Shown in pieces: positions 1-64,000 of a stretch of DNA of 64,000 bases. Numbering within the stretch: position 1 is the stretch's first letter; the number at the start of each line of letters is the position of its first letter. Origin of the DNA: an uncultured Vicinamibacterales bacterium. Lineage in GTDB: Bacteria; Acidobacteriota; Vicinamibacteria; Vicinamibacterales; UBA8438. The notes beneath the pieces were generated by a model. That model made no database searches and was not told where the DNA came from. It saw only the letters and a list, made by a program, of their open reading frames with translations. Location: contig OY282382.1 of assembly GCA_958295905.1 (NCBI GenBank), positions 4,894,910-4,958,909 on the forward strand. Direction: 5' to 3'. A program made the translations under genes and the position numbers.

Positions 1-765
1 GCCGGCCGCCGGACCCCGGCCGATCGCCGCATGCAGGAGCCGGCGGGCCCTGCCCACCATGACCGTCTTCAGCGCCCGGCCCAGGTACGTGATCGACACC
101 AGGATGAGCACGACGCCCAACCCGATCAGCACGATGCCGCCCCAACGCTCCGGCGACGGACCGGCCAGCATCCCGACGATCGACCGGCCCGGCCGCACCG
201 CCCGGCCCAGCACGTCCCATCCCCCGGTCGAGTAGGACCCCAGGGACCCGAACGTCGTCAGCAGCGCCGCGCTCGCCCGTTCGATGAGGCCGAAGAGTAT
301 CTCGACCGGCAGGAAGACGACGATGCCGAGCAGATTGAACCAGTCGTGCACGGTCGCCGCCGCGAACGCCCGCCTGAACTCGTCGGGACGGCCCAGGTGG
401 CCGAGGCTGACCAGGGTGTTGGTGACGGTCGTGCCCATGTTGGCGCCCATGACCATCGGAATCGCGACCCCGACCGGCAGCCCGCCGGCCACCAGGCCGA
501 CGATGATGGACGTCACCGTGCTCGACGATTGCACGAGGGCGGTGGTGAGCGTGCCCAGGAGCACCCCGACGAACGGGTTGGTCGCGAAGGCGAAGAGCCG
601 CTCGGCCCCGGCCCGCCCGCCGACCGCCAGGCCGAAGCCGTCGCCCACGACCCCGACCGCGACGAGGAGCAGATAGACCATGCCGGCGACGATGCCCCAC
701 GCCGCCCACGGGCGCGGGGCGAACCGATCCGCCGTCCCGGCGTCCGGACCCGGGTTCTGAACCAT
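1..765 (-). CDS. Na/Pi cotransporter family protein, partial (C-terminus beyond window)
   Basis: Sodium-dependent phosphate symporter of the inner membrane (Na/Pi cotransporter, PF02690-like). Reading down from the ATG at 765 gives an open frame of 255 codons that leaves the window at base 1. After a short hydrophilic start it enters a membrane helix (WGIVAGMVYLLLVAVGVV) and then shows the family signature ALVQSSSTVTSIIVGLVAGG at about residues 75-95, followed by GANMGTTVTNTLVSLGHLGR, the glutamine-serine rich hairpin that binds phosphate and sodium. Further helices follow. The missing end cannot be judged, so a PhoU-like tail may or may not be present. No phosphate-regulon genes are visible beside it. 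Confidence 0.85.
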   Translation of the reverse strand, partial: MVQNPGPDAGTADRFAPRPWAAWGIVAGMVYLLLVAVGVVGDGFGLAVGGRAGAERLFAFATNPFVGVLLGTLTTALVQSSSTVTSIIVGLVAGGLPVGVAIPMVMGANMGTTVTNTLVSLGHLGRPDEFRRAFAAATVHDWFNLLGIVVFLPVEILFGLIERASAALLTTFGSLGSYSTGGWDVLGRAVRPGRSIVGMLAGPSPERWGGIVLIGLGVVLILVSITYLGRALKTVMVGRARRLLHAAIGRGPAAG

Positions 766-924
766 GCACCACCCTTCGTGACGGCAGGCGCGCCTGCCGC
801 CGACATGGTACCCGCCTTTGATACCGCCGACACGCCCCGCGGTCCCCGCGGGAACCCGCCGTCACCGGGGAACGACGGTTTTACCGGTGCGTTACGCGTT
901 CGACACATTCGGGAAATACGCTCT

Positions 925-1179
925 GCGGCCGTGAGCGGCGATCAGCGCGGGGAAGGCTCGGCGGCGTTCGACCGCGGGCGGGAAGGGGATCACCGCCGGC
1001 ATCGCCGTCGGCCTGGCGCGCGGGTCGGCGGTCCGATCTCCGGGGCCTCGATGAATCCCGCGCGACCCCTGGGACCGGCGCTGGTCGACGCGGCCCTCCA
1101 TCACCGGTGGGTCTACCTCACCGCGCCCCTCCTCGACGCCGTCCCGGCCGCCGGCGCCGCGAAATATCTGCGGGGGTGA
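925..1179 (+). pseudogene. Aquaporin (MIP family) C-terminal remnant, frameshifted
   Basis: The frame ending at 1179 encodes GGPISGASMNPARPLGPAL, the second NPA box of aquaporins and glycerol facilitators, followed by a last membrane helix (WVYLTAPLLDAVPAAGAAKYLRG) and a stop. The preceding helix (GKGITAGIAVGLA) lies in another frame near 980-1018, and the segment before it (AAVSGDQRGEG, about 925) is back in the first frame. Thus only the last third of the gene survives, with shifts. No N-terminal NPA box is found upstream, where the transporter gene on the other strand begins. It is best read as a decayed gene, not a functional channel. Confidence 0.75.
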
Positions 1180-1232
1180 TCGGCTCGATTGGACCCGCCC
1201 GCGGGGTCCGGGGATAATGGCGCAGGAGCTCC

Positions 1233-1334
1233 GGCGCACCGCGCGCCGCGGTTGCCGCAGGCACCCGAGCCGGCCAGAGGATGCCCCTGAGGCCGATCAG
1301 CCGGGGCGCACCGCGCGCCGCGGTTGCCGCAGGC
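1233..1334. repeat. 30-bp direct repeat, two copies
   Basis: The same 30 bases occur at 1233-1262 and 1305-1334, 72 bp apart start to start, in the gap before the dynamin-like gene. The core includes GCGCGCCGCGGTTGCCGC. No coding function is apparent. It belongs to the many short duplications seen in gaps of this window. Confidence 0.8.
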
Positions 1335-1433
1335 GCCCGAAGCCGTTCGGCGCGGCCTCCGGCCGAACGTCGGGCCGGCCGCCGCGAAGGGCTCCCGCCG
1401 CCTGGGGACGGCGATCCCGCGAGGACAACCGGC

Positions 1434-2900
1434 ATGCCGCAATCACAACCGTTGAAGAAGCGCCTGCGCAACCTGGAGAAGCACCTGTCCCAGGAGAACC
1501 CGATCCTGCTGCAGACCGTCGCGAGCTTCCGCAAGCTCGACCGGGTGTGCTACCGCCTGGGCCTCCTGGCGCCGGAGGACTCGTTCGCGACCCGCATCTC
1601 CTGGTGGCCGATGATCTCGGTGCTGGGAACCTACTCGTCCGGCAAGTCCACCTTCATCAACCACTACGTCGGAGAGGCCCTGCAACTCACCGGAAACCAG
1701 GCCGTCGACGACCGCTTCACGGTGATCTGCTACACGCATGGAGACGAGGCGCGGGTGCTGCCGGGCCTCGCCCTCGACGCCGATCCGCGCTTCTCTTTCT
1801 ACCGGTTGAGCCGCTCCATCGAGGAGCTGGCGGCCGGCGAAGGCCGGCGCATCGACGCCTATCTGCAACTGAAGACCTGCGGCGGCGCGAAGGTGCGGGG
1901 CAAGATCATCGTCGATTCGCCCGGCTTCGACGCGGATGCGCAACGCACGTCCACCCTCCGCATCACGGATCACATCATCGACCTCTCCGACTTGGTGCTG
2001 GTGTTCTTCGACGCCCGCCATCCCGAGGCGGGGACCATGCGGGACACGCTCGACCACTTGGTGTCCCAGACCATCAGCCGACCCGACTCCAGCAAGTTCC
2101 TGTACGTGCTGAACCAGATCGACACCACCGCGCGCGAGGACAATCCCGAGGACGTCATCGCCTCGTGGCAGCGCGCGCTCGCCCAGAAGGGACTGACCGC
2201 GGGCCGCTTCTATCGCATCTACAATCCCGCCGCGGCCGTGGCCATCGAGGACGACACCCGGCGCCGGCGGTTCGAGGCGAAGCGCGACGTCGACCTGAAG
2301 GACATCCACGACCGCATGGAGCAGGTGGGCGTCGACCGCGCCTACCGCGTCGTCGGCTCGCTGGAGCAGACCGCCCGGGACATCCAGGACCTGTTCGTCC
2401 CGAAGCTGGAGGCGCTGCTGGCGGAATGGCGGCGCGGGGTGCTGCGGCTCGACGCCGTCGTCTTCGGCCTCGTCATCGCCGCCGTCGGCGGCTGGACGCT
2501 GTGGACCGGCGCCTGGGACGGCCTGAGCTTCTCGCACCCCACCTGGGCCAGCCTCTTCACCCTCGACCCGCTATGGCAGATCGTGCTGCTGGCCCCGGTG
2601 CTGCTGGCCGGCGGATACATCCACGCCAGGCTCCGCGGCCGGGCCGCCCGGGCGGTGCTCGCCAGACTGGCCAAGCAGCCGACGGACGCCCACGGCACCC
2701 GGTTCGCCGACGGCCTGCCCCGCGCGTTCATCAACTGCGCGAGCGGCTGGCGCAGCATCTTCCGGCGCCGCCCCGTCGGCTGGGAGGGCCGGGCGAAGCG
2801 CCGGGTCGCCGACGTGCTGGCGGAAGCCAACGGCTACGTCCAACTCCTCAACGACCGGTATACCGACCCCTCCGGCGCCGGCGCGGATACCGCTTCGTAG
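1434..2900 (+). CDS. Dynamin-like GTPase with C-terminal membrane segments
   Basis: Large GTPase of 488 residues. The P-loop GTYSSGKST lies near residue 65, the G3 box DSPGFD near 161 and the G4 box NQID near 227, the order of dynamin-like and EHD-like bacterial GTPases. Two hydrophobic stretches follow near residues 340-360 (LDAVVFGLVIAAVGG) and 379-396 (WQIVLLAPVLLAGGYI), so the protein is probably anchored in the inner membrane, where it could remodel or protect the bilayer. The ATG at 1434 was chosen because homology-like sequence starts there (MPQSQPLKKRLRNLEKHL) and the frame further upstream is repeat DNA. Family relatives often occur in pairs, but no partner is present here. Its exact role is unknown. 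Confidence 0.75.
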   Translation: MPQSQPLKKRLRNLEKHLSQENPILLQTVASFRKLDRVCYRLGLLAPEDSFATRISWWPMISVLGTYSSGKSTFINHYVGEALQLTGNQAVDDRFTVICYTHGDEARVLPGLALDADPRFSFYRLSRSIEELAAGEGRRIDAYLQLKTCGGAKVRGKIIVDSPGFDADAQRTSTLRITDHIIDLSDLVLVFFDARHPEAGTMRDTLDHLVSQTISRPDSSKFLYVLNQIDTTAREDNPEDVIASWQRALAQKGLTAGRFYRIYNPAAAVAIEDDTRRRRFEAKRDVDLKDIHDRMEQVGVDRAYRVVGSLEQTARDIQDLFVPKLEALLAEWRRGVLRLDAVVFGLVIAAVGGWTLWTGAWDGLSFSHPTWASLFTLDPLWQIVLLAPVLLAGGYIHARLRGRAARAVLARLAKQPTDAHGTRFADGLPRAFINCASGWRSIFRRRPVGWEGRAKRRVADVLAEANGYVQLLNDRYTDPSGAGADTAS

Positions 2901-3227
2901 CCGGGAGCCCGCGACAGATCCCCCAGCCGGTCGGCCAGCGAACACCACCACGCCGCTACGTTGGATACCGGCGTCAGTCCGGCCATTTTCGAGCCGCGAT
3001 CCGCAGCATCGGCGCCTGCGGCGCCCCCATTAAGACGTGGCCCGACCTTGCCCTGAACGGCCACCAGCACCTCATCTTCCAGGCGTGGCGACAATACGTC
3101 GACCGCGCATCCCTCTCTCACCTGGCCGCCACCGCCCCAAGGGGGGACCACTCAGGAGGCCTTCCCATCGCAGTTCTGAAACTCCGCCGCACAGTCTTCG
3201 GCCCAGACGGCACCGAAAACGTGGGGC
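2901..3227. other. Intergenic gap between converging genes
   Basis: No convincing gene, repeat or RNA is seen. The flanking genes converge, so termination signals are expected, but no strong hairpin with a T-run stands out. Confidence 0.4.
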
Positions 3228-4241
3228 TTACTGCGCCGGGAACCTCGCGATGCGGTCCGAGCCGGCGATGCCGCCGAGCCAGATCTCGGCGCCGACCTGC
3301 AGGCCCACCGTCCCCAGGATGAAGTGCTCGTTCGACGGATAGCGGACGATCTCCTCCGCCGTCAGGGCGTCCGGGTCGACCCGCGCCACGCGCGAGGTTA
3401 CGCCGTCGCAGCGCCCCTGGCCCAGGCACTCGAAGATGGACTCCGGCGCCTCCCCGAGATGACCGGCGGCGAGCAGGGAGCCGTCCGGGGCCCACCGGAC
3501 GTTGTCGATGTGGAAGCCGACCTCCACCGCGTCCCGCCGCACCGGGGTCTCTCCGCGGGACACCCGGATCAGCGACCGCGTGCCCCAGCCGCCGATGTAC
3601 AGCCACCGCCCGTCCGCCGACGCGACGATGCCGTTCGGCCCGTTCGTCTCGGTGCCGGGAACCTCGGCCCAGCCGGCGTCCGGGGCCCACTCCCACACCC
3701 GGCCCTCCGGCCGGGCGAAGTGGGTCGCCGCGAAGCCGCCGCCGGGCAGCGCCGCCACTGAGTTGAAGGTGACGCCCTCGGGGGCCGTCGCGCAGCCCGT
3801 CCACGTCAGCACCGGCCGCGGCCCGCGGGCGTCGAGCTCGAAGACCTCGATGGCCTCGCGCGCCCCGTGCCGCACGACGTAGAGGGTGTGCCGGCCGCCG
3901 GGCCCCGGCCGCAGGTTGAGGCCGTGCGGCCGGAAGCCGCCGGCGAGGGGGCCACCGCACCCGCCGAACGCGGAGTCCGGTCTGGAGCGGAACGACGAGG
4001 TCGGAAACAGCACCGCCGAGCGGTGGTCCCGGCTGTCCGTCGCATAAAGGTAGCCGTCGTCCTCCATGCCCGCCACGATCACCCAGGGCGACTCCGGCAC
4101 CGCCACCAGATCCTCGGGGCTCACCGGACCGCACACGAACTCGACGTCGCCGTCGGGCCGGCACTGCGCCCCGCCCGTGCCGGCCCCCGCCGCCAGACAC
4201 AGCCCCGCCGCGACCACCACCAGGAACCGCCTTGCGCGCAT
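3228..4241 (-). CDS. Secreted beta-propeller, SMP-30/arylesterase-like
   Basis: Exported protein of 337 residues with a clear signal peptide (MRARRFLVVVAAGLCLAAGAGTGG, cut before about residue 26). Repeated blades end in short aromatic strands (for example WVIVAGMEDDGYLYA, GRWLYIGGWGTRSLIRV, HIDNVRWAPDGSLLAAG), and the N-G-P-N-G-I-V-A stretch resembles the metal-ligand loop of SMP-30, gluconolactonase and paraoxonase-like propellers. Four to six cysteines suggest disulfides in the periplasm. The substrate cannot be named. It stands alone on the minus strand, converging with the dynamin-like gene and diverging from the polymerase gene. Confidence 0.6.
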   Translation of the reverse strand: MRARRFLVVVAAGLCLAAGAGTGGAQCRPDGDVEFVCGPVSPEDLVAVPESPWVIVAGMEDDGYLYATDSRDHRSAVLFPTSSFRSRPDSAFGGCGGPLAGGFRPHGLNLRPGPGGRHTLYVVRHGAREAIEVFELDARGPRPVLTWTGCATAPEGVTFNSVAALPGGGFAATHFARPEGRVWEWAPDAGWAEVPGTETNGPNGIVASADGRWLYIGGWGTRSLIRVSRGETPVRRDAVEVGFHIDNVRWAPDGSLLAAGHLGEAPESIFECLGQGRCDGVTSRVARVDPDALTAEEIVRYPSNEHFILGTVGLQVGAEIWLGGIAGSDRIARFPAQ

Positions 4242-4528
4242 GTCTCTCTCCTGTCGCGGGTTGATCCCGCCAGATGCGCCGCCGGTCGAACCGCAGGCCG
4301 AGTTCCGTCGCCACGGTCCAGACCGGCGCCCGCCGGTCTCCGCCGGCGCGGGGGTTCTACCGCCGTCCCCTGACCGCCCGCGGGAGTCCCCGCAGGCCTT
4401 CGAGCGGCGACGTCCCTCTCGGCGCCGCGCAGGGGTTCTACCACGGCCCCGTTGGGTCTACTGTACCCCGTGCGCCCCGTCCGGGATTCGATTCTACCGC
4501 CGGTGGCGGGGACCGGCTCTACGAGATC

Positions 4529-6883
4529 ATGCGGAACGCCGACGATGCGAAGGCCGCGACCCCGGAGGCGGCGCGCGGCTTCATCCTGCAGGCCACGTAC
4601 CGCATCGAGAACGGCGCGCCGGTGGTCCACCTCTACGGCGTGCTGGAGGGGGGCGGCACGTTCCTCGTGCGGGACCGCCGCGAGATCCCCCACTTCTACG
4701 TCCGCCGCGGGGACGCCGCCCGCGCCCGGGACCTAGGCGCGGCGCGCCAGATCGACACCCCCCGGCGGACCTTCGACGGCGACCGCGTCGTCCGGGTGGA
4801 GGTCGCCGTCCCCCCGCACGCGCCGCCCCTCCGGGACCGCCTGCAGGAGCACGGCATCCAGACCTTCGAGGCGGACGTCCGTTTCGCCGTGCGCTACCTG
4901 CTCGACCGCGGCATCCGCGGCGGCTGCGGGATTGCGGGCGTCTCGACCCCCGGCGAACGCATCACCCGCGTATTCGATGACCCCGAGTTGAGCCCGGCGC
5001 AGGTGGCGGTGTCACCGTCGGTGCTGTCCTTCGACATCGAGACCGATCCCGCCGGCCGGCGTCTGCTCGCCGTCGCGCTCTACGGCGAGGGCGCCGACGA
5101 GGTCTATATCGTCGACCCCGGCGGACGCCCGCTGCCCGGCCGCGCCATCGGCTGCGCCGGCGAGCGGGAGGCCCTCGACGCCTTCGCCGACCGCGTGCGC
5201 GGGCTGGACCCGGACGTGCTGACCGGCTGGAACGTCGTCGACTTCGACCTCAAGGTGCTCAGCCGGATCGCGGGACGCACGGGCGCTGCCCTGCAGCTCG
5301 GCCGCGATGCGGGACCGTTGCGCCTGCGGCCGCCCCGCGGCTGGTTCGGCAGCGGCGAGGCGTCCATCCCCGGCCGCCTCGTCCTCGACGGCATGGACCT
5401 CGTGCGCGGCGCGTTCCTGCGCTTCGACGACTACTCGCTGGACCGGGTCGCGAACGAGGTGCTCGGCGAAGGCAAGGTGGCCCTCGGCGACGGCCGCGGC
5501 GACCGGGCGGAGGAGATCCAGGCCCGTTTCCGCGACGATCTCGACACCTTCGCGGACTACGCGCGCACGGATGCCCGTCTCGCGCTGCAGATCGTGCGGA
5601 AGCTCGACCTCGTGACCCTGGCGATGGCCCGCAGCCGCCTCACCGGCATGACGCCGGACCGCGTTTCGGCCAGCATCGCATCGTTCGACTTCCTCTACCT
5701 CGCCGCCCTCGGCAAGCGGGGCGTCGTGGCCCCCACCGTGCGGTCGGACGACGCGCGGGTGTCCCGGCATCAGGCCGGCGGCGACGTGTTCGAACCGGTC
5801 ACGGGCATCCACGAGAACGTCTGGGTGTTCGACTTCAAGAGCCTGTACCCCAGCGTCATCCGCACGTTCAACATCGATCCGCTCGGCTACGTGGCGGGTC
5901 CCGCGCCGGGGGACGCGGTGGTGCGACTCTCCGACGACACGGCGTTCCGCCGCGGCGACGCCATCCTCCCGGCGATGCTGGACGAGCTGTTCCCGCAACG
6001 GGAGGCCGCCAAACGCGCCGGCGACGCCGTCGCCTCGCAGGCCATCAAGATCCTGATGAACTCGTTCTACGGCGTGCTCGGCACGCCGGCCTGCCGGTTC
6101 CACAACGCCGCCGTCGCCAACGCCGTCACCGGCCTGGGCCGCCGCCTGCTGCGGTGGTCGAAGCGCTGGTTCGAAGAACGGGGCTTCGATGTGCTCTACG
6201 GCGACACCGACAGCCTCTTCGTGCGTTCCGGCCTGTCCCCGGAGGCCGCCCGCGACGCCGGTCCGCGTCTCGCCCTGGCGCTGAACGAAGCCGTCGCCGC
6301 CCACGTCTCCGCCGAGTGGCAGGTAACCAGTCTTCTCGACCTGGAGCTCGAAAAGCTGTATCTGAAGCTCGTCCTGCCGTCCGTCCGGCGCGGCCGGGGC
6401 GGCGCGCGCAAGCGCTACGCGGGGCTCGTCGACGGCCGCCGCGAGGTCGAGTTCGTCGGCATGGAGGTGGTGCGCCGCGACTGGACGGCGCTCGCCAAGG
6501 ACGTGCAGCGCGAGCTCTATGCGCGGCTCTTCGCGGGCGAGCCGGTGGACGGCTATCTCGCGGACACCGTCGCCGCGCTCCGGCGCGGCGAGCTCGACGA
6601 CAAGCTCGTCTACCGCAAGGGCCTGCGGAAGCGTCCCGCCGCGTACACCGCGGGCACGCCGCCGCACGTCGCCGCCGCCCGCAAGTCCCCGCGCCCGGGC
6701 CGCGTGGTCTCCTACCTGATGACCGTCGCGGGCCCCGAGCCTCTGGACGCGCTGGCCAACGCGCCGGACCGGGAGCACTACGTGGACAAGCAGGTGCGTC
6801 CGGTCGCCGAGCCGGTGCTGGCCGCCCTCGGGCTCGACTTCGACCGGGTGGTGGGCGACGACCGACAGCTCCCGTTGTTCTGA
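4529..6883 (+). CDS. polB: Family B DNA polymerase (Pol II type)
   Basis: DNA polymerase of 784 residues with 3'-5' proofreading and polymerase domains. Exonuclease motif I (SFDIET) is near residue 168, motif II (GWNVVDFDL) near 232 and motif III (YARTDA) near 349. Polymerase motif A (DFKSLYPSVI) is near 434, motif B (KILMNSFYG) near 507 and motif C (YGDTDS) near 557, so all catalytic aspartates are present. The length and motif spacing match the E. coli Pol II (translesion and restart polymerase) group. The open frame extends upstream to 4274, but that part is repetitive and not protein-like; the ATG at 4529 precedes recognisable sequence. The last codons and stop (CCCGTTGTTCTGA) are partly copied downstream at 6982-6990. 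Likely expressed singly; no LexA-type box was identified. Confidence 0.9.
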   Translation: MRNADDAKAATPEAARGFILQATYRIENGAPVVHLYGVLEGGGTFLVRDRREIPHFYVRRGDAARARDLGAARQIDTPRRTFDGDRVVRVEVAVPPHAPPLRDRLQEHGIQTFEADVRFAVRYLLDRGIRGGCGIAGVSTPGERITRVFDDPELSPAQVAVSPSVLSFDIETDPAGRRLLAVALYGEGADEVYIVDPGGRPLPGRAIGCAGEREALDAFADRVRGLDPDVLTGWNVVDFDLKVLSRIAGRTGAALQLGRDAGPLRLRPPRGWFGSGEASIPGRLVLDGMDLVRGAFLRFDDYSLDRVANEVLGEGKVALGDGRGDRAEEIQARFRDDLDTFADYARTDARLALQIVRKLDLVTLAMARSRLTGMTPDRVSASIASFDFLYLAALGKRGVVAPTVRSDDARVSRHQAGGDVFEPVTGIHENVWVFDFKSLYPSVIRTFNIDPLGYVAGPAPGDAVVRLSDDTAFRRGDAILPAMLDELFPQREAAKRAGDAVASQAIKILMNSFYGVLGTPACRFHNAAVANAVTGLGRRLLRWSKRWFEERGFDVLYGDTDSLFVRSGLSPEAARDAGPRLALALNEAVAAHVSAEWQVTSLLDLELEKLYLKLVLPSVRRGRGGARKRYAGLVDGRREVEFVGMEVVRRDWTALAKDVQRELYARLFAGEPVDGYLADTVAALRRGELDDKLVYRKGLRKRPAAYTAGTPPHVAAARKSPRPGRVVSYLMTVAGPEPLDALANAPDREHYVDKQVRPVAEPVLAALGLDFDRVVGDDRQLPLF

Positions 6884-6924
6884 CCGGCCGGGCCGGCCGG
6901 GCGGCGCCGGAGCGGACCACGGTG

Positions 6925-7165
6925 TCAGCGATCACGAAACCTGCATGCCTCGCCGGTTTGAGGCGAAGCCTCGTCAGGCTTCCCGTTCTGACCGGCCGGG
7001 GGCGCCGGTGGGCGGTGCCGGTAGTGGACCCCGGCGAATCCGGAGACAGACTCGGCGGTCTACGAGGCCGGGGCGCCGGTGCGGCGGTGCCGGTAGTGGA
7101 CCCCGGGGGTCAGCGATCATGGAACCTGCATGCCTCGCCGGTCTGAGGCGAAGCCTCGTCAGGCT
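6925..7165. repeat. Nested direct repeats downstream of polB
   Basis: The 500-bp gap 6884-7383 is mostly repeat. A 56-bp unit (core CTGCATGCCTCGCCGG) occurs at 6925-6980 and 7110-7165 with a few mismatches. Each unit contains the small inverted repeat GCCTC...GAGGC. A second unit with GGCGGTGCCGGTAGTGGACC lies at about 7011-7030 and 7082-7102. The stretch 6982-7000 repeats the last bases and stop codon of polB. No gene is seen. The bases around 7208-7247 resemble those at 37446-37485 upstream of the gamma-glutamyltransferase gene, so they may be shared promoter-proximal sequence. Confidence 0.75.
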
Positions 7166-7383
7166 TGGGGCGCCAGGACGCCTCGGGAGGCCAGCCACGC
7201 CGGATACTCCCAGCGGCGGCGTCTCACTTTCCTGACGTGCACCCCCAACCGGGCCCAACCGGCTCGACTCTCGACAGGACTGCGTGTAACATACGCTTCC
7301 GTACCTACTGCTTGTGCGCGTTCCCGCCCCGCGGGCGCGCGCTCTTCTTCGCCACCGGACGCCGGAACGCGGCGAGGGTCGAC

Positions 7384-9753
7384 ATGCGCATTCAGAAGAG
7401 AGCCGCCTTGGCGGCCGGGCTCGCGCTCGCTGGGCTGGGGCTCGCACAACCCGAGGCTGCGGACGCCCAGGCACGCAGCCCGGAGCAGTCGCTCGTCAAC
7501 CGGTACTGTCTCGGGTGCCACAACGACCGGGCGTTGCAGGGCGGGCTGTCCCTCGAGGCGGCGCCCCTCGACGACGTCGCCGGCCACACCGAGGTGTGGG
7601 AGCGGGTGGTCCGGAAGCTGCGGGCCGGCGCCATGCCCCCGGCGGGGTCGGCGCGTCCGGAGGCCGCCGCCTACCAGGGCCTGCTCGACTACATTGAGAC
7701 CGCTCTCGATAGGCGCGCCGACGCCTCCCCCGATCCGGGACGGACGGACACCTTCCGGCGCCTGAACCGCACCGAGTACCGCAACGCCGTCCGCGACCTG
7801 CTGGCCCTCGACGTCGACGTGGCCGCCCTGCTGCCCCGCGACGACGCGAGCTACGGCTTCGACAACGTGGGGGTGGTCGAGCTGTCGCCCACCCTGATGG
7901 AGCGGTACCTGGCCGCCGCGCAGAAGATCAGCCGGCTCGCGGTCGGCAGCTCGGCCATCGTGCCGGGCAGCCGGGTCGTCACCCTGCGGCCGGATCTGAC
8001 CCAGGAGGCGCACCTCGAGGGGTTGCCGTTCGGCACCCGCGGCGGCGCCACCGTCGACCACACGTTCCCGCTGGACGGCGAGTACGAGATCGAGGTGCGG
8101 CTGGCCCGCAACCGCAACGAGAACGTCGAGGGGCTGCGCGACCCCCACATCGTCGAGATGCTGCTCGACGGCGGGCGCCTGAAGCTGTTCACGGTGGTCC
8201 CCGACCGCAACCGGCTCGGCGGCTACTACGCCGACGAGGGGGTCGACCGGCACCTCAACCTGCGCCTGCACGTCACCGCCGGTCCGCACGCCGTCGGCGC
8301 CGCTTTTCTGCGCAAGAACGCGGCCCTCATCGAGACCGAGCGGCAGCCCTATCAGGCGCAGTTCAACCAGGACCGGCATCCGCGCCAGCAGCCGGCGGTG
8401 CACTCGATATCGATCAGCGGCCCGTTCAACCCGAGCGGCGCCGGCGACACGCCGAGCCGCGACCGCATCTTCACCTGCCGGCCGTCGGCCGCGGCCGACG
8501 AGGCCGACTGCGCGGCCCGCATCGTCTCCGCGCTGGCCCGGCGCGCCTACCGGCGGCCGGTGTCCTACGGCGACATCGAGATGCCCCTCTCGTTCTTCGA
8601 GCGGGGCCGCGCCGACGGCGGCTTCGAGGCGGGCATCGAGCTCGCGCTGCGCGCGCTGCTGACGAGCCCCGAGTTCCTCTTCCGCATCGAAGAGGACCCG
8701 GAGGACGCGGCGCCGGGCGCGCCCTACCGGCTGGACGACCTCGCGCTCGCCTCGCGCCTGTCGTTCTTCCTGTGGAGCAGCATCCCCGACGACGAGCTCC
8801 TCGACCTCGCCGAGGCCGGGAAGCTCGGCGACCCGGCGGTGCGCGAGGCGCAGGTGCGGCGGATGCTCGCCGACCCGCGGGCGGCGACGCTGACCACCAA
8901 CTTCGCCGGCCAGTGGCTGCATCTCCGCAACTTGGAGACGGCGGCGCCGAACCTCCGGCGGTTCCCCGACTTCGACGACAACCTGCGGCAGGCGTTCCGG
9001 CGGGAGACGGAGCTGCTGTTCGGCAGCGTCGTCGGCGGGGACCGCAGCGTCCTCGACCTCCTGCAGGCCGACTACACGTTCCTCAACGAGCGTCTCGCCC
9101 GGCACTACGGCATTCCCGGGGTCTACGGCAGCGGGTTCCGGCGGGTCGAGCTGCCGGACGACAGCATCCGCGGCGGGCTGCTGGGGCACGGCAGCATCCT
9201 GACCGTCACCTCCTACGCCACCCGCACGTCGCCGGTGCTGCGCGGCAAGTGGATTCTCGACAACCTGATCGGCATGCCCCCGCCGTCCCCGCCGGCGAGC
9301 GTGCCGCCCCTTGACGAGCCCGAGCCGGGGGTGGCCGCACGATCGATGCGCGAGCGGATGGAGGCGCACCGCGTGAACCCCGCGTGCGCCGCCTGCCACC
9401 GGCTCATGGACCCGGCCGGGCTCTCGATGGAGAACTTCGACGCCATCGGCCGGTGGCGCGACCGCGGCGAAGACTGGAGCCCGATCGACGCCCGCGGGAG
9501 CATCCCCGGCGGCGGCGACTTCGACGGCGTGACCGGGCTGCGCGACGCGGTGCTCGCCCGCCCGCACGTCTTCGCGGGCACGGTGGCCGAGAAGCTCCTC
9601 ACCTATGCGTTGGGCCGCGGGCTCGACCACAACGACGGGCCGGCGGTGCGGCGCATCGTCCGCGACGCCGCCGGCGACGACTACCGGTTCTCGTCTCTCG
9701 TGCTCGGTATCGTAGAGAGCATCCCGTTCCAGATGCGGAGGTCGCAGTCATGA
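7384..9753 (+). CDS. DUF1592/DUF1588/DUF1585-type secreted cytochrome protein (cassette 1)
   Basis: Exported protein of 789 residues with signal peptide (KRAALAAGLALAGLGLAQPEA). An N-terminal heme-binding site YCLGCH lies near residue 40 with a later MPPAG methionine, followed by the planctomycete/acidobacterial series PSD3 (DUF1587, LNRTEYRNAVRDLL), a carbohydrate-binding-like beta domain, PSD5/PSD4 (DUF1595/DUF1592, FFLWSSIPDDELLDLA), PSCyt3 (DUF1588, TRTSPVLRGKWILDNL with CAACH near 669) and PSD2 (DUF1585) at the end. Such proteins are predicted periplasmic cytochrome-linked enzymes of unknown substrate. The stop overlaps the start of the next gene (ATGA at 9750-9753), so both are cotranslated. 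Two paralogues lie at 27144-29669 and at 63883 onward. The ATG at 7384 directly precedes the signal peptide; the frame upstream is repeat. Confidence 0.85.
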   Translation: MRIQKRAALAAGLALAGLGLAQPEAADAQARSPEQSLVNRYCLGCHNDRALQGGLSLEAAPLDDVAGHTEVWERVVRKLRAGAMPPAGSARPEAAAYQGLLDYIETALDRRADASPDPGRTDTFRRLNRTEYRNAVRDLLALDVDVAALLPRDDASYGFDNVGVVELSPTLMERYLAAAQKISRLAVGSSAIVPGSRVVTLRPDLTQEAHLEGLPFGTRGGATVDHTFPLDGEYEIEVRLARNRNENVEGLRDPHIVEMLLDGGRLKLFTVVPDRNRLGGYYADEGVDRHLNLRLHVTAGPHAVGAAFLRKNAALIETERQPYQAQFNQDRHPRQQPAVHSISISGPFNPSGAGDTPSRDRIFTCRPSAAADEADCAARIVSALARRAYRRPVSYGDIEMPLSFFERGRADGGFEAGIELALRALLTSPEFLFRIEEDPEDAAPGAPYRLDDLALASRLSFFLWSSIPDDELLDLAEAGKLGDPAVREAQVRRMLADPRAATLTTNFAGQWLHLRNLETAAPNLRRFPDFDDNLRQAFRRETELLFGSVVGGDRSVLDLLQADYTFLNERLARHYGIPGVYGSGFRRVELPDDSIRGGLLGHGSILTVTSYATRTSPVLRGKWILDNLIGMPPPSPPASVPPLDEPEPGVAARSMRERMEAHRVNPACAACHRLMDPAGLSMENFDAIGRWRDRGEDWSPIDARGSIPGGGDFDGVTGLRDAVLARPHVFAGTVAEKLLTYALGRGLDHNDGPAVRRIVRDAAGDDYRFSSLVLGIVESIPFQMRRSQS

Positions 9754-11096
9754 CAATCAGCAGGATGGCGCTGCCGCGCCGGACGTTCCTCAGGGGTCTG
9801 GGCGCCACGGTGGCGCTGCCGTTGCTTGATGCGATGGTCCCCGCGTTCACCGCGCAGGCGGCGACCGCCGCCAACGCCCCGCGCCGGCTCGGGTTCGTGT
9901 TCATCCCGATGGGGATGAACCCCGCGCCGTGGACGCCGGGAGAGGTGGGCCGCCTGAAGGGGCTCTCGCCGTCGCTCGCCGCGCTGACCCCGCACCTCGA
10001 CGACGTGACGGTGGTCACCAACCTCGATCTCGAGAACGCCCACACCACCGGCAACCACGCCTCGTCGAACGCAGCGTTCCTGAGCTGCCTCAAGGGCAAG
10101 CGGACCGAGGGCAGCGACTACGAGCTGGGCACCACCGTGGACCAGATCGCGGCCCGGCAGATCGGGGCGGACACGCCGATTCCGTCCCTGGAGCTGGGCA
10201 CCGACCTCATCGTGCAGGTCGGCTCGTGCGACAACGGCTACGCCTGCGTGTACCAGAACAGCCTGTCCTGGGCGTCGCCGACCTCGCCCCTGCCGACCGA
10301 GGCCGACCCGCGGGTCGTCTTCGAGCGGCTCTTCGGCGACGGCGGCACCGCCGAGCAGCGGCGGGCGGAGATGAAGAAGAACGCGAGCATCCTCGACTGG
10401 GTGCTCGACGACATGGCGAAGCTGCAGCACCGGGTGGGCCGCGCGGACCGCGTCCGGGTCGACGAGTACGTCAGCACCGTGCGCGAGGTCGAGCGCCGCA
10501 TCCAGCTCGCCGAGGAGCAGGCGGCAAGCTCGGTGCTGCCGGACCTGACCCGCCCCACCAGCGTTCCCGCCGAGTGGGAGGACCACGTCAAGCTAATGTT
10601 CGACCTTCAGGTGCTGGCCCTGCAGGCCGACATGACGCGGGTCATCACGTTCCAGCTCGCGCGCGAGGCGAGCACGCGCACCTATCCGCAGATCGGGGTC
10701 CCCGAGCCGCACCACCCGATCTCGCATCACGTGAACGACCCCGAGAAACTGGCCAAGCTCGCGAAGATCAACGCGTATCACGTGTCGCTCTTCGCGTACA
10801 TGGTCGAGCAGTTGAAGTCGACCGCGGACGGCGACGGCTCGCTGCTCGACCACTCGACGTTCATGCTCGGCAGCGGCATGGGCAACCCCGACGTGCACGA
10901 CCACCGCAACCTGCCCATCGTGGTCGCGCGCGGCGGCCGCGACAAGCCGTGGGGCGGCCGCCACGTCCGGTACGACCAGGGCACGCCGCTCGCGAACCTG
11001 CACCTCGCGCTGCTCGACGACGTGGGGGTGCATCTCGACCGGTTCGTCGACAGCACCGGGCACGCCACCGAGGTCATGGAGCCGCTGTCGCTCTAG
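9750..11096 (+). CDS. HXXSHH-motif (DUF1552) exported protein (cassette 1)
   Basis: Protein of 448 residues of the DUF1552 family (PF07586), exported probably by Tat: the N-terminus reads SRMALPRRTFLRGLGATVAL, an arginine-pair motif before a hydrophobic segment. The family signature PHHPISHH is near residue 322. The end (SGMGNPDVHDHRNLP, GGRHVRY, LLDDVGV) matches the alkaline-phosphatase-like or DUF1501-like fold in which metal-binding residues cluster; that fold assignment is inference. It overlaps the upstream cytochrome-type gene by four bases and is always paired with one in this window. Function is unknown; the pairing suggests it acts with the cytochrome partner in the envelope. Confidence 0.85.
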   Translation: MTISRMALPRRTFLRGLGATVALPLLDAMVPAFTAQAATAANAPRRLGFVFIPMGMNPAPWTPGEVGRLKGLSPSLAALTPHLDDVTVVTNLDLENAHTTGNHASSNAAFLSCLKGKRTEGSDYELGTTVDQIAARQIGADTPIPSLELGTDLIVQVGSCDNGYACVYQNSLSWASPTSPLPTEADPRVVFERLFGDGGTAEQRRAEMKKNASILDWVLDDMAKLQHRVGRADRVRVDEYVSTVREVERRIQLAEEQAASSVLPDLTRPTSVPAEWEDHVKLMFDLQVLALQADMTRVITFQLAREASTRTYPQIGVPEPHHPISHHVNDPEKLAKLAKINAYHVSLFAYMVEQLKSTADGDGSLLDHSTFMLGSGMGNPDVHDHRNLPIVVARGGRDKPWGGRHVRYDQGTPLANLHLALLDDVGVHLDRFVDSTGHATEVMEPLSL

Positions 11097-11603
11097 CCGC
11101 CCGCGGCGAACCCCGCGCCGCACCGAGAGCGGCGAGCATCGCCGCCAGAACGCAGCGGGGACTGTCGCCACGGGCGGCCGGGACTCGGCTCCTCCGGAAT
11201 CAATCGGCGCCTCCTGCCGGGGGCGCCGACTCCCGGACGGTGGGTTGGGCGGCACCGGCGCCGCCGGCCACGAGTTTCGAAGGTGGGGCTGCGCGCCGCG
11301 CAACGGTGGCGCCCCCGCCGGGAGCTTCCCGGAGCGTCGATTGGGCGGCCACCGGAACCGCATGGCGGCGATTCCCGGGCTCGGATCGATACTCCGGCCC
11401 CCCGAGCCTCGGCTCGCCGCCCCGATGCCGACCACCCCTCGGGGCGACCGCTCGACACCGTCGAACGACGTGACGACAAGGTCAGTGATCGCTATAGAGT
11501 CGCCGACTGCACCCGGACGCAGCCCGTTGTCTACGGTTTTGCGCGCCCGGCGCACGGCAAGGTCATTTCCGTCGGCGTCCCAAGCAACTCGGGAGACAAC
11601 CGC
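11097..11603. repeat. Intergenic gap with dispersed GACTCC repeat copies
   Basis: No gene. Two diverged copies of a dispersed repeat lie here: one near 11218-11300 (contains GGGTTGGGCGGCACCGG and a GCCGACTCCC end) and one near 11330-11395 (contains CGATTGGGCGGCCACCGG). Related copies occur at about 16840-16910 and 20950-21050 and inside the start of the gene ending at 60753. A TATAGA box at 11493-11498, about 105 bp before the ankyrin start, may be part of its promoter, but no good -35 box is evident. Confidence 0.55.
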
Positions 11604-13082
11604 ATGACTCCGGTCAGACTGCTGTTCGGCCTCACCCTCGCCGTGCTCCTGGCCAGTGCGCCGCCCGTCGCCGCCGCGGCCGACCTGCCGCTCGTCGACG
11701 CCGTCAAGGCGGGCGACGCGGCGCGGATGCGCGCCATCATCGACGCCGGGGCCGACGTGAACGCGGCCGAGCCGGACGGCGCCACCCCGCTCCACTGGGC
11801 CGCGTACGGCGCCGACGTCGAGGCGGCCCGGCTGCTCCTCGAGGCGGGCGCCGTCGCCAACACCGGCAACCGCTACGGCGTCCGGCCGCTGTCGCTCGCG
11901 TGCATCGCCGGCAGCCCCGGCGTGGTCGCGGCGCTGCTCGACGCCGGCGCCAACCCGAACAGCACCCTGACGGAAGGCGAGACCGCGTTGATGACGGCGG
12001 CCCGGTCGGGCAACGTGGCGGTCGTCGAGCTGCTGCTCGACGCCGGCGCCCACGTCAACGCGCAAGAGGACTGGAAGGGGCAGACGGCGTTGATGTGGGC
12101 GGCGGCCGAGGGGCACGCCGCGGTCATCCCGGCCCTCGTGCGCTACGGCGCCGACATCGGGGCCCGGTCGAAGCGCGGGTTCACGGCGCTGCTCTTCGCG
12201 GCGCGGGAGGGACGCACCGGCGTCGTGCAGACCCTGCTCGAGGCGGGGGCGGACCTCGACGAACAGATCTCGATCAACTCGACCCTGACCGCCGGCGGCG
12301 TCGAGCGGCGGCGCGCGTCCGACGCCGGGCTGAACGCCTTCCTGCTCGCCGCCGGGAGCGCCCACTTCGAGCTGGCCGCTTATCTACTGGACCGCGGCGC
12401 CGACCCCAACGCCGCCCCGCGGGGCTGGACCGCCCTCCACCAGTTGAGCTGGGTCCGCAAGGCGGGCATCGCGGGCAGCAACAACCCCGCCCCGCGCGGC
12501 TCGGGCGACATGACCAGCCTCGACTTCGCGCGCAAGCTGATCGCCCACGGCGCCGACATGAACGCCCGCGTCACCACCCGCCCCCCCGCCGGCATCACCG
12601 CCCTGAACTTCATCGGCGGCACCCCGTTCCTCCTCGCGGCGCGGACCGCCGACGCCGAGTACATGGAGCTTCTCGCGGGACTGGGCGCCGACGTCCTCCT
12701 GACCAACGAGGACGACTCGACCGCGCTCATGGTCGCGGCCGGCCTCGGCACCTCGTCGCCCGGCGAGGATCCCGGCACCGAAGCCGAGGTCCTTGAAGCG
12801 GTGCGACTGGCCCTCGATCTCGGTCTGGACATCGATGCCGTCGACGACAACGGCGAGACCGCGATGCACGGCGCCGCCTACAAGCACCTGCCGCAGGTGG
12901 TGACGCTGCTGGCCGGGGCGGGGGCCGACCCTGCGGTCTGGAACCGCGCCAACCGGCGCGGGGCCACCCCGCTGGGCATCGCCGTCGGCATGCACCGCGG
13001 CATGAACCTCCTCAGCTCGGCAGAGACCGCCGACGCGGTCCGCGACGCCCTGCGCGCGGCCGGCGTGACCCTGGAACAGTAG
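11604..13082 (+). CDS. Secreted ankyrin-repeat protein (cassette 1)
   Basis: Protein of 492 residues with a signal peptide (RLLFGLTLAVLLASAPPVAAAA) followed by about ten ankyrin repeats with typical GATPLHWAA, GETALMTAA and GQTALMWAA cores and ADVNA/ADPNA turns. A midsection insert contains APRGSGDMTSLDFARKLIAHG and two further repeats, and the C-terminal NGETAMHGAA repeat is shared with the paralogue at 60753-62384. Ankyrin stacks bind proteins; being exported, it may organise envelope proteins, perhaps the cytochrome/HXXSHH pair encoded just upstream. The ATG at 11604 was preferred because the signal peptide starts there. An insertion sequence sits 26 bp after the stop. Confidence 0.85.
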   Translation: MTPVRLLFGLTLAVLLASAPPVAAAADLPLVDAVKAGDAARMRAIIDAGADVNAAEPDGATPLHWAAYGADVEAARLLLEAGAVANTGNRYGVRPLSLACIAGSPGVVAALLDAGANPNSTLTEGETALMTAARSGNVAVVELLLDAGAHVNAQEDWKGQTALMWAAAEGHAAVIPALVRYGADIGARSKRGFTALLFAAREGRTGVVQTLLEAGADLDEQISINSTLTAGGVERRRASDAGLNAFLLAAGSAHFELAAYLLDRGADPNAAPRGWTALHQLSWVRKAGIAGSNNPAPRGSGDMTSLDFARKLIAHGADMNARVTTRPPAGITALNFIGGTPFLLAARTADAEYMELLAGLGADVLLTNEDDSTALMVAAGLGTSSPGEDPGTEAEVLEAVRLALDLGLDIDAVDDNGETAMHGAAYKHLPQVVTLLAGAGADPAVWNRANRRGATPLGIAVGMHRGMNLLSSAETADAVRDALRAAGVTLEQ

Positions 13083-13108
13083 GCAGGTTGCCGGAAAGCA
13101 CCAACTAA

Positions 13109-14415
13109 GGAATCCCGCCAAAATAATTTGTTCTTTTTGGCGGCCAGTCTGCTATGCTCCGGTGTCATGAACGCCGTGACACAAGCGGTGCAAGGAAAGT
13201 ACAACGTGTTGGCGCCGCTGTTGGACGAGCGCACTCGACGCTTGTGGGCGGCGGCGGAAGCCCGCGCCATGGGACGCGGGGGAATCACACGGGTCGCAGA
13301 GGCGACCGGGATGTCGCGCGGCACGGTCCGGGCAGGCGTGAGGGAACTGGATTCGGCCACGCCGCCGGCGCCGCAGGCGGGCGTTGCGCGGGTGCGCGCC
13401 CCGGGCGGGGGTCGCAAGGCGCTGGCGGATCGCGATCCGGGTCTCGTGAAGGCGTTGGAGTATCTGCTCGACCCGTTCACCCGGGGCGACCCCCAGGGGC
13501 CGCTGCGCTGGACATGCAGCAGCGCGGCGCGCTTGGCGGAGCAATTGGGGGCTGAAGGACATCGGGTCAGCGAGCGCACGGTGAACCGGCTGCTGCACGA
13601 GTTGGGCTATAGCCTGCAGGCCAACCGCAAGACGCTCGAAGGCCGGCAACATCCGGACCGGGACGCGCAATTCCGGCGCATCGCGCGGCGCGTGCGGGCG
13701 TTTCAACGCCTGGGCCAGCCGGTGGCTTCGATCGACACGAAGAAGAAGGAGTTGGTCGGCCGATACCGCAACGGCGGCCGGGAATGGCGCCCGAAGGGTC
13801 AGCCGGCGGAGGTGAAGGTCCATGACTTCATCGATCGGGAGCTCGGCAAGGCGATCCCCTACGGGGTCTACGACCTGACGTCCAACACGGGCTGGGTAAG
13901 CGTCGGCGTTGACCACGACACGTCGGAGTTCGCGGTGGAGACGGTTCGGCGCTGGTGGCTGCAAATGGGGCGTCACGCCTATCCGGCGGCCACGCGGTTG
14001 CTGCTCACGGCCGACGGCGGCGGTTCCAACAGCAGCCGCAGTCGGCTCTGGAAGTTCGAGTTGCAGAAGCTGGCCGACGCGCTCGGGTTGCGGATTTCGG
14101 TGTGCCACTTCCCGCCGGGCACGAGCAAGTGGAACAAGATCGAGCACCGGATGTTCTGTCACATTACGGAGAATTGGCGGGGCCGTCCGCTGGTGAGTCA
14201 CGAGGTGGTGGTGAACCTGATCGGCGGCACGACTACGCAAGGCGGCTTGGCCATCCGGTCGGCGCTGGACGAAGCCAACTATCCAACCGGTCGTGAAGTC
14301 ACCGACGAACAGATGGGGAGGCTGTCCATCAAACGGGACGCATTTCATGGCGAGTGGAACTACAGCTTGCTACCTCGAACTGACGTTAACGGTTGATTTA
14401 TTTTGGCGAGATTCC
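13109..14415 (+). mobile_element. ISAzo13-family insertion sequence, apparently complete
   Basis: A 1,307-bp element with one transposase gene. Its ends are inverted repeats: the left starts GGAATCCCGCCAAAATAA and the right, read on the other strand, starts GGAATCTCGCCAAAATAA, with one mismatch. The three bases TAA occur just outside both ends (13106-13108 and 14416-14418), a probable target-site duplication. Matching ends and an open transposase frame point to recent activity. Confidence 0.9.
13167..14396 (+). CDS. ISAzo13 family transposase (DDE type)
   Basis: Transposase of 409 residues. The N-terminal half has a helix-turn-helix (GGITRVAEATGMSRGTVRAG) and a second one (GHRVSERTVNRLLHELGYSL). 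The catalytic DDE core follows: SIDTKKKELVG with the first aspartate, LLLTADGGGSNSSRSRLWK with the second, and PPGTSKWNKIEHRMF with the glutamate, all hallmarks of the ISAzo13/Rhodopirellula transposase group (PF07592). Length is normal for the family. The ATG at 13167 precedes the conserved start; the open frame reaches back to 13128 within the element end. Confidence 0.93.
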   Translation: MNAVTQAVQGKYNVLAPLLDERTRRLWAAAEARAMGRGGITRVAEATGMSRGTVRAGVRELDSATPPAPQAGVARVRAPGGGRKALADRDPGLVKALEYLLDPFTRGDPQGPLRWTCSSAARLAEQLGAEGHRVSERTVNRLLHELGYSLQANRKTLEGRQHPDRDAQFRRIARRVRAFQRLGQPVASIDTKKKELVGRYRNGGREWRPKGQPAEVKVHDFIDRELGKAIPYGVYDLTSNTGWVSVGVDHDTSEFAVETVRRWWLQMGRHAYPAATRLLLTADGGGSNSSRSRLWKFELQKLADALGLRISVCHFPPGTSKWNKIEHRMFCHITENWRGRPLVSHEVVVNLIGGTTTQGGLAIRSALDEANYPTGREVTDEQMGRLSIKRDAFHGEWNYSLLPRTDVNG

Positions 14416-14504
14416 TAAGCCGCCATCTTCTCAAGAGCGGATGAGATAGCGAGACGGACATCCTTGTCGCTCGCCCTGTTCTTGCTGCTCTTGCTGCGCG
14501 GCAT
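14415..14504 (-). other. Small ORF of 29 residues abutting the insertion sequence
   Basis: From ATG 14504 a short lysine- and serine-rich peptide (MPRSKSSKNRASDKDV...) runs to a TAG whose last base is the first base of the insertion sequence. The pre-insertion sequence would also give TAG here. It lies 18 bp after the stop of the methyltransferase remnant and on the same strand, so it may be a small third gene or the start of a lost gene of that locus. Unrecognised. Confidence 0.3.
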
Positions 14505-14522
14505 CGCGTTGGATTCCCCGCT

Positions 14523-14974
14523 CTATCGCACGGTGAATGCAAGCACCGTTTCGGTTCGCATGCGGGCGTCCAGCGCGCCGTTGCCGGCGCCGGGCGGAGG
14601 AGGTACCGGCGCCGGGCGGGGATCTCTCTCTCGTGCCGGCTCGTCGTCTCGAACCCGATGCTCCGGGCGAGCGATTCGACGAGACCCGCGTTGTCGATGG
14701 CTGCTACCCGCAGGAAGGAATTGCCGAGAACCAGGACCACCCGGCCGCTACCCTTGACGACCCGTCCGAGTTGACGCAGCACGGCGGTCATGTCGGCGGC
14801 GTAGCGTCGTATCCACCCCCGATGGCGGGATGCAAGGGTCGAATCCCCGGAATCGACCACAAAGCGCGCAACGTCCGCATGCGCCTCGGTTTCCGGCATC
14901 GCCCGCTCCGCTCCGACGCTTTCGGCTCGCACCGCTCTGAGGTATCCCACGTCGTAGTGCCGCGGCTGTCCAAG
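14523..14974 (-). pseudogene. DNA methyltransferase-like C-terminal remnant
   Basis: The minus-strand frame shows a Rossmann-type methyltransferase ending: WIRRYAADMTAVLRQLGRVV, then GRVVLVLGNSFLR, then IDNAGLVESLARSIGFETTS and REIPARRRYL. The typical continuation GAGNGALDARMRTETVLAF followed by TVR and a TAG stop at 14523-14525 is present but in a different frame, so one base is missing near 14600. The N-terminal part with the catalytic SPPY-type motif is absent; the frame instead runs into the ATPase remnant. Together they look like a deleted and decayed modification or defence locus. Assignment as DNA methyltransferase is inference from the C-terminal pattern. Confidence 0.5.
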
Positions 14975-14999
14975 CGGGACGTCGTGCCTGCCGGCCGAA

Positions 15000-15533
15000 C
15001 ATGAGACGCCAAGCGGCCGAATCGCGTGTCTCGATCTCGGCGAGGAGTGACTTGGCCTCTGTTTCGTGCACTTCGCGCAGGGAAATCCGAACCGGGTCGC
15101 TGGCATCGCTTTGGCGTCGCCCGACGACATCGTGGAAGTTCATGGACGTCAGCAGCAGCTTGCCGTTCACACAGCTCACGTGCGTCAGTTTCCAGGCGAG
15201 AACGTACGCCGCCAGCTTGCCGATGCCGAACTGGCCGATCGGGGCGCGGCCCTGTGCCCGGCCATTCTTGTTCGATTCGGCAACGCGCCACAGTTGATGG
15301 AATCCGCCCGCATCCATCCCGTGGCCGTCGTCGATGACCCACAGCGGAGCCAAGGAGTCCGTCGCGTCAGCAGGCTCCTCCGGCAAAAGGACATGGACTC
15401 GCTGCGCCCCGGCGTCATAGCCGTTGCTCACGAGTTCCTCTATCGCCTTGTGTGGACTTCGGTAGAGGCCTTCCGAGAACAACCGGATGATGTCGTAGTT
15501 GACAGGTACGGGAATCTTGTCGACTTCTGACCG
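15000..15533 (-). pseudogene. GHKL-type ATPase (HATPase_c_3-like) N-terminal remnant
   Basis: The minus-strand frame reads DKIPVPVNYDIIRLFSEGLY, then PHKAIEELVSNGYDAGA (N box with the catalytic glutamate and asparagine), WVIDDGHGM (G1 box) and APIGQFGIGKLAAYVLA (G2 box), the Bergerat fold of HSP90/MutL/MORC-like ATPases. No canonical start precedes the conserved part: the first in-frame TTG is at 15482, inside the domain, and a TGA lies further upstream. After about 180 residues the similarity stops and the frame meets the methyltransferase remnant. Such ATPases occur in bacterial defence islands; here it is probably dead. Confidence 0.6.
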
Positions 15534-15774
15534 GCGCTTGCGAATGCCGGATCATTCGCGGCGCTGTTCGTCAACCCCGTTTCCTCTCTTCTCTGCGGTC
15601 CGTGAACGGCTCCCCGGTTGCAGGACGCCGCGCGCCTGCAAGGGACATGGGTCCGCAGACGAGCGTATCACGAACGAACAGGTGCCCGGGGTGCCCGGGC
15701 AGGTACGAATACACGATACGCCAGCACGGCGGGGCCGGTCGTATTGAAGAAGCGCACGCGCGGCGATGGGCTAC

Positions 15775-16806
15775 CTACTGCTCGTCGGCCGCCGCCTGCG
15801 CGTCGAGGACGCGCTGGCCGGCGAGGGCGTTGCGCACCGCCCAGTTGCCCTCGTGGCAGGCGTACTCGTAGATCTCGTAGCTCGGGTCGCGGGTCAGGGG
15901 CATCTGGATGGTGAACGGCGCGGTGTACACGTTCGGATCGGTGACGGTGACGGTCCAGATGATCGTGTCCGCGGAAACGCGCCGGAAGCGCTCGACCACC
16001 TCGAGGGCCTTGCTGGTGGGGATGCCCTTGAGCCGGCGGCCGGCCGCGCTCGACGCGATCCAGCCCCGGTTGTGGAAGTTCCGCGACTCGACGACCAGGG
16101 TGTCGCCCTCCCACCGGGCCCGCGAGTCGCCCATCCACTGCCGGATGTTCGCGTCGATGTGCGGCTGGTCCGAGAGCGGGATGATGCGGACGTCGTGGAT
16201 CATCTCGTGCTGGATGACGAAGTGGTCCGGGGTCTGGACGATGCGGTAGGCGTTGTTGTAGCCGGCCGGGAGCATCGATCCGGGGACGCCGCGCGAGATG
16301 CAGCGGTCCCACACGCTCATGTGCCGGTAGTCGTCGCCGTTGCGGTCCAGGTTGTATTGCTTGGCGTCGAGCGCCCACTGCCGGATGCGCGCGCGCCCGT
16401 CGGGGGGGTCGACGATGAGCGAGGTCTGCCCCGTCGACAGCACCGTGTCCCCCGCGTCGAGCCAGTAGCTGCCGTAGCCGCCGACGTTACTGCCCGCTTC
16501 GTAGCGCCGCGCCGGGGCGGCGTCGCGCGCCCGCTCGTCGACGACGCGCTGCTGGTTGATCGCGGCGATCTCCTCGTCGGTGAGGAACGCGCGTCCCCCG
16601 ACGTCGGCCGGCCGCTCAATGGGGGTCAGGGTCTTGTTGCCCCACATGCCCTGGAGGTCGGGCTGGCCGCCGGGGGTGCGGGGCAGCGTCCAGTCGGGGT
16701 CGACGACGCGATCGAGCTGCGCGCTCGCCCCGGCCGCGCCGGCGAGCAGGCCGGCGGCGGCGAAGGCCGCGATGACGAGGCATCGGTGATGGGTGAATGT
16801 CCGCAT
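15775..16806 (-). CDS. Secreted PDLQGVW-type protein of unknown function
   Basis: Exported protein of 343 residues with a signal peptide (HRCLVIAAFAAAGLLAGAAG). The mature start has TPGGQPDLQGMWGNKTLTP, then a long conserved body with TSLIVDPPDGR, RCISRGVPGSMLP, RIVQTPDHFVIQHE, MIHDVRIIPL, WEGDTLVVESRNF and EYACHEGNW near the end. Two paralogues in this window share every one of these blocks (17195-19537 C-terminal half, and 59511-60509). The family is frequent in Acidobacteriota; I do not know a proven activity. Conserved histidines, aspartates and the CHEGN motif suggest a metal or ligand site (inference). A strong ribosome site AAAGGAG precedes the ATG at 16806. Confidence 0.75.
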   Translation of the reverse strand: MRTFTHHRCLVIAAFAAAGLLAGAAGASAQLDRVVDPDWTLPRTPGGQPDLQGMWGNKTLTPIERPADVGGRAFLTDEEIAAINQQRVVDERARDAAPARRYEAGSNVGGYGSYWLDAGDTVLSTGQTSLIVDPPDGRARIRQWALDAKQYNLDRNGDDYRHMSVWDRCISRGVPGSMLPAGYNNAYRIVQTPDHFVIQHEMIHDVRIIPLSDQPHIDANIRQWMGDSRARWEGDTLVVESRNFHNRGWIASSAAGRRLKGIPTSKALEVVERFRRVSADTIIWTVTVTDPNVYTAPFTIQMPLTRDPSYEIYEYACHEGNWAVRNALAGQRVLDAQAAADEQ

Positions 16807-16967
16807 CGAATAGCTCCTTTTGCAGCCCGGTGATTCCGCTCGGCGGCGGCGATGGCCGCCCAACCAACCCGCCAGGCTCCCGCGCCGTTCCACGGCGCAG
16901 ACTCCCGGCCCGAAGTACCGCGGGGCGGCGACGATGGCCGCCCCGCCGATCAGCATGCATCTGCGCC

Positions 16968-17292
16968 GTACCGCGGCGCACACCCCGCATCAACGTCCGT
17001 CGACGGCGTCCCGTTCCTGCACCCGGGCGCCGGCCAGCAGGTTCGTTCAGCATGATCTGCGCCGTTACCGCGGCGCACACCCCGCATCAACGTCCGTCGA
17101 CGGCGTCCCGTTCCTGCACCCGGGCACCGGCCAGCAGGTTCGTCATGCCGTGGTTCCCTTCGTGGCAGGCGTACTCGAACAAAGGCGCCCGCCGTCAACG
17201 TCCGGCGGCGGCGTCCCGTTCCTGAACGCGGGCGCCGGCCAGCAGGTTCGTCATGCCGTAGTTGCCCTCGTGACAGGCGTACTCGAACAAAG
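16968..17292 (-). repeat. Tandem copies of the 3' end of the SGNH-fusion gene
   Basis: The last ~95 bases of the gene ending at 17195, coding for EYACHEGNYGMTNLLAGARV plus stop, are repeated immediately downstream. Copy B (17087-17188) still reads EYACHEGNHGMTNLLAGARV with its own stop; copy C (16990-17046) keeps only NLLAGARV and stop. Between them a shared spacer (TACCGCGGCGCACACCCCGC type) occurs at about 16968-16989 and 17056-17086. The rest of the gap 16807-16967 holds a copy of the dispersed GACTCC repeat near 16840-16908. Confidence 0.9.
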
Positions 17293-19537
17293 GCGCGTCG
17301 GTCCGCGTCATCGGGATCATCGCCGTGAACGGCTGCGTGAACGTCGCCGGGTCGTCGACGGTGAACTCGTAGCGCAGGCCGTCGGCGCCTTCGCGGGTGA
17401 AGCGCTCGACGAGCCGCGCCGTCCCGCCCGACCCGTAGGCGCGGGCGATGGTGTAGAAGCTGCCGGTCTTGCTCGTGAAGTTGGTCGACTCGACGACGAG
17501 GGTGTCGCCCTCCCAGCGCCCGCGCGGGTCGCCGAGCCACTGGCGGACGGCGCCGGGCAGGTGCGGGACGCCGCCGAGGGGCACGATGCGCGCGTCGTGC
17601 ACCATCTCGTTGAAGATGATGACGTGGTCGGGGGTCTGGAGGATGTGGACGTTGTTGTTGTAGGCGCTCGGCAGCATCGGCGGGCCGGCGTTGAACCCGA
17701 GCATGCACCGCTCGGACAGGCCGAGGTCCTCGGGCCCGTGCGCGGGCGAGCCGATGACGACCCGCTCGCGAACCGGACGGCGCCGGGCGGCGCGGCGCGC
17801 CTGGTCGGCCTCGTCCACGCCGTCGACCCGCGGCGGGATGCGGCCGTCGGGCGGATCGACGATGAGTGACGTGCGCAGATCCGCGGTCAGGGCGTCGCCG
17901 TAGTCCCACCAGAAGTCGTTGTAGGCGCGCTCGACGTCGCGCCGGGCGCCGCCGTCCCGCCGGTCCGCGTTGCGGCTCTCGAGCGCGGTGTTCCGAAACT
18001 CCGCGGCATCTTCGGGCGTGAGTACCGCCTGGTCGCCCAGCGCCGCCGGCCGCTCGAGCGGCGTCAGCGTCCGGAAGTCCCAGACGCCGCCGAGGTCCGG
18101 CGCGCCCCACGGCGTGCGGGGTCCCGCCGCGCCCGCCGCAGCGTCGGCGGCCGCGGCGGGGTCGAACAGGGACAGGTCGACGGCATTCGCCATCGCCTCG
18201 TAGCCGGCGTCGGACGGGTGCAGCCAGTCGCCGGCGTGCAGATCCCCCCGGAACCGGGCCGGCCGGCCGGGGTCGCGCACCGCGGCGTCGAAGTCGATCA
18301 CCCCGTCGTAGGCGCCGCTGGTGCGGATCCACGCGTTGAGCGCCTGCCGCTTGGCCTCGCCCGCTTCCGTCCAGTAGAAGGCGCCCTCGAACGGCGGGAG
18401 GGTGCCGCCGTAGATGGTCAGCCCCTGCGCGTGCGCCCGCTGGATCAGCGTGCGGTGTCCCGCGATCAGGTCGTCGACCGACGGCCAGGGGTCGTCGAAC
18501 GCCATTCCGATGTCGTTGGTCGTCTCCAGGACGATCACGTGGGTCGCCCCCGGCTGCAGCAGCACGTCTCGGTCGAACCGCGACAGGCCGCTCGGCCCGA
18601 ACAACGCGTTGGGGTTCGGCGGCCCGGTGTCCGGGGGCGCGGGACGGCCGGCGCGGCGGAGGATGCCGAGGCCCGCGTTGTGGCTGAGCACCCGGTTGCC
18701 GGCGATGCCCACGTTCAGGACGCCGGGCGCGGCGTCGCCGAATTCGGCCGCGAGCCGCCGCGCCAGGAAGTCGGGCCAGCGGCGGTTCGCGTCCACCGTC
18801 GACCCGGTGCCGTCGGTGATCGAATCGCCCATCGCCACGATGGCACCCGGCGCCGATTCCGTCCACACGTCGACGCGCGACAGATAGAACCACTGCTGCG
18901 TGTCGCGATCGCCATCGAACGGCTCGGCCCCGACGTGGTTGCCCGGCGCCGACACGACCGTCGTCGTCAGCCCGGTGAGATGCATGGTGGCCGGCGAGGC
19001 CGATCCCCAGGTGTCGCCCGGCAGATGGACGTCGATGACCAGATCGCTGAGCGGCGCCACCTCGAAGGGGGCCGGATCGCTCAGCACCGTCGAGCCCGCC
19101 TCGATGGTGACCGACGGGTGGCCGCCGAAGGTCAGACGGGCGCCCCCGGCGATCCCGCCGTCGGCCCGCCCGGAGACGTGGGCGACGCCGATATCGAGGG
19201 GCTCGGCGCCGAACAGGTTCGTGAGGGCCACCCGCACCGGCGACCCGCCGATGCTCGTCCGCACGACCTGCCGAATCGTCTGGTTCCGCACCCGCACCGG
19301 CGTGCGCGGCGCCGGCGTCGGCACCTCTTCCGCCTGCGCCTCGGGCGGCGGCGGATCGACGGCGAGGGGTCCGGCCGCCCAGGTGCCGACCCACCGGCCC
19401 TGCGCGGTCGAGACCGCGGGAGCCGCCAGGAGGATCGCGGCGACGGCAGTCAGGGCGAGCGCGCGGGTGCGCCCGCCCGCGGTTCGACGGACCGGACCGA
19501 CGGCCCGACGGAACCTGGAAATCCTGCGTGTCTTCAT
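17195..19537 (-). CDS. SGNH/GDSL hydrolase fused to a PDLQGVW-type domain
   Basis: Exported two-domain protein of 780 residues. After a signal peptide (LALTAVAAILLAAPAVSTAQ) comes an SGNH hydrolase of the GDSL type: block I MGDSITDGTG with the nucleophile serine, block II glycine in NVGIAGNRVL, block III TTNDIG, and block V DWLHPSDAGY with the catalytic aspartate and histidine. From about residue 460 the chain continues without a stop as the PDLQGVW-type domain (APDLGGVWDFRTLTPLERP, TSLIVDPPDGR, ILQTPDHVIIFNE, WEGDTLVVESTNF, EYACHEGNYG). Esterase or deacetylase action on a carbohydrate is plausible for the first domain. The fusion links the unknown family to hydrolysis of extracellular substrates. 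The 3' end is duplicated downstream. Confidence 0.8.
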   Translation of the reverse strand: MKTRRISRFRRAVGPVRRTAGGRTRALALTAVAAILLAAPAVSTAQGRWVGTWAAGPLAVDPPPPEAQAEEVPTPAPRTPVRVRNQTIRQVVRTSIGGSPVRVALTNLFGAEPLDIGVAHVSGRADGGIAGGARLTFGGHPSVTIEAGSTVLSDPAPFEVAPLSDLVIDVHLPGDTWGSASPATMHLTGLTTTVVSAPGNHVGAEPFDGDRDTQQWFYLSRVDVWTESAPGAIVAMGDSITDGTGSTVDANRRWPDFLARRLAAEFGDAAPGVLNVGIAGNRVLSHNAGLGILRRAGRPAPPDTGPPNPNALFGPSGLSRFDRDVLLQPGATHVIVLETTNDIGMAFDDPWPSVDDLIAGHRTLIQRAHAQGLTIYGGTLPPFEGAFYWTEAGEAKRQALNAWIRTSGAYDGVIDFDAAVRDPGRPARFRGDLHAGDWLHPSDAGYEAMANAVDLSLFDPAAAADAAAGAAGPRTPWGAPDLGGVWDFRTLTPLERPAALGDQAVLTPEDAAEFRNTALESRNADRRDGGARRDVERAYNDFWWDYGDALTADLRTSLIVDPPDGRIPPRVDGVDEADQARRAARRRPVRERVVIGSPAHGPEDLGLSERCMLGFNAGPPMLPSAYNNNVHILQTPDHVIIFNEMVHDARIVPLGGVPHLPGAVRQWLGDPRGRWEGDTLVVESTNFTSKTGSFYTIARAYGSGGTARLVERFTREGADGLRYEFTVDDPATFTQPFTAMIPMTRTDAPLFEYACHEGNYGMTNLLAGARVQERDAAAGR

Positions 19538-19660
19538 CCTGCAATCCAAATCTGCGGCGCCGGCCCGACGGGAACCGTGATCTCCCGCCGCCCGTCCGCC
19601 GCGCGCGCCGTGAACTCCCTCGATCCTGATCCGTTCGCGACGCTGATGTATTGTACCGCC

Positions 19661-20947
19661 ATGTCCCCGAGTGGACGCGTGGAAACCCGCCGGGCGTCGC
19701 CCGTCTCCATCGCATCCGGCGTCCGGAACACCGGACACGCCGCGCCTGAGCGCCCCGCCGAAGCCACAAGCTGTACCACGCACTGCTGGACGCCCGTGCG
19801 GAAGGAGCCCGCCGCGTCTGGCCGCCCCGCCGAAACAACCCGAAACCGTCGTCCATCCGGGAGCCCGGCAAGACGCGCGCGCACCCGGGCCGCGTGCCGG
19901 GTGGGGATCCCGCTGGTCCTCGCGTTCCTGGGCGCCGGCTGCGGGAACGACGACGTCCGCAGTCCGACCGCTCCGGATCCCGCCCCCACGTCGGTCCCGG
20001 TGGCCCAAGGCCTCGACATCGTCGGCGCGCCGCCGGGCCACCTGCTCATCGGATCCCAGATCTGGCTCCAAGCGCAAGGGACGTACAGCGACGGCACGAG
20101 GAAGATCGAGGCCGCCGCTTGGACTTCGAGCGATCCCGGGGTGGCCTCCGTCGACGCGGAAGGAGCCGTTCGGGGTCACGCCGCGGGCGTCTCCACGATC
20201 ACGGCGACGGTCGACGACCGCCGCGCGGCCGTCACGGTCGAGGTTCGACCACCGGACCATGACGAGACCTTCTGGAGGGAGTTCGCATTCGACGATTACG
20301 AGTGCCGCACTCCGGCGGCATGCCGAGACGCCAACCGCAAGTATCGCGACCTGGAAGAACGCGTGCTGTGGCGGCTGCCGACTCCCTCTCCCGACTTCTT
20401 CCTGCTGGCGGACAGCCTGGATCCGGCTCTCGTCAATCAGATCCGGGAGACGATTCCCCGCGCGGTTCCGCAATTGACCGGGGCGCCGTATGCGGGTCGG
20501 ATCGACGCCGGGCCGCTCGACGCGCTGCGGCTGGGCGTCGAGATGATTACCATCGAGGGGATCAGGGCCGGGCGGCCACCGACAGCGCCCGCTTGCCGGA
20601 ACATAACGTTGGGGGGGGGTGTGCGCGCGAGGGCGACGGTCGGAAGTCTGCACGGGTGCATTGTGCTCAACATGTACCACCGATCGGTCCTGACGCCGTC
20701 CCTGATCATGCACGAGATCGGCCACGCCCTCGGCTTCTGGCACACGTCCAACGTCGCCGACGTCATGTATCCGGGCGCGGTCAGACGCGAGGCGAGGTTC
20801 TCACCCCTCGAGCAGCACCACGGACGCTTCGCCTACACGCAACCGCGCGGCGCCACGTATTCCGAAATCGCCCTCGGCGCGCTCGGCCTGCGACCGTTGC
20901 GGCGCATACCGTCACGGTTCGATCACGGTGGAATAGCGATCGACTAG
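19661..20947 (+). CDS. Metzincin-like zinc protease, putative lipoprotein, with Ig-like domain
   Basis: The conserved part starts with a lipoprotein-like signal (IPLVLAFLGAGCGN, lipobox cysteine), then a bacterial Ig-like Big_2 domain (IWLQAQGTYSDGTRKIEAAA, WTSSDPGVASVDAEGAVRG, STITATVDD), then a protease domain with the zinc motif HEIGHALGFWH and a Met-turn DVMYP. This HExxHxxGxxH plus Met-turn pattern is diagnostic of metzincins. The start is uncertain: ATG at 19661, or GTG at 19796 or 19901; the latter two sit closer to the signal. The first ~80 residues from 19661 are basic and low in recognisable structure. It diverges from the SGNH-fusion gene. Confidence 0.75.
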   Translation: MSPSGRVETRRASPVSIASGVRNTGHAAPERPAEATSCTTHCWTPVRKEPAASGRPAETTRNRRPSGSPARRARTRAACRVGIPLVLAFLGAGCGNDDVRSPTAPDPAPTSVPVAQGLDIVGAPPGHLLIGSQIWLQAQGTYSDGTRKIEAAAWTSSDPGVASVDAEGAVRGHAAGVSTITATVDDRRAAVTVEVRPPDHDETFWREFAFDDYECRTPAACRDANRKYRDLEERVLWRLPTPSPDFFLLADSLDPALVNQIRETIPRAVPQLTGAPYAGRIDAGPLDALRLGVEMITIEGIRAGRPPTAPACRNITLGGGVRARATVGSLHGCIVLNMYHRSVLTPSLIMHEIGHALGFWHTSNVADVMYPGAVRREARFSPLEQHHGRFAYTQPRGATYSEIALGALGLRPLRRIPSRFDHGGIAID

Positions 20948-21387
20948 GAATCTGCGCCGCGGGACGGCGCGGACTCCTGGAGGGTTGGTTGGGCGGCAAT
21001 CGGAGCCGCAGGCGACGATTTCCGGGGCTGGGAGTCTGCGCCGTAGGAAATTCTGACTACCATATGTTGCGCAAGCGCTGGCGATTGACCGCTATATATG
21101 TGCCAGATCGGACCCAAAACGGTTCTACGGCGCAGACTCCTAGTGCTGCGCGGTGCCACAAGAAAATATTAGGATTATCGGTTATTAGTATTAGCGTTAG
21201 CGCGCCGGCCGTCGAACAGACCGATCGCAGGTGATGGCTCCTGACCCGTCTGTGCGCCTCCTCGGCGGGGCCGGCGCCCGCGCCACGGTCACTTGCCGCG
21301 TCTGGCCGACGCGCACCACCGGACGGCGCTGATCTGCAATGGGGCACCTTGACCATGGTGGCCACTGGAAGCTACCTTGAGAGGAAC
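20948..21387. repeat. Intergenic gap with dispersed GACTCC repeats and an AT-rich patch
   Basis: Copies of the dispersed repeat occur at about 20950-21050 (GGTTGGTTGGGCGGCAATCGG, ending in TCTGCGCCGTAG) and 21120-21142 (CTACGGCGCAGACTCCTAG), partly in inverted orientation around 21034-21142, which could fold back. From 21155 to 21205 the sequence becomes AT-rich with TTAG-type short repeats. No gene is recognised. Confidence 0.55.
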
Positions 21388-21681
21388 ATGCGCTCCGTCG
21401 GGCTGAAGGTGCTCAACAACAAGCTGAGCGAATACGTGCGTCTGGCCGCCGCGGGCGAGACCGTGCTCGTGACGGACCGCGACCGCGTCGTGGCGGAAAT
21501 CGTGCCGCCACGGGCTGAACGGAGCCCCATCCTCGCCGACGCCCTGCTCGCCGACATGGTGCGCAAGGGCCTGCTGACGCCGCCCGCAGCCCCCGGCACC
21601 GGACCGCCTCCGGCGCCCGCGCCGATCATGACGCTGGAACAACTGCTCGAGATTTTGGACGACGTCCGAGGCGATCGGTGA
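21388..21681 (+). CDS. Type II antitoxin, Phd/YefM-like
   Basis: Antitoxin of 97 residues. The N-terminal half (VGLKVLNNKLSEYVRLAAAG, then ETVLVTDRDRVVAEIVPP) is the DNA-binding Phd/YefM-type fold; the C-terminal half is proline-rich and then forms a toxin-binding helix (MTLEQLLEILDDVRG). The ATG at 21388 follows GAGAGG and fits the fold; an earlier ATG at 21355 adds a non-conserved stretch. The stop overlaps the GTG start of the PIN toxin, so both are translated together. It most likely neutralises that nuclease and represses the operon. Confidence 0.85.
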   Translation: MRSVGLKVLNNKLSEYVRLAAAGETVLVTDRDRVVAEIVPPRAERSPILADALLADMVRKGLLTPPAAPGTGPPPAPAPIMTLEQLLEILDDVRGDR

Positions 21682-22070
21682 TCTACATCGATGCCTCCAT
21701 CGCGTTGGCGCACCTTTTCCTCGAGGATCGACGTCCACCTGCCGATTTCTGGGACAAGACGCTGACCGCCAGTCGCCTGCTCGAGTACGAGGTCTGGACG
21801 GTCCTGCATGCCCGCGCATTCGCCGAATCCCACGGCGATGCCGCCACCGCACTCCTCGGACGTATCGCCCTGCTGGAACTGTCGCCGCCGGTCCTCACCC
21901 GCGCCCTTGGCGCGTTTCCCGTACCCGTTCGCACCCTCGACGCGCTGCACCTGGCGTCGGCCGACTACCTGCGCCAACACGGACAGACCGTCGAACTCGC
22001 GACGTACGATCACCGAATGTCGGACGCCGCCCGGACGATGGGTATTCCGATCAGCGGCCTGACCGCCTGA
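21678..22070 (+). CDS. PIN-domain toxin, VapC-like
   Basis: Ribonuclease toxin of 130 residues. PIN-domain acidic residues are visible in IYIDASIALA near the start, in LLEYEVWTVLHAR, in VRTLDALHLASADYL and in ELATYDHRM, giving the four-acid magnesium site. It starts with GTG at 21678, overlapping the antitoxin stop. VapC toxins cleave tRNA or rRNA when freed. The reading frame is intact, unlike the vapC at 30028-30457. Confidence 0.87.
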   Translation: MIYIDASIALAHLFLEDRRPPADFWDKTLTASRLLEYEVWTVLHARAFAESHGDAATALLGRIALLELSPPVLTRALGAFPVPVRTLDALHLASADYLRQHGQTVELATYDHRMSDAARTMGIPISGLTA

Positions 22071-22215
22071 CACATCAGCTCGTCTCCGAGCGACGTTAGC
22101 TCGCCGCCGACGATCGCGTGGCCGTCCTCAAGGCTCTTGAGTCGGACATCCCCGGTCCCGGGTCGCTCGATCGGAAGTGACTGATCCTGTCAACGACATC
22201 AGGTCGGCCGACAGA
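22071..22215. other. Short gap after toxin gene
   Basis: On the minus strand an open peptide (DVRLKSLEDGHAIVGGELTS) spans about 22085-22150 and looks protein-like but has no start and cannot be assigned. It may be a gene fragment left beside the MITE that follows. Confidence 0.25.
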
Positions 22216-22388
22216 CAGGGGCATTCCACGCTGACTGTGCGCGACGGCTTGCCCCCGATTCGAGGGGTCGCCACCGTCTTGCCGACCGGCCGGCGCCGCG
22301 TGAGACCCACGATCCGCACGTCCGGAGCCCCAGGACCCGCCACGATTCTGCCTGCGCACGGCGGTGGCGGAGGGTGGGATGGTTCCTG
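22216..22388. mobile_element. MITE-like element, copy 1
   Basis: About 173 bp without coding capacity, one of four copies. Its ends are imperfect inverted repeats (CAGGGGCATTCCACGCT at the left, AGGGTGGGATGGTTCCTG at the right). The interior shares ACCGTCTTGCCGACCGGCCG and CACGTCCGGAGCCCCAGGA with copies at 42255, 46991 and 50035. No target duplication is recognisable around this copy. Confidence 0.8.
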
Positions 22389-22482
22389 TCCGGTCGGACC
22401 TGCCGTCTGCGGTGCCGCAAACGGGTGTCCACGCCGCCGATCCCGGGACTCGGGCGGACGGTGGTCGTCAGGGCCGGAGACG

Positions 22483-22709
22483 GCGATTCCGACGCTCAAG
22501 ACGGCGGGTGGCTTCGGCGGAGGGCACCTTCACGGAACAGGCGGCCGGTGGTTGTCAGGACGACGCCGGAGAGGCGATTCCGACGCTCAGGACGGCGGCT
22601 GCTGCCGAAGGTGCCTTCACGGAACAGGCGGCCGGTGGTCGTCAGGACGACGCCGGAGACGGCGATTCCGACGCTCAGGACGGCGGCTGCTGCCGAGGGT
22701 GCCTTCACG
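22483..22709. repeat. 89-90 bp tandem repeat, about 2.5 copies
   Basis: GCGATTCCGACGCTCA recurs at 22483, 22573 and 22662, and AACAGGCGGCCGGTGGT follows about 55 bases after the first two of these, so the unit is 89-90 bp. The array ends just before the stop of the cytochrome c gene at 22719. No spacers or CRISPR features. Function unknown; copy number may vary between strains. Confidence 0.85.
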
Positions 22710-22718
22710 GCGCGCCGT

Positions 22719-23471
22719 CTACTCGCAGACCTCGCCGAGCCCCTGGACGGAAGTCACGTTGATGCTGTCGACGGCGTCCCCGCCGCCGCTCTCGTCGCGA
22801 ATCAGCAGGCCCTTCGTTTCGACTTTGTGCCCGAGGTGGGCCTCGGGGCTCGGGAAGACGTAGAGCAGCTTGAAGGCGCGGTCGCCGAGGGGAATCGCCT
22901 GCGCCTCGGTCAGCGCATCGCCGGCCGACGGCGCCGGGTCGGACGCCCGGACCTCGGGGCTCGCCGCCGACAGGCTCCAGCCGGCGTGACCGTCGCCGGC
23001 CAGGCAGCCGACCACCCGCACCAGCGCGAAGTTCGGCACGACCCCCGGCCCGTCCTCGCCCTCGACGCGGACGTGGCCCAGAAGACCGGACGAGAGCTCG
23101 GCATCACCCGCCGGGAAGCCGTTGCGCTCGAGGACGTAGCTGATGATGTCGACGTAGGCGTCCCCGGACAGGTTCTCGGACCCGTCGGGGGGCATGGACT
23201 GCATGCGCTCGAACAGACCGTCGAGAGTCAGCCCGGTCCAGTCGCGCAGGAACACGACGCCGGTGAGGGATCGGCCGGCGCCCCCGGTGAGGTCGGCGCC
23301 GTGGCAGCGCTGGCAGCTCGCCTCGTAGCGCTCGCGCCCGCGGACGGCCTGTCCGGGGGTGTACACCCCGTCCTTGACCGTGGTCTCGACGTCGGGTTCC
23401 TGACTCGATACCGCGGTCAGGGACGCCGCCGCCATCACCGCCGCCGCCGTCGCCGTCATCAGCACTCGCAT
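22719..23471 (-). CDS. Secreted c-type cytochrome
   Basis: Exported protein of 250 residues with a signal peptide (MRVLMTATAAAVMAAASLTA). One heme c site CQRCHG lies near residue 53, and MQSMPPDG near 92 supplies a likely axial methionine, giving a class I cytochrome c domain of about 100 residues (GRERYEASCQRCHGADLTGG ... YVDIISYVLERNGFP). The second half (VVGCLAGDGHAGWSLSAASP, LLIRDESGGGDAVDSINVTS) is a beta-rich domain I do not recognise. It probably carries electrons in the periplasm and stands downstream of the second cassette on the same strand. Confidence 0.8.
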   Translation of the reverse strand: MRVLMTATAAAVMAAASLTAVSSQEPDVETTVKDGVYTPGQAVRGRERYEASCQRCHGADLTGGAGRSLTGVVFLRDWTGLTLDGLFERMQSMPPDGSENLSGDAYVDIISYVLERNGFPAGDAELSSGLLGHVRVEGEDGPGVVPNFALVRVVGCLAGDGHAGWSLSAASPEVRASDPAPSAGDALTEAQAIPLGDRAFKLLYVFPSPEAHLGHKVETKGLLIRDESGGGDAVDSINVTSVQGLGEVCE

Positions 23472-23669
23472 CGTCTTCGCCTGCTTCGTTCCTGTCGTCG
23501 TGAACACCCGGCTCCCGCCGCACTGCAAACCACACCCGCTTGCCCCGCACGACCGCTGACCCGGCGGCGCCGACATGCCGCGCGCGCCGCAGGTTCGGTA
23601 CCGGACCCTCCCCCGCCGAACCGATACCGGCTCCCGAACATCCTCGCCGCACCTTGGCCGGGAGGCGCG

Positions 23670-23970
23670 CCTCGCCGCCCGCGGCAACGACCTGTCGCCA
23701 CGGGCTCCCCAACCCCGAGCACCGCCGAACCGGCACCGGCCCCGCCGTCTACCGCCCGACCGGCCCGAACGCCCGGGCGGTGGCCGGCCCGGCCGCGGCA
23801 ACGACCTGTCGCACGTTGAAGGCGGCGATCCTGGCCGCTCTGTCTGACGGCGTGGCCGGCCCGGCCGCGGCAACGACCTGCCGCACGGCCTCCCCGACCC
23901 CGAGCACCGCCGAACCAGCGCCTACCGCCCGACCGACCCGAGCGACTCGAGCAACCGAGCGGTGGCCGGC
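23670..23970 (-). repeat. Tandem duplication spanning the 3' end of the ankyrin gene
   Basis: The end of the gene that stops at 23922 (CTACCGCCCGACCGACCCGA around the stop) recurs at about 23749-23790 as CTACCGCCCGACCGGCCCGA, again with a stop codon. Flanking bases (CGGCAACGACCTG, CCCCGAGCACCGCCGAACC) recur at 23684, 23803 and 23868, so roughly three partial units of 90-100 bp lie here. The copy would encode ATARAFGPVGR in place of the true end LESLGSVGR. The rest of 23472-23669 shows nothing coding. Confidence 0.8.
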
Positions 23971-25766
23971 GCGGCCTCGATGTTGCCGGTGCGGCCGCGG
24001 GCCACGATGGCGTAGGGGGTCTGTCCCCGCCGGTTGACGACGTCGAGGTCGGCGCCGTGCTCGACCAGCAGTTCGACGACGCGGTCGAAACCCTTGTCGA
24101 CGACGTAGTGGAGCGCGGTGTTCCCGTCCTCGTCCACCGCGTTGACGTGCGCGCCCCGGTCGAGCAGGAACCGCACCGTGTCGCGGGTGCCCGCCTCGTC
24201 GTACATCTGGGCCTGGAACGCCGGCGTCTTGTGCAACGTCCGCTCCCGCCGGTCCCACACCGCGTAGCGCCAGCCGGCGCCGGCCGCGAGCATCAGCGGC
24301 GTCCACCCGTTCTTCAGCGGCAGCCGCAGATCGGCGCCGGCCCCGGCGAGGGCCCGCATGACGTCCACCTCGGTGAACTTCGCGGCCAGCGCGAGGGGGG
24401 TCGCGCCCAGCAGATGCTCGCCGAGCATCAATACCTGGCCGTTGCGGGTCACCTTCGTCGCCAGCGTCACCTGGGCGTCGGGGCTGGCGCCGGCCGCGAG
24501 CAGGGCCTCGACCACCGCGAGATCGCCGGTCAGCACCGCCGCGTGCAGGGCGGTGTAGCCGGCGGCGGACGCGTTGGGGTTGGCGCCCCGCGCCAACAAG
24601 GTCAGCACCAGCTCGCGGTGCCCGCTGTGGGCCGCCACCACGAGCGCGCCGGCACCGTCGGGCGCGGTGTCGTCGACGTCGGCGCCGGCGTCGAGCAGCC
24701 GGCGCGCCACCGCCACGTCGCCGTTGCGCGCCGCGAACAGCAACGGCGTGAACCCGCCGACCTGCGTCTCCTCGGCGTCGGTGCCGTAACTGCGCCCGAG
24801 CTCGCCGTACCGCAATTCGGACTGCAGGCGCCGGCTGATGACGAGGCGGCGCGCGCGCGACCGCGCGCCGACGTCCGCACCGCGGTCGATCAGCAGTTGC
24901 ACGACCTCGGGGTGGCGTTGCGCGGCCGCCCACATCAGCGCGGTCTGCTGCTCGAGCGATTCGCGGGCGTTCACGTCGGCCCCCGCGTCGAGGAGGCGCC
25001 GCACCGCCTCGAGGCTGCCGGTCCGGGCGCAGGCCATGAGGACGGTCTCGCCGGTCTCGACCGCCGCGTCGGCGTCGGCTCCGGCCGCGAGCAGCAGCCT
25101 CACCATGCCGGCGTTGGCGTTGCCGCAGGCGAGGGCCAGCGGCGTGACGCCCAGGTCGTTCGCCGCCCCGGCGTCGGCGCCGGCCTCGGCCAGCCGCCGC
25201 GCCACCTCGAGGTCGTCGCGGTAGGCGGCCCAGTGCAGCGCGGTCGCGCCGTCGGGCTGGAATGCGTTCACGTCGACGCCGTCCGGCCCGCCCGCCGTTT
25301 CCAGCAGGGCGGCAATCGCCGCCGCATCCTGCCGCTGGACCGCCTCGACCAAGCGCAGATCGGGGCTCTGGGCGGACGCCGCGGCGACCGCGGGCACGAG
25401 GGCGGCGACCGCGAGAAACCCGAGGCGAGAGCCCCGCCGCCTTCGTCCGGCGACGCCGCCCCCGCGGGCTGCAACGCTCAGCGGCGCGGCGTTGCTCTGC
25501 GGGCGCCCTTGCCGGACAGGCGCCCGAGCCGCGCCTCGCCACGCGGGCGCCGCGCCGATCTCGGCGCAGCGAGAGCCCCGCTGCCTTCGTCCGGCGATGC
25601 GGACCGTGCCGCTCCGCAGAGCCACGTCGCTCCGCCGGCACCCATGCCCGACAGGCGCGCGAGCCGCGCCTTGCCACGCGGGCGCCGCGCCGATCTCGGC
25701 GCAGCGCGTGGTTTCGCCACCGGCTCCTCGGCCGACGGGCCGCGACAGTGCGCTCCGGAGAGACAT
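23922..25766 (-). CDS. Secreted ankyrin-repeat protein (cassette 2)
   Basis: The clear protein begins near 25450 with an arginine-rich n-region and signal peptide (RLGFLAVAALVPAVAAASAQ) and then about eleven ankyrin repeats (GATALHWAAYRDDLEVARRL, QQTALMWAAAQRHPEVVQLL, NGWTPLMLAAGAGW, DGNTALHYVVDKG). No ATG, GTG or TTG lies right before the signal peptide. The start given, ATG 25766, adds about 100 residues built of repeated RGSRCAEIGAAPAWRGAAR-like units; a GTG at 25625 is another choice. Either the start is unusual or the 5' end was altered by tandem duplication. It lies 16 bp after the HXXSHH gene, so it is in the same transcription unit as the second cassette. Confidence 0.8.
   Translation of the reverse strand: MSLRSALSRPVGRGAGGETTRCAEIGAAPAWQGAARAPVGHGCRRSDVALRSGTVRIAGRRQRGSRCAEIGAAPAWRGAARAPVRQGRPQSNAAPLSVAARGGGVAGRRRRGSRLGFLAVAALVPAVAAASAQSPDLRLVEAVQRQDAAAIAALLETAGGPDGVDVNAFQPDGATALHWAAYRDDLEVARRLAEAGADAGAANDLGVTPLALACGNANAGMVRLLLAAGADADAAVETGETVLMACARTGSLEAVRRLLDAGADVNARESLEQQTALMWAAAQRHPEVVQLLIDRGADVGARSRARRLVISRRLQSELRYGELGRSYGTDAEETQVGGFTPLLFAARNGDVAVARRLLDAGADVDDTAPDGAGALVVAAHSGHRELVLTLLARGANPNASAAGYTALHAAVLTGDLAVVEALLAAGASPDAQVTLATKVTRNGQVLMLGEHLLGATPLALAAKFTEVDVMRALAGAGADLRLPLKNGWTPLMLAAGAGWRYAVWDRRERTLHKTPAFQAQMYDEAGTRDTVRFLLDRGAHVNAVDEDGNTALHYVVDKGFDRVVELLVEHGADLDVVNRRGQTPYAIVARGRTGNIEAAPATARLLESLGSVGR
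25430..25760. repeat. Duplicated segments at the 5' end of the ankyrin gene
   Basis: A block containing GCGCCGCGCCGATCTCGGCG occurs at about 25530-25570 and again at 25660-25700, and CCGCTGCCTTCGTCCGGCGA-type sequence occurs at 25432-25460 and 25572-25600. The repeats lie between the only ATG and the signal peptide coding region, so they obscure the true translation start. Confidence 0.7.
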
Positions 25767-25782
25767 GGCGTCGAGGTCTCCG

Positions 25783-27147
25783 TCAGATCCCGGTCAGCCG
25801 ATCGGGCCTCGGACCGGTCACGAGCCTCGGGAGCGGTCCCGTGCTGTCGCCGATGCGCTCGACCGGCGCCCCCAGCTTGTCGAGCAGCGACACGTGAAGA
25901 TTAGCGAGCGGGGTGCGGTCGCGTTCCGGATACGCCACGTGCCGGCCCCCGGCGAGCTGCCCCGCCCCGCCGCCGAGCAGGACGAGCGGCAGGTTGTAGG
26001 GAGAATGCGCGTTGCTGTCGCTCATGCCCGCGCCGTACATCAGGATCATGTGGTCGAGCAGCGAACCGTCGCCGTCCGGCGTCGACCGCAGCTTCTCGAC
26101 GAAGCCGGCGAACAGGCTGACGTGATAGCGGTTGATGCGGGTCAGCTTGCGCAGCGCTTCTCCCACCCCGCGGTGGTGCGACAGCGGGTGGTGCGCATCG
26201 GGCACGTCTATCTGGGGATAGGTACGGCCGCTCAGCTCGTGCCCGCTCATGAACGTGGTGACCCGCGTGCGGTCGGTCTGGTGGGCGAGCAACTGCAAGT
26301 CGTACATCAGCCCGGTGTGCTCGGCGAAATCCGCCGGTGCCCCCATCGGCCGGGCCATCAGCGGGACCTCCCGCTCGCCCTGCGCCTCGGCCACCTCGAT
26401 GCGCCGCTCGACGTCGCGCACCGCGTCGAGATAGGCGCCAAGCTTCCGTCGATCGCCGGCGCCGAGGCTGCCGCGCAGCCGGGCCACGTCGGCGCGAACC
26501 GAATCGAGGATGCTGCGCTGCTCGCGGCGGCGCGCCTCGCGGACGGCGGGATCGGTAGTTTCGTTGTCGCCGAACAGCCGCTCGAACACCGCCCGCGGGT
26601 TGTGCTCCATCGGCAGCGGGGTCGCCGAGTCGCGCCACGAGATGGTGTAGGAGAAGGCGCAACTGAACCCGCCGCTGTCGCACGAGCCGGCGAAGTTCGC
26701 CCCTTCGAGACCCAGCTCGAGGGACGCCAGCGGCGTGTGCCGCCCGAGCTCGCGGGCCGCGATCTGGTCCATCGAGATCGCCTCGGGGTTCCACGCGCCG
26801 GGGTGCACGTCGGTCAGGAAGCGGGTCGAGGCACGCGAATGGCTCCCCCCGCGGGTCCCCGGCGGCGGCGTGCAATTCAGCCCGGACAGCACCAGCATCT
26901 GGTCGCGGAACGGCGCCAGCGGCTCGAGAATCGGCGACACCTCGAAGCCGGTGCCGGTGGCCGCGGGCGTCCAGTTCTGCATCACCATGCCGTTGGGCAC
27001 GTAGACCGCGCCGAACCGCACCGGCGCCGCAGCCGCGCGCGCGCTCAGGCCCGGCGCCATGCCGTCGAGCATCGGCAGCGCCAAGCTCGCGCCCAGTCCC
27101 CGCAGCACCGCGCGACGCGGAATCGCCCGCCTCGTGATGAACGTCAT
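25783..27147 (-). CDS. HXXSHH-motif (DUF1552) exported protein (cassette 2)
   Basis: Protein of 454 residues, DUF1552 family. The N-terminus (TRRAIPRRAVLRGLGASLAL) looks like a Tat signal. The family signature appears as DAHHPLSHH. It shares with the two paralogues the blocks FRDQMLVLSGL, IAARELGRHTPLASLELG, ERLFGDNET and LANLHVSLLDKLG. It is more diverged than the other two (GASHSRAS-type region rather than HATSNASF). Start ATG 27147 overlaps the stop of the upstream DUF1592-type gene (ATGA). Same unknown envelope role as its paralogues. Confidence 0.85.
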   Translation of the reverse strand: MTFITRRAIPRRAVLRGLGASLALPMLDGMAPGLSARAAAAPVRFGAVYVPNGMVMQNWTPAATGTGFEVSPILEPLAPFRDQMLVLSGLNCTPPPGTRGGSHSRASTRFLTDVHPGAWNPEAISMDQIAARELGRHTPLASLELGLEGANFAGSCDSGGFSCAFSYTISWRDSATPLPMEHNPRAVFERLFGDNETTDPAVREARRREQRSILDSVRADVARLRGSLGAGDRRKLGAYLDAVRDVERRIEVAEAQGEREVPLMARPMGAPADFAEHTGLMYDLQLLAHQTDRTRVTTFMSGHELSGRTYPQIDVPDAHHPLSHHRGVGEALRKLTRINRYHVSLFAGFVEKLRSTPDGDGSLLDHMILMYGAGMSDSNAHSPYNLPLVLLGGGAGQLAGGRHVAYPERDRTPLANLHVSLLDKLGAPVERIGDSTGPLPRLVTGPRPDRLTGI

Positions 27148-29669
27148 GGCTCCGATCTCCTCATCTGAAACGGCACGCTCTCGACGATGCCCCGAATAAT
27201 CGACGACCAGCGGTGCCCGCCGGCCTCCGCATCGCGCACGATGCGCCGGATCGCGGGCTGGTCGAACGACTCCATCCGGCGTCCGACGGCATAGGTCAGC
27301 AGCTTCTCGGTCACGGTCCGCACCACGCTGGTCTCGTAGGCGAGCACCGCGTGCCGCAGGGCGGCGGGGCCGTCCACCGCGGCGCCGTCGGCGAGCGCCC
27401 CCGCCGCGTCGACCGGCGCCCCGTACTCGTCGGTGGCCCGCCACCGCCCGATGGCGTCGAAATGCTCCAGCGCGAAACCCGGCGGGTCCATCATGCGGTG
27501 GCAGGCGGCGCAGGCGGGGTTGGCCCGGTGCCGCTCCATCCGCTCGCGCATCGTCCGCGGGGCCGACGCCCCGTGGTTCTCCTCGAGCGCGGGCACGTCC
27601 GCCGGGGGCTCGGCCGGCGGCATGCCGAGGACGTTGTCGAGCAGCCACTTGCCCCGCAGCACCGGCGACGTCCGGGTGGGATAGGCGGTCAGCGTCAACA
27701 GGCTCGCGTGCCCCAGCAGCCCGGTGCGGTCGCCGACGGCGGCGACGCGCCGGAAGCGCCCGCCGTAGACGCCGTCCAAGCCGTAGTGCCGGGCGAGCCG
27801 CTCGTTCACGAAGGTGTAGTCGGCGTCGAACAGCTCCATGACGCCGCGGTCGCCGAGCATCTGGCTCTCGAGGAACAGCGTCGTCTCGCGCTCCATGTCC
27901 GCGCGCAGGTTCTCGTCGAACTCGTAGAACACGTCGGCGTCGGGAATCACCCCCCGCACCCGCCCGAGCTGCAGCCACTGGCTGGCGAAGTTGTCGACGA
28001 GGGCCCGCGCCCGGGGATCGGCGAGCATGCGCTCGACCTGCCGGTCGAGTTCGTCCGGCTCGGAGAGGCGGCCGGCCTCGGCCGCCGCGAGCAGCGGCTC
28101 GTCGGGGATGTCGCTCCACAGGAACAGCGACAGGCGGGACGCGAGCTCCAGATCGCTCAACCGGTACGCGGTCCCGGGGGGCAGGCCGGGCGGATCGCGC
28201 TCGATGCGGAACAGGAACTCCGGGGCCACCAGCAGACGCTCGATCGCCTTCCGGATGCCGGTCTCGAAGCCGCCCTCGGCGCGGCCCTGCTCGTAGAACG
28301 CCAGCAGGGTGCCCAGATCGCCCCCGGTCAGCGGACGCCGATACGCGCGCCGCCCCAAGGCCGACAGAATCTCGCCCGCGCAGCGGCCGTCGTCGGCCGG
28401 CGCGGCCGCCGCCCCGCCCCCGAGCGCGGCGGCCTCGGCCACGGCGCCGGCTGCGGCCACTTCCGCGGCCGGCCGGCAACTGAAGATGCGGCGCCGGCTC
28501 GCGGTGTCGCCCGGACCGGCGGCGTCGTAGGGACCGGCGATCTCCACCCGCTCGACCGCCGCGTGTCCGTCGTAGAACCCGAGCCCGCTCAGCGAGAACC
28601 CGGACAGCCGCCGTTCGAGAATCCCCGTCGCCTCGGTCCGCGCGGCCACGAACGACGCCCCGACGATGTGCTCGCCGGCCGGGACCGGCAGGGTGACCTC
28701 CAGGTCGATGTCGGCGTCGATCGACACGTACTGCTCCCACGCGGGGTCGCCCCGGATGGTGCCGAAGAAGCTGTAGGCCGAGGGGTACCCGAAACGGTCG
28801 GCGCCGCCCACGGTGAACCGCCGCACCAGGCGCCCGTCGAGGCGGACCTCGATCTGCTGGGGGGTTCCCATGCCGACGATGTAGTCGTAGATCATCCGCC
28901 GCAACCGGATCTTCACGCGGTAGTCGCCGTCGAGCGGAAAGTAGTGGCGGACGGCCATCCCGCCGCGGGACCCGAACGGGAGGTCCTCGCTCATGCGGTC
29001 GTCCTGGTACAGCAGCCGCGGCGTCGACCAGGTGGCGGCGGCGAACCCGGGACCGACGGCGGGGTCGCCGACCGCGAGCCGGCTGATGCGGTTGGCGGCG
29101 GAGAGATAGCGGTCGAACAGGGCGGGCGACACCGAGAGCGCCTCGGCGTCGGTGCTGAACCCCTCCTGGCTGACGTCGTCGGGCGGAAACAGCAGCCAGC
29201 CCTCGTCCACCTCGAGGCCGAGCACGCTCCGCACCGCGTTGCGGTACTCGGGCGTCGTCAGACGGCGCACGGCGGGCCGGCCGGGATCGGGCCGCTCGGC
29301 CGCGACGGCGTCGAGGGCGCTCTCGAGCCCGCCGAGAAACTGCTCGTGGACGTCCGCGGCCGGACGCGGACGTCCAGCCGGCGGCATCATGCCGAGCCGC
29401 AGCTTGCGGACGATCTGCTCCCATACCGCCGCGTCAGCCCCGACGTCCCCGGCATCGAGCCGGTCGAAGGCCACCGGCACCAGTCCCCGGGCCTCCCGGG
29501 CCGCGGTGTGGCACGCTAGACAGTAGCGCTGCAGCAACGCCTGGGCGGCGTCGGCGTCGTGCGGCGACGCCGGTTTCTGCCGGGCCGACGCCGCTGGCGG
29601 AACCAGGACGGCCAGCGCGATCACGAACGCGGTCGTGCGCCCGATGGCCCGTGTCACCGTCGACAGCAT
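27144..29669 (-). CDS. DUF1592/DUF1588/DUF1585-type secreted cytochrome protein (cassette 2)
   Basis: Exported protein of 841 residues, same domain order as the protein at 7384-9753. Signal peptide TTAFVIALAVLVPPAASARQ, heme site YCLACH near residue 50, MMPPAGRPRP, then LTTPEYRNAVRSVLG (DUF1587), a carbohydrate-binding-like module (IRLRRMIYDYIVGMGTP), an alanine-rich insert of about 30 residues, the DUF1595/1592 region (LSLFLWSDIPDEPLLAAAEA), DUF1588 with CAACHRMMDPPG, and DUF1585 at the end. It is about 50 residues longer than cassette 1, mostly through that insert. The ATG at 29669 directly precedes the signal peptide. A short duplicated stretch upstream may contain its promoter. Confidence 0.85.
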   Translation of the reverse strand: MLSTVTRAIGRTTAFVIALAVLVPPAASARQKPASPHDADAAQALLQRYCLACHTAAREARGLVPVAFDRLDAGDVGADAAVWEQIVRKLRLGMMPPAGRPRPAADVHEQFLGGLESALDAVAAERPDPGRPAVRRLTTPEYRNAVRSVLGLEVDEGWLLFPPDDVSQEGFSTDAEALSVSPALFDRYLSAANRISRLAVGDPAVGPGFAAATWSTPRLLYQDDRMSEDLPFGSRGGMAVRHYFPLDGDYRVKIRLRRMIYDYIVGMGTPQQIEVRLDGRLVRRFTVGGADRFGYPSAYSFFGTIRGDPAWEQYVSIDADIDLEVTLPVPAGEHIVGASFVAARTEATGILERRLSGFSLSGLGFYDGHAAVERVEIAGPYDAAGPGDTASRRRIFSCRPAAEVAAAGAVAEAAALGGGAAAAPADDGRCAGEILSALGRRAYRRPLTGGDLGTLLAFYEQGRAEGGFETGIRKAIERLLVAPEFLFRIERDPPGLPPGTAYRLSDLELASRLSLFLWSDIPDEPLLAAAEAGRLSEPDELDRQVERMLADPRARALVDNFASQWLQLGRVRGVIPDADVFYEFDENLRADMERETTLFLESQMLGDRGVMELFDADYTFVNERLARHYGLDGVYGGRFRRVAAVGDRTGLLGHASLLTLTAYPTRTSPVLRGKWLLDNVLGMPPAEPPADVPALEENHGASAPRTMRERMERHRANPACAACHRMMDPPGFALEHFDAIGRWRATDEYGAPVDAAGALADGAAVDGPAALRHAVLAYETSVVRTVTEKLLTYAVGRRMESFDQPAIRRIVRDAEAGGHRWSSIIRGIVESVPFQMRRSEP

Positions 29670-30027
29670 CGCTTCTCTCGTCTGGAGGGCGACTCCTCGA
29701 TTGAATCGTCCGCCACCTCCGCTACTGTAGTGCCAGCCGGGCTCGATGGCAACCAGATTCCCCACGTGCCCGCCCGAGGCGGCGCCGGTCCCACTGAACC
29801 GAGCGCCGGCCGGGCTCGATGGCAACCACCCCTCACGCGGCATTGCAGCCTCCGTATTGCCCGAGCGCCCGCAGGGCGCCACGGAACCGACGGCCGAACG
29901 CACCCATCCGGCGCCCGGTTCTTCGTGCCGACGGCACGTGCCGACGCCGCCCCCGGTCGCGAGGGGAACCGGGCTCGCGGAAGCGGCGGTTCCGGAAGCT
30001 TGTCTCGGCCGGTGAGCGCCGGCGCGA
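29670..30027. other. Intergenic gap with a 20-bp direct repeat
   Basis: GCCGGGCTCGATGGCAACCA occurs at 29736-29755 and 29809-29828. No gene is recognised. The gap lies between the start of the cassette 2 operon and the 3' end of the broken vapC. Confidence 0.6.
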
Positions 30028-30457
30028 TCAGCGGGGCAGCCGCTCGGCCGCGAATCCCGGGAACCGGTCGAAGTCGCGGTCCTCGGTGAGGAGCGCGCGA
30101 ACGCCGGCCTCGCGGCAGAGCGCGACAATCTGGGCGTCGAAGACAAGGTTGCCGGCCGCGTCGACCTCGCGCACCGCGTCCGCGAGCATTTGCGGGAAGC
30201 GGAGTCCGGGCAGGAGAAGCTCCACGCTCGGCGAGGCGAGCAGCCGCTGCATCGCGTCGCAAGCCCCATCGGGGCTGAGAGGATCGAGAATACGCGAATG
30301 GGTGACGACCCGCAGGAACTCACCGAGACAGAACACCGGGATTGCCCAGTGGCCGGCTCCTTACTGCGAGGGCGATGACACGACGGCTGGCGGCCTCGTG
30401 CCTCGGCGACTTGCGTCTGTGCGCGTGCACGAGCACGTTGGTGTCGACGGCGATCAC
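30028..30457 (-). pseudogene. VapC-like PIN toxin, frameshifted
   Basis: A PIN-domain toxin split over two frames. The GTG at 30457, overlapping the antitoxin stop, begins VIAVDTNVLVHAHRRKSPRH and continues to VIALA; a TGA would end this frame near 30320. The expected continuation WAIPVFCLGEFLRVVTHSRI and the rest, with acidic residues in NLVFDAQIVALC and LLTEDRDF, are in the next frame, ending at 30028. One extra base near 30350-30360 accounts for it, and the length (430 bases) agrees. If real, the toxin is dead while its antitoxin persists; a sequencing error is the alternative. Confidence 0.8.
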
Positions 30458-30693
30458 CTGCGACCTTCCATCCACTCGTACAGCGCATCCCGATCGTCGA
30501 AGTTCACGCCGGGCGTCGGGCGCCCTTCCGTCGTCAGCAACTCGAGGCGGTACGGTGCGGGCGGTGCGCGCCGGTGATCGAGGTACCGCCGCACCGCCCG
30601 CTCGACGAGCTGCGTCAGCGTATCGCCGTCGCGGACGGCGAGCTCCTTCGCCTCGCGGAACAGGTGGTCGTCGAAGCTGAGGGTCGTTCGCAT
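30454..30693 (-). CDS. Ribbon-helix-helix antitoxin, VapB-like
   Basis: Antitoxin of 79 residues. The N-terminal MRTTLSFDDHLFREAKELAV is a ribbon-helix-helix DNA-binding domain with its beta strand (TTLSFD) and two helices (LFREAKELAV, TLTQLVERAVRRYLDH); the tail (PGVNFDDRDALYEWMEG) should clasp the PIN toxin. Its stop overlaps the vapC start. Two CAGA-type palindromes just upstream are probable operators, so it would repress itself. The reading frame is intact. Confidence 0.85.
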   Translation of the reverse strand: MRTTLSFDDHLFREAKELAVRDGDTLTQLVERAVRRYLDHRRAPPAPYRLELLTTEGRPTPGVNFDDRDALYEWMEGRR

Positions 30694-30726
30694 ACAGAAA
30701 TCTGCTCACGAGGCACAGACATCTGT
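30694..30726 (-). promoter_or_regulatory. Paired palindromic operators of the vapBC unit
   Basis: ACAGAAATCTG at 30694-30704 and the perfect palindrome ACAGACATCTGT at 30715-30726 lie directly upstream of the antitoxin start. Their centres are 21 bp apart, two turns of DNA, which suits cooperative binding of ribbon-helix-helix dimers. A TTGACA box on the minus strand (30724-30729) overlaps the second site. Role inferred from position and symmetry. Confidence 0.6.
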
Positions 30727-30769
30727 CAAGCGCGGCAACATCCGGCTGTCAAGCGCGGCAACATCCGGC
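30724..30769. repeat. Perfect 23-bp tandem duplication
   Basis: The 23 bases at 30724-30746 are repeated exactly at 30747-30769 (start TGTCAAGCGCGGCAACATCC). Each copy carries TTGACA on the minus strand, so the -35 box of the vapBC promoter may be doubled. Confidence 0.9.
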
Positions 30770-30833
30770 GCCCCCGAGCCGGAGAGCACCGGCGCCGCCC
30801 GGAGTCCCGCGGCAACCCGGTGTCGACCCGGTG

Positions 30834-30863
30834 TTTACCCGCGGGAGGGTTGGTGTCATAATT
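30834..30863 (+). promoter_or_regulatory. Candidate sigma-70 promoter for the PHM-like gene
   Basis: TTTACC (30834-30839) and CATAAT (30858-30863) are 18 bp apart, about 45 bp before the start at 30909. A ribosome site AAGGAG follows at 30895-30900. This is one of the few good -10 boxes in the GC-rich gaps here. Prediction only. Confidence 0.4.
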
Positions 30864-30908
30864 CCCCATTACTCGTCACCTCCGCGTACCGGTTGAAGGA
30901 GTTCATTC

Positions 30909-32222
30909 ATGAGAATCCAGGCGCGAACGCTCGCGGTCGTCATGGCGGTCGGAGCGCTGTCCGTCATCGCCGCTCCCAGCCAAGCGAACGACGGCGACGT
31001 CACCTACTACCGGGATGTCCTGCCGATCATCCAGGACAACTGCCAGAACTGCCATCAGCCGGAGGGTCAGAACCTCGGCGGGGTGCTGGCCCCGATGTCG
31101 TTCATGAGCTACCAGGAGACCCGCCCGTGGGCCCGCGCCATCGCCCACAAGGTGGAGGCGCGCGAGATGCCGCCGTGGTACGCCTCGGAGCCGAAGGGCG
31201 TCTTCTCGAACGAGCGCCTGCTGACCGACGCGGAGATCGAGACCCTGCTGAGCTGGGTCGAGGCGGGCGCCCCCGCCGGTGACCGGGCCGACGCGCCCGC
31301 CCCGCGGCAGTTCGTCGAGAACACGAGCGGCGGCTGGTCGCTGGGCACGCCCGACTACGTGTTCAAGCTCGACGAGCCCTACCACATCGACGACGACGTG
31401 TACGACCTGAACATCAGCTTCTTCAAGACCCTGACGGAGGCGGACCTGCCCGAGGACGTCTGGGTCCGCGGCTGGGAGTTCAAGACCGACGCCGGCACCG
31501 TCGGCCACCACATGTGCGGCTTCGTGCGCGGCCCCGCCCCGGGCGGGCGGCCGATCGAGGAGGTCGCGGCCGAGGAGGGCGCGGCGGGCACCGGCCAACT
31601 GCTGACGTGCATCGCGGAAGGCGCCGAGGCGGTCATGCTGCCCGACGGCTACGGCCTGCGGCTCGAGGCGGGGTCGACGCTGACCTACAACATGCACTAC
31701 CACAAGGATCCGGGCGAGGGCACGGGCATCTGGACGCAGCCCGAGATCGCCTTCTTCGTCGAGGAGCGGCCGGTGCAGTACAAGGTGGTCAACGACTCGA
31801 TCGGCAACACCGGATTCGAGATTCCGCCGGGCCACCCCAACTACCGGATCGGCATGTCCCGCACGCTCGATCAGGACATCCACGTGCTGACCTACTGGCC
31901 GCACGCCCATCTGCGCGGCAGCGCGTCCCGCTACACCGCGTTCTACCCCGACGGCCGCGAAGAGCTGCTGCTCGACGTGCCCCACTACGACCAGGGGTGG
32001 CAGGAGACCTACAAGTACAGCGAGCCGAAGCTGCTGCCCGAGGGCACGCGCATCGACATCAGCTTCTGGTACGACAACTCGCCGGAGCGCGCGGCGCGCT
32101 CCGACTTCCGATCGAGCGAGTCGCCCGGCCACGGTCCCCGGACCGACGACGAGATGTCGCTGGGCTTCATCGGCTACGCCGTCGAGCTCGACGAGCCGGC
32201 GAACACGACCGACGACGACTAA
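30909..32222 (+). CDS. Secreted cytochrome c fused to PHM-like copper monooxygenase domain
   Basis: Exported protein of 437 residues with a signal peptide (LAVVMAVGALSVIAAPSQA). The N-terminal ~95 residues are a cytochrome-like domain with heme site NCQNCHQ near residue 46 and MPPWY near 93. The remainder resembles the type II copper ascorbate-dependent monooxygenase fold (peptidylglycine hydroxylase-like): HHMCGFVRG near 200, YNMHYHKD near 263 and WPHAHLRG near 330, histidine groups in the positions expected for copper ligands. Heme attached to a copper monooxygenase suggests electrons come from the respiratory chain. The NHL propeller encoded two genes on resembles the amidating lyase partner. 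Fold call is inference; substrate unknown. Confidence 0.7.
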   Translation: MRIQARTLAVVMAVGALSVIAAPSQANDGDVTYYRDVLPIIQDNCQNCHQPEGQNLGGVLAPMSFMSYQETRPWARAIAHKVEAREMPPWYASEPKGVFSNERLLTDAEIETLLSWVEAGAPAGDRADAPAPRQFVENTSGGWSLGTPDYVFKLDEPYHIDDDVYDLNISFFKTLTEADLPEDVWVRGWEFKTDAGTVGHHMCGFVRGPAPGGRPIEEVAAEEGAAGTGQLLTCIAEGAEAVMLPDGYGLRLEAGSTLTYNMHYHKDPGEGTGIWTQPEIAFFVEERPVQYKVVNDSIGNTGFEIPPGHPNYRIGMSRTLDQDIHVLTYWPHAHLRGSASRYTAFYPDGREELLLDVPHYDQGWQETYKYSEPKLLPEGTRIDISFWYDNSPERAARSDFRSSESPGHGPRTDDEMSLGFIGYAVELDEPANTTDDD

Positions 32223-32300
32223 GCAAGACCGTCCTGCCGGCGGACCCGCGCCCCCTCCGGGCATGGGTCTGCCGGTTTCCCTCCCCGGTTGGATAGCGCC

Positions 32301-33683
32301 ATGCCTGCTCCGCGATTCCTCCTCGTTGCGTGTTCCCTGGTCCTGTGCGTCCTGACGCAGACCGCCCCGCCCGCCCGCGCGGGACAGGCCGACGGCGGCG
32401 CGGGCGGTCAGATCCAGTCCTCGCTGACCCTGAACGGACGGCGGGTGAGCGTGACCTACGACCCCGCCCTGCCGTCGGATCACCGATCGCTGCTGGTGCT
32501 GCGCGCCGGCTCCACGCAGGCGGCGGTGCGGCTGGGGCGGCTCGAGGGCCACCGGTCGCTGGCGATCGGGACGCTGGCCCCGGATCCGGACGAGCCGCGC
32601 GGCCCCGCCCCGGACCACGATCTCTGGCTGATGCGCACCGCCGCGGGCTGGGTGCTGGACGCCCGGCCGGTCGAGGAGCCCGTGGATCCGTCCGACGGCG
32701 AAGACGCCGCCGACCCGCCCGGGGAATCCACCGACCCGCCTGGGGCAGAAGCAGAACAAGGCAACGAAGAACAAGGTCACGAGAATGCCGCGGACGCCGG
32801 CGTGGCGGCCGACGACGATACTCCCGGCGTCGCCGAGGCGGACAACACCGGCGCGGACGCCGCCGACGCGGACGCCAGTGGATCGGATGTCGCCGAGGCG
32901 GATGCCGACCGCGATGAAGCGGCCGGCGAAGAAGCGGACGATACGCCGCGGCCCGGCCGGATCCTTTTGGCCCACCGCCCGCGCGCGGCAGAAGCAGGGC
33001 GCCTGTCCGTCGGGTTGCTGCCGAGCGGGGACGCGGCCGGCACGCTGGCCCTGTCGTGGGGCCGGAACGACTGGACCGCGGACTTCGAGTTCGTCGAGCT
33101 GCCGCGGCCGCCCCGCCCCCCGCGCACGTCCAACGTCAGTCCGGGGACCAGCCTGACCCGCGACTCGGACGTCGAGGCCCGCTACCGGGCGGCGGCGCTG
33201 GGATCCCGCAACGAGACCGCCCTCGTGACGCCGAGCGGCGCCCGCATCCAGGTGCTCTTCGAGCAGGAACTCGGCACCGACGGCGTCGACTTCGCGGCGC
33301 TGGAGTCGATTGGCGACGGCGACCTCGTGCAGCTCACGCGGGGCGCGGTCATCCGCCTCCGAAGCGAGGTTCCCCTGCGGTTCGGCGACACCCTCATCCC
33401 CACCGGGAACCTCGCCCCCGACTTCCCCGGCTCGTACGGCCTTTGGCTGCGGGCGGCCGGCTCGGGCTGGACCCTCGTCTTCAACAACGAGCCGGACTCG
33501 TGGGGAACCCAGCACGACCCGGCGTTCGACGCAGCCGCGATCGACATCATCCACACCCACGGCGGTCCCTACGAGGCCCGCCCCCTGGCCGTGTCCCTGC
33601 TGCCGGTGGACGACGACGAGGGCCGCCTCGTGATCCACTGGGGCCGGCACGTCTGGGCCGCCGACTTCACGGTCGAACCCTGA
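32301..33683 (+). CDS. Secreted DUF2911-like protein with long acidic linker
   Basis: Exported protein of 460 residues with a signal peptide (LLVACSLVLCVLTQTAPPARA). Two similar beta domains are present, each of the DUF2911 kind: the second shows GDTLIPTGNLAPDFPGSYGL, then WTLVFNNEPDSWGTQHDPAF and HWGRHVWAADF; the first has a shorter equivalent (RILLAHRPRAAEAG ... SWGRNDWTADFEF). Between about residues 125 and 215 lies an acidic low-complexity stretch rich in aspartate, glutamate and alanine. I do not know the function. It sits between the copper monooxygenase-like gene and the NHL propeller on the same strand with short gaps. Confidence 0.65.
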   Translation: MPAPRFLLVACSLVLCVLTQTAPPARAGQADGGAGGQIQSSLTLNGRRVSVTYDPALPSDHRSLLVLRAGSTQAAVRLGRLEGHRSLAIGTLAPDPDEPRGPAPDHDLWLMRTAAGWVLDARPVEEPVDPSDGEDAADPPGESTDPPGAEAEQGNEEQGHENAADAGVAADDDTPGVAEADNTGADAADADASGSDVAEADADRDEAAGEEADDTPRPGRILLAHRPRAAEAGRLSVGLLPSGDAAGTLALSWGRNDWTADFEFVELPRPPRPPRTSNVSPGTSLTRDSDVEARYRAAALGSRNETALVTPSGARIQVLFEQELGTDGVDFAALESIGDGDLVQLTRGAVIRLRSEVPLRFGDTLIPTGNLAPDFPGSYGLWLRAAGSGWTLVFNNEPDSWGTQHDPAFDAAAIDIIHTHGGPYEARPLAVSLLPVDDDEGRLVIHWGRHVWAADFTVEP

Positions 33684-33750
33684 CCAGCGAGTTCGCGGCG
33701 ATCTTCCTCCGATTTCAGGAAGCTCGGACGAGACCGGCAGTCTGGAGGCA

Positions 33751-34890
33751 ATGATGAGACGGCGTCATTTCTCGGTACTCGTTGCCCTCGTGATGGCCGT
33801 CGCGGCGACAATCGTCGGCGGGGGCCTGTCTCGGCCGGCGGCCCTGACCGGCGGCGGACAGGCCGGGCCGGCCGACGCCGCGGCGTTCCAGTTCGACGCG
33901 ACCTGGCCGAAGCCGCTGCCCGACAATTGGACGCTGGGCAACGTGGTGGGGGTCGCGGTGGACGCCCGCGATCACGTCTGGGTCGTGCACCGTCCCGGCA
34001 GCCTGACCCTGCAGGAACGGGGCGCGGACGAGACGCCGCCGCTGGCCGAGTGCTGCCGCCCGGCGCCGCCGATCATCGAGTTCAACCAGGCCGGCGACGT
34101 GGTGAACGCCTGGGGCGGGCCCGGCGACGGCTACGAGTGGCCGGAGGCGGAGCACGGCATCTTCATCGACCACCTGGACAACGTCTGGCTGGGCGGCAGC
34201 GGCGGCAACGACGCCCAGGTGCTGAAGTTCACCCGGGACGGCGAGTTCCTGCTGCAGATCGGCCGGCAGGGTCAGGGCGGGGGCAGCAACGATTTGGCGA
34301 ACTTCGGCCAGCCGGCCGAGATCGACGTCGACCCCGAGACGAACGAGGTGTTCATCGCGGACGGTTACGGGAACCGCCGGGTCGCGGTCTTCGACGCCGA
34401 TACGGGGGAGTACAAGCGCCACTGGGGCGCCTACGGCAACCGGCCCACCGACGAGCCCTACACCTACGATCCCGACGCCCCGCTCTCGCAGCAATTCGGG
34501 CGTCCCGTCCACTGCGCGACCCTGTCCGACGACGGGCTCGTCTACGTCTGCGACCGCGTCAACGACCGCATCCAGGTGTTCCGCAAGGACGGCACGTTCG
34601 TGAACGAGGTGGTCATCGCGGGCCGGACCCGCGGGTTCGGGTCGGCGTTCGACGTGGACTTCTCACCCGACGGCGACCAGCAGATCCTCTACAACATCGA
34701 CGGGATGAACCAGAAGGTGTGGCTGATCGAGCGATCGAGCCTCGACATCCTCGGGTCGTTCGGCTTCGGCGGGCACATGGCCGGCGGGTTCACCGCCGCC
34801 CACAGCCTCGCCGTCGACTCGAGCGGCAACATCTACGTCGGCGAGACGCTGGAGGGCAAGCGGGTGCAACGGTTCGTCAACCGGCAGTAG
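33751..34890 (+). CDS. Secreted NHL-repeat propeller, PAL-like
   Basis: Exported protein of 379 residues; the N-terminal segment FSVLVALVMAVAATIVGGGL is a signal peptide or anchor. Six NHL blades follow (VVGVAVDARDHVWVVHRP, AEHGIFIDHLDNVWLGGSGG, PAEIDVDPETNEVFIADGYG, NRRVAVFD, CDRVNDRIQVFRKDG, HSLAVDSSGNIYVGET). This blade pattern is that of peptidyl-alpha-hydroxyglycine amidating lyase and related lyases. Its neighbour at 30909 resembles the hydroxylase half of the same reaction, so the two could act in sequence; this is inference, as NHL propellers have many functions. Two ATGs at 33751 and 33754 are equally possible. Confidence 0.75.
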   Translation: MMRRRHFSVLVALVMAVAATIVGGGLSRPAALTGGGQAGPADAAAFQFDATWPKPLPDNWTLGNVVGVAVDARDHVWVVHRPGSLTLQERGADETPPLAECCRPAPPIIEFNQAGDVVNAWGGPGDGYEWPEAEHGIFIDHLDNVWLGGSGGNDAQVLKFTRDGEFLLQIGRQGQGGGSNDLANFGQPAEIDVDPETNEVFIADGYGNRRVAVFDADTGEYKRHWGAYGNRPTDEPYTYDPDAPLSQQFGRPVHCATLSDDGLVYVCDRVNDRIQVFRKDGTFVNEVVIAGRTRGFGSAFDVDFSPDGDQQILYNIDGMNQKVWLIERSSLDILGSFGFGGHMAGGFTAAHSLAVDSSGNIYVGETLEGKRVQRFVNRQ

Positions 34891-35073
34891 CCCGGCATCG
34901 CAGCCGCGCGGCGGCGCCCGTAATCGGGTCAGGCGCGCCCGCGGGAAGCCTCTTATTCGACGCGGTAGAACGACACGAGCGCCGACCGGCCCCAGCCGTC
35001 CGGCGGGAACGGTCGGTCGCGGGGGTGACCGTGGGCGATGACGGTCGCGGTGCGTCGTTCACGTCCCGGCCGC

Positions 35074-35195
35074 GGTCAGCGCACGAGGCGTTCGTCGCGC
35101 ACCGAAGTCGCGGCTCCGATCGCCTGACGCCCCGGACCCCGCGCCCTGCCACCGCGCAGACTCCCGGTCAGCGCACGAGGCGTCCGTCGCGCACC
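35074..35195. repeat. 3' end of the M29-like gene copied downstream
   Basis: The 30 bases at 35166-35195, which contain the last codons (RDGRLVR) and stop of the gene ending at 35168, recur at 35074-35103 with one mismatch (start GGTCAGCGCACGAGGCG). The remainder of the gap 34891-35073 shows no gene. Confidence 0.85.
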
Positions 35196-36337
35196 CAGAC
35201 TTCGCCGCCCACCGTCACCGTCGTGTCGGTGAAGAAGTTCCAGCGGACGTAGCCGCCGGTGACGGTGCCGCCCAGCTCGGAGTTGTCGCCGAGCGACAGC
35301 CGCACGATACCCGCCCCGTAGCCGTAGTACGGAATCCACGGGTTGCGCTCGGGCACGGCGAGCAGGGGGTTGAACCCGAGCGCGAACTCCCGGAAGGCCC
35401 GCGCCTCCTCGGGCACGCCGGCCAGCTCCGCCTCGGCCGCCGCCAGCCCCGACGCCGCGGTCACCCCGGCGACCCGCCCGCCCTCGATGGTGACGCGCAG
35501 GCCGGTGACCGGCCGGCCGTCCCACTGCGACGGGGGGAACACGATGACGCCGTCGACGGTGTCCTCGACCGGGGCGACCCGGATCGCCCCGGACGGCAGC
35601 TCGATCTCGCGGTCGATCAGGATCACGCCCTGATCGGTGCGCGCCTTCGAGGCGTCGCCGTCACCGAAGTTCACCGGGCGGTCGCCGATGCGGAACCGGA
35701 TGTCGGTGCCCAGCGGCGACGTCACCCGCACCTCCGCGCCGCGCATCGCGGCGGCGAAGCGCCGCTGGACCGCCGCCAGCGCCGCATAGTCGGTGTCGAG
35801 CAGGGCGCGCTGATAGGTGGCGTCGATGACCGCCGGCGACGGCATGGGCTGTCCCGGCAGGGGGAACGCGCTGCCGTTCTGGGTCCAGTGGAAGTGAATC
35901 GTGCGGCCGATGCCCTCGTGCAGCAGGTCCTGCAGCGCCGCGTACACCGCGTGGTCGGGCCGCGCGCCGGGCAGCATGACAGCGCCGTCGAAGTCGCGCA
36001 GCATCCCGCGGTAGACGGCGCGCGCGGCCGCCGCGCCCCGCGCCAGCACGTCGCCGTCCCAGTCTTCGGGATACGGCTCCTCGATGACGTCGATCACCCC
36101 GAGGTCGACGGCCCCGGCCCGCAGCAGGGCGTACCGCAGCGGGGGAATCAGCTCGTCGAACTGCCCCGGACGCGCCACGAGCAGAATCCGCTCGCCCGGC
36201 TCGGGCGCGAGCTGCGCCACCAAGCGCTCGGCCATCGCCTCCCACCGCATGGTCAGGCGCGGCTGGGCCGGGGCGGAACCGGCCCCGAGCGACAGGATCA
36301 GGCCGGCGGCGGCAACGATGCGCGTGAAACGCTTCAT
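35168..36337 (-). CDS. Secreted aminopeptidase-like protein (M29-like)
   Basis: Exported protein of 389 residues with a signal peptide (RIVAAAGLILSLGAGSAPAQ). The body resembles thermophilic aminopeptidase M29: an N-terminal Rossmann-like part (ERLVAQLAPEPGERILLVAR, YALLRAGAVDLGVIDV), then GAEVRVTSPLGTDIRFRIGD, LPSGAIRVAPVEDTVDGVIV, an EFALGFNPL stretch and NSELGGTVTGGYVRWNFFTD at the end, where M29 enzymes carry metal ligands (H/E/D). Export is unusual for M29 enzymes. The ATG at 36337 starts the signal peptide. Upstream lies a 55-bp direct repeat. Confidence 0.65.
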   Translation of the reverse strand: MKRFTRIVAAAGLILSLGAGSAPAQPRLTMRWEAMAERLVAQLAPEPGERILLVARPGQFDELIPPLRYALLRAGAVDLGVIDVIEEPYPEDWDGDVLARGAAAARAVYRGMLRDFDGAVMLPGARPDHAVYAALQDLLHEGIGRTIHFHWTQNGSAFPLPGQPMPSPAVIDATYQRALLDTDYAALAAVQRRFAAAMRGAEVRVTSPLGTDIRFRIGDRPVNFGDGDASKARTDQGVILIDREIELPSGAIRVAPVEDTVDGVIVFPPSQWDGRPVTGLRVTIEGGRVAGVTAASGLAAAEAELAGVPEEARAFREFALGFNPLLAVPERNPWIPYYGYGAGIVRLSLGDNSELGGTVTGGYVRWNFFTDTTVTVGGEVWVRDGRLVR

Positions 36338-36352
36338 GGTCGGATTCTCCCG

Positions 36353-36460
36353 ATGCGTGGACCGCGGCCGCGAAGCCGGCGGGCGGCCAGGAACAGTGAG
36401 CGCGATATGCGTGGACCGCGGCCGCGAAGCCGGCGGGCGGCCGGGAACAGTGAGCGCAAC
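36353..36460. repeat. 55-bp direct tandem repeat
   Basis: A unit starting ATGCGTGGACCGCGGCCGCG and ending in AACAGTGAGCGC occurs at about 36352-36404 and 36407-36459 with one mismatch, just upstream of the peptidase gene. It could duplicate a regulatory site. No coding role is seen. Confidence 0.85.
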
Positions 36461-36609
36461 CGCTTTGCCAACCGCGTCCAGGCGCGGTCCGTCACCTCGG
36501 TGCTGCGCGCTGCGCACTCGGCGGTACCGGCGGCGGGACATGCCCCGGCCCCGCGGTCCCGACGTGCCTTCCGCCGACCCTTGCAGACGCCGTCCTGCGA
36601 CGCGAACGC

Positions 36610-37167
36610 CTACGGCCAGAGCCAGCCGAACGTGCCGGCCGTCAGCAGCGCGTAGATCACGCCGTCGAACATCGTCAGCAGCGTGAAGCGCCAACTGCGG
36701 TACCACCAGATGGTGCTCTGCGGAATCGCCAGCGCGTAGCCGGCGAAGGCCACGAGCCCGACGACGCGGAAGACCAGACCGTAGTCGGCGCCGGGCCCGA
36801 TGGTGAGGCCGGCCGTGTAGCCGGCGACGACGCCGACGACCAAGCAGTAGACGAACCACTGGCCCAAGCTCTTGCCGATGGCCATCGGGCCGTTCGGGAG
36901 CACCGTCAGAAACGCGACCGGACCTCGCTTCAGTTGCTCCGCGAACTCCGGAGAGTTCATCTCCTTCATGCTCGCCGAGCGCGGGACGGCGTAGTCACCC
37001 GGGGGAATGTCGAACGGCCTGAGCGCGTCCATCACCCGCTGTTGATCGGGCACCGGTCCGGCGTCGCCGACGTGATACGACAGCAACATGTGGATGACGG
37101 AGCTGGCGACGAAGACGAGCACCGCCGACAGCAGAACCGGCAGCCACAGGGACAAGATGCACACCAT
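36610..37167 (-). CDS. Four-helix membrane protein, unknown
   Basis: Integral membrane protein of 185 residues. Hydrophobic segments: [20 protein letters not shown] at the start, [40 protein letters not shown] and [20 protein letters not shown] at the end. Between the first and second is a soluble loop ([20 protein letters not shown]). I do not recognise the family. Three copies of a 30-bp tandem repeat abut its start codon. Confidence 0.6.
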
Positions 37168-37168
37168 T

Positions 37169-37258
37169 TGACGACCTCCCGCCGAGACGGCTTCTGGTTG
37201 ACGACCTCCCGCCGAGACGGCTTCTGGTTGACGACCTCCCGCCGAGACGGCTTCTGGC
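37169..37258. repeat. 30-bp tandem repeat, three copies
   Basis: TGACGACCTCCCGCCGAGAC followed by GGCTTCTGGT is repeated three times head to tail at 37169-37198, 37199-37228 and 37229-37258 without variation. The array begins two bases from the start codon of the membrane protein gene, so it forms its untranslated leader. Confidence 0.95.
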
Positions 37259-37673
37259 GCGAGCATAACCCATATCCCGGCCTCGGACCGACTCGGCCCC
37301 CGCGATCAGGTCCACGTCAGATTTGTGAAGTGACTGCCCGAAGTGACTGCCCCTGGCGCCGTCGGGTTGACGATTTCCGTGCCGTTCTCGACATCGAGGC
37401 CCTCCCGAACGGCTTTTCTTGGGGCCTTGGCCCCTCGGGGGCCAGTTCCAGCGGCGGTGCCTCACTTTCTTGACGTGCCCCCCCGCGATCCGCGGATCGA
37501 AGGAATTGCGGTAACATCCCTCGCATGCCGTCGGGACGCGACGTCCCGCCGGCGTCCGCCGGGCATCCTCGCCGCAGACGGCGCGGGGCCTGTCGCGTCG
37601 ATGGGCGGGAAGGCGGAGCCGCGGGGCGACGCCCTCCCGACCAGATTGCCGGACCGATGGAAAGGGGTACACG
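37259..37673. other. Upstream region of the gamma-glutamyltransferase gene
   Basis: No gene. Bases 37446-37485 (CCAGCGGCGGTGCCTCACTT and following) closely resemble 7208-7247 upstream of the cassette 1 cytochrome gene, and both regions have GTAACAT a little further on (37511-37517 and 7286-7292) with TGCG before it. This may be a shared promoter with an extended -10 box, but spacing differs between the two. Confidence 0.4.
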
Positions 37674-39431
<1,758 letters not shown>

Positions 39432-39544
39432 TCAGCCGGCCGCGATGAGCGGAACCAATTGCCGGCCATTGGATCGCTGAGGGCCGGACGGTCCTGAGGC
39501 CCGATGCGCGCGAACAATTCGGCCGTCCCGTCCCGGAGGATCCC

Positions 39545-39787
39545 GTGTTCGATTCCCCCGCCATCGCCGGGAAGCTGACCGACGCCGGCATCGAACGGGC
39601 CCAAGCCGACGGCATCCGCTCGGCCGGTGAGCACTTCACGCCCGATCACCTCGATGTCCGGGTCGCCGATGTGAACGCCCGGATCGCCGACGTGCTCACC
39701 GCCGTCAGCGCCGCGGAAACGCGTCTGACCTGGCGCATGCTCGGCATCGCCGGCCTGGTCATCGCAGCCCAGCGGCTGCTCGGTTGA
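39545..39787 (+). CDS. Small coiled-coil membrane protein (DUF1640-like)
   Basis: Protein of 80 residues: an N-terminal helical part (AIAGKLTDAGIERAQADGIR), a coiled-coil (LDVRVADVNARIADVLTAVS) and a single C-terminal membrane helix (MLGIAGLVIAAQRLL). It starts with GTG at 39545 after a good ribosome site (GGAGG at 39536-39540). A longer relative is at 54152-54526. Such short tail-anchored coiled-coil proteins resemble DUF1640/CCDC90 proteins. Function unknown. Confidence 0.6.
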   Translation: MFDSPAIAGKLTDAGIERAQADGIRSAGEHFTPDHLDVRVADVNARIADVLTAVSAAETRLTWRMLGIAGLVIAAQRLLG

Positions 39788-40285
39788 TGCCCCCGGCGCG
39801 AAGCCGGACGACCGCCGACTTCGCGGGTTTCTCGGCTCAGTCGTGATGTCGGTACCCGCGGAACGCTTGGTGCGCAGACCGGCTACCGGCCGATGGTCGT
39901 CCGTAGCCTGAGCATCGCCACCGGCACCTTCGGCGCGTCGGGATGCCGGCGCGACCGGGCTGACGGGACTACCTACCTTGCGCCGCACACGCAAAGCCGC
40001 AGAAACGGGCTGCGGCCGAGTTGTAGTTGCAACTCTAATTCCAGCGAGGCTCCGCCTCAGACCGACGAGGCATGTGGATCTGCGCAGTCGCCGATGCTGA
40101 GGTCGCTCTCATGGCAGCGAATAAAACACGATCAAAACTTGACTCAACTGCGAAGATCCCGGCCGCTCAAGGACTCTAATGTTCGATCACTGTCCTGACT
40201 GACCGCCAGCCACAACGAGCGTTCCCGCGAATCGACCGCGGGAACGCCCGCGTGCGGTGAATCGCTGCTACAATCGCCGCTAATC
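39788..40285. other. Intergenic gap, locally AT-richer, with a hairpin
   Basis: No convincing gene. GC falls between about 40020 and 40200. A perfect 11-bp inverted repeat with a 7-base loop lies at 40219-40247 (GCGTTCCCGCG and CGCGGGAACGC), 38 bp before the fic start; it lacks a T-run and could be an operator or attenuator. Confidence 0.5.
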
Positions 40286-41398
40286 GTGCGGAGATTGTAC
40301 ATCCACGAACAGGTCGACTGGCCTCAGCTCCACTGGAAGCCCGAGGCGCTGGCCGATGCGCTGGCCGACGTCAGGCACCGGCAGGGCCGCCTCCTCGGCC
40401 GAATGGAGGGCCTCGGCTTCGATCTTCGGCGCGAGGCGGTGCTCGGCACGTTGGTCGAGGACGTGGTGAAGAGCAGCGACATCGAGGGGGAGACGCTCGA
40501 TGCGGCAGAGGTTCGCTCGTCGATCGCGCGGCGTCTCGGCCTGGACACGGGCGGTCTCGGGCGGGCCGATCGCGACGTCGAGGGCGTCGTCGAGATGATG
40601 CTCGACGCGACCGGGCACCACGACCAGCCGCTCACGGCGGAACGGCTGTTCGACTGGCACGCGTCCCTGTTCCCGACCGGTCGCAGTGGAATGCGGCGCA
40701 TCGCGGCCGGGCGATGGCGCGACGAGCAAGCCGATCCGATGCAGGTGGTCTCCGGTCCGATCGGCCGGGAGCGGGTGCATTTCGCAGCGCCGTCCGCCGC
40801 CCGGCTCGACGCGGAGATGCGTGCGTTTCTGGATTGGTTCGAGGCCCCCGCCGAGAGCGACCCGGTGCCGCGGGCGGGGTTGGCGCACCTCTGGTTCGTG
40901 ACCATCCACCCGTTCGAGGACGGAAACGGCCGCATCGCCCGCGCCGTCGCCGACATGGCCCTGGCCCGCTCGGAGGGCAGTTCGCAGCGCTTCTACAGCA
41001 TGTCGTCGCAGATCCGGGCCGAGCGCGCCGCCTACTACGGCGTGCTGGAACGGACGCAGCGCGGTACGACCGACGTTACCGAGTGGATGACGTGGTTTCT
41101 CGCCTGCCTCGGCCGGTCGATCGAGGCGGCGGAGACGGCGCTGGCGACCGTGCTCGCGAAGGCCCGGTTCTGGGAGCGCGCGGCCGGCCTTGCCCTCCAT
41201 GAACGCCAGCGGCGTGTTCTGAACCGTGTCCTGGACGGCTTCGAGGGAAAGCTCACGACGTCTAAGTGGGCCAGCCTCGCCCAGTGCTCCCAGGACACGG
41301 CGCTGAGGGACATCACGGTCCTGGTCGACCACGGCCTTCTGGCCCGCAATCCCGGCGGCGGACGCAACACGAGCTATCACCTCGTCACCGACGCTTGA
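40286..41398 (+). CDS. Fic family protein (AMP transferase type)
   Basis: Protein of 370 residues. The Fic motif HPFEDGNGRIARA lies near residue 209 with the catalytic histidine and phosphate-binding loop; the inhibitory helix motif SSDIEGE lies near 63, the class II arrangement that blocks ATP until relieved. The N-terminus (YIHEQVDWPQLHW) is DUF4172-like and the C-terminus (SKWASLAQCSQDTALRDITV) is a winged helix that may bind DNA. Fic proteins usually attach AMP to target proteins. GTG start at 40286; an upstream hairpin may control it. Next come a toxin-antitoxin pair on the opposite strand. Confidence 0.9.
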   Translation: MRRLYIHEQVDWPQLHWKPEALADALADVRHRQGRLLGRMEGLGFDLRREAVLGTLVEDVVKSSDIEGETLDAAEVRSSIARRLGLDTGGLGRADRDVEGVVEMMLDATGHHDQPLTAERLFDWHASLFPTGRSGMRRIAAGRWRDEQADPMQVVSGPIGRERVHFAAPSAARLDAEMRAFLDWFEAPAESDPVPRAGLAHLWFVTIHPFEDGNGRIARAVADMALARSEGSSQRFYSMSSQIRAERAAYYGVLERTQRGTTDVTEWMTWFLACLGRSIEAAETALATVLAKARFWERAAGLALHERQRRVLNRVLDGFEGKLTTSKWASLAQCSQDTALRDITVLVDHGLLARNPGGGRNTSYHLVTDA

Positions 41399-41472
41399 AG
41401 AACCTGCCTGCGATCCCGTCGTGAACGGCTCGCCGGCGCGTTGCCGAGCCGGCAGTCGGGCGACAGGCATTT

Positions 41473-41895
41473 CTACGTCCGCGCGAACCAGTTCTCCACG
41501 CTCAGATCCGTGAAGTCGTCGAAATCGCCCGCGTTGCGCGTGACCAGCGTCAAGCCGTTGGTCGCTGCAATCGCGGCGATCTGGCCGTCCACGAAGGGCG
41601 GCGTCCGCCCGCGACCGGTCAACCGGGCGCGTTCTTCGGCATACCATCGGGCGGCATCGCGATCGTACGGCAGGATCTCCAGGCGCAGGATCCGCTTCAG
41701 GTAGCCCGCCAACTGCTGCTTGCGCACGCCGTCCGGCATTCGGGCCAGTCCATACTGCAGCTCGTGGACAATCGGAGCCGCCGTGCACACCTCGTGCGTA
41801 CGGGCCAGCAGCCGTGACTGGACGCCGGGGTCGGGGCACCGCCGGGAGGGTTCGGAGAGGACGTTCGTGTCGAGCAGGTACCTCAATCCGGCCAT
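41473..41895 (-). CDS. PIN-domain toxin, VapC/FitB-like
   Basis: Toxin of 140 residues. Acidic PIN residues are seen in YLLDTNVLSEPSR, IVHELQYGLARM, PPFVDGQIAAIAATNG and LVTRNAGDFDDF, the usual FitB-like spacing (LVTRNxxDF near the end). The start overlaps the antitoxin gene by 13 bases. Likely a ribonuclease held inactive by the product of 41883-42170. Frame intact. Confidence 0.9.
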   Translation of the reverse strand: MAGLRYLLDTNVLSEPSRRCPDPGVQSRLLARTHEVCTAAPIVHELQYGLARMPDGVRKQQLAGYLKRILRLEILPYDRDAARWYAEERARLTGRGRTPPFVDGQIAAIAATNGLTLVTRNAGDFDDFTDLSVENWFART

Positions 41896-42170
41896 GCGGG
41901 CTCTCGGGGCGGGCGGCGGTCACGCCACCCATCCACTTCGTCGGGCGTGAGTTCCGGCCAGTCGAAGCCCGCCTCCGCGCGCCAGTCGACGATCGCCTGC
42001 CAGAAGTCGCGCCGGGCTGCTCCCGATTCCAGGCGTTCGTACTCGTCCCGGGACACCAGGACCGCGACCGGTTTTCCGCGCCGAGTGATGTGCACGGGCT
42101 CTCCCGCCTCGGCCCGGTGAATCAGTCGGGTCAGCGCGTCTCTGGCTTGCGCGATGGGTACCTCGGGCAT
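41883..42170 (-). CDS. Antitoxin, Phd/YefM-like
   Basis: Antitoxin of 95 residues. EVPIAQARDALTRLIHRAEA and EPVHITRRGKPVAVLVSRDE form the Phd/YefM DNA-binding fold; the tail (FDWPELTPDEVDGWRDRR) is acidic and should bind the toxin. Overlaps the toxin gene, so translation is coupled. An inverted repeat 16-35 bp upstream is the probable operator. Confidence 0.9.
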   Translation of the reverse strand: MPEVPIAQARDALTRLIHRAEAGEPVHITRRGKPVAVLVSRDEYERLESGAARRDFWQAIVDWRAEAGFDWPELTPDEVDGWRDRRPPREPAWPD

Positions 42171-42185
42171 GACTCCCCTGCCACA

Positions 42186-42205
42186 ATGGCCATGAAGATG
42201 GCTAT
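42186..42205 (-). promoter_or_regulatory. Candidate operator of the 41.5-42.2 kb toxin-antitoxin unit
   Basis: ATGGCCAT and ATGGCTAT are separated by GAAG, an 8-bp inverted repeat with one mismatch, 15 bp upstream of the antitoxin start. Placement fits autorepression by the Phd-like antitoxin. Prediction only. Confidence 0.45.
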
Positions 42206-42254
42206 CCTAACACGAGTTCGGGGTCTGCAAGCAGGCGCACAGGCGCAACACGAG

Positions 42255-42436
42255 CCCCCCCGCATCCCGCCGGAGCGCTGACTGCGCGTGACGGCCCGCC
42301 CCCGATTCGAGGGAGCGCCACCGTCTTGCCGACCGGCCGGTGCCGCGTGAGACCCACGATTCCGCACGTCCGGAGCCCCAGGACCCGCCACGATTCTGCC
42401 TGTGCACGGCTATGACGGAGCGTGGGATGATCCTGC
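42255..42436. mobile_element. MITE-like element, copy 2
   Basis: The interior closely follows copies at 22216 and 50035 (CACCGTCTTGCCGACCGGCC, CACGTCCGGAGCCCCAGGAC). The right end AGCGTGGGATGATCCTG is kept; the left inverted repeat is badly diverged, so this copy is probably immobile. It lies between the toxin-antitoxin pair and the PQQ dehydrogenase gene. Confidence 0.75.
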
Positions 42437-42551
42437 GAGAGGGCCTCCTCCGCTTCCCGTTTCGATCCGCGGCTGCTACCATTGACTGCCCTGCAGCGCG
42501 TGCGGCGGGGGCGCTCGGACGGTGCGGATCAGATCACGGGAGCAGAACTCA

Positions 42552-44651
42552 ATGAGAACGGAAGAACGACGCAAGGCCGGTCGAACATCGGCGATGGCGC
42601 CCACGCTTGCCTTGGCGTGCGGTCTGCTCGCGCCGGCCGGCGCGGCGGCGCAGGGGCCCGGCACCGAGGACGGACAGTGGGCCTACCTCGGCGGCGACGC
42701 CTGGCACACCCGGTACACGCCGGCCGACCAGCTCGATCCCTCGAACTTCGAGCAGATCGAGGTCGCCTGGCAGTGGAACGCGACCAGCTTCGGCCCCGCT
42801 ACGGCGCGGGCCACGCCGTCCCTGGTCGGCGGCAAGCTCATCACCGTGGCCGGCAACCGGCGCCACGTGGTCGCCCTCGACCCTGCGACCGGCGAAGTGC
42901 TCTGGAGCTTCCGCGAGCCGAACACCTACCGCTACGAATACTCGATGCGCAAGGGCTACGGCAAGGGCATCTCCTACGCCGAGATCGACGGCCGCGGGGT
43001 CGTGTTCATCACGTCTCCGGGCTTCTTCCTGCACGCCCTCGACGCCGACACCGGCCTGCCCCTCGAGGGCTGGGGACGTCCCGTGCCCCTCGACGGCTTC
43101 GGGCCTTCCGGCACGGTCGACCTCGTGGAGGACCTGATCGCCGACTGGGGCCCGTGGACGAGCATGGACCGGCCCTACGACCCCTTCATCGGCATCCCCC
43201 GGGAAATCGGCTACATCACCGCGTCGTCGCCGCCCATCATCGTCAACGACACGGTGGTGGTCGGCAACTCGGCCGAGCAGGGCTACCTGCAGACGCGGGT
43301 CGAGAACGTGCCGGGCGACATCCTCGCCTACGACGCGCGGACCGGCGACTTCAAGTGGAAGTTCCACGTGGTTCCGCGGCCGGGCGAGTTCGGGCACGAG
43401 ACCTGGGAGAACGACGCGTGGCAGTGGATCGGGGACGTGTCGTCCTGGGCCCCGATGTCGGCGGACCCCGAGCTCGGGCTGGTGTACATCGTGACCAACG
43501 GCGCCACCATCGACTACTACGGCGGACACCACCCCGGCGACAACCTGTTCAGCACGAGCATCATCGCCCTCGACGCGGCCACCGGAGAGCGGCGCTGGCA
43601 CTACCAGATGGTCCACCACGACATCTGGAATTACGACACGCCGACGGCGCCCGTCCTGATGGACGTGACGGTCGACGGGCGCAGGGTCAAGGGGCTCTTC
43701 CAGGCGACGAAGCAGGCCTTCCTGTACGCGCTCGACCGCGAGACCGGCGAGCCCATCTGGCCCATCGAGGAGCGTCCCGTCCCGCCGTCCAACATTCCGG
43801 GCGAGGTGCTCTCCGCGACCCAGCCGTTCCCGACCCGGCCCGCGCCCTACGATCTGCAGGGGCGGACCGAGGACCACCTGATCGACTACACGCCCCAGAT
43901 CAAGGAGATGGCGCGTCAGGTGGCGCTCGAGAACAGTCTCTTCAACGAGTTGTTCGATCCGCCGACGCACACCGGCGACCCGGCCGGACCGGCGTGGAAC
44001 TGCCCGGGGGGCGGAGGCGGCACCAACATCACCGGGCCGGCCGTCGGGGACCCGGTGGCCGGCGTCCTGTTCGTGAGCTCGCAGAGCGGCTGCTTCCGGC
44101 TGCAAGTGATGCCGGGGTTGGACTCGCCGCTCGAAGAGCTCCCGCAGTCGGGCACGACGCACACCGACTGGGCCGCGGTCGCGACGACGGTGCGCGGCAG
44201 CATCGAGGCGGCGACCCTGGACGGGCTCCCGATCTGGAAGGGGCCGGTGGGGCGTATCACCGCCATCGACGTGAACACCGGCGAGCATCTGTGGGTGGCC
44301 CCGAACGGGGACGCCCCGCAAGCGCAGCAGGACCGCATCCGCAACCACCCCCTCGTGCAGGGGCTCGACGGGGTCGAGGTGAACCGCGGCCGCGGCGGCA
44401 ACGCCGCGATGGTGGTCACGCCGACGATGCTCCTGGCCGGCGGCCAGACCGCCGACAACACGCCGCACCTCTTCGCCATCGACAAGCGGACCGGCGAGCG
44501 GCTCGGGGCGGTGGAGATCCCCGGCCTGACCCGCTACGGCATGTCGAGCTGGATGCACGAGGGCCGGCAGTACGTCATCATCCAGCTCCGAGACGGCCTG
44601 GCCGCGATGGCGTTGCCGGTCGAAGGCGACGACGCCGGCGACGGGCACTGA
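42552..44651 (+). CDS. PQQ-dependent dehydrogenase (quinoprotein), secreted
   Basis: Exported quinoprotein of 699 residues with a signal peptide (TLALACGLLAPAGAAAQGPG). Eight-bladed propeller with tryptophan-docking repeats (VVALDPATGEVLWSFRE, ILAYDARTGDFKWKFH, IIALDAATGERRWHYQM, FLYALDRETGEPIWPIEE, ITAIDVNTGEHLWVAPNG). HHDIWNYDTPTAPVL and WNCPGGGGGTNITGPAV are typical of the glucose/alcohol dehydrogenase group. No membrane helices and no fused cytochrome, so electrons would go to a separate cytochrome c. Several acidobacterial paralogues oxidise alcohols or sugars; substrate unknown here. ATG 42552 chosen; another at 42594 starts closer to the hydrophobic core. Confidence 0.85.
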   Translation: MRTEERRKAGRTSAMAPTLALACGLLAPAGAAAQGPGTEDGQWAYLGGDAWHTRYTPADQLDPSNFEQIEVAWQWNATSFGPATARATPSLVGGKLITVAGNRRHVVALDPATGEVLWSFREPNTYRYEYSMRKGYGKGISYAEIDGRGVVFITSPGFFLHALDADTGLPLEGWGRPVPLDGFGPSGTVDLVEDLIADWGPWTSMDRPYDPFIGIPREIGYITASSPPIIVNDTVVVGNSAEQGYLQTRVENVPGDILAYDARTGDFKWKFHVVPRPGEFGHETWENDAWQWIGDVSSWAPMSADPELGLVYIVTNGATIDYYGGHHPGDNLFSTSIIALDAATGERRWHYQMVHHDIWNYDTPTAPVLMDVTVDGRRVKGLFQATKQAFLYALDRETGEPIWPIEERPVPPSNIPGEVLSATQPFPTRPAPYDLQGRTEDHLIDYTPQIKEMARQVALENSLFNELFDPPTHTGDPAGPAWNCPGGGGGTNITGPAVGDPVAGVLFVSSQSGCFRLQVMPGLDSPLEELPQSGTTHTDWAAVATTVRGSIEAATLDGLPIWKGPVGRITAIDVNTGEHLWVAPNGDAPQAQQDRIRNHPLVQGLDGVEVNRGRGGNAAMVVTPTMLLAGGQTADNTPHLFAIDKRTGERLGAVEIPGLTRYGMSSWMHEGRQYVIIQLRDGLAAMALPVEGDDAGDGH

Positions 44652-44966
44652 TCGCTTCGGAGACGGCACCGGGGGTCGCCCGCGTTGCGGGACGCGCCCC
44701 CGGTTCTCTCGCACCCCAAGGTGGTACAGCTTGCGCGACTGCGCCGACAGCCACGGGATTGGATCTCCTGTGTTCCGATCGGTTTTCTCAGAACACGATC
44801 TTAGCCGGGATTATTCATGGCGGTCTGAAAACGGTCAATGGGAGTGCCCGAGAGGGGCCGAAAACGGTTCCCGACAGGGGCGTGGTCGACCCGTGGACGG
44901 CTTCGGGCCATGTAGCAGCGCAGGGCGATCCAAGCCCTCTTTCCTTCCCTGCTAATGGGACAGCAA
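44652..44966. other. Gap leading into low-GC arylsulfotransferase gene
   Basis: From about 44730 base composition drops compared with the PQQ gene. GAAAACGGTCAATGGGAGTG and GAAAACGGTTCCCGACAGG at 44825 and 44860 form a diverged short repeat. No gene. The composition change suggests the left border of foreign DNA lies near here. Confidence 0.45.
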
Positions 44967-46581
44967 ATGAAACGGCTACACACTCATGTTTCCGATTTCC
45001 GGCGAAGTGCAACCAGTAAATTGCACCGGATTGTCGCTGTTGCGGTCTTGCTTGGCATAGCGGCAGTTTCCCTACTGGCTTGCAGCAGCGCAGAGCCGGT
45101 CGAAAGGTCAACACCCTCTCCAACAGCGGTGCCGGTTGTTGCCCCGGCACCCACCGCTACGCCGGTTCCTGACCCTACCGCTACGCCGGCCACTACACCT
45201 ACTTCGGCACCGGCTCCTACACCTACCGCCACCCCGACGCCGGCCGCCAGGACTGTCGGGTTGTTCCTGAACGAGCCGGAGGCATTTGAGGGCTATACTT
45301 TATTCAATACCCTCCGCACCAATACGATTTACCTGATTGATAATCAGGGGCGGGAGGTGCACCGGTGGGAGTTGGGGGTCCGAACCCAGTTAGCCAGATT
45401 GCTGGAGAATGGCAATCTGCTGACTTTAGCCAATCAAGGCCAGGGCCGCTACCCGAGTGTGCGGGAAGTTGACCGGAACGGAGATATCCTTTCGGACTGT
45501 ACTCAGGGGAGTCCGCATCATGACTTCCTTAAAATGCCCAACGGGAATGTGCTGCTGCTGTCCCGGCAACGTAAAACGCCGGAGGAGGTCATCGCCGCCG
45601 GCGCCAACCCGGAGTTTATCGGCCCTGATGGCTTGGTGGCACCGCATATTGTGGAAGCGCGAATTACCGGGCCGGCAAGCTGCGAAATTGTTTGGGAATG
45701 GTCGGCGTGGGATCATCTGATTCAGGACTTTGACTCCAGCAAGGCCAATTACGGGGAGGTGGCCGAGCATCCGGAGCTGATTGACCTTAACTTCCACCTT
45801 TCCGAGACAACCAATTATTCAGACCCTTCGGACTGGATACACAGCAACGGAATCGACTATAACCCGGAATTGGACCAGATTGTGCTGTCGCCTAGTAATT
45901 TCAGCGAAGTGTGGATTATCGACCACAGCACCACCAGAACCGAGGCGGCCGGCTCCGGCGGCGGAAATAGCGGCAAGGGGGGCGACTTGCTGTACCGCTG
46001 GGGCAACCCCCGCGCCTATCGGGCCGGAACGCTCGCTGACCACCAACTTTTCTCGTCGCATAATCCGCAATGGATTCCCCCCGGCCATCCCGGCACCGGA
46101 AACATCCTCATTTTCAACAATGGCGACAAGTCAACGGCTCTCCCCCGCACTTACTCGTCGGTAGATGAGATCGTTCCGCCGGTGGACGGAGCCAATTACC
46201 GGCTGAATCCCGGCCTAGCTTATGCGCCGGCAGAACCGGTATGGACTTATACCGCCCCGACGCCCGGCGACTTTTACGCCCATAATATCTCAGGGGCGCA
46301 ACGGCTGCCCAACGGAAACACGCTGATTTGCGATGGGGTACACGGCACGCTTTTCGAGGTAACGCCGACCGGCAAAAACGGTTTGGAAGTACGTCAACCC
46401 GACGACCAGCAGCGGCCCTTTGCGGCAAGGCAAGCCGGTGCCGACGGAACAACTGAGAAGTGGTAGCGTAGTACCGGCTAATCGGGTGTACCGCGCTTAC
46501 CGGTATGCGCCAGACTACCCGGGTCTGCAAGGGATGGACTTGACTCCGGGGGAGCCAATCGAACTTTACGACACCCCTTAG
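44967..46581 (+). pseudogene. Arylsulfotransferase-like lipoprotein, frameshifted near the end
   Basis: Lipoprotein with lipobox in VLLGIAAVSLLAC, a long threonine-proline linker (TPTSAPAPTPTATPTPAA) and an arylsulfotransferase (ASST) propeller: TLFNTLRTNTIYLIDNQGR, QGSPHHDFLKMPNGNVLLL, DWIHSNGIDYNPELDQIVL, SSHNPQWIPPGHPGTGNILI, HNISGAQRLPNGNTLICDG. The intact frame stops at 46466 with unrelated residues; shifting one base at the AAAAA run near 46375 restores TGKTVWKYVNPTTSSGPLRQ, YRAYRYAPDYPGLQGMDLT and a TAG at 46581. AT-richer codons and the linker style resemble Chloroflexota, so transfer is likely. A start at 44955 is also possible. Confidence 0.75.
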
Positions 46582-46702
46582 CCTGGTTAATGGCTGTTGG
46601 CCGGCGCATCGCCTCTTCGATGATCCGCCAGTCGCCGCCGAGGCCGGCGTGCTCGGCGCGGAAGCGCTCGAGAAGGTCGCGTGGCGCGTCGCACACAAAA
46701 CG

Positions 46703-46990
46703 GGGCGCCAACGTCCCCGACGAGGACCGGCGGGGCGGCTCGGCTTGGAACTCGCCCAGCTTCGACCCCGGGCTGAACCTCATCTACACCGGCGTCGGGG
46801 TGCCGATTCCGTGGGGCTCGGTGCAGCGGGGCACCGGTGACGGCGACATCCTGTACACCAACTCGACCCTCGCCCTCGACGCCGACACCGGCGAGATCGT
46901 CTGGTACTTCCAGCACATCCCAACGACGAGTGGGACCTCGACCATCCGTACGCGCGGCTCGTCGTCGAAACCGAGGTCTCGCCCGGCGCC
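46703..46990 (+). pseudogene. PQQ dehydrogenase internal fragment
   Basis: Reads GANVPDEDRRGGSAWNSPSF, then DPGLNLIYTGVGVPIPWGSV, YTNSTLALDADTGEIVWYFQ and HIP, the middle of a quinoprotein alcohol dehydrogenase. At about 46922 one base is missing; the next frame continues NDEWDLDHPYARLVVETEVS. It lacks start and end, and MITE copy 3 begins where it breaks off. It is not part of the intact quinoprotein at 42552, which has different sequence here. Confidence 0.75.
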
Positions 46991-47125
46991 GTCGAGTCGA
47001 GGGATTGCCACCGTCTTGCCGACCGGCCGGCACCGCGGGGACCCACGATTCCGCACGTCCGGAGCCCCAGGATCCGCCGCGATTCCGCCTGCGCACGGCG
47101 GTGGCGGAGCGTGGGATGGTCCTGG
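46991..47125. mobile_element. MITE-like element, copy 3 (5'-truncated)
   Basis: Shares the interior (CACCGTCTTGCCGACCGGCC, CACGTCCGGAGCCCCAGGAT) and the right end AGCGTGGGATGGTCCTG with the other copies. The left inverted repeat is missing; the homology begins right after the PQQ fragment. The following 47126-47364 shows no gene. Confidence 0.7.
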
Positions 47126-47364
47126 CGTCCGGCCCCAAGGGGTTGTTCCGCCCCGCCGCGTTGCTCCGCGGCCGGTCTGCCCGATGCCGCCCGCCACGCC
47201 TTACGTCGTACGGCGCCCGGCGGCCGGCTTGCGCCCTCCCCGGCCTCGGCGCAATTCAGGTTCCGCCGCGGGTTGCCGACGCCTTCTCGTTCGCCCGGTT
47301 CAAGGCTGGAGCGGCGGTCTTGGTCCCGGCTGCGCGCCGCCGCCGATGCGCCGATCGGCGCGGG

Positions 47365-47392
47365 TTGCATTCGGCGGCCGTTCGGCTACACT
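47365..47392 (+). promoter_or_regulatory. Candidate promoter of the FMN oxidase gene
   Basis: TTGCAT (47365-47370) and TACACT (47387-47392) are 16 bp apart, about 70 bp before the ATG at 47463. Prediction from sequence only. Confidence 0.4.
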
Positions 47393-47462
47393 TTGCGGAC
47401 CGACGGCCGGCGGCTGCGCGCCGATTCGACGCCGCGTCGCGGGCCTGCGAGGAGAACCGACG

Positions 47463-48893
47463 ATGACTGCACGAAGACCGGATACGAGTTTCCCCGACCG
47501 CGCGGCGAGCCGGCGCGAGTTCTTCAAGCTGCTGGCCGCGAGCCCGTTGCTGGGTGCGGCCGCGTCGGGCCTGCCCACGAGCTGGCAGCGGGCGCTCGCG
47601 CACGAGGCGGAACACCGCGCAAGGCCGGGCTCCGCGGCGCCCCACTGCCCCGAGTGCGGAGCGGACATTCTGCCGTCGTTGACGCAGCCTCGTTTCAACG
47701 CCCTTCAAGACCCGGCGCTGCCTCCCCAGAACGCCCTGGAGGATCAGTTGACGGGGCAGGTCATCGAGTCGCAGGACGACGCGGTCAACGTCTGGGACTT
47801 CGAGCGCGCGGCGCATGCGAACAATCTCGCCCAGCACTGGGACTACCTGCACATGGGGGTCGACGACTACGAGACGAGGAAGGCGAACCGGGAGGGGTTC
47901 CAGCGCCTGATGCTTCGCCCCCGTCGGCTCGGCGGCGAGGCGATGACCGAGCTCGACACGTCGGTCGAGCTCTTCGGCCGCCGATGGGACTCGCCCCTGT
48001 TCCTGTGTCCCGTCGCGAGCCTCGAGGCCTATCACACGCAGGGCGAGAGCGGCGCGGCCCGGGCCGCCCGGGCGAGGGGCGTCCTGCAGATGCAGTCGCA
48101 CCAGAGCTCGCAGTCCTACGCCGAGATCGCCGAGGCCCGCGGCGAGCCGCACTGGTTCCAGATCTACACGACGCCCGACTGGAACGTGAACCAGCGGGTC
48201 ATCGACCGCGTCGCCGGCGCGGGCTGCCCCGCCCTGGTGTGGACCATCGACCTCCTGGGCGGCAGCAACCGCGAACTGCAGCGGCGCACGCTGGCCGGCG
48301 AGGGCTACGAGTCGGTGCTCTGCCAGAACTGCCACCAGCACCAGCCGGGCTACCTGCGGCCGATGCGGGCGGGGCTGGAAGGGCCGGAGGGTCCCCGCCA
48401 CCCCTACACCTGGGACTACGTCAAGCGTCTCAAGGACGCCAGCGGCATGCAGCTCATCCTGAAGGGCATCATGACCGCCGAAGGCGCCGAGCAGGCGATA
48501 GAGCACGGCGCGGACGGCATCTTCGTGTCGAACCACGGCGGCCGGGCGGTGAACAGCATGTGGTCGTCGATCGACTCGCTGCCCGAGGTCGTCGCCGCCG
48601 TCCGGGGCCGGGTGCCGGTGTTCATCGACAGCGGCGTCCGCCGCGGCACCGACATCTTCAAGGCGCTGGCCCTCGGCGCCGACGCGGTGGGCATCGGACG
48701 CCCCTACGTGTGGGGGCTCGGCGCGTTCGGAGAGGACGGCGTCGCCAAAGTCATCGATCTGCTGCTCGCCGAGCTGCGGATCGCCATGCGGCAGACCCGG
48801 ACCACCTCCGTCGAGCAAATCACGTCCCGCTTCGTCATGGAGGGGAAGAACCCCATCATGATGCGCGACAACCGGTTCGGCTTCGGGCTGTAG
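47463..48893 (+). CDS. FMN-dependent alpha-hydroxy acid oxidase/dehydrogenase, exported
   Basis: Flavoprotein of 476 residues that would oxidise an L-2-hydroxy acid such as lactate or glycolate. The N-terminus SRREFFKLLAASPLLGAAAS is a Tat-type signal, unusual since most members are cytoplasmic. FMN-binding barrel: LFLCPVASLEAYHTQGESGA, QMQSHQSSQSYAEIAEARG, LVWTIDLLGGSNRELQ, LILKGIMTAEGAEQAIEHGA, then the active-site SNHGGRAVNSMWSSIDSLPE near residue 356 with catalytic histidine and arginine, and FIDSGVRRGTDIFKALALGA. Several cysteines near the N-terminus (CPEC) and centre (CQNCHQHQ) are extra to the family and could bind metal. Confidence 0.85.
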   Translation: MTARRPDTSFPDRAASRREFFKLLAASPLLGAAASGLPTSWQRALAHEAEHRARPGSAAPHCPECGADILPSLTQPRFNALQDPALPPQNALEDQLTGQVIESQDDAVNVWDFERAAHANNLAQHWDYLHMGVDDYETRKANREGFQRLMLRPRRLGGEAMTELDTSVELFGRRWDSPLFLCPVASLEAYHTQGESGAARAARARGVLQMQSHQSSQSYAEIAEARGEPHWFQIYTTPDWNVNQRVIDRVAGAGCPALVWTIDLLGGSNRELQRRTLAGEGYESVLCQNCHQHQPGYLRPMRAGLEGPEGPRHPYTWDYVKRLKDASGMQLILKGIMTAEGAEQAIEHGADGIFVSNHGGRAVNSMWSSIDSLPEVVAAVRGRVPVFIDSGVRRGTDIFKALALGADAVGIGRPYVWGLGAFGEDGVAKVIDLLLAELRIAMRQTRTTSVEQITSRFVMEGKNPIMMRDNRFGFGL

Positions 48894-49002
48894 CAGACTG
48901 TCGCAGAGCTGACTTTCCTGTCCGGCCGGCGACTCGTCGCCTCGATTGTCGGGCGCATGACCGGTGGCATGGACAACTCTCTTCAAGATGGTCCACTGGT
49001 TA

Positions 49003-49057
49003 GCCTGCGGGGTCCCGCTCCGCCACCGCCGCGGCGCGGAAGCGGGACCCCGCAGGC
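49003..49057. other. Long perfect hairpin
   Basis: GCCTGCGGGGTCCCGCT (49003-49019) pairs without mismatch to AGCGGGACCCCGCAGGC (49041-49057) around a 21-base loop. No T-run follows, so it is not a classic terminator. It could be the remnant of an element end or a regulatory RNA structure between the FMN oxidase and yceI-like genes. Confidence 0.7.
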
Positions 49058-49142
49058 CCCACTCCGCCACCGCGGGGGGACGCATGCGCGCGCCCGGTGC
49101 GGGCGGAGTCGCGCTCTGACTCGGAACTCGGAGGATCTCAGG

Positions 49143-49721
49143 ATGCTGGTCGCCTCTGGAACAAGTCTCTCGCTCCGTTTCGTGATCGCCGCCGCCGTCG
49201 GTTTCGCGCTGCTGGCCGGGTCCCCGGCGGCGGCGCAACCATCCGCCGTCGAGTTCACCGTGTCCGGAACGTCGACAATCCGGGGATGGACCTGCTCGGT
49301 GCAGGGGACGGCCGAGGTGACGCCCGGTTCGTCCACCCCGGCGCCCGGTTTCGCCACCGGGGTCCAGTCGGCGACGCTCGTCGTACCAGTGGGCAACTTC
49401 GAGTGCCCCGACGAAACGATGACCGAGCACCTCCTCGAGGCGATGAAGCCGGCCGAGTTCGCCGAGATCATCTTCCGGCTCGAGAGCTACGAGGCATCCC
49501 CCCAGGGCGCGGAAGCTACCGGCGCGCTCACCATCCAGGACGTCACCCGGGCGGTGAGCTTCCCGATCTCGCTGACTCCAGCCGGGACCGGTGTCAAGAT
49601 CGCGGGAGACGTCCGTCTCGACATGACGGCCTACGGCGTCGAGCCTCCCACCGTCATGCTCGGTCTTCTGCGGGTGCGGCCGCAGATCCGCATCGAGTTC
49701 GAAGGGCTGGTCGTCCCGTAG
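49143..49721 (+). CDS. YceI-like secreted lipid-binding protein
   Basis: Exported protein of 192 residues with a signal peptide (RFVIAAAVGFALLAGSPAAA). The mature part has the YceI-like barrel pattern: VEFTVSGTSTIRGWTCSVQG, ATLVVPVGNFECPDETMTEH, LLEAMKPAEFAEIIFRLESY, GALTIQDVTRAVSFPISLTP and a final RPQIRIEFEGLVV. YceI proteins bind isoprenoid chains in the periplasm. Two cysteines (WTC and FEC) may form a disulfide. ATG 49143, preceded by GGAGG. Confidence 0.8.
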   Translation: MLVASGTSLSLRFVIAAAVGFALLAGSPAAAQPSAVEFTVSGTSTIRGWTCSVQGTAEVTPGSSTPAPGFATGVQSATLVVPVGNFECPDETMTEHLLEAMKPAEFAEIIFRLESYEASPQGAEATGALTIQDVTRAVSFPISLTPAGTGVKIAGDVRLDMTAYGVEPPTVMLGLLRVRPQIRIEFEGLVVP

Positions 49722-50034
49722 GAGCCCGCCGCGTCACCGCTCCGACAGGCCCGAGCCCCCCTGCTCGGACGGCCTCCCAAACTCGCCGGACAACCGACCC
49801 GAAGCGCGCGGCGCCCGACTTCGGCCGCCCGCGCCTCGGTGGTTTCCGGGCCGTTGCCGCTCGACGGCCCGCCAAGTCTCGCCGGCAGCTCCGCAGCAGC
49901 GGCGGCGCGTTCCTCCGGCGCCGGCATCAGAGCTTCGTCAAGAAGTTCCCGCGCTTTCCTGTTCAATGAAGCGCCCCGGAACTTCCGCTGTTTCGACGTC
50001 GCCGGGCCAGTACCGGCGACGTCCACCGTCAACG
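49722..50034. other. Gap before MITE copy 4
   Basis: No gene recognised; the minus strand is open but has no protein-like pattern. Its end carries CCGTCAACG (50026-50034), the left copy of a 9-bp duplication flanking the MITE. Confidence 0.4.
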
Positions 50035-50193
50035 CAGGGACATCCCACGCTGACGGCGCGTGACGGCCCCCCCGATTCGAGGTTGCCGACCGGCCGGCGC
50101 CGCGTTGAGACCCACGATTCCGCCCGTCCGGAGCCCCGGGACCCGCCACGATGCCGCCTGCGCACGGCGGTGGCGGAGCGTGGGATGGTCCTG
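50035..50193. mobile_element. MITE-like element, copy 4, with 9-bp target duplication
   Basis: A 159-bp non-coding element. Left end CAGGGACATCCCACGCT and right end, read on the other strand, CAGGACCATCCCACGCT differ at two of 17 positions. The nine bases CCGTCAACG occur immediately outside both ends (50026-50034 and 50194-50202), as expected for a target-site duplication. The CAGG ends and 9-bp duplication are compatible with ISAs1-type transposases, which is inference. Best-preserved of four copies. Confidence 0.88.
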
Positions 50194-50214
50194 CCGTCAA
50201 CGCCGGCCACGCGG

Positions 50215-51231
50215 TCAGCTCGCGCCAATCCAGTACAGGCAGCCGGGGCCGGCGCCGGCGCCCATCGGTATCTCGAGGGTGACCTCGAGCGTCTCCAGGT
50301 CGACGACCGAGACGCGATCCGCGGCTCTCAGCCCGAGAAAGGCGCGCCGGCCCTCGGGCCCCACCAGGACCGCGCCGTCGCCGGTGTCGGCCGAGCCCAC
50401 CGTCACGCGCTCGATCACGCTGCGCGTGGCCGCGTCCATCACCACCAGGGACGCCGCCTCGCCGTCGATGATCAACACGCGGCCGTCGGGCGTGAACTTC
50501 AGCCGATTCGCGTCCCGCATGCCGAGGTCGAGGGTCTCCACGACCCGGCGGCTCTCGACGTCGATGATCGACACGCCGCCGTCGCCGCGGGTCGCCGTCC
50601 ACAGCTCGCGGCCGTCCGGCGACAGGTCGATGCCCTCGGGCCTCTCTCCCGGCACGGGAATATCGGTGATCCGCGCCCGCGCGGGCCCCTCCATGACGTT
50701 CTCGACCATCGTGACCGAGTTGGAGCCGGTGTTCGGCATGAACATCGCGCCCCGCCCCCGATCGAGCACCAGCATGTGGGTGCCGTCCTCGCCGATCCCG
50801 AGCGTCCAGTCGATCGCGTCCGCCGACGGATCGTAGCGCCCGATCGACTTGTAGCCCTCGATGGTGAAGTACACCTTGCCGCCAGCGAACAGCACGTCGT
50901 GCGTCTGGCTGCCGGGGCCGGGGTCGACCCGGCGGATCTCCTCCTGCGCGGCGAGATCGATGACCGAGATCCCGTCCACCATGCTCGCCACGAACGCCAG
51001 CCGGCCGTCGGCGGACGCGGTCACCTCGTGGGGGTCCCGGCCGGTCGGCACGCGCCCCAGCACGTTCCCGCCCGCCGGATCGACGATCGCGAGGGCGCTC
51101 GCGTCCCTGAGCAGCACCAGAAGTCGTCCGGGCGGCGGCGTCTGGGCGGTCGCCACGCCGGCCAGGGCGACGAGCGCACCCAGCGAGAGCGGGACGAACC
51201 CGCAAAGCGAAGTCTTGACCCGTCGTGTCAT
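50215..51231 (-). CDS. Secreted YVTN-family beta-propeller
   Basis: Exported protein of 338 residues with a signal peptide (VPLSLGALVALAGVATAQTP). YVTN-type blades repeat through the chain: ALAIVDPAGGNVLGRVPTG, ADGRLAFVASMVDGISVIDL, AMFMPNTGSNSVTMVENVME, RPEGIDLSPDGRELWTATRG, GGVSIIDVESRRVVETLDLG, RAADRVSVVDLETLEVTLEI. Such propellers bind ligands or partner proteins at the surface; function unknown. Start ATG 51231. Its 3' end is 12 bp from the right target duplication of MITE copy 4. Confidence 0.8.
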   Translation of the reverse strand: MTRRVKTSLCGFVPLSLGALVALAGVATAQTPPPGRLLVLLRDASALAIVDPAGGNVLGRVPTGRDPHEVTASADGRLAFVASMVDGISVIDLAAQEEIRRVDPGPGSQTHDVLFAGGKVYFTIEGYKSIGRYDPSADAIDWTLGIGEDGTHMLVLDRGRGAMFMPNTGSNSVTMVENVMEGPARARITDIPVPGERPEGIDLSPDGRELWTATRGDGGVSIIDVESRRVVETLDLGMRDANRLKFTPDGRVLIIDGEAASLVVMDAATRSVIERVTVGSADTGDGAVLVGPEGRRAFLGLRAADRVSVVDLETLEVTLEIPMGAGAGPGCLYWIGAS

Positions 51232-51393
51232 CTGATATCTCCTTCAATGCGCGGGGGACCCGAAGTCAGCCGATCATACCCGCCCAGCGCCGGCCCCGAC
51301 GGAAGCAGCGAGCCGGCCGTGCCTGCCGAAAGCCCGGCGGCGGGCGCAACACGACCCGTCACCTCGGCGCCGACGCTCGGCGGGCGTCTTCCC

Positions 51394-51790
51394 CGATCCC
51401 GCATGAACGGCCCGCGGCGCATAGCGAGGCAGTTGCGACGGTAGGTAGGATGGCGGGACCCCGCGCGGATCCGATCCCGCGTGAACGGCTCGCGGGCACC
51501 TGGCGAGGCAGTCGCCGTGGACAGATGCCGAACGCCTGTTCCGATTCAGGGCACCGTTCTCGACGCGGCAACAGTCCGTGGTAGAAGTGGTGCGGCATCC
51601 GGCCGGGCCGTACTCGGTCCAAGAACGTGTCGTGCAGCAGTCGAAATCGCCGAAATCCGGCCGATCCGCGCCGTTTCCGCGCCGCCGCCCCGTTTGGCGC
51701 GCCGCGGAGTTTGCCACCAGGGACGAAGCGCACACCGACCGCAAGATCATCCACCGTCGCCCCGTTTGGCGCGGCCGCGGAGTTTGCCAC
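51394..51790. repeat. Two pairs of direct repeats in a 625-bp gap
   Basis: The gap 51232-51856 has no clear gene. CCGATCCCGCATGAACGGCC at 51394 and CCGATCCCGCGTGAACGGCT at 51472 begin ~43-bp related units, and a similar stretch is at 41411-41460. A second pair, core CCCCGTTTGGCGC with GCCGCGGAGTTTGCCAC, is at about 51682-51717 and 51755-51790. Confidence 0.7.
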
Positions 51791-51827
51791 GAGCTGCGCA
51801 AGCACCGGTTGGACCGCGTCGGCAGAT

Positions 51828-51848
51828 GGTATGATGAAAAATCATACC
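51828..51848 (+). promoter_or_regulatory. Palindromic operator of the mazEF-like unit
   Basis: GGTATGAT and ATCATACC form a perfect 8-bp inverted repeat with a 5-base spacer, ending 8 bp before the antitoxin ATG. The left arm includes TATGAT, a good -10 box, so repressor binding would cover the promoter. Confidence 0.7.
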
Positions 51849-51856
51849 CAACCACC

Positions 51857-52093
51857 ATGCCGAAAACCAAGGTCGCCCTCACCCTCGACGCCGGACTGCT
51901 CGACCAGGTGGACACCCTCGTCTCGGAACGGCGGTTCCGCAACCGCAGCCAAGCGGTCGAATCGGCCCTGGCCGAGAAGCTCGGCCAACTCGCCCGGACC
52001 CGGCTGGCGACGGAGTGCGCCCGGCTCGACCCGGCCCTCGAACAACGCCTTGCTGATGAAGGCCTCGCAGGCGAGTCGTGGCCCGAATACTGA
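51857..52093 (+). CDS. Ribbon-helix-helix antitoxin, MazE-like
   Basis: Antitoxin of 78 residues. KTKVALTLDAGLLDQVDTLV and RFRNRSQAVESALAEKLGQL are the strand and helices of a CopG-type ribbon-helix-helix domain; the tail (ECARLDPALEQRLADEGLAG, SWPEY) binds the toxin. Overlaps the toxin gene by 16 bases. A perfect palindrome immediately upstream is the likely operator, so the pair is autoregulated. Confidence 0.88.
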   Translation: MPKTKVALTLDAGLLDQVDTLVSERRFRNRSQAVESALAEKLGQLARTRLATECARLDPALEQRLADEGLAGESWPEY

Positions 52094-52413
52094 GGGGCGA
52101 TATCCGCTGGGCGAACCTGAACCCGGTTCGTGGCCGCGAGCAAGCCGGCAAGCGCCCTGTCGTCGTCCTCAGCCACGACGTCTTCAACGAACGCTCGGGC
52201 ACGGTCATCGCGGCCGCCCTCACCAGTCAGGAACCCCGCGCGGGCTTTCCCCTCACGCTGCCGCTCGGCGGGCCGAGACTCGCCAAGCGCTCCTGGGTGA
52301 AGATCAGCCAGATCCGGACGCTCTCGGTCGAACGCGTCGGCCGGCGGCTCGGACGGGCATCGGAGGAGGAACTGGCCGCTGTCGTCGATGGTCTGGTGGA
52401 GATCATCGGCTGA
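52078..52413 (+). CDS. MazF/PemK-family mRNA interferase toxin
   Basis: Toxin of 111 residues. RGDIRWANLNPVRGREQAGK and RPVVVLSHDVFNERSGTVIA are the first strands of the MazF/PemK barrel, with the catalytic arginine in GKRPVVVLS; KRSWVKISQIRTLSVERVG carries the substrate-binding segment and threonine/serine. Starts with GTG at 52078 inside the antitoxin gene. It should cut mRNA when free. Frame intact. Confidence 0.9.
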   Translation: MARILRGDIRWANLNPVRGREQAGKRPVVVLSHDVFNERSGTVIAAALTSQEPRAGFPLTLPLGGPRLAKRSWVKISQIRTLSVERVGRRLGRASEEELAAVVDGLVEIIG

Positions 52414-52546
52414 CCGCCATGACGTCCTCGGCCGGCGGCGGCGCGTCCTCGGCCGGCGGTGGCGCGAACCCGGCGACCGCCATGAGCGCCGACAGGGTCC
52501 CGCGAGATCCGCGGGTCGTCCGAAGGGCGCGTCGGCAAGAACGCCG

Positions 52547-54121
52547 CTACCGCCGCCACGCGAACAGGCGGCTGAGGATGGCCCGCCGGCGGTCGGTGAA
52601 CCGCGCCCTCCGCAACTGGTTGGCGGCCTTGCGCCACGCCTCGGCCTGGGTGGGATAGGGGTGGATGGCGGAGCCGATGGTGCCGAGGCCGGCGCCCGCC
52701 TTCATCGCCACCGTGACCTCGCTGATCAGGTTGCCGGCGTCGGCGGCGACCACGGTGGCGCCGAGGATGCGGTCGGTCCCTTTCCGGACATGGACCCGGG
52801 CGAAGCCCGCGTCCTCGCCGTCGAGCACCGCACGGTCGACCCCCGCGAGGGGCTGGGTGAAGGTCTCGACCTCGATGCCCTGGGCCCGCGCGTCGGCTTT
52901 GTACATCCCGACGTGGGCAATCTCGGGCTCGGTATAGGTGCACCAGGGAATGACCAGCGAGTCGGTCGACGCCTTCCCCAAGCCGAACGGATGCGGGAAC
53001 AGCGCGTTCTGGATCACGATCTGGGCCATGGCGTCGGCCGCGTGCGTGAACTTGAATGGAGAGCAGACGTCACCCGCCGCGTAGATGCGGGGATTGGTCG
53101 TCCGCAGGTGGGCATCGACGGTGACGCCGCGCCGGTCGCAGGCCACGCCGGCCGTATCGAGACGCAGCCCCTCGACGTTCGGCGCCCGGCCGACGCCGAT
53201 CAGGATCTCGTCGACGACGACGTCGTGCGACGCCCCGTCGGCGGTATAGCGGATGCGTTTCCCGCCGGCGTCCGCGGAATCCGGGGCGGCCGGCTTCTCC
53301 GCGCCGGCGGCGGACGGCGGCTCCACCCCGCCGATCGCGGCGCCGAGGACGAACCGCACGCCGTCGTGCGCCATCCGCGCCTGCACCACGGCGGCGGCGT
53401 CCGGGTCCTCGCGCGGCAGGATGCGGCCGGCCTGCTCGAGCACCGTGACCTCGCTGCCGAAGCGGGCGAACGCCTGGGCCAGCTCGCAGCCGATGGGGCC
53501 GGCCCCAATCACCGCGAGCCGCCGCGGCAGCGCGGTCAACGAGAAGACCGTTTCGTTGGTGAGACAGCCCGCTTCGGCCAACCCCGGGATCGGCAGCGCC
53601 GCCGCGCGGGCCCCGGTACAGACGGCGGCGCGCGCGAACCGCAGGGCGGCGTCGCCCACCGCGACGGTGTCCGGCCCGGTGAACCGGGCCTCGCCGATGA
53701 AGACGTCGACGCCGAGCCCGGCGAAGCGCTCGGCCGAGTCGACGTGGCTGATCTCGGCCCGCAGCCGGCGCATGCGGGCCATCGCCGCGCCGAAGTCGCG
53801 CTCGACGCCGCCGGGGAAGGTCAGCCCGAACGCCGCCCCGTCCCGCGCCGACGCCCAGACCCGGGCCGCCCGGAGAACCCCCTTCGACGGCACGCAGCCG
53901 ACGTTCAGGCAGTCGCCGCCCATCAGATGCCGCTCGACGAGGGCCACCCGGGCGCCGAGACCGGCCGCGACCGCCGCCGTCACCAGCCCCGCCGTCCCCG
54001 CCCCCACGACGACGAGGTTGTAGCGGCCGTCCGGCGTCGGATTCCGCCACCCGGGCGGATGGACGTTGGCGGTCAGCTGCCGATTGAAGGCGTCGTCGGG
54101 CAGGAGTGCGGCAGAGTCCAT
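52547..54121 (-). CDS. FAD-dependent pyridine nucleotide-disulfide oxidoreductase (mercuric reductase-like)
   Basis: Protein of 524 residues. FAD-binding NLVVVGAGTAGLVTAAVAAG near residue 35, redox-active disulfide GGDCLNVGCVPSK near 70, NAD-binding LAVIGAGPIGCELAQAFARF near 205, second FAD motif RIYAAGDVCS near 345 and the C-terminal dimer domain with HPYPTQAEAWRKAANQ (catalytic histidine). It lacks a heavy-metal-binding N-terminal domain and the terminal cysteine pair of true MerA, so it belongs to the group of MerA-like reductases of unknown substrate. An insert rich in alanine and proline (around 275-295) interrupts the NAD domain. ATG 54121. Confidence 0.85.
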   Translation of the reverse strand: MDSAALLPDDAFNRQLTANVHPPGWRNPTPDGRYNLVVVGAGTAGLVTAAVAAGLGARVALVERHLMGGDCLNVGCVPSKGVLRAARVWASARDGAAFGLTFPGGVERDFGAAMARMRRLRAEISHVDSAERFAGLGVDVFIGEARFTGPDTVAVGDAALRFARAAVCTGARAAALPIPGLAEAGCLTNETVFSLTALPRRLAVIGAGPIGCELAQAFARFGSEVTVLEQAGRILPREDPDAAAVVQARMAHDGVRFVLGAAIGGVEPPSAAGAEKPAAPDSADAGGKRIRYTADGASHDVVVDEILIGVGRAPNVEGLRLDTAGVACDRRGVTVDAHLRTTNPRIYAAGDVCSPFKFTHAADAMAQIVIQNALFPHPFGLGKASTDSLVIPWCTYTEPEIAHVGMYKADARAQGIEVETFTQPLAGVDRAVLDGEDAGFARVHVRKGTDRILGATVVAADAGNLISEVTVAMKAGAGLGTIGSAIHPYPTQAEAWRKAANQLRRARFTDRRRAILSRLFAWRR

Positions 54122-54151
54122 GACCGCATGATACTGGTTATAATGGGATGA

Positions 54152-54526
54152 ATGCTCGACACTCACGCTGTCGCGCGGTCGCTGACCGACGCCGTGTTCA
54201 CGCCGGCCCAGGCCGACGTCATCACGAACGCGGTTCGTTTGGCCGCCGGGCACGGCGGCCACGTCACGTCCGATCAATTCACGGCCGGCCTCGCCGAGGT
54301 GCGAACCGGGATCGCCGCCCTCGGCACGCGGCTCTCGACCCGGATCGCGAATCTCGACACGCGGCTCTCGACCCGGATCGCCGACCTGCGCACCGAACAA
54401 CGAACCCGGAACGCCGAGGTACGGGCCGAGATCGCGAACCTCGAAACCCGGCTCATCCGCTGGATGGTCGGCACCGTCCTCGCGACGGCGACGCTGACCA
54501 TCGGGATCCTCCGGCTCGTCGGATAG
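54152..54526 (+). CDS. Coiled-coil tail-anchored protein (DUF1640-like)
   Basis: Protein of 124 residues. N-terminal [20 protein letters not shown], a long heptad region in which [11 protein letters not shown] and [11 protein letters not shown] repeat, and a C-terminal helix ([20 protein letters not shown]) that should enter the membrane. Similar to the shorter protein at 39545. It diverges from the disulfide reductase gene with only 30 bp between starts. Function unknown; DUF1640-like. Confidence 0.7.
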
Positions 54527-54695
54527 GGCGGCGGTCGGGATGCCGGTCTGGCCGGTCGCAACGGCGGCGGCCGGAGCCGGACCCTCGGGTTCTTCCGAGC
54601 GGTTGGGTCCGGGGTTCTCGAAGGGACGGTTTTACCGCGTGCCCGCGCCACGGTCTTCCGCGCCGGTCCGACGCCGGCCGGCTCCAGGAGGAACC

Positions 54696-55355
54696 ATGCT
54701 GTTCGCCAACCCCGCCAGCCTGCGGATGCCCACCGCCGAAGAGGCGCTCCCCGGCCGGGACGAGCCGATGCCGCCGGCCGGCCGGCACTTCGTCAACGGC
54801 CGCCCGACGGCGCCGCCGTTCCCCGACGGGATGACGCGGGCGGTGTTCGGCATGGGCTGCTTCTGGGGGGCGGAACGGACGTTCTGGAAACTCGCGGGCG
54901 TCCATACGACCGCCGTCGGCTATGCCGGCGGGATCACGCGGAACCCGACTTACCGCGAGGTGTGCAGCGGAGGGACGGGCCACACCGAGGTGGTGCTGGT
55001 CGTCGCCGATCCGGCGGTGGTCTCTTTCGAGCGGCTCCTCCAGGCGTTCTGGGAGGGCCATGACCCGACCCAGGGCATGCGGCAGGGCAACGACGTCGGC
55101 ACCCAGTACCGCTCGGCGATCTTCACCGCCGACGCCGGACAACTGCGCATCGCCGAGGCCTCGCGCGACGCCTATCAGACGCGGTTGACGTCGGCCGGCT
55201 TCGGGCCGATCACGACCGAGATTCGCGGGGCGCCGCCCTTCTACTACGCCGAAGACTACCACCAGCAGTACCTCGCGAAGAACCCTGGAGGCTACTGCGG
55301 CCTCGGCGGAACCGGCGTCCGGTGTCCGGCCGGCGCGGCGGTCGCCGGTGCCTGA
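54696..55355 (+). CDS. msrA: Peptide methionine-(S)-S-oxide reductase
   Basis: Enzyme of 219 residues repairing methionine-S-sulfoxide. The active-site [12 protein letters not shown] has the catalytic cysteine near residue 53; further signatures are [41 protein letters not shown] and the end [20 protein letters not shown]. Recycling cysteines may include those near the C-terminus (GYCG, RCP). A strong ribosome site AGGAGG precedes ATG 54696. The stop overlaps the next start by 8 bases, so msrA heads a three-gene operon. Confidence 0.95.
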
Positions 55356-56151
55356 TTCCGCGCGCCCGGCTCCGGTCATCGACTGGACCCGCTACGACGC
55401 GGTTCTCTTCGATCTCGACGGGGTGCTGACCGCCACCGCGCGCCTGCATGCCGCGGCGTGGACCCGGCTGTTCGACGACTATCTGGCGCAGCGGGCGGCC
55501 GCGCACGGCGAGCGGTTCCGGCCGTTCGAGCCGCGCGACTACGCGCAGTACGTCGACGGCCGGCCGCGCTACGACGGCGTGCGCGCCTTCCTCGCCTCGC
55601 GCGGCATCACCGTGCCCGACGGCGCCCCCGACGACCCGCCGGAACGGGAAACGGTCTCCGGTCTCGGGAACCGGAAGAACGCGCTCTTCTTCGCGATCCT
55701 GGCGACAGAGGGCGTGGACACCATAACCGGCACGGTGGCGGTGGTCCGCCATGTGCGGCGGCACGGGGTGCGCACCGCCGTCGTCTCGTCGAGCCGAAAC
55801 TGCGCGGCGATCCTGGACGCGGCGGGCATCGCCGACCTGTTCGAGCTGCAGGTGGACGGCGTCGCCGCCGAGCAGCGGGGCCTGGCCGGCAAGCCGGCGC
55901 CCGATACGTTCCTGCATGCGGCCCGCGCCCTGGGGGTCGCGCCGGCGCGCGCGGCGGTGGTCGAGGACGCGATCGCGGGCGTCGCCGCCGCCCGCGCCGG
56001 CGGGTTCGCGCTGGTGGTCGGCATCGAGCGCGCCGGCGCCCCCGGCGATCTGCTCCGGGCGGGCGCGGATCGCGTGGTGACGAACCTCGCCGACACGCTG
56101 CCGGACGGGGCCGGGCCGGCCGCCGCGGCCGCTGTCGAGGACGCCGGCTGA
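55348..56151 (+). CDS. Beta-phosphoglucomutase-like HAD phosphatase
   Basis: HAD-superfamily enzyme of 267 residues. Motif [13 protein letters not shown] near residue 18 with both aspartates, motif II VVSSSRN, motif III lysine in [11 protein letters not shown], motif [19 protein letters not shown]. The cap includes [16 protein letters not shown] and [10 protein letters not shown], as in beta-phosphoglucomutases, which turn beta-glucose 1-phosphate into glucose 6-phosphate. Position directly before a GH65 phosphorylase supports this. GTG start at 55348 within msrA; stop shares one base with the next start. Confidence 0.88.
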
Positions 56152-58517
56152 TGGACGACCGCTACCACGCCCGTCTCCCCCGGGACATCTACCCGCCGGA
56201 CGAATGGCGCCTCGTCGAGACGGGCTTCGACCCCCGCCGGGTCGGGGCGTCGGAGTCGCTCTTCACGACCGCCAACGGCTACCTCGGCATGCGCGGCACC
56301 TGCGACGAAGGCCAGCCGGTGGAGCACCACGGCACCTATGTCAACGGCTTCCACGAAACTTGGCCCATCGTCTACGGCGAAGAGGCGTACGGCTTCGCGA
56401 AGCTGGGCCAGACCATCGTCGACGTGCCGGACGCCAAGATCATCCGGCTGTACGTCGACGACGAGCCGTTCTTCCTGCCGACGGCGACCCTCGACCGCTA
56501 CGAGCGGGTGCTCGACATGCGCGCGGGGACGCTGGACCGCACCCTCGTCTGGGCCCATTCGTCCGGCCAGCGCGTCTCCATCCGATCGCGCCGGCTCGTC
56601 TCCCTCGAGCACCGGCACCTCGCGGCGATCTCCTACGAGGTGACCCTGCTGGCCTACGACGCCCCCGTCGTCATCGTCTCCGAAATCGCGGCGGAGGGGC
56701 GCGCGACCGGCGGCAACGACGATCCCCGCATCAAGCAGTTCGGGTGCGAGGTGCTCGAGCCCCTGGTGAACCGCGCCGCCGACCGCCGCATCGTGCTCGG
56801 GCACCGTACCCGGTCGGGCGGCATGACCCTGTCGTGCGCGGTCGACCACGAACTGCGGACCGACTGCGACTACACGACCGACGTGCGGTCGGACGGACCG
56901 GGCGGGCGGATCGACTTCTCGATCGACGGCCAAGTGGGCGCGCGCATCCACCTTGTCAAGTACGTCACCTACCACTCGTCCCGGCGCCCGCAGACCGACG
57001 AGCTCTGCGAGAGGGCCGAGCGGCTGTTGAACCGAGCCGTCCGGCGCGGCTTCGCGGACCTGCTCGACAGCCAGCGCCAGTTCCTCACCGACTTCTGGCA
57101 CCGCAGCGACGTCGTGGTGAAGGGACAGCCGGCGTGGCAGCAGACCATACGCTTCAACCTCTTCCACATCTGCCAAGCGACGGCGCGGGCCGGGGGCGTC
57201 GGGGTGCCGGCCAAGGGACTGACCGGCCCCGGCTACGAGGGCCACTATTTCTGGGACACCGAGATCTACCTGCTGCCGTTCCTGATCTACACGACGCCGC
57301 GAATCGCGCAGAACCTGCTGCGTCTGCGCCACCGGCACCTGGACGACGCCCGGCGGCGCGCCGGCGAGCTGAACCAGCGCGGCGCGCTCTTTCCGTGGCG
57401 CACCATCGACGGCAACGAGGCGTCCGCCTACTACGCGGCGGGAACCGCGCAGTACCACATCAACGCGGACATCGTGTACGCCCTCCGAAAGTACGTCGAC
57501 GTGACCGACGACACCCGTTTCCTCGCCGAGGTCGGCGCCGAGATTCTCGTCGAGACCGCCCGGCTCTGGGTCGACCTCGGCTTCTTCGACCGCCACGACG
57601 ACCTGTTCCGCATCAACGGCGTGACCGGACCGGACGAGTACAACACCGTCGTCAACAACAACCTCTACACCAATCTGATGGCGCGCGAGAACCTCTGGTA
57701 CGCGGTGGAGACGATCCGGGCGCTGCGCGCCGACGACGCGCCGCGGTTCAAGCTGCTGGTGCGCGCGACCGGTCTCGACCCCGCCGAGCTCGACGCGTGG
57801 CAGCGCGCGGCCGACCGCATGTATCTGCCCTACGATGCGCGCGACGGCGTCCATCTGCAGGACGACTCCTTCAAGGACAAGGAGGACTGGAACTTCGAGA
57901 ACACCCCGCCGGACAAGTATCCGCTCCTGCTGCACTACCATCCGCTCGTCATCTACCGCCACCGGGTGGTCAAGCAGGCGGACGTCGTGCTCGCGATGTT
58001 CCTCCTCGGGCGCGAGTTCCCGCTGGAGCAGAAGCGCCGCAACTTCGTGCACTACGACCCGTTGACGACCCGCGACTCGTCGCTGTCCTGCTCGATCGAG
58101 AGCATCGTCGCGGCCGAGGTCGGCGAGGCGGAGAAGGCGTTCGGCTACTCGCTCGACGCCGGGTTCATGGATCTCGCCGACGTGGCCGGCAACGTGCAGG
58201 ACGGCTGCCACATCGCCTCGATGGGCGGGTTCTGGATGACCCTCATCTACGGCTTCGCGGGCATGCGCGACGACGGCGGCCGCATCACCTTCTCCCCCCA
58301 GGTGCCCCCGCAGTTCGAGAGCCTCCGCTTCCCGCTGCAAATCCGCGGCCGGCGGCTGGAAGTGGAGTTGACGCCGACGGCCGCCACCTATCTGCTGCGG
58401 GGCGACGAGCCGCTCGCCATCGGCCACCGGGGCGAGACGATCGAGCTCCAGCCGGACGTGGCGGTCACCCGGCCCTCTTCCGCCGGCCCGCCCCGTAACC
58501 CGGCCGAAGAGCCGTAG
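56151..58517 (+). CDS. Glycoside hydrolase family 65 disaccharide phosphorylase
   Basis: Enzyme of 788 residues of the maltose/trehalose/kojibiose phosphorylase family, giving beta-glucose 1-phosphate. N-terminal beta-sandwich (ESLFTTANGYLGMRGTCDEG), (alpha/alpha)6 barrel with GHYFWDTEIYLLPFLIY, the acid catalyst in NGVTGPDEYNTVVNNNLYTN, and KQADVVLAMFLLG, and a C-terminal beta-sandwich (FSPQVPPQFESLRFPLQIRG). The beta-phosphoglucomutase encoded just upstream would feed its product into glycolysis. Exact disaccharide cannot be told from sequence. No signal peptide; cytoplasmic. Start ATG 56151, overlapping the previous stop. Confidence 0.92.
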   Translation: MDDRYHARLPRDIYPPDEWRLVETGFDPRRVGASESLFTTANGYLGMRGTCDEGQPVEHHGTYVNGFHETWPIVYGEEAYGFAKLGQTIVDVPDAKIIRLYVDDEPFFLPTATLDRYERVLDMRAGTLDRTLVWAHSSGQRVSIRSRRLVSLEHRHLAAISYEVTLLAYDAPVVIVSEIAAEGRATGGNDDPRIKQFGCEVLEPLVNRAADRRIVLGHRTRSGGMTLSCAVDHELRTDCDYTTDVRSDGPGGRIDFSIDGQVGARIHLVKYVTYHSSRRPQTDELCERAERLLNRAVRRGFADLLDSQRQFLTDFWHRSDVVVKGQPAWQQTIRFNLFHICQATARAGGVGVPAKGLTGPGYEGHYFWDTEIYLLPFLIYTTPRIAQNLLRLRHRHLDDARRRAGELNQRGALFPWRTIDGNEASAYYAAGTAQYHINADIVYALRKYVDVTDDTRFLAEVGAEILVETARLWVDLGFFDRHDDLFRINGVTGPDEYNTVVNNNLYTNLMARENLWYAVETIRALRADDAPRFKLLVRATGLDPAELDAWQRAADRMYLPYDARDGVHLQDDSFKDKEDWNFENTPPDKYPLLLHYHPLVIYRHRVVKQADVVLAMFLLGREFPLEQKRRNFVHYDPLTTRDSSLSCSIESIVAAEVGEAEKAFGYSLDAGFMDLADVAGNVQDGCHIASMGGFWMTLIYGFAGMRDDGGRITFSPQVPPQFESLRFPLQIRGRRLEVELTPTAATYLLRGDEPLAIGHRGETIELQPDVAVTRPSSAGPPRNPAEEP

Positions 58518-58658
58518 GGGCGGTGCGGCGGCGCTTCGGTTCGTCCTTCGCCCCCGAGAACGTCGATACGCGGTCTGCGGGGGGGGGCGCACGTCAGATC
58601 GGCGTCGGGCGGGCCCCGCGCCGCTCTCGGTGCGCCGCGGGGCTTCGCCGCGGGCCAC
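58518..58658. terminator. Possible bidirectional terminator between converging genes
   Basis: Between the converging GH65 and VOC genes, GCCCCGCG (about 58613-58620) and CGCGGGGC (about 58637-58644) can form a GC-rich stem. No T-run is present, so this is a weak call. Confidence 0.3.
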
Positions 58659-59438
58659 TTACGCCTGCGGCTGGACGATCTCGATTCTCACGCCGTCCGG
58701 TCCGGTCACGAACGAGATCAGCATGTCCTCGCCGAGGGGGTTCGTGAACGGGCGCGGCTTGATGTCGAACTCGACGCCCTTGCCCCTGATCTCCTCGGCG
58801 GCGGCCCGCAGGTCGGGGAACTGCCAGCCGAGGTGGTCGAAGGCCCGGCCCTCGGTCGGCGCCAGCTCGCCCTCGTGGCGCGAGATGAGCAGCCAGACGG
58901 TGTCGTAGCGGAGGCCGGCGATGCGGCCCTTCAGGCTGTCCCGCTCGCCCTCGAAGAGGTTCTCGTACCAGTCGAGGGCGGCGGCGGGATCGGTGGACCG
59001 CAGGTGCAGGTGGTGGAAACCGAGCCATTCCGGGTCCTCGACGACCTCGATCTTCGTGCCCCACGGGTCCTCGACGAAGGCGAGCTTGAAGAGGCCGTCG
59101 ATCTCGCGCATCGGCTCGAGAATCTTCACGCCGGCCGCCTCGAACGAGGCCATCTTCGCGGCGAGGTCGGTGAACGAGAAGCCGATGTGGTCGACGCCGC
59201 TGCCGACGCTCGGACCGGTCGGCTCGCGCTCGAAGAAGATGATCAGGGTGTCGCCGGCGGCGCAGGCGTTGTGCCGGCCGTAGTCGGTGCACCCCATGTG
59301 GGTCATGTACCACGCCTTCGCCTCGGCGGCGGAGTCGGCGACGAGATGGATGTGGTGATAGTCGGCGGCGGCGGAGACGGCCGGGGCGCCGGCGAACCCG
59401 GCGAACGACGCGGCGAGCACGAGCAGCTTGCGAATCAT
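58659..59438 (-). CDS. Secreted VOC (glyoxalase-like) protein, two-domain
   Basis: Exported protein of 259 residues with a signal peptide (LLVLAASFAGFAGAPAVSAA). Two vicinal-oxygen-chelate halves: DYHHIHLVADSAAEAKAWYM with VDHIGFSFTDLAAKMASFEA and PWGTKIEVVED; then GFHHLHLRSTDPAAALDWYE with AFDHLGWQFPDLRAAAEEIR and GPDGVRIEIVQ. The metal-binding histidines and glutamates are present in both halves. A secreted VOC enzyme is unusual; substrate unknown, possibly ring cleavage or binding of an aldehyde. It follows the PDLQGVW-type gene on the same strand. Confidence 0.8.
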   Translation of the reverse strand: MIRKLLVLAASFAGFAGAPAVSAAADYHHIHLVADSAAEAKAWYMTHMGCTDYGRHNACAAGDTLIIFFEREPTGPSVGSGVDHIGFSFTDLAAKMASFEAAGVKILEPMREIDGLFKLAFVEDPWGTKIEVVEDPEWLGFHHLHLRSTDPAAALDWYENLFEGERDSLKGRIAGLRYDTVWLLISRHEGELAPTEGRAFDHLGWQFPDLRAAAEEIRGKGVEFDIKPRPFTNPLGEDMLISFVTGPDGVRIEIVQPQA

Positions 59439-59510
59439 CGGTGTCCTTTCGGGTGGTGGCCGTACTTGTCATCGGGAGGCGCCCGCGGCGCAGCGCCGTC
59501 ACCGGTGTTC

Positions 59511-60509
59511 TTATCGCGCCTCCTCGAGACGCGCGGTCCGCAGCATCCCCACGATGGAGTAGTTGCCCTCGTGGCACGCGAACTCGTAGATCGGCTGCGT
59601 GCGGCGCTTCAACGGAAGCGCCGCCGTCCACGGCGAGGCCCAGGTCGCGGGGTCGGTGAACGTCATCTCGTAGGTGAGGGTGTCGGGGCCGCTCCGCGTG
59701 AACCGTTCGACCAAGTGCAACCCCTCGGCGGCCCCGCGGTAGTAGCTGTTCTCGGAGAAGTTGCGGGTCTCCACGACCAGCGTATCCCCCTCCCAGTAGC
59801 CGCGCGAATCGCCGTTCCACTGGCGGACGGCGTCCGGGAGATGGGGACGCCCGTCGAGCGGAATGATCCGCGCATCGTGGAACGCCTCGCTGACGAACGC
59901 GACGTGGTCCGGCGTCTGGACGAGTTGGTAGAAGGTGTAGGGACCGGCGCCGAAGTTGCCGCCCAGGCGCGGCACCCCGGTCGTCACGCAGCGGTGCACG
60001 TTGTTGAGGTCTTCGGGACCGGTCTTGAACCGCCACCCGTCATCCACCGCCGCCTCCCGCGCGCGCGCTTCCGGCGTCAGCGCGGGAATGCGCCCGTCGG
60101 GCGGATCGATGACGAGGGACGTCCGGTCGGTCACCTCCACGTCGACCATGCCGATGGAGCTGCTGGTGGACCAGGCCTCGTAGGTCTCGACGTCGTTGAG
60201 GGCGGCGAAGAACGCCCCCTCGGGGGTCGCGAAGGCGCTTCTGCCGTTGCGGAAGATCCGCGCCACCCGCGCGCGAAGGGTGGCGGCCTCTTCGTCCGTC
60301 AGATACGCGCGGTCCGCGAACACCTCGGGACGCTGCAGGGGGGTGGCGGTATTGCTGAGCCAGACGCCCTGCAGGTCCGGGCGGCCGTCCGGCAGCCGGG
60401 GCGGGGTCCAGTCTTCGGCGGCGGTCTGCGCGCCGGCCGGACCGGCCGCCAGCGCCAGCGCGATCAAGGCCGCCGGCACCGCGATCCGTACGAGATGACA
60501 GCCACGCAT
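59511..60509 (-). CDS. Secreted PDLQGVW-type protein of unknown function
   Basis: Exported protein of 332 residues with a signal peptide (RIAVPAALIALALAAGPAGA). Shares the family blocks with the proteins at 15775 and 17195: DGRPDLQGVWLSNTATPLQR, TSLIVDPPDGR, RCVTTGVPRLG, QLVQTPDHVAFVSEAFHDAR, WEGDTLVVETRNF and EFACHEGNYS. Ribosome site GAGGAA before ATG 60509. It lies between the third cassette and the VOC gene, all on the minus strand. No known activity. Confidence 0.75.
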   Translation of the reverse strand: MRGCHLVRIAVPAALIALALAAGPAGAQTAAEDWTPPRLPDGRPDLQGVWLSNTATPLQRPEVFADRAYLTDEEAATLRARVARIFRNGRSAFATPEGAFFAALNDVETYEAWSTSSSIGMVDVEVTDRTSLVIDPPDGRIPALTPEARAREAAVDDGWRFKTGPEDLNNVHRCVTTGVPRLGGNFGAGPYTFYQLVQTPDHVAFVSEAFHDARIIPLDGRPHLPDAVRQWNGDSRGYWEGDTLVVETRNFSENSYYRGAAEGLHLVERFTRSGPDTLTYEMTFTDPATWASPWTAALPLKRRTQPIYEFACHEGNYSIVGMLRTARLEEAR

Positions 60510-60610
60510 CGGTGTTCCTCCTGTCTCCCGGCAGCCCGTGGCGAACCCCGCGCCGCACCGCGGGCGGCGGGGGCGCCAGCGGGCTGAAGCGCGCCCGCGG
60601 GCAAAGAACG

Positions 60611-60656
60611 CCGGTGCCCGACAAGGTGTAAGGTAGGGGCGCCTGTCGGGCACCGG
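60611..60656. promoter_or_regulatory. 13-bp perfect inverted repeat in a gap
   Basis: CCGGTGCCCGACA (60611-60623) and TGTCGGGCACCGG (60644-60656) pair exactly around a 20-base loop that is less GC-rich. It lies after the ankyrin stop and about 100 bp before the PDLQGVW-type start, so it may terminate the cassette transcript or serve as operator for the next gene. Confidence 0.55.
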
Positions 60657-60752
60657 TAACCGCCGAACAACGCCGTCGGGCGGGATGCACCGCCGCTCGA
60701 ATGCCGCGGGGGACTTTCCCCACCGGCGGCCGGGTGCCGGTCCGCGGCCGCC

Positions 60753-62384
60753 TCAGCGCGGCGGGGCCGGGGGCGCTGCGGCGGCGGCCCCGCGCGGCGC
60801 ATAGATGTCGTAGCCCTCCGCCGCCTCTTCCGCTTCCGACGGCGGCGACACCCCCGCCGCGAGCAACGCCTGTTCGACGGCGGCCACCGTCACCGGCGAC
60901 GGCTTGAAGTTGCCGAACCGGTACCCGCGCGCGATGGTCAGCGGCGACCAGCCGAACTGGTTCTTGCGCGCCCAGACCTCGATGTCCGAACCGCTGGCCG
61001 CGAGCAGCCCCACCACCGCCGGCAGGTTCTTGTAGGCGGCGCCGTGCATGGCGGTCTCGCCCTTGTCGTCGACGGCGTTCACGTCGGCGCCGAGGTCCAG
61101 GGCGAGCTGGACCGCCTCAAGCACCTCCGCCTCGGTCCCGGCGTCCTCGCCCGGCGACCGCGTGCCCAGCCCCGCCGCGGCCATCAGCGGGGTGCTGTTC
61201 TCGGCGTTGGTCATCAACGGATCGGCGCCGAGATCGACGAGGGTCCGCATCAGCTCCACGTCGGCCACCAGCGACGCCAGCATGAACGGGGTCGACCCCG
61301 GCTCGTGGTGGCGGGTGTTGTTCAGATTGCGCCGGACCGCCATGCGGGCGTTCACGTCGGCGCCGTGCGCCACTAGGCGCCGTACGAACTCCAGGCTGGT
61401 CATCCGCCCGGACCCGTCGGGGGCGGGGTCGTTGTCGCCCACGCCCGGCTTGCGCACCTTCGGGATCAAGTGGAGCGCGGCGTATCCGGGGCCGTCCGCG
61501 TTCGGATCGGCGCCGGCGGCCAGCAGCGCCGCCGCCACGTCCCAATGCGCGTTGGTCACCGCGAGCAGCAGCGGGGTCGTGCCGACCCGGACCGGCCGTC
61601 CCGTGCGGTAGGTCCGTTCCGCCCGAATGACCTCATCGACCGCGCCATCGACGTCGACGCCGGCGCTCAACAGGGTGCGAACCACCCCGAGGTGGCCCTC
61701 CCGCACCGCGAACAGCAACGGCGTGAACCCGGAGTCGAGCGGCGTGGTGAAATCGGCCCCCACCTCGATCAGCGTCTCGACGACGTCGACGTGCCCTTCC
61801 GCCGCCGCCCACATCAGCGCCGTCTGCCGGCGTCTCGGCTCGACCGCCTCGATGTCCGCGCCGTGCGCGATCAGCGCCCGGACGACGCCGACCCGCCCCG
61901 AGCGGGCCGCGGTCATCAGCACCGTCTCGCCCCCCGGCAACACGGCCCCCGCGTCGGCGCCGGCGTCGAGCAGACGCCTGACCACCTCCGCGTTGCCGTT
62001 CTCGGCGGCCAGCGACAGCGGGATCACGCCGTATCGGTTCGACGCCCGGACATCCGCCCCGGCGTCCACGAGGCGGCCCACGAGGTCCGCGTCATCGTGA
62101 TACGCGGCCCAGTGCAGGGCCGTCATGCCATCGACCTGCGCGGCGTTCACGTCGCCCGGCGGATCGAGCAGACGGTCGATGGCCGCCCGATCGCGCTGCT
62201 GGACCGCGTCGGCCAACGGCGCCTCGGACGCGGCGGCGCCGAGCGTCGCCAGACCGACGAGCGCGACGACGACCACGCACCCGGCCCGGAGGGCGCCGCC
62301 TGCGCCGCCGCCCCAACCAACCCTGCCGGCGGTCCGCACCGTTCTACGGCGCGGACTCCCGGCGGCCATTCTGCGATGCATCAT
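60753..62384 (-). CDS. Secreted ankyrin-repeat protein (cassette 3)
   Basis: Protein of 543 residues with a long basic start, a signal peptide (CVVVVALVGLATLGAAASEA) and about eleven ankyrin repeats (DGMTALHWAAYHDDADLVGR, GVIPLSLAAENGNAEVVRRL, RQTALMWAAAEGHVDVVETL, GETAMHGAAYKNLPAVVGLL). It shares the SPGEDAGTEAEVLEAVQLAL block with the cassette 1 protein, so these two are the closest pair. The first residues (RRRTVRTAGRVGWGGG) are encoded by a copy of the dispersed GACTCC repeat, so the true start may be a later codon; ATG 62384 and ATG 62369 are options. C-terminal tail is alanine/proline-rich. Confidence 0.85.
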   Translation of the reverse strand: MMHRRMAAGSPRRRTVRTAGRVGWGGGAGGALRAGCVVVVALVGLATLGAAASEAPLADAVQQRDRAAIDRLLDPPGDVNAAQVDGMTALHWAAYHDDADLVGRLVDAGADVRASNRYGVIPLSLAAENGNAEVVRRLLDAGADAGAVLPGGETVLMTAARSGRVGVVRALIAHGADIEAVEPRRRQTALMWAAAEGHVDVVETLIEVGADFTTPLDSGFTPLLFAVREGHLGVVRTLLSAGVDVDGAVDEVIRAERTYRTGRPVRVGTTPLLLAVTNAHWDVAAALLAAGADPNADGPGYAALHLIPKVRKPGVGDNDPAPDGSGRMTSLEFVRRLVAHGADVNARMAVRRNLNNTRHHEPGSTPFMLASLVADVELMRTLVDLGADPLMTNAENSTPLMAAAGLGTRSPGEDAGTEAEVLEAVQLALDLGADVNAVDDKGETAMHGAAYKNLPAVVGLLAASGSDIEVWARKNQFGWSPLTIARGYRFGNFKPSPVTVAAVEQALLAAGVSPPSEAEEAAEGYDIYAPRGAAAAAPPAPPR

Positions 62385-62539
62385 TCCGTCTCCCGTGCCC
62401 GGCTTCTCGGAACCCGTCCCCCCGCGGCGGGGGCGGAACGAAAGCGGGCCGCTCCACCGTCCCGACGCGGCTCCCGCGCCCTGCGCCTGGAACCGTCCCC
62501 GACGAGACGACGGCGGGAACGCGGGCCGCGCCGCCCGAC

Positions 62540-63886
62540 CTACAACGCCACCGGGTCGAGCAGCGTGTCTATCCTGCCGGTGCTGTCCGACCAGGTATCG
62601 AGCTCCACCCCGACCTTGTCGAGCAGGGTCAGGTGCAGGTTCGCCATCGGCGTCGGCTCGGCGTACCGGATGTGCCGCCCCCCCTGCGTCCGGCCGGCGC
62701 CGCCGCCGGCCACCACCACCGGGAGGTTCACGTGGTCGTGGACGTTCGGATTGCCCATCCCGCTGCCGTACATGTACAGGGAGTGGTCGAGCAACGACCC
62801 GTCGCCGTCCGGCGCCGCCGCCAGCCGCTCGAGGAAGTACCCGAACAGCGACACGTGGTACTGGTTGATCTTGGCCAGCATCGCGAGCTTCTCGGGATCG
62901 TTGCCGTGGTGCGAGATCGGGTGATGCGGGTCCGGCACCCCGATCTCCGGATAGGTCCGGTTGCTCGACTCCCGCGCGAGCTGGAAGGTGACGACCCGGG
63001 TCACGTCGCCCTGCAAGGCGAGCACCTGCAGGTCGAACATCAGCTTCGCGTGGTCCTCGTAGGCGGCCGGCACCCCGATGGGCCGATCCAGGTCGGGCAG
63101 CGGATTGTGTTCGGTTTCCGCCTCCGCCCTCTGAATCCGGCGCTCGACCTCGCGAACCGTCTCCAGATACTCGCGCACGCGGCCGCGGTCGCCGGGACCG
63201 AGCTCGCGCTGCAGCCGCGCGATGTCGTCGCGCACCCAGTCCAGCAGGCTCGCGCGCCGTCCCAGCGCCGCGCGGCGCTGCACGGCGGTCCCACCCTCGC
63301 CGAACAGGCGCTCGAACACCATCCGCGGATGGGCCTCGGGCGGCAACGGCGAGGTCGGCGACGACCACGAGAGGTTGTTCTGGTAGACGCAGGCGTAGCC
63401 GTTGTCGCACTGGCCGACCATGTCGAGCAGATCCATCGCCAGCTCGAGCGAGGGCAGTTGCGTCTCCCGGCCGATGCGCCGGGCCGCGATCTGATCGACG
63501 GTGGTGCCCAGATAGTAGTCGGTGCTCTCGGTCCACTTCGCCTTGGCCGCGCTCAAGAACGAGGCGTTCGACGTGGCGTGGGTCCCGGGGTACGCGTTCC
63601 GGAGCTCCAGGTTGCTGACCACCGTCAACTGGTCCCGCACCGGCGCCAGGGGCCCCAGGCTCGGAGACAGGCGGGTCAGCGCCCCGCCCCCGCCGGGCGG
63701 CGTCCACAGGGCGATGTTGGATCCCATCGGCACGTAGACGAACCCGAGGCGCCGGACCGGTTTCGCCGCGGTGTTGGCGAGCGCCGTCATCGACGGCACC
63801 ATCGCATCGAGCAGCGGCAACGCCACGGCGGCTCCGGCGCCGCGCAGAAAGGTCCGCCGCGGCAACGCCCTCTTCGAGATAATCAT
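62540..63886 (-). CDS. HXXSHH-motif (DUF1552) exported protein (cassette 3)
   Basis: Protein of 448 residues, same length as the cassette 1 protein and clearly its closest paralogue: KRALPRRTFLRGAGAAVALP (Tat-like), AMVPSMTALANTAAKPVRRL, GTHATSNASFLSAAKAKWTE, CDNGYACVYQNNLSWSSPTS, PHHPISHHGNDPEKLAMLAK, and the end ANLHLTLLDKVGVELDTWSD. Start overlaps the stop of the DUF1592-type gene (ATGA at 63886-63883). Unknown envelope role. Confidence 0.87.
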   Translation of the reverse strand: MIISKRALPRRTFLRGAGAAVALPLLDAMVPSMTALANTAAKPVRRLGFVYVPMGSNIALWTPPGGGGALTRLSPSLGPLAPVRDQLTVVSNLELRNAYPGTHATSNASFLSAAKAKWTESTDYYLGTTVDQIAARRIGRETQLPSLELAMDLLDMVGQCDNGYACVYQNNLSWSSPTSPLPPEAHPRMVFERLFGEGGTAVQRRAALGRRASLLDWVRDDIARLQRELGPGDRGRVREYLETVREVERRIQRAEAETEHNPLPDLDRPIGVPAAYEDHAKLMFDLQVLALQGDVTRVVTFQLARESSNRTYPEIGVPDPHHPISHHGNDPEKLAMLAKINQYHVSLFGYFLERLAAAPDGDGSLLDHSLYMYGSGMGNPNVHDHVNLPVVVAGGGAGRTQGGRHIRYAEPTPMANLHLTLLDKVGVELDTWSDSTGRIDTLLDPVAL

Positions 63887-64000
63887 GATGCTTTCCTCAT
63901 CTGGAACGGCGTGCTCTCGACCACCCCCACGACCAGCGACGAAAGACGGTAGTCGTCCTCCCGCGCGGCCCGGAGAATGGCCCGGACGGCCGGGGCGTCG
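63883..64000 (-). CDS. DUF1592/DUF1585-type secreted cytochrome protein, C-terminal end only (cassette 3)
   Basis: Only the last 38 codons lie in the window: DAPAVRAILRAAREDDYRLS, then SLVVGVVESTPFQMRKAS and stop. This matches the DUF1585 end of the proteins at 7384-9753 (GDDYRFSSLVLGIVESIPFQ) and 27144-29669. It overlaps the HXXSHH gene start by four bases, as in the other two cassettes. Confidence 0.85.
   Translation of the reverse strand, partial: DAPAVRAILRAAREDDYRLSSLVVGVVESTPFQMRKAS

Follow-up and report, generated by a model that had tools for sequence, protein, structure and literature searches.

Two adjacent genes of an uncultured Vicinamibacterales bacterium were judged, with moderate confidence, to encode an ascorbate-independent, heme-wired copper C-H hydroxylase (gene 1) and its dedicated DUF2911 accessory protein (gene 2), a reading that draws on gene order, residue conservation and structural modeling. 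The genes lie in a window of 64,000 nucleotides, which is the whole stretch of DNA that was analysed. The source genome comprises 6.3 Mb, and its nearest named relatives, as judged by gene 1, are Vicinamibacteria/Acidobacteria MAGs. The elements of the locus on the forward strand are as follows.

30834..30862, forward strand: promoter-like site (TTTACC-17-CATAAT, extended -10) 5′ of gene 1, a consensus match only.
30909..32222, forward strand: gene 1, a fusion of cytochrome c and a PHM/DBH-type copper monooxygenase, apparently exported, 437 aa.
32301..33683, forward strand: gene 2, a tandem DUF2911-like protein, apparently exported, the conserved partner of gene 1, 460 aa counted from the ATG.
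33751..34890, forward strand: gene 3, a PAL-like NHL propeller, probably a lineage-restricted neighbour, 379 aa.

The three consecutive open reading frames, which together span 30909-34890, all show a strong third-position GC bias. This bias speaks for real genes, and the possibility that the frames arose by chance was dropped; together with the domain matches described below, it bears out the three genes of the initial sequence-only reading. Gaps of 78 bases (genes 1 and 2) and 67 bases (genes 2 and 3) separate the frames, and an alternative TTG start lies upstream of the gene 2 ATG, at 32289. A signal-like stretch was recognized by eye at the N-terminus of each of the three products. The promoter-like site is the sole sigma-70-like match in 30600-35200 (mean in shuffled sequences, 0.1), and no terminator-like site was found on the forward strand between genes 1, 2, and 3. 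It is plausible, from these signals, that the three genes share a single transcript.

Gene 1 was mapped against a 56-row alignment of its homologues (A2), and against PHM and DBH structures, which located the following features.

30909..30986, forward strand: signal peptide, ~26 residues, assigned by eye.
31041..31055, forward strand: heme-binding CQNCH (C45, C48, H49), invariant in 56/56 rows.
31167-31169, forward strand: M87, the likely second axial heme ligand, invariant in 56/56 rows.
31320..32198, forward strand: PHM/DBH-like two-domain copper monooxygenase part, residues ~138-430, with ~146-430 aligned to PHM structures.
31506..31511, forward strand: CuH ligands H200 and H201 (PHM H107 and H108), invariant in 56/56 rows and placed by PHM/DBH alignment.
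31695..31697, forward strand: CuH ligand H263 (PHM H172), invariant in 56/56 rows and aligned.
31902..31910, forward strand: CuM ligands H332 and H334 (PHM H242 and H244), invariant in 56/56 rows and aligned.
32154..32156, forward strand: CuM ligand M416 (PHM M314), invariant in 56/56 rows and aligned.

Gene 1 belongs to the PHM/DBH family, to which it adds an N-terminal heme domain: its copper ligands align with those of the known enzymes, are conserved throughout the 56 rows, and sit in a matching structure. A Pfam search identified a Cytochrom_C domain at residues 42-118 (22.0 bits, exceeding the cut-off of 21.3) and a Cu2_monoox_C match at residues 319-424 that lies under its cut-off (15.9 bits; cut-off 23); two paralogues in the same genome exceed the latter, with 25.1 and 24 bits. 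No NCBIfam family scored above its cut-off for gene 1, and a single weak match to SoxX was returned. A search with the 56-row profile retrieved human DBH at 3.4e-5 and rat PHM at 3e-4; in these profile alignments, the HH, H, HxH, and M copper motifs of DBH and PHM line up with the gene 1 ligands. The AF2 model (pLDDT 85.1, pTM 0.81) has PHM as its best Foldseek match (9.8e-14). VIA-align superimposed the model on DBH with a Z-score of 21.9 (rmsd 3.0, 271 residues aligned) and on PHM with a Z-score of 21.3 (rmsd 2.9, 258 residues aligned); the best match outside the family, a PNGase, reached a Z-score of 9.0. The six copper ligands, the CXXCH motif, and M87 are invariant in rows that range from 28 to 91% identity to gene 1. 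These rows consist of gene 1 and 55 of the 65 loci of the named-genome scan, and the omitted loci (L120, L127, L138, L148, L157, L158, L162, L169, L171, and L172) are fragments, contig ends, or near copies. A PHM-like domain carrying its own cytochrome c domain, as had been proposed from the sequence, is thus confirmed by the fold and by the Cytochrom_C match, and the two copper sites for which structure prediction had been suggested as a check were recovered in full.

The animal enzymes PHM and DBH, known from the synthesis of amidated hormones and noradrenaline, are textbook users of ascorbate. Gene 1 has in common with PHM (PDB 1phm, 3mll, 5wja) the two-domain fold and all six copper ligands, but it differs in having a cytochrome c domain in front, and the identity is only ~17-19%. 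DBH (PDB 4zel) is both its best structural and its best profile match; DBH carries a DOMON domain and uses ascorbate as the reductant, whereas gene 1 carries cytochrome c. A further difference from PHM concerns the substrate. In PHM, the residue two positions before the HxH motif is R240, which binds the carboxylate of the peptide substrate. The corresponding position 330 of gene 1 is occupied by Trp in 29 rows, Met in 15, Phe in 4, Ile in 3, Leu in 2, Val in 2, and Tyr in 1 (n=56), and by Arg in none of the 56; DBH likewise has a residue other than Arg at this position. Judged by this position, the family-wide lack of the Arg argues against C-terminal glycine peptides as the substrate of gene 1, and an assignment of gene 1 as a PEPTIDYLGLYCINE enzyme acting in the manner of PHM was rejected on the same grounds. 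No evidence for a peptide substrate of gene 1 was found.

The closest parallels to the domain arrangement of gene 1 were seen in redoxin - cytochrome c - Cu2_monoox_C proteins of Planctomycetota and Verrucomicrobiota, which show the same domain order and the same invariant ligands, but differ in possessing an extra redoxin domain and, often, EF-hand domains. When eight gene 1 homologues were scanned with Pfam, all five planctomycete and verrucomicrobial proteins showed redoxin, cytochrome, and Cu2_monoox_C matches, with the redoxin further N-terminal, and the three acidobacterial homologues showed no redoxin match. Because all five of these proteins have both domains, heme and copper domain in one chain is, as far as domain matches reveal, the rule across the gene 1 family. 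No ascorbate-dependent monooxygenase together with a cytochrome c domain was found in the literature searched. The fused heme suggests, at the level of domain architecture, that PHM/DBH-type chemistry may be powered here without vitamin C.

Comparative studies of gene order revealed that gene 2 accompanies gene 1 throughout one subfamily. In the named-genome scan, 29 of the 32 gene 1 subfamily loci (L108-L138 and L169) have a gene 2-like frame in the same orientation immediately 3′ of gene 1, and at the three exceptions (L119, L138, and L169) the contig ends within or just past gene 1. No such frame was present in the fetched DNA of 30 more distant loci of the planctomycete/verrucomicrobial type (L139-L168, at least three of which are Acidobacteria), or of L170-L172. 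Genes with a DUF2911 neighbour form one clade (SH-aLRT 99) in a 76-row gene 1 tree that was built by a quick method and has 14 open forks. Within the source genome, the 64% paralogue of gene 1 has a DUF2911 neighbour, and none of the 19 others has one within ~4 kb.

A phylum-wide survey gave a similar picture. The 297 genomes examined were an even draw of the phylum with five to six candidates scored per genome; the cross-table was built from 84 gene 1 rows (those at E <= 1e-90) and 58 of 60 DUF2911 rows, with the two weak rows G000:C1:3904114 and 3904257 left out. Among the scored candidates, each of the 17 gene 1 rows with E <= 1e-160 is immediately followed by a DUF2911 gene, versus one of the 67 weaker rows (E 2e-125, genome G239), and all seven full-length gene 2 matches (E < 1e-120) are found directly 3′ of gene 1 subfamily genes. 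For 10 of the 17 (family f55), the DUF2911 matches cover just the second half of gene 2, and the two f55 partners in G239 are single-domain proteins above the Pfam DUF2911 cut-off (39.3 and 36.5 bits). From these matches, the gene 1-DUF2911 pair seems to be older than the tandem form of gene 2 in the window. The remaining 40 of the 58 DUF2911 rows do not adjoin a listed gene 1, and DUF2911 therefore has uses outside the gene 1-2 unit. A comparison of sister genomes showed, in addition, that genes 1 and 2 come and go together as a single block. The DUF2911-like protein, which the earlier reading had placed between the PHM-like and PAL-like genes, is on this genomic evidence a true and fixed partner of gene 1.

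The DUF2911 (PF11138) match of gene 2 scored 25.4 bits when searched directly and 27.2 bits in the genome search, compared with a cut-off of 27. The likeness to DUF2911 is seen in the second half of gene 2, as well as in the single-domain f55 partners; gene 2 differs in having two copies, the first being degenerate and interrupted by acidic sequence.

32682..32945, forward strand: acidic low-complexity stretch interrupting the first DUF2911-like copy, with low pLDDT, absent or variable in relatives.
33204..33677, forward strand: second DUF2911-like copy, well conserved, with 19 of the 23 invariant A3 columns at residues 330-452.

Alignment A3 comprises 26 of 30 gene 2 copies; L113 (N run), L116 (contig end), L123 (extended), and a second, incomplete copy at L130 were left out. 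The acidic stretch is disordered, and its length varies among relatives. Residues 296-452, the second copy together with a short stretch ahead of it, hold 20 of the 23 invariant columns, including E397, D399, W401, Q404, and H450, and from this clustering we infer that the working site of gene 2 lies in the second copy. A role as a copper chaperone was dropped, as A3 shows a single invariant His and neither Met nor Cys is invariant in it. A PDB sequence search gave only weak matches, of the low-complexity stretch to designed proteins; a PDB fold search with the whole model gave no confident match (Z < 5; E > 0.2), and an NCBIfam search gave none. DUF2911 was mentioned once in the literature searched, and neither a function nor a solved relative was found in the literature and structure searches.

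Two genes divergent from gene 1 offer a different context for the pair.

~25783-27186, reverse strand: HXXSHH/DUF1552 gene, divergent from gene 1, which it often adjoins in the closest relatives.
~27144-29684 (ORF to 30488), reverse strand: PSCyt3/PSD2-5 (DUF1588/1585/1592/1587/1595) cytochrome gene, divergent.

Genes 1 and 2 might serve this HXXSHH/DUF1552 - PSCyt/PSD pair in a joint oxidative attack on envelope carbohydrates or other polymers, a proposal that appears unlikely. Of the 11 fetched loci whose gene 1 is at least 74% identical, seven have an orthologous HXXSHH gene (81-92%) divergently beside it, and the PSD gene (72-85%) is also present in six of these seven. PMC5615132 describes PSCyt genes as abundant, conserved in organization, and without known function, and mentions a suspected role in carbohydrate metabolism, which would fit such an attack. 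However, the neighbour was not seen where genes 1 and 2 are more distant from those of the window (L074-L081 and L094-L097), and the HXXSHH/PSD pair persists without genes 1 and 2 at locus L086. DUF1592 together with DUF1552 was not found in the literature searched.

Gene 3 was part of the pathway originally envisaged. It encodes an NHL propeller (Pfam, 49.6 bits) that matches rat PAL (PDB 3fvz) at 4.3e-13, or at 9.3e-17 by profile, so the PAL-like gene that had been noticed two genes away from gene 1 is what it seemed to be. Residues R81, H135, Y206, H254, R269, and H351 are invariant in 19/19 rows; the first five align with 3fvz, and H351 falls within the range aligned to it. In PAL, the zinc-binding His residues are H585, H690, and H786, and R533, Y654, and R706 are the catalytic Arg and Tyr residues. 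The propeller and its His, Tyr, and Arg residues thus match PAL, but gene 3 is a separate protein and is not tied to gene 1. Its own family is represented in the source genome by eight paralogues at E < 1e-40.

A PHM-PAL pathway is quite unlikely; in it, a glycine-type amide would be hydroxylated at its alpha carbon by gene 1 and the resulting carbinolamide cleaved by gene 3, with gene 2 assisting. Such a pathway would be consistent with the shared strand of the three genes and the lack of a forward-strand terminator-like site between them, with the intact PAL residues of gene 3, with the order 1-2-3 that is kept in genus g1 (3/3 genomes) and in one g8 genome, and with PHM-like/PAL-like neighbours elsewhere (G018:C77, G015:C23, and G006:C197). 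Against it, gene 3 adjoins genes 1 and 2 in only four (the source genome, G001, G002, and G009) of 13 genomes in which orthologues of genes 1 and 3 both occur, with orthologues defined at E <= 1e-184 for gene 1 and E <= 2e-195 for gene 3. For the other nine, it was not found in the 1.6 to ~9.6 kb fetched behind gene 2. Ten further genomes have gene 1 without a gene 3 orthologue, and two show the reverse. Pairs of gene 1 and gene 3 family members within 4 kb numbered 1 against 0.22 expected in the source genome (P 0.20); in five genomes there were 3, with a single gene 3 entering two of them, where 1.27 were expected (P 0.14). Both values, estimated from match lists merged by hand, put the adjacency of the two families at chance level. 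G009 and G021, of the same genus, are collinear on both sides with 90-92% DNA identity; positions 4979-8662 of L070, which carry genes 1 and 2, are missing from L086, where an intact gene 3 still adjoins the PSD gene. The lack of Arg at the PHM R240 position also speaks against this pathway. Of the three-gene co-occurrence that had been put forward as a check, the linkage of genes 1 and 2 therefore stood and that of gene 3 did not, and a place for the PAL-like gene in the pathway was not supported. By gene order, gene 3 is probably only a local, lineage-restricted neighbour of genes 1 and 2, although it may be carried on their transcript at this locus.

Least probable is that gene 1 retains the fold but has lost monooxygenase activity, and now serves as a carrier or sensor, of redox or copper type. 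In favour of this, its family is large (21 genes in the source genome, with split matches merged) and divergent, and its Cu2_monoox_C score falls under the Pfam cut-off; against it, both copper sites are complete across phyla in all 56 rows, the CuM Met included. PMC6123673 names H107, H108, H172, and M314 of PHM and states that loss of any CuH His inactivates the enzyme, which, taken with the conserved ligands, argues for catalysis by gene 1.

The heme-wired hydroxylase reading would make genes 1 and 2 a two-gene envelope unit. Gene 1 would most likely hydroxylate an unactivated C-H bond of its substrate with O2, which would be activated at CuM (H332, H334, and M416), while CuH (H200, H201, and H263) would supply the second electron. 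The fused heme c is proposed to re-reduce both coppers in place of ascorbate, and electrons would hence be drawn from the respiratory chain or from periplasmic dehydrogenases as the donors upstream of the heme. Gene 2 may bind or hand over the substrate or product, or may perform a second step. A more specific version, in which DUF2911 substitutes for PAL and acts on the hydroxylated product by C-N or C-O cleavage, so that the unit forms an ascorbate-free, heme-wired counterpart of PHM-PAL, is unlikely. If true, DUF2911 would represent a novel class of lyases, acting on carbinolamides or hemiacetals, in which a single-domain partner turned tandem.

The hydroxylase-accessory assignment has two consequences for the families concerned. 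With cytochrome c in the same chain across acidobacterial, planctomycete, and verrucomicrobial rows, the proposed respiratory electron route becomes directly testable, and the fixed DUF2911 partner offers a way into the function of a protein family mentioned just once in the literature searched.

Comparison of two loci from the same genus revealed that the cytochrome c-copper monooxygenase gene (gene 1) and its tandem DUF2911-like partner (gene 2) form a discrete 3.7 kb block, which is present in L070 of genome G009 (4979-8662) and cleanly absent from L086 of genome G021 (9414-9526). Apart from this block, the two genomes are collinear. Locus L129 carries two gene 1-gene 2 pairs placed tail to tail (gene1>gene2> <gene2<gene1; 6001-11121), and in L130 a further, convergent gene 2 sits where the contig ends.

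The gene 2 homologue of L123 (7417-9804) has an open reading frame that extends to 796 codons, and a Pfam scan of this extended homologue revealed no additional Pfam domain. In genus g2 (L075, L076, and L078), gene 2 is followed by a gamma-glutamyltranspeptidase-like gene, in the position that is occupied in the window by gene 3, the PAL-like NHL propeller; this gene matches the gamma-glutamyltranspeptidase of the window (37674-39431) at 34%. PHM-like and PAL-like genes were observed as neighbors elsewhere: two PHM-like genes flank one PAL-like gene in contig G018:C77 (33320-39313), and PHM-like genes have PAL-like genes upstream in G015:C23 and G006:C197, with which loci L222 and L223 are listed.

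Other features of the window are as follows.

23922-25766 (-): long ankyrin-repeat protein
30028-30693 (-) and 41473-42170 (-): pairs of small genes resembling, by eye, PIN-type toxin-antitoxin modules
36330-36440 and 36900-37300: short in-frame DNA repeats
40286-41398: DUF4172-Fic/DOC family protein

The in-frame repeats were recognized from peptides that recur in the translated open reading frames, namely RGPRPRSRRAA and a sequence of 10 residues.

Follow-up and report, generated by a model that had tools for sequence, protein, structure and literature searches.

A high-copy MITE family in a Vicinamibacterales bacterium and its probable mobilization by a DruA-fused ISAs1-type transposase

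A short non-coding unit from an uncultured Vicinamibacterales bacterium belongs to a large MITE family in this genome (the source genome; 6.30 Mb, three contigs). The unit lies in the window, which is the whole stretch of 64,000 nucleotides that was analyzed. Judged from sequence comparison, it is very likely that the family was moved by an ISAs1-type transposase fused to a DruA domain, which is now represented by relics in the source genome. The preliminary description, based on the window alone, proposed that the unit must be moved by an element elsewhere. The comparison supports this proposal by inference, the candidate being an ISAs1-type insertion sequence (IS) found as relics in the source genome and intact in G362, a genome of another family in the same phylum.

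The MITE family and its target site duplications

The MITE copies in the window and the features of the unit are as follows.

22216..22388, + strand: full-length 173-bp copy with nearly intact ends and no visible duplication
42276..42435, + strand: copy in which 13 bp of the consensus are missing at the left (left terminus lost)
46987..47124, + strand: left-truncated copy, about 35-173 of the consensus, beside a truncated PQQ-dehydrogenase fragment
50026..50034: left target site duplication CCGTCAACG, 9 bp
50035..50193, + strand: MITE unit of 159 bp, shortened from the 173-bp consensus by internal deletions
50035..50051, + strand: left terminal inverted repeat CAGGGACATCCCACGCT (consensus left end CAGGGGCATCCCACGCT; left end of the G362 IS CAGGGCCATCCCACGCT)
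50177..50193, + strand: right terminal inverted repeat AGCGTGGGATGGTCCTG (right end of the G362 IS AGCGTGGGATAGTCCTG)
50194..50202: right target site duplication CCGTCAACG, 9 bp

The unit at 50035-50193 is thus a shortened family member. Its length of 159 bp, its 17-bp inverted ends with mismatches at 2 of the 17 bases, and the 9-bp duplication on both flanks are all as first described. Three further copies had been reported in the window, with decayed ends and in the same orientation as the unit. These copies are real, and their BLAST identities are 83% (22216-22388), 83% (42276-42435), and 92% (47016-47124). The ends are indeed decayed in the copy at 42276, which lacks the left terminus, and in the copy first placed at 46991, which is cut at the left, but those of the copy at 22216-22388 are nearly intact. 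The shared orientation holds within the window but not genome-wide. Left-end matches in the whole genome (228 with up to 3 mismatches; 0 for the reversed-pattern control) are divided into 122 forward and 106 reverse, and the common orientation in the window is therefore a matter of chance. At 46590-48893, the truncated PQQ-dehydrogenase fragment, the left-truncated MITE, and an FMN-dependent dehydrogenase are in one open frame, suggesting gene decay there.

Copies were counted, with fragments merged, in 864 kb of the source genome, consisting of two contiguous 400-kb stretches and the window. This sample contains 59 copies (~68 per Mb), with 34 and 21 in the two stretches. Extrapolated from these unequal stretches, about 430 copies are expected per 6.3-Mb genome. 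Two first-look searches returned 405 and 458 candidates, the same order as this estimate. The 173-bp consensus was built from 42 copies, and the MITE-type end pattern is CAGGNNCATCCCACGCT. A unit of 159-173 bp has no room for a transposase. Among the variants are internal tandem duplications of 242-249 bp. Full-length copies are on average 4.6% diverged from the consensus and ~92% identical to each other.

Exact 9-10-bp duplications flank 44 of 99 distinct full-length copies, compared with 0.09% of shuffled pairings. The set of 99 is not random, as it includes copies fetched for their resemblance to the window copy; for the 864-kb sample by itself, the count is 21 of 42 full-length copies. Divergence from the consensus is slightly lower in copies with duplications (4.2%) than in the others (4.9%), and the difference is not significant (p = 0.066). 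The preliminary description made its reading depend on whether flanks are repeated at other copies with intact ends. They are repeated as 9-10-bp duplications, and the duplicated sequence differs from site to site. The interpretation of the unit as a MITE is supported by the terminal repeats, the site duplications, the copy number, and the ends common to an IS.

A repeat family that resembles the intergenic REP/ERIC type, or that spread through gene conversion, could also become very numerous. Where flanks were read, the copies adjoin genes and none is inside a gene, and the right 57 bp of the MITE folds alone into a hairpin (z -2.45); both features fit such repeats. In that case, the flank matches would be coincidental. 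This is extremely improbable, and it is already contradicted by the duplications, since they are exact and site-specific in 44% of full-length copies against the chance level given above. The ends also match those of a real IS with an equal duplication length, and there is no Rfam match in 46000-51000. The hairpin-forming part of the consensus (117-173) opens with CAGGACCCGCCACG, similar to the terminal repeat, which gives the appearance of a smaller element nested inside the MITE. No clear gene disruption was observed across joined flanks, where open frames were judged by eye, because recognizable genes start past the junction.

The family is present in only one of the 60 genomes searched, which represent the source genome, its two congeners, its family, and its order. 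In the two congeners and the 57 other relatives, the family was not found, and the remaining matches are 28-34 bp long, near chance. Neither the MITE nor the relic protein had matches among GTDB contigs, viral contigs, or plasmids. At the site corresponding to 50035 in the congeners, the unit is missing and the right-hand gene is kept (89% identity), starting 2 bp past the duplication. The left flank there is unrecognizable, so the site does not represent a clean empty site, and none was recovered. Apparent empty sites inside the source genome were rejected as artefacts of tandem pairs.

Relics and an intact relative of the putative driver

The search for the driver covered end patterns, PF13808, PF01609, and homologues of the G362 transposase. 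Patterns that demand the MITE end but exclude the MITE subterminal sequence led to a relic at C1:1594785. It consists of an end, CAGGGCCATCCCACGCTAG, followed by the start of a frameshifted ISAs1-type transposase. Read across the frameshift, it matches PF13808 at 35.7 bits (cut-off 32.3). The PF13808 search of the source genome gave no match, presumably because the relic is frameshifted.

The relic fragment was searched against 396 genomes of the phylum. In G362, 12 loci show about 76% amino acid identity to the relic, and most of them are intact 2146-bp elements that start with CAGGGCCATCCCACGCT and end with AGCGTGGGATAGTCCTG. Exact 9-10-bp duplications flank eight of the ten complete 2146-bp copies checked. 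The transposase has an N-terminal DruA domain (PF14236, 68.9 bits), followed by PF13808 (43.9 bits) and the ISAs1 DDE domain (NF033564, 149.6 bits; cut-off 70). DruA is known from the Druantia anti-phage defence system. The 19-bp end of the relic is identical to the end of the G362 IS, and the relic sequence that follows shares 79% identity with IS positions 744-1079. A second relic matches IS positions 641-703 and adjoins a MITE copy. When the whole G362 transposase was compared with the source genome, the two relics were found, and DruA domains, among them those of two IS4-type groups, gave weak matches. No intact homologue was found in this whole-protein search. With no intact homologue remaining, the MITEs look orphaned.

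The MITE consensus and the G362 IS agree at 16 of 17 positions at the left end and 16 of 17 at the right end, where 84% identity is kept over 31 bp. The right end starts with CAGGA in both. Apart from the ends, nothing in the G362 IS corresponds to the interior of the MITE, so that an origin of the MITE by internal deletion of this IS is only a hypothesis.

Typical ISAs1 elements are about 1.2-1.5 kb long, and ISAs1-family duplications are 8-10 bp. The G362 element, at 2146 bp, is outside this size. Inverted repeats of the ISAs1 family are 14-22 bp long and start with CAGGG (PMC11946415), and the duplications are reported as 10 bp (PMC11946415, PMC6305408). The 17-bp MITE ends, with CAGGGGCATCCCACGCT as the consensus left end, fit this description, as does the duplication length of 9-10 bp, which is the same in the MITE and the IS. 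The partner transposase belongs to ISAs1 by family model (NF033564, PF13808). We call the G362 element ISAs1-type, not a typical ISAs1 element, because the ends, the duplication, and the transposase family fit, and the size and the DruA domain do not.

The source genome contains many intact transposases (71 matches to PF01609), and another of them could have driven the MITE. The candidates include two DruA-carrying Tn5/IS4-type groups (five and six loci), of which one, with a length of 2422 bp, seems to generate 9-bp duplications, and other abundant ISs. The ends of the two groups, CTAGCGCTGCCCTTGCCCC... and CTAGCATGGGGTCACAGTTGACA..., are however unrelated to the MITE ends. In the top 30 PF01609 loci and 20 stretches over other transposase loci, no IS bounded by MITE ends was found; the MITE-end matches at those loci are MITE copies and one relic. 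Among the matches listed for the MITE-skipping patterns, there are only the relic, damaged MITEs, a transposon inside a MITE, and weak matches. That the MITE is moved by another transposase still intact in the source genome is very unlikely on this evidence. The multi-copy DruA-carrying IS4/Tn5-type ISs, represented by L189:3671-6113 and L193:3608-6029, also have the DruA domain at the N-terminus.

Two other candidates were rejected as drivers. The lone end at 3320812 does not belong to an insertion sequence but is a 20-bp stub of a MITE. A 5151-bp repeat that holds a MITE pair is an ISKra4-type transposon in its own right, whose ends differ and whose duplications are 8 bp long. Its five copies (L083, L151, L073, L075, and L143; C1 near 40, 1273, 3455, 3486, and 5605 kb, outside the window) are 99.98-100% identical and encode an ISKra4-family transposase (299.6 bits), with larB and citrate synthase as passengers. 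One of the copies is inserted into another MITE.

In the mechanism we propose, the 17-bp MITE ends would be recognized by an ISAs1-family DDE transposase with an added N-terminal DruA domain. Insertion at staggered cuts followed by gap repair would generate the 9-10-bp duplications. The family would have been amplified to about 430 copies in the source species, and the transposase source would later have decayed in the source genome. Owing to this decay, the MITEs can probably no longer move unless the element enters the genome again. Some copies may have been inserted next to, or duplicated beside, a resident copy, resulting in head-to-tail pairs with a single duplication-sized spacer common to both members.

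Tandem pairs of MITE and IS copies

Sixteen close neighbour pairs were observed in the DNA fetched. They are mostly head-to-tail with an 8-10-bp spacer, and the spacer is often the same as the outer duplications. One junction is unlike the other pairs: at L110:3979-3980 (C1:955978-955979), a full MITE directly adjoins a short MITE-like right end, with zero spacer.

Replication slippage between the flanking duplications of one insertion could produce such pairs with no need for end-adjacent insertion. The identity within several pairs is 97-99%, against about 92% for random copies, and slippage remains a good explanation of these near-identical pairs. Other pairs (84-95%), however, are no closer than random copies. 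A pair in G362 also argues against slippage. There, CCTGCAGCCG follows an older IS (about 1.7% diverged and interrupted), and then come a second IS and CCTGCAGCCG again. The second IS is identical to the reference copy, and the left flank of the older copy differs. Only the outer flank of the newer copy repeats the 10-bp spacer. This pair looks like the product of insertion immediately next to an end that was already present. That all tandem pairs arose by slippage is quite conceivable, if short of probable.

An unlikely extension of end-adjacent insertion is that the DruA-carrying ISAs1 transposase steers insertion to the 9-10 bp immediately beside an existing end, so that both the ISs and their MITEs form head-to-tail arrays with spacers of duplication size. 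If true, DruA would serve transposases as a module for recognizing ends or targets. It is present on two IS4-type transposases too.

Relation to known elements and significance

The present system resembles the ISAs1 family (ISArsp11 and ISAs1) in its CAGG(G) inverted ends (17 bp here) and 9-10-bp duplications, and the transposase of the putative mover likewise matches NF033564 and PF13808. It differs in that the MITE has no transposase and the putative mover is found only as relics in the source genome. Compared with ISArsp11 (1306 bp; PMC6305408), the putative mover is longer (2146 bp) and has the extra N-terminal DruA domain.

Correia in Neisseria, Chunjie in Geobacter, and QMITE2 in Coxiella are also short and non-coding, with inverted ends, target duplications, and many truncated copies (PMC10969869). 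In contrast to them, the present family has different ends and probably a different mover, an estimated copy number of about 430, a distribution limited to one of 60 genomes, and recurrent head-to-tail pairs separated by a spacer the size of a duplication. ERIC elements are similarly intergenic and very numerous, with up to 711 copies in Photorhabdus (PMC10969869), whereas the present family shows clear 9-10-bp target duplications and an identified IS partner. The family is of a known kind; its unusual abundance, its restriction to one genome among those searched, the apparent loss of its driver, and the end-adjacent pairs are notable.

The family exemplifies a burst of MITE copies in a bacterium, to a few hundred in one species, with an apparently lost driver. 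Dead fragments of the putative driver remain in the source genome, and a living relative with matching ends is found in another family of the phylum. The claim that an IS mobilizes a MITE is usual but seldom tested, and it becomes directly testable here with a defined transposase. The data also add ends and duplications for an unusual DruA-fused branch of ISAs1.
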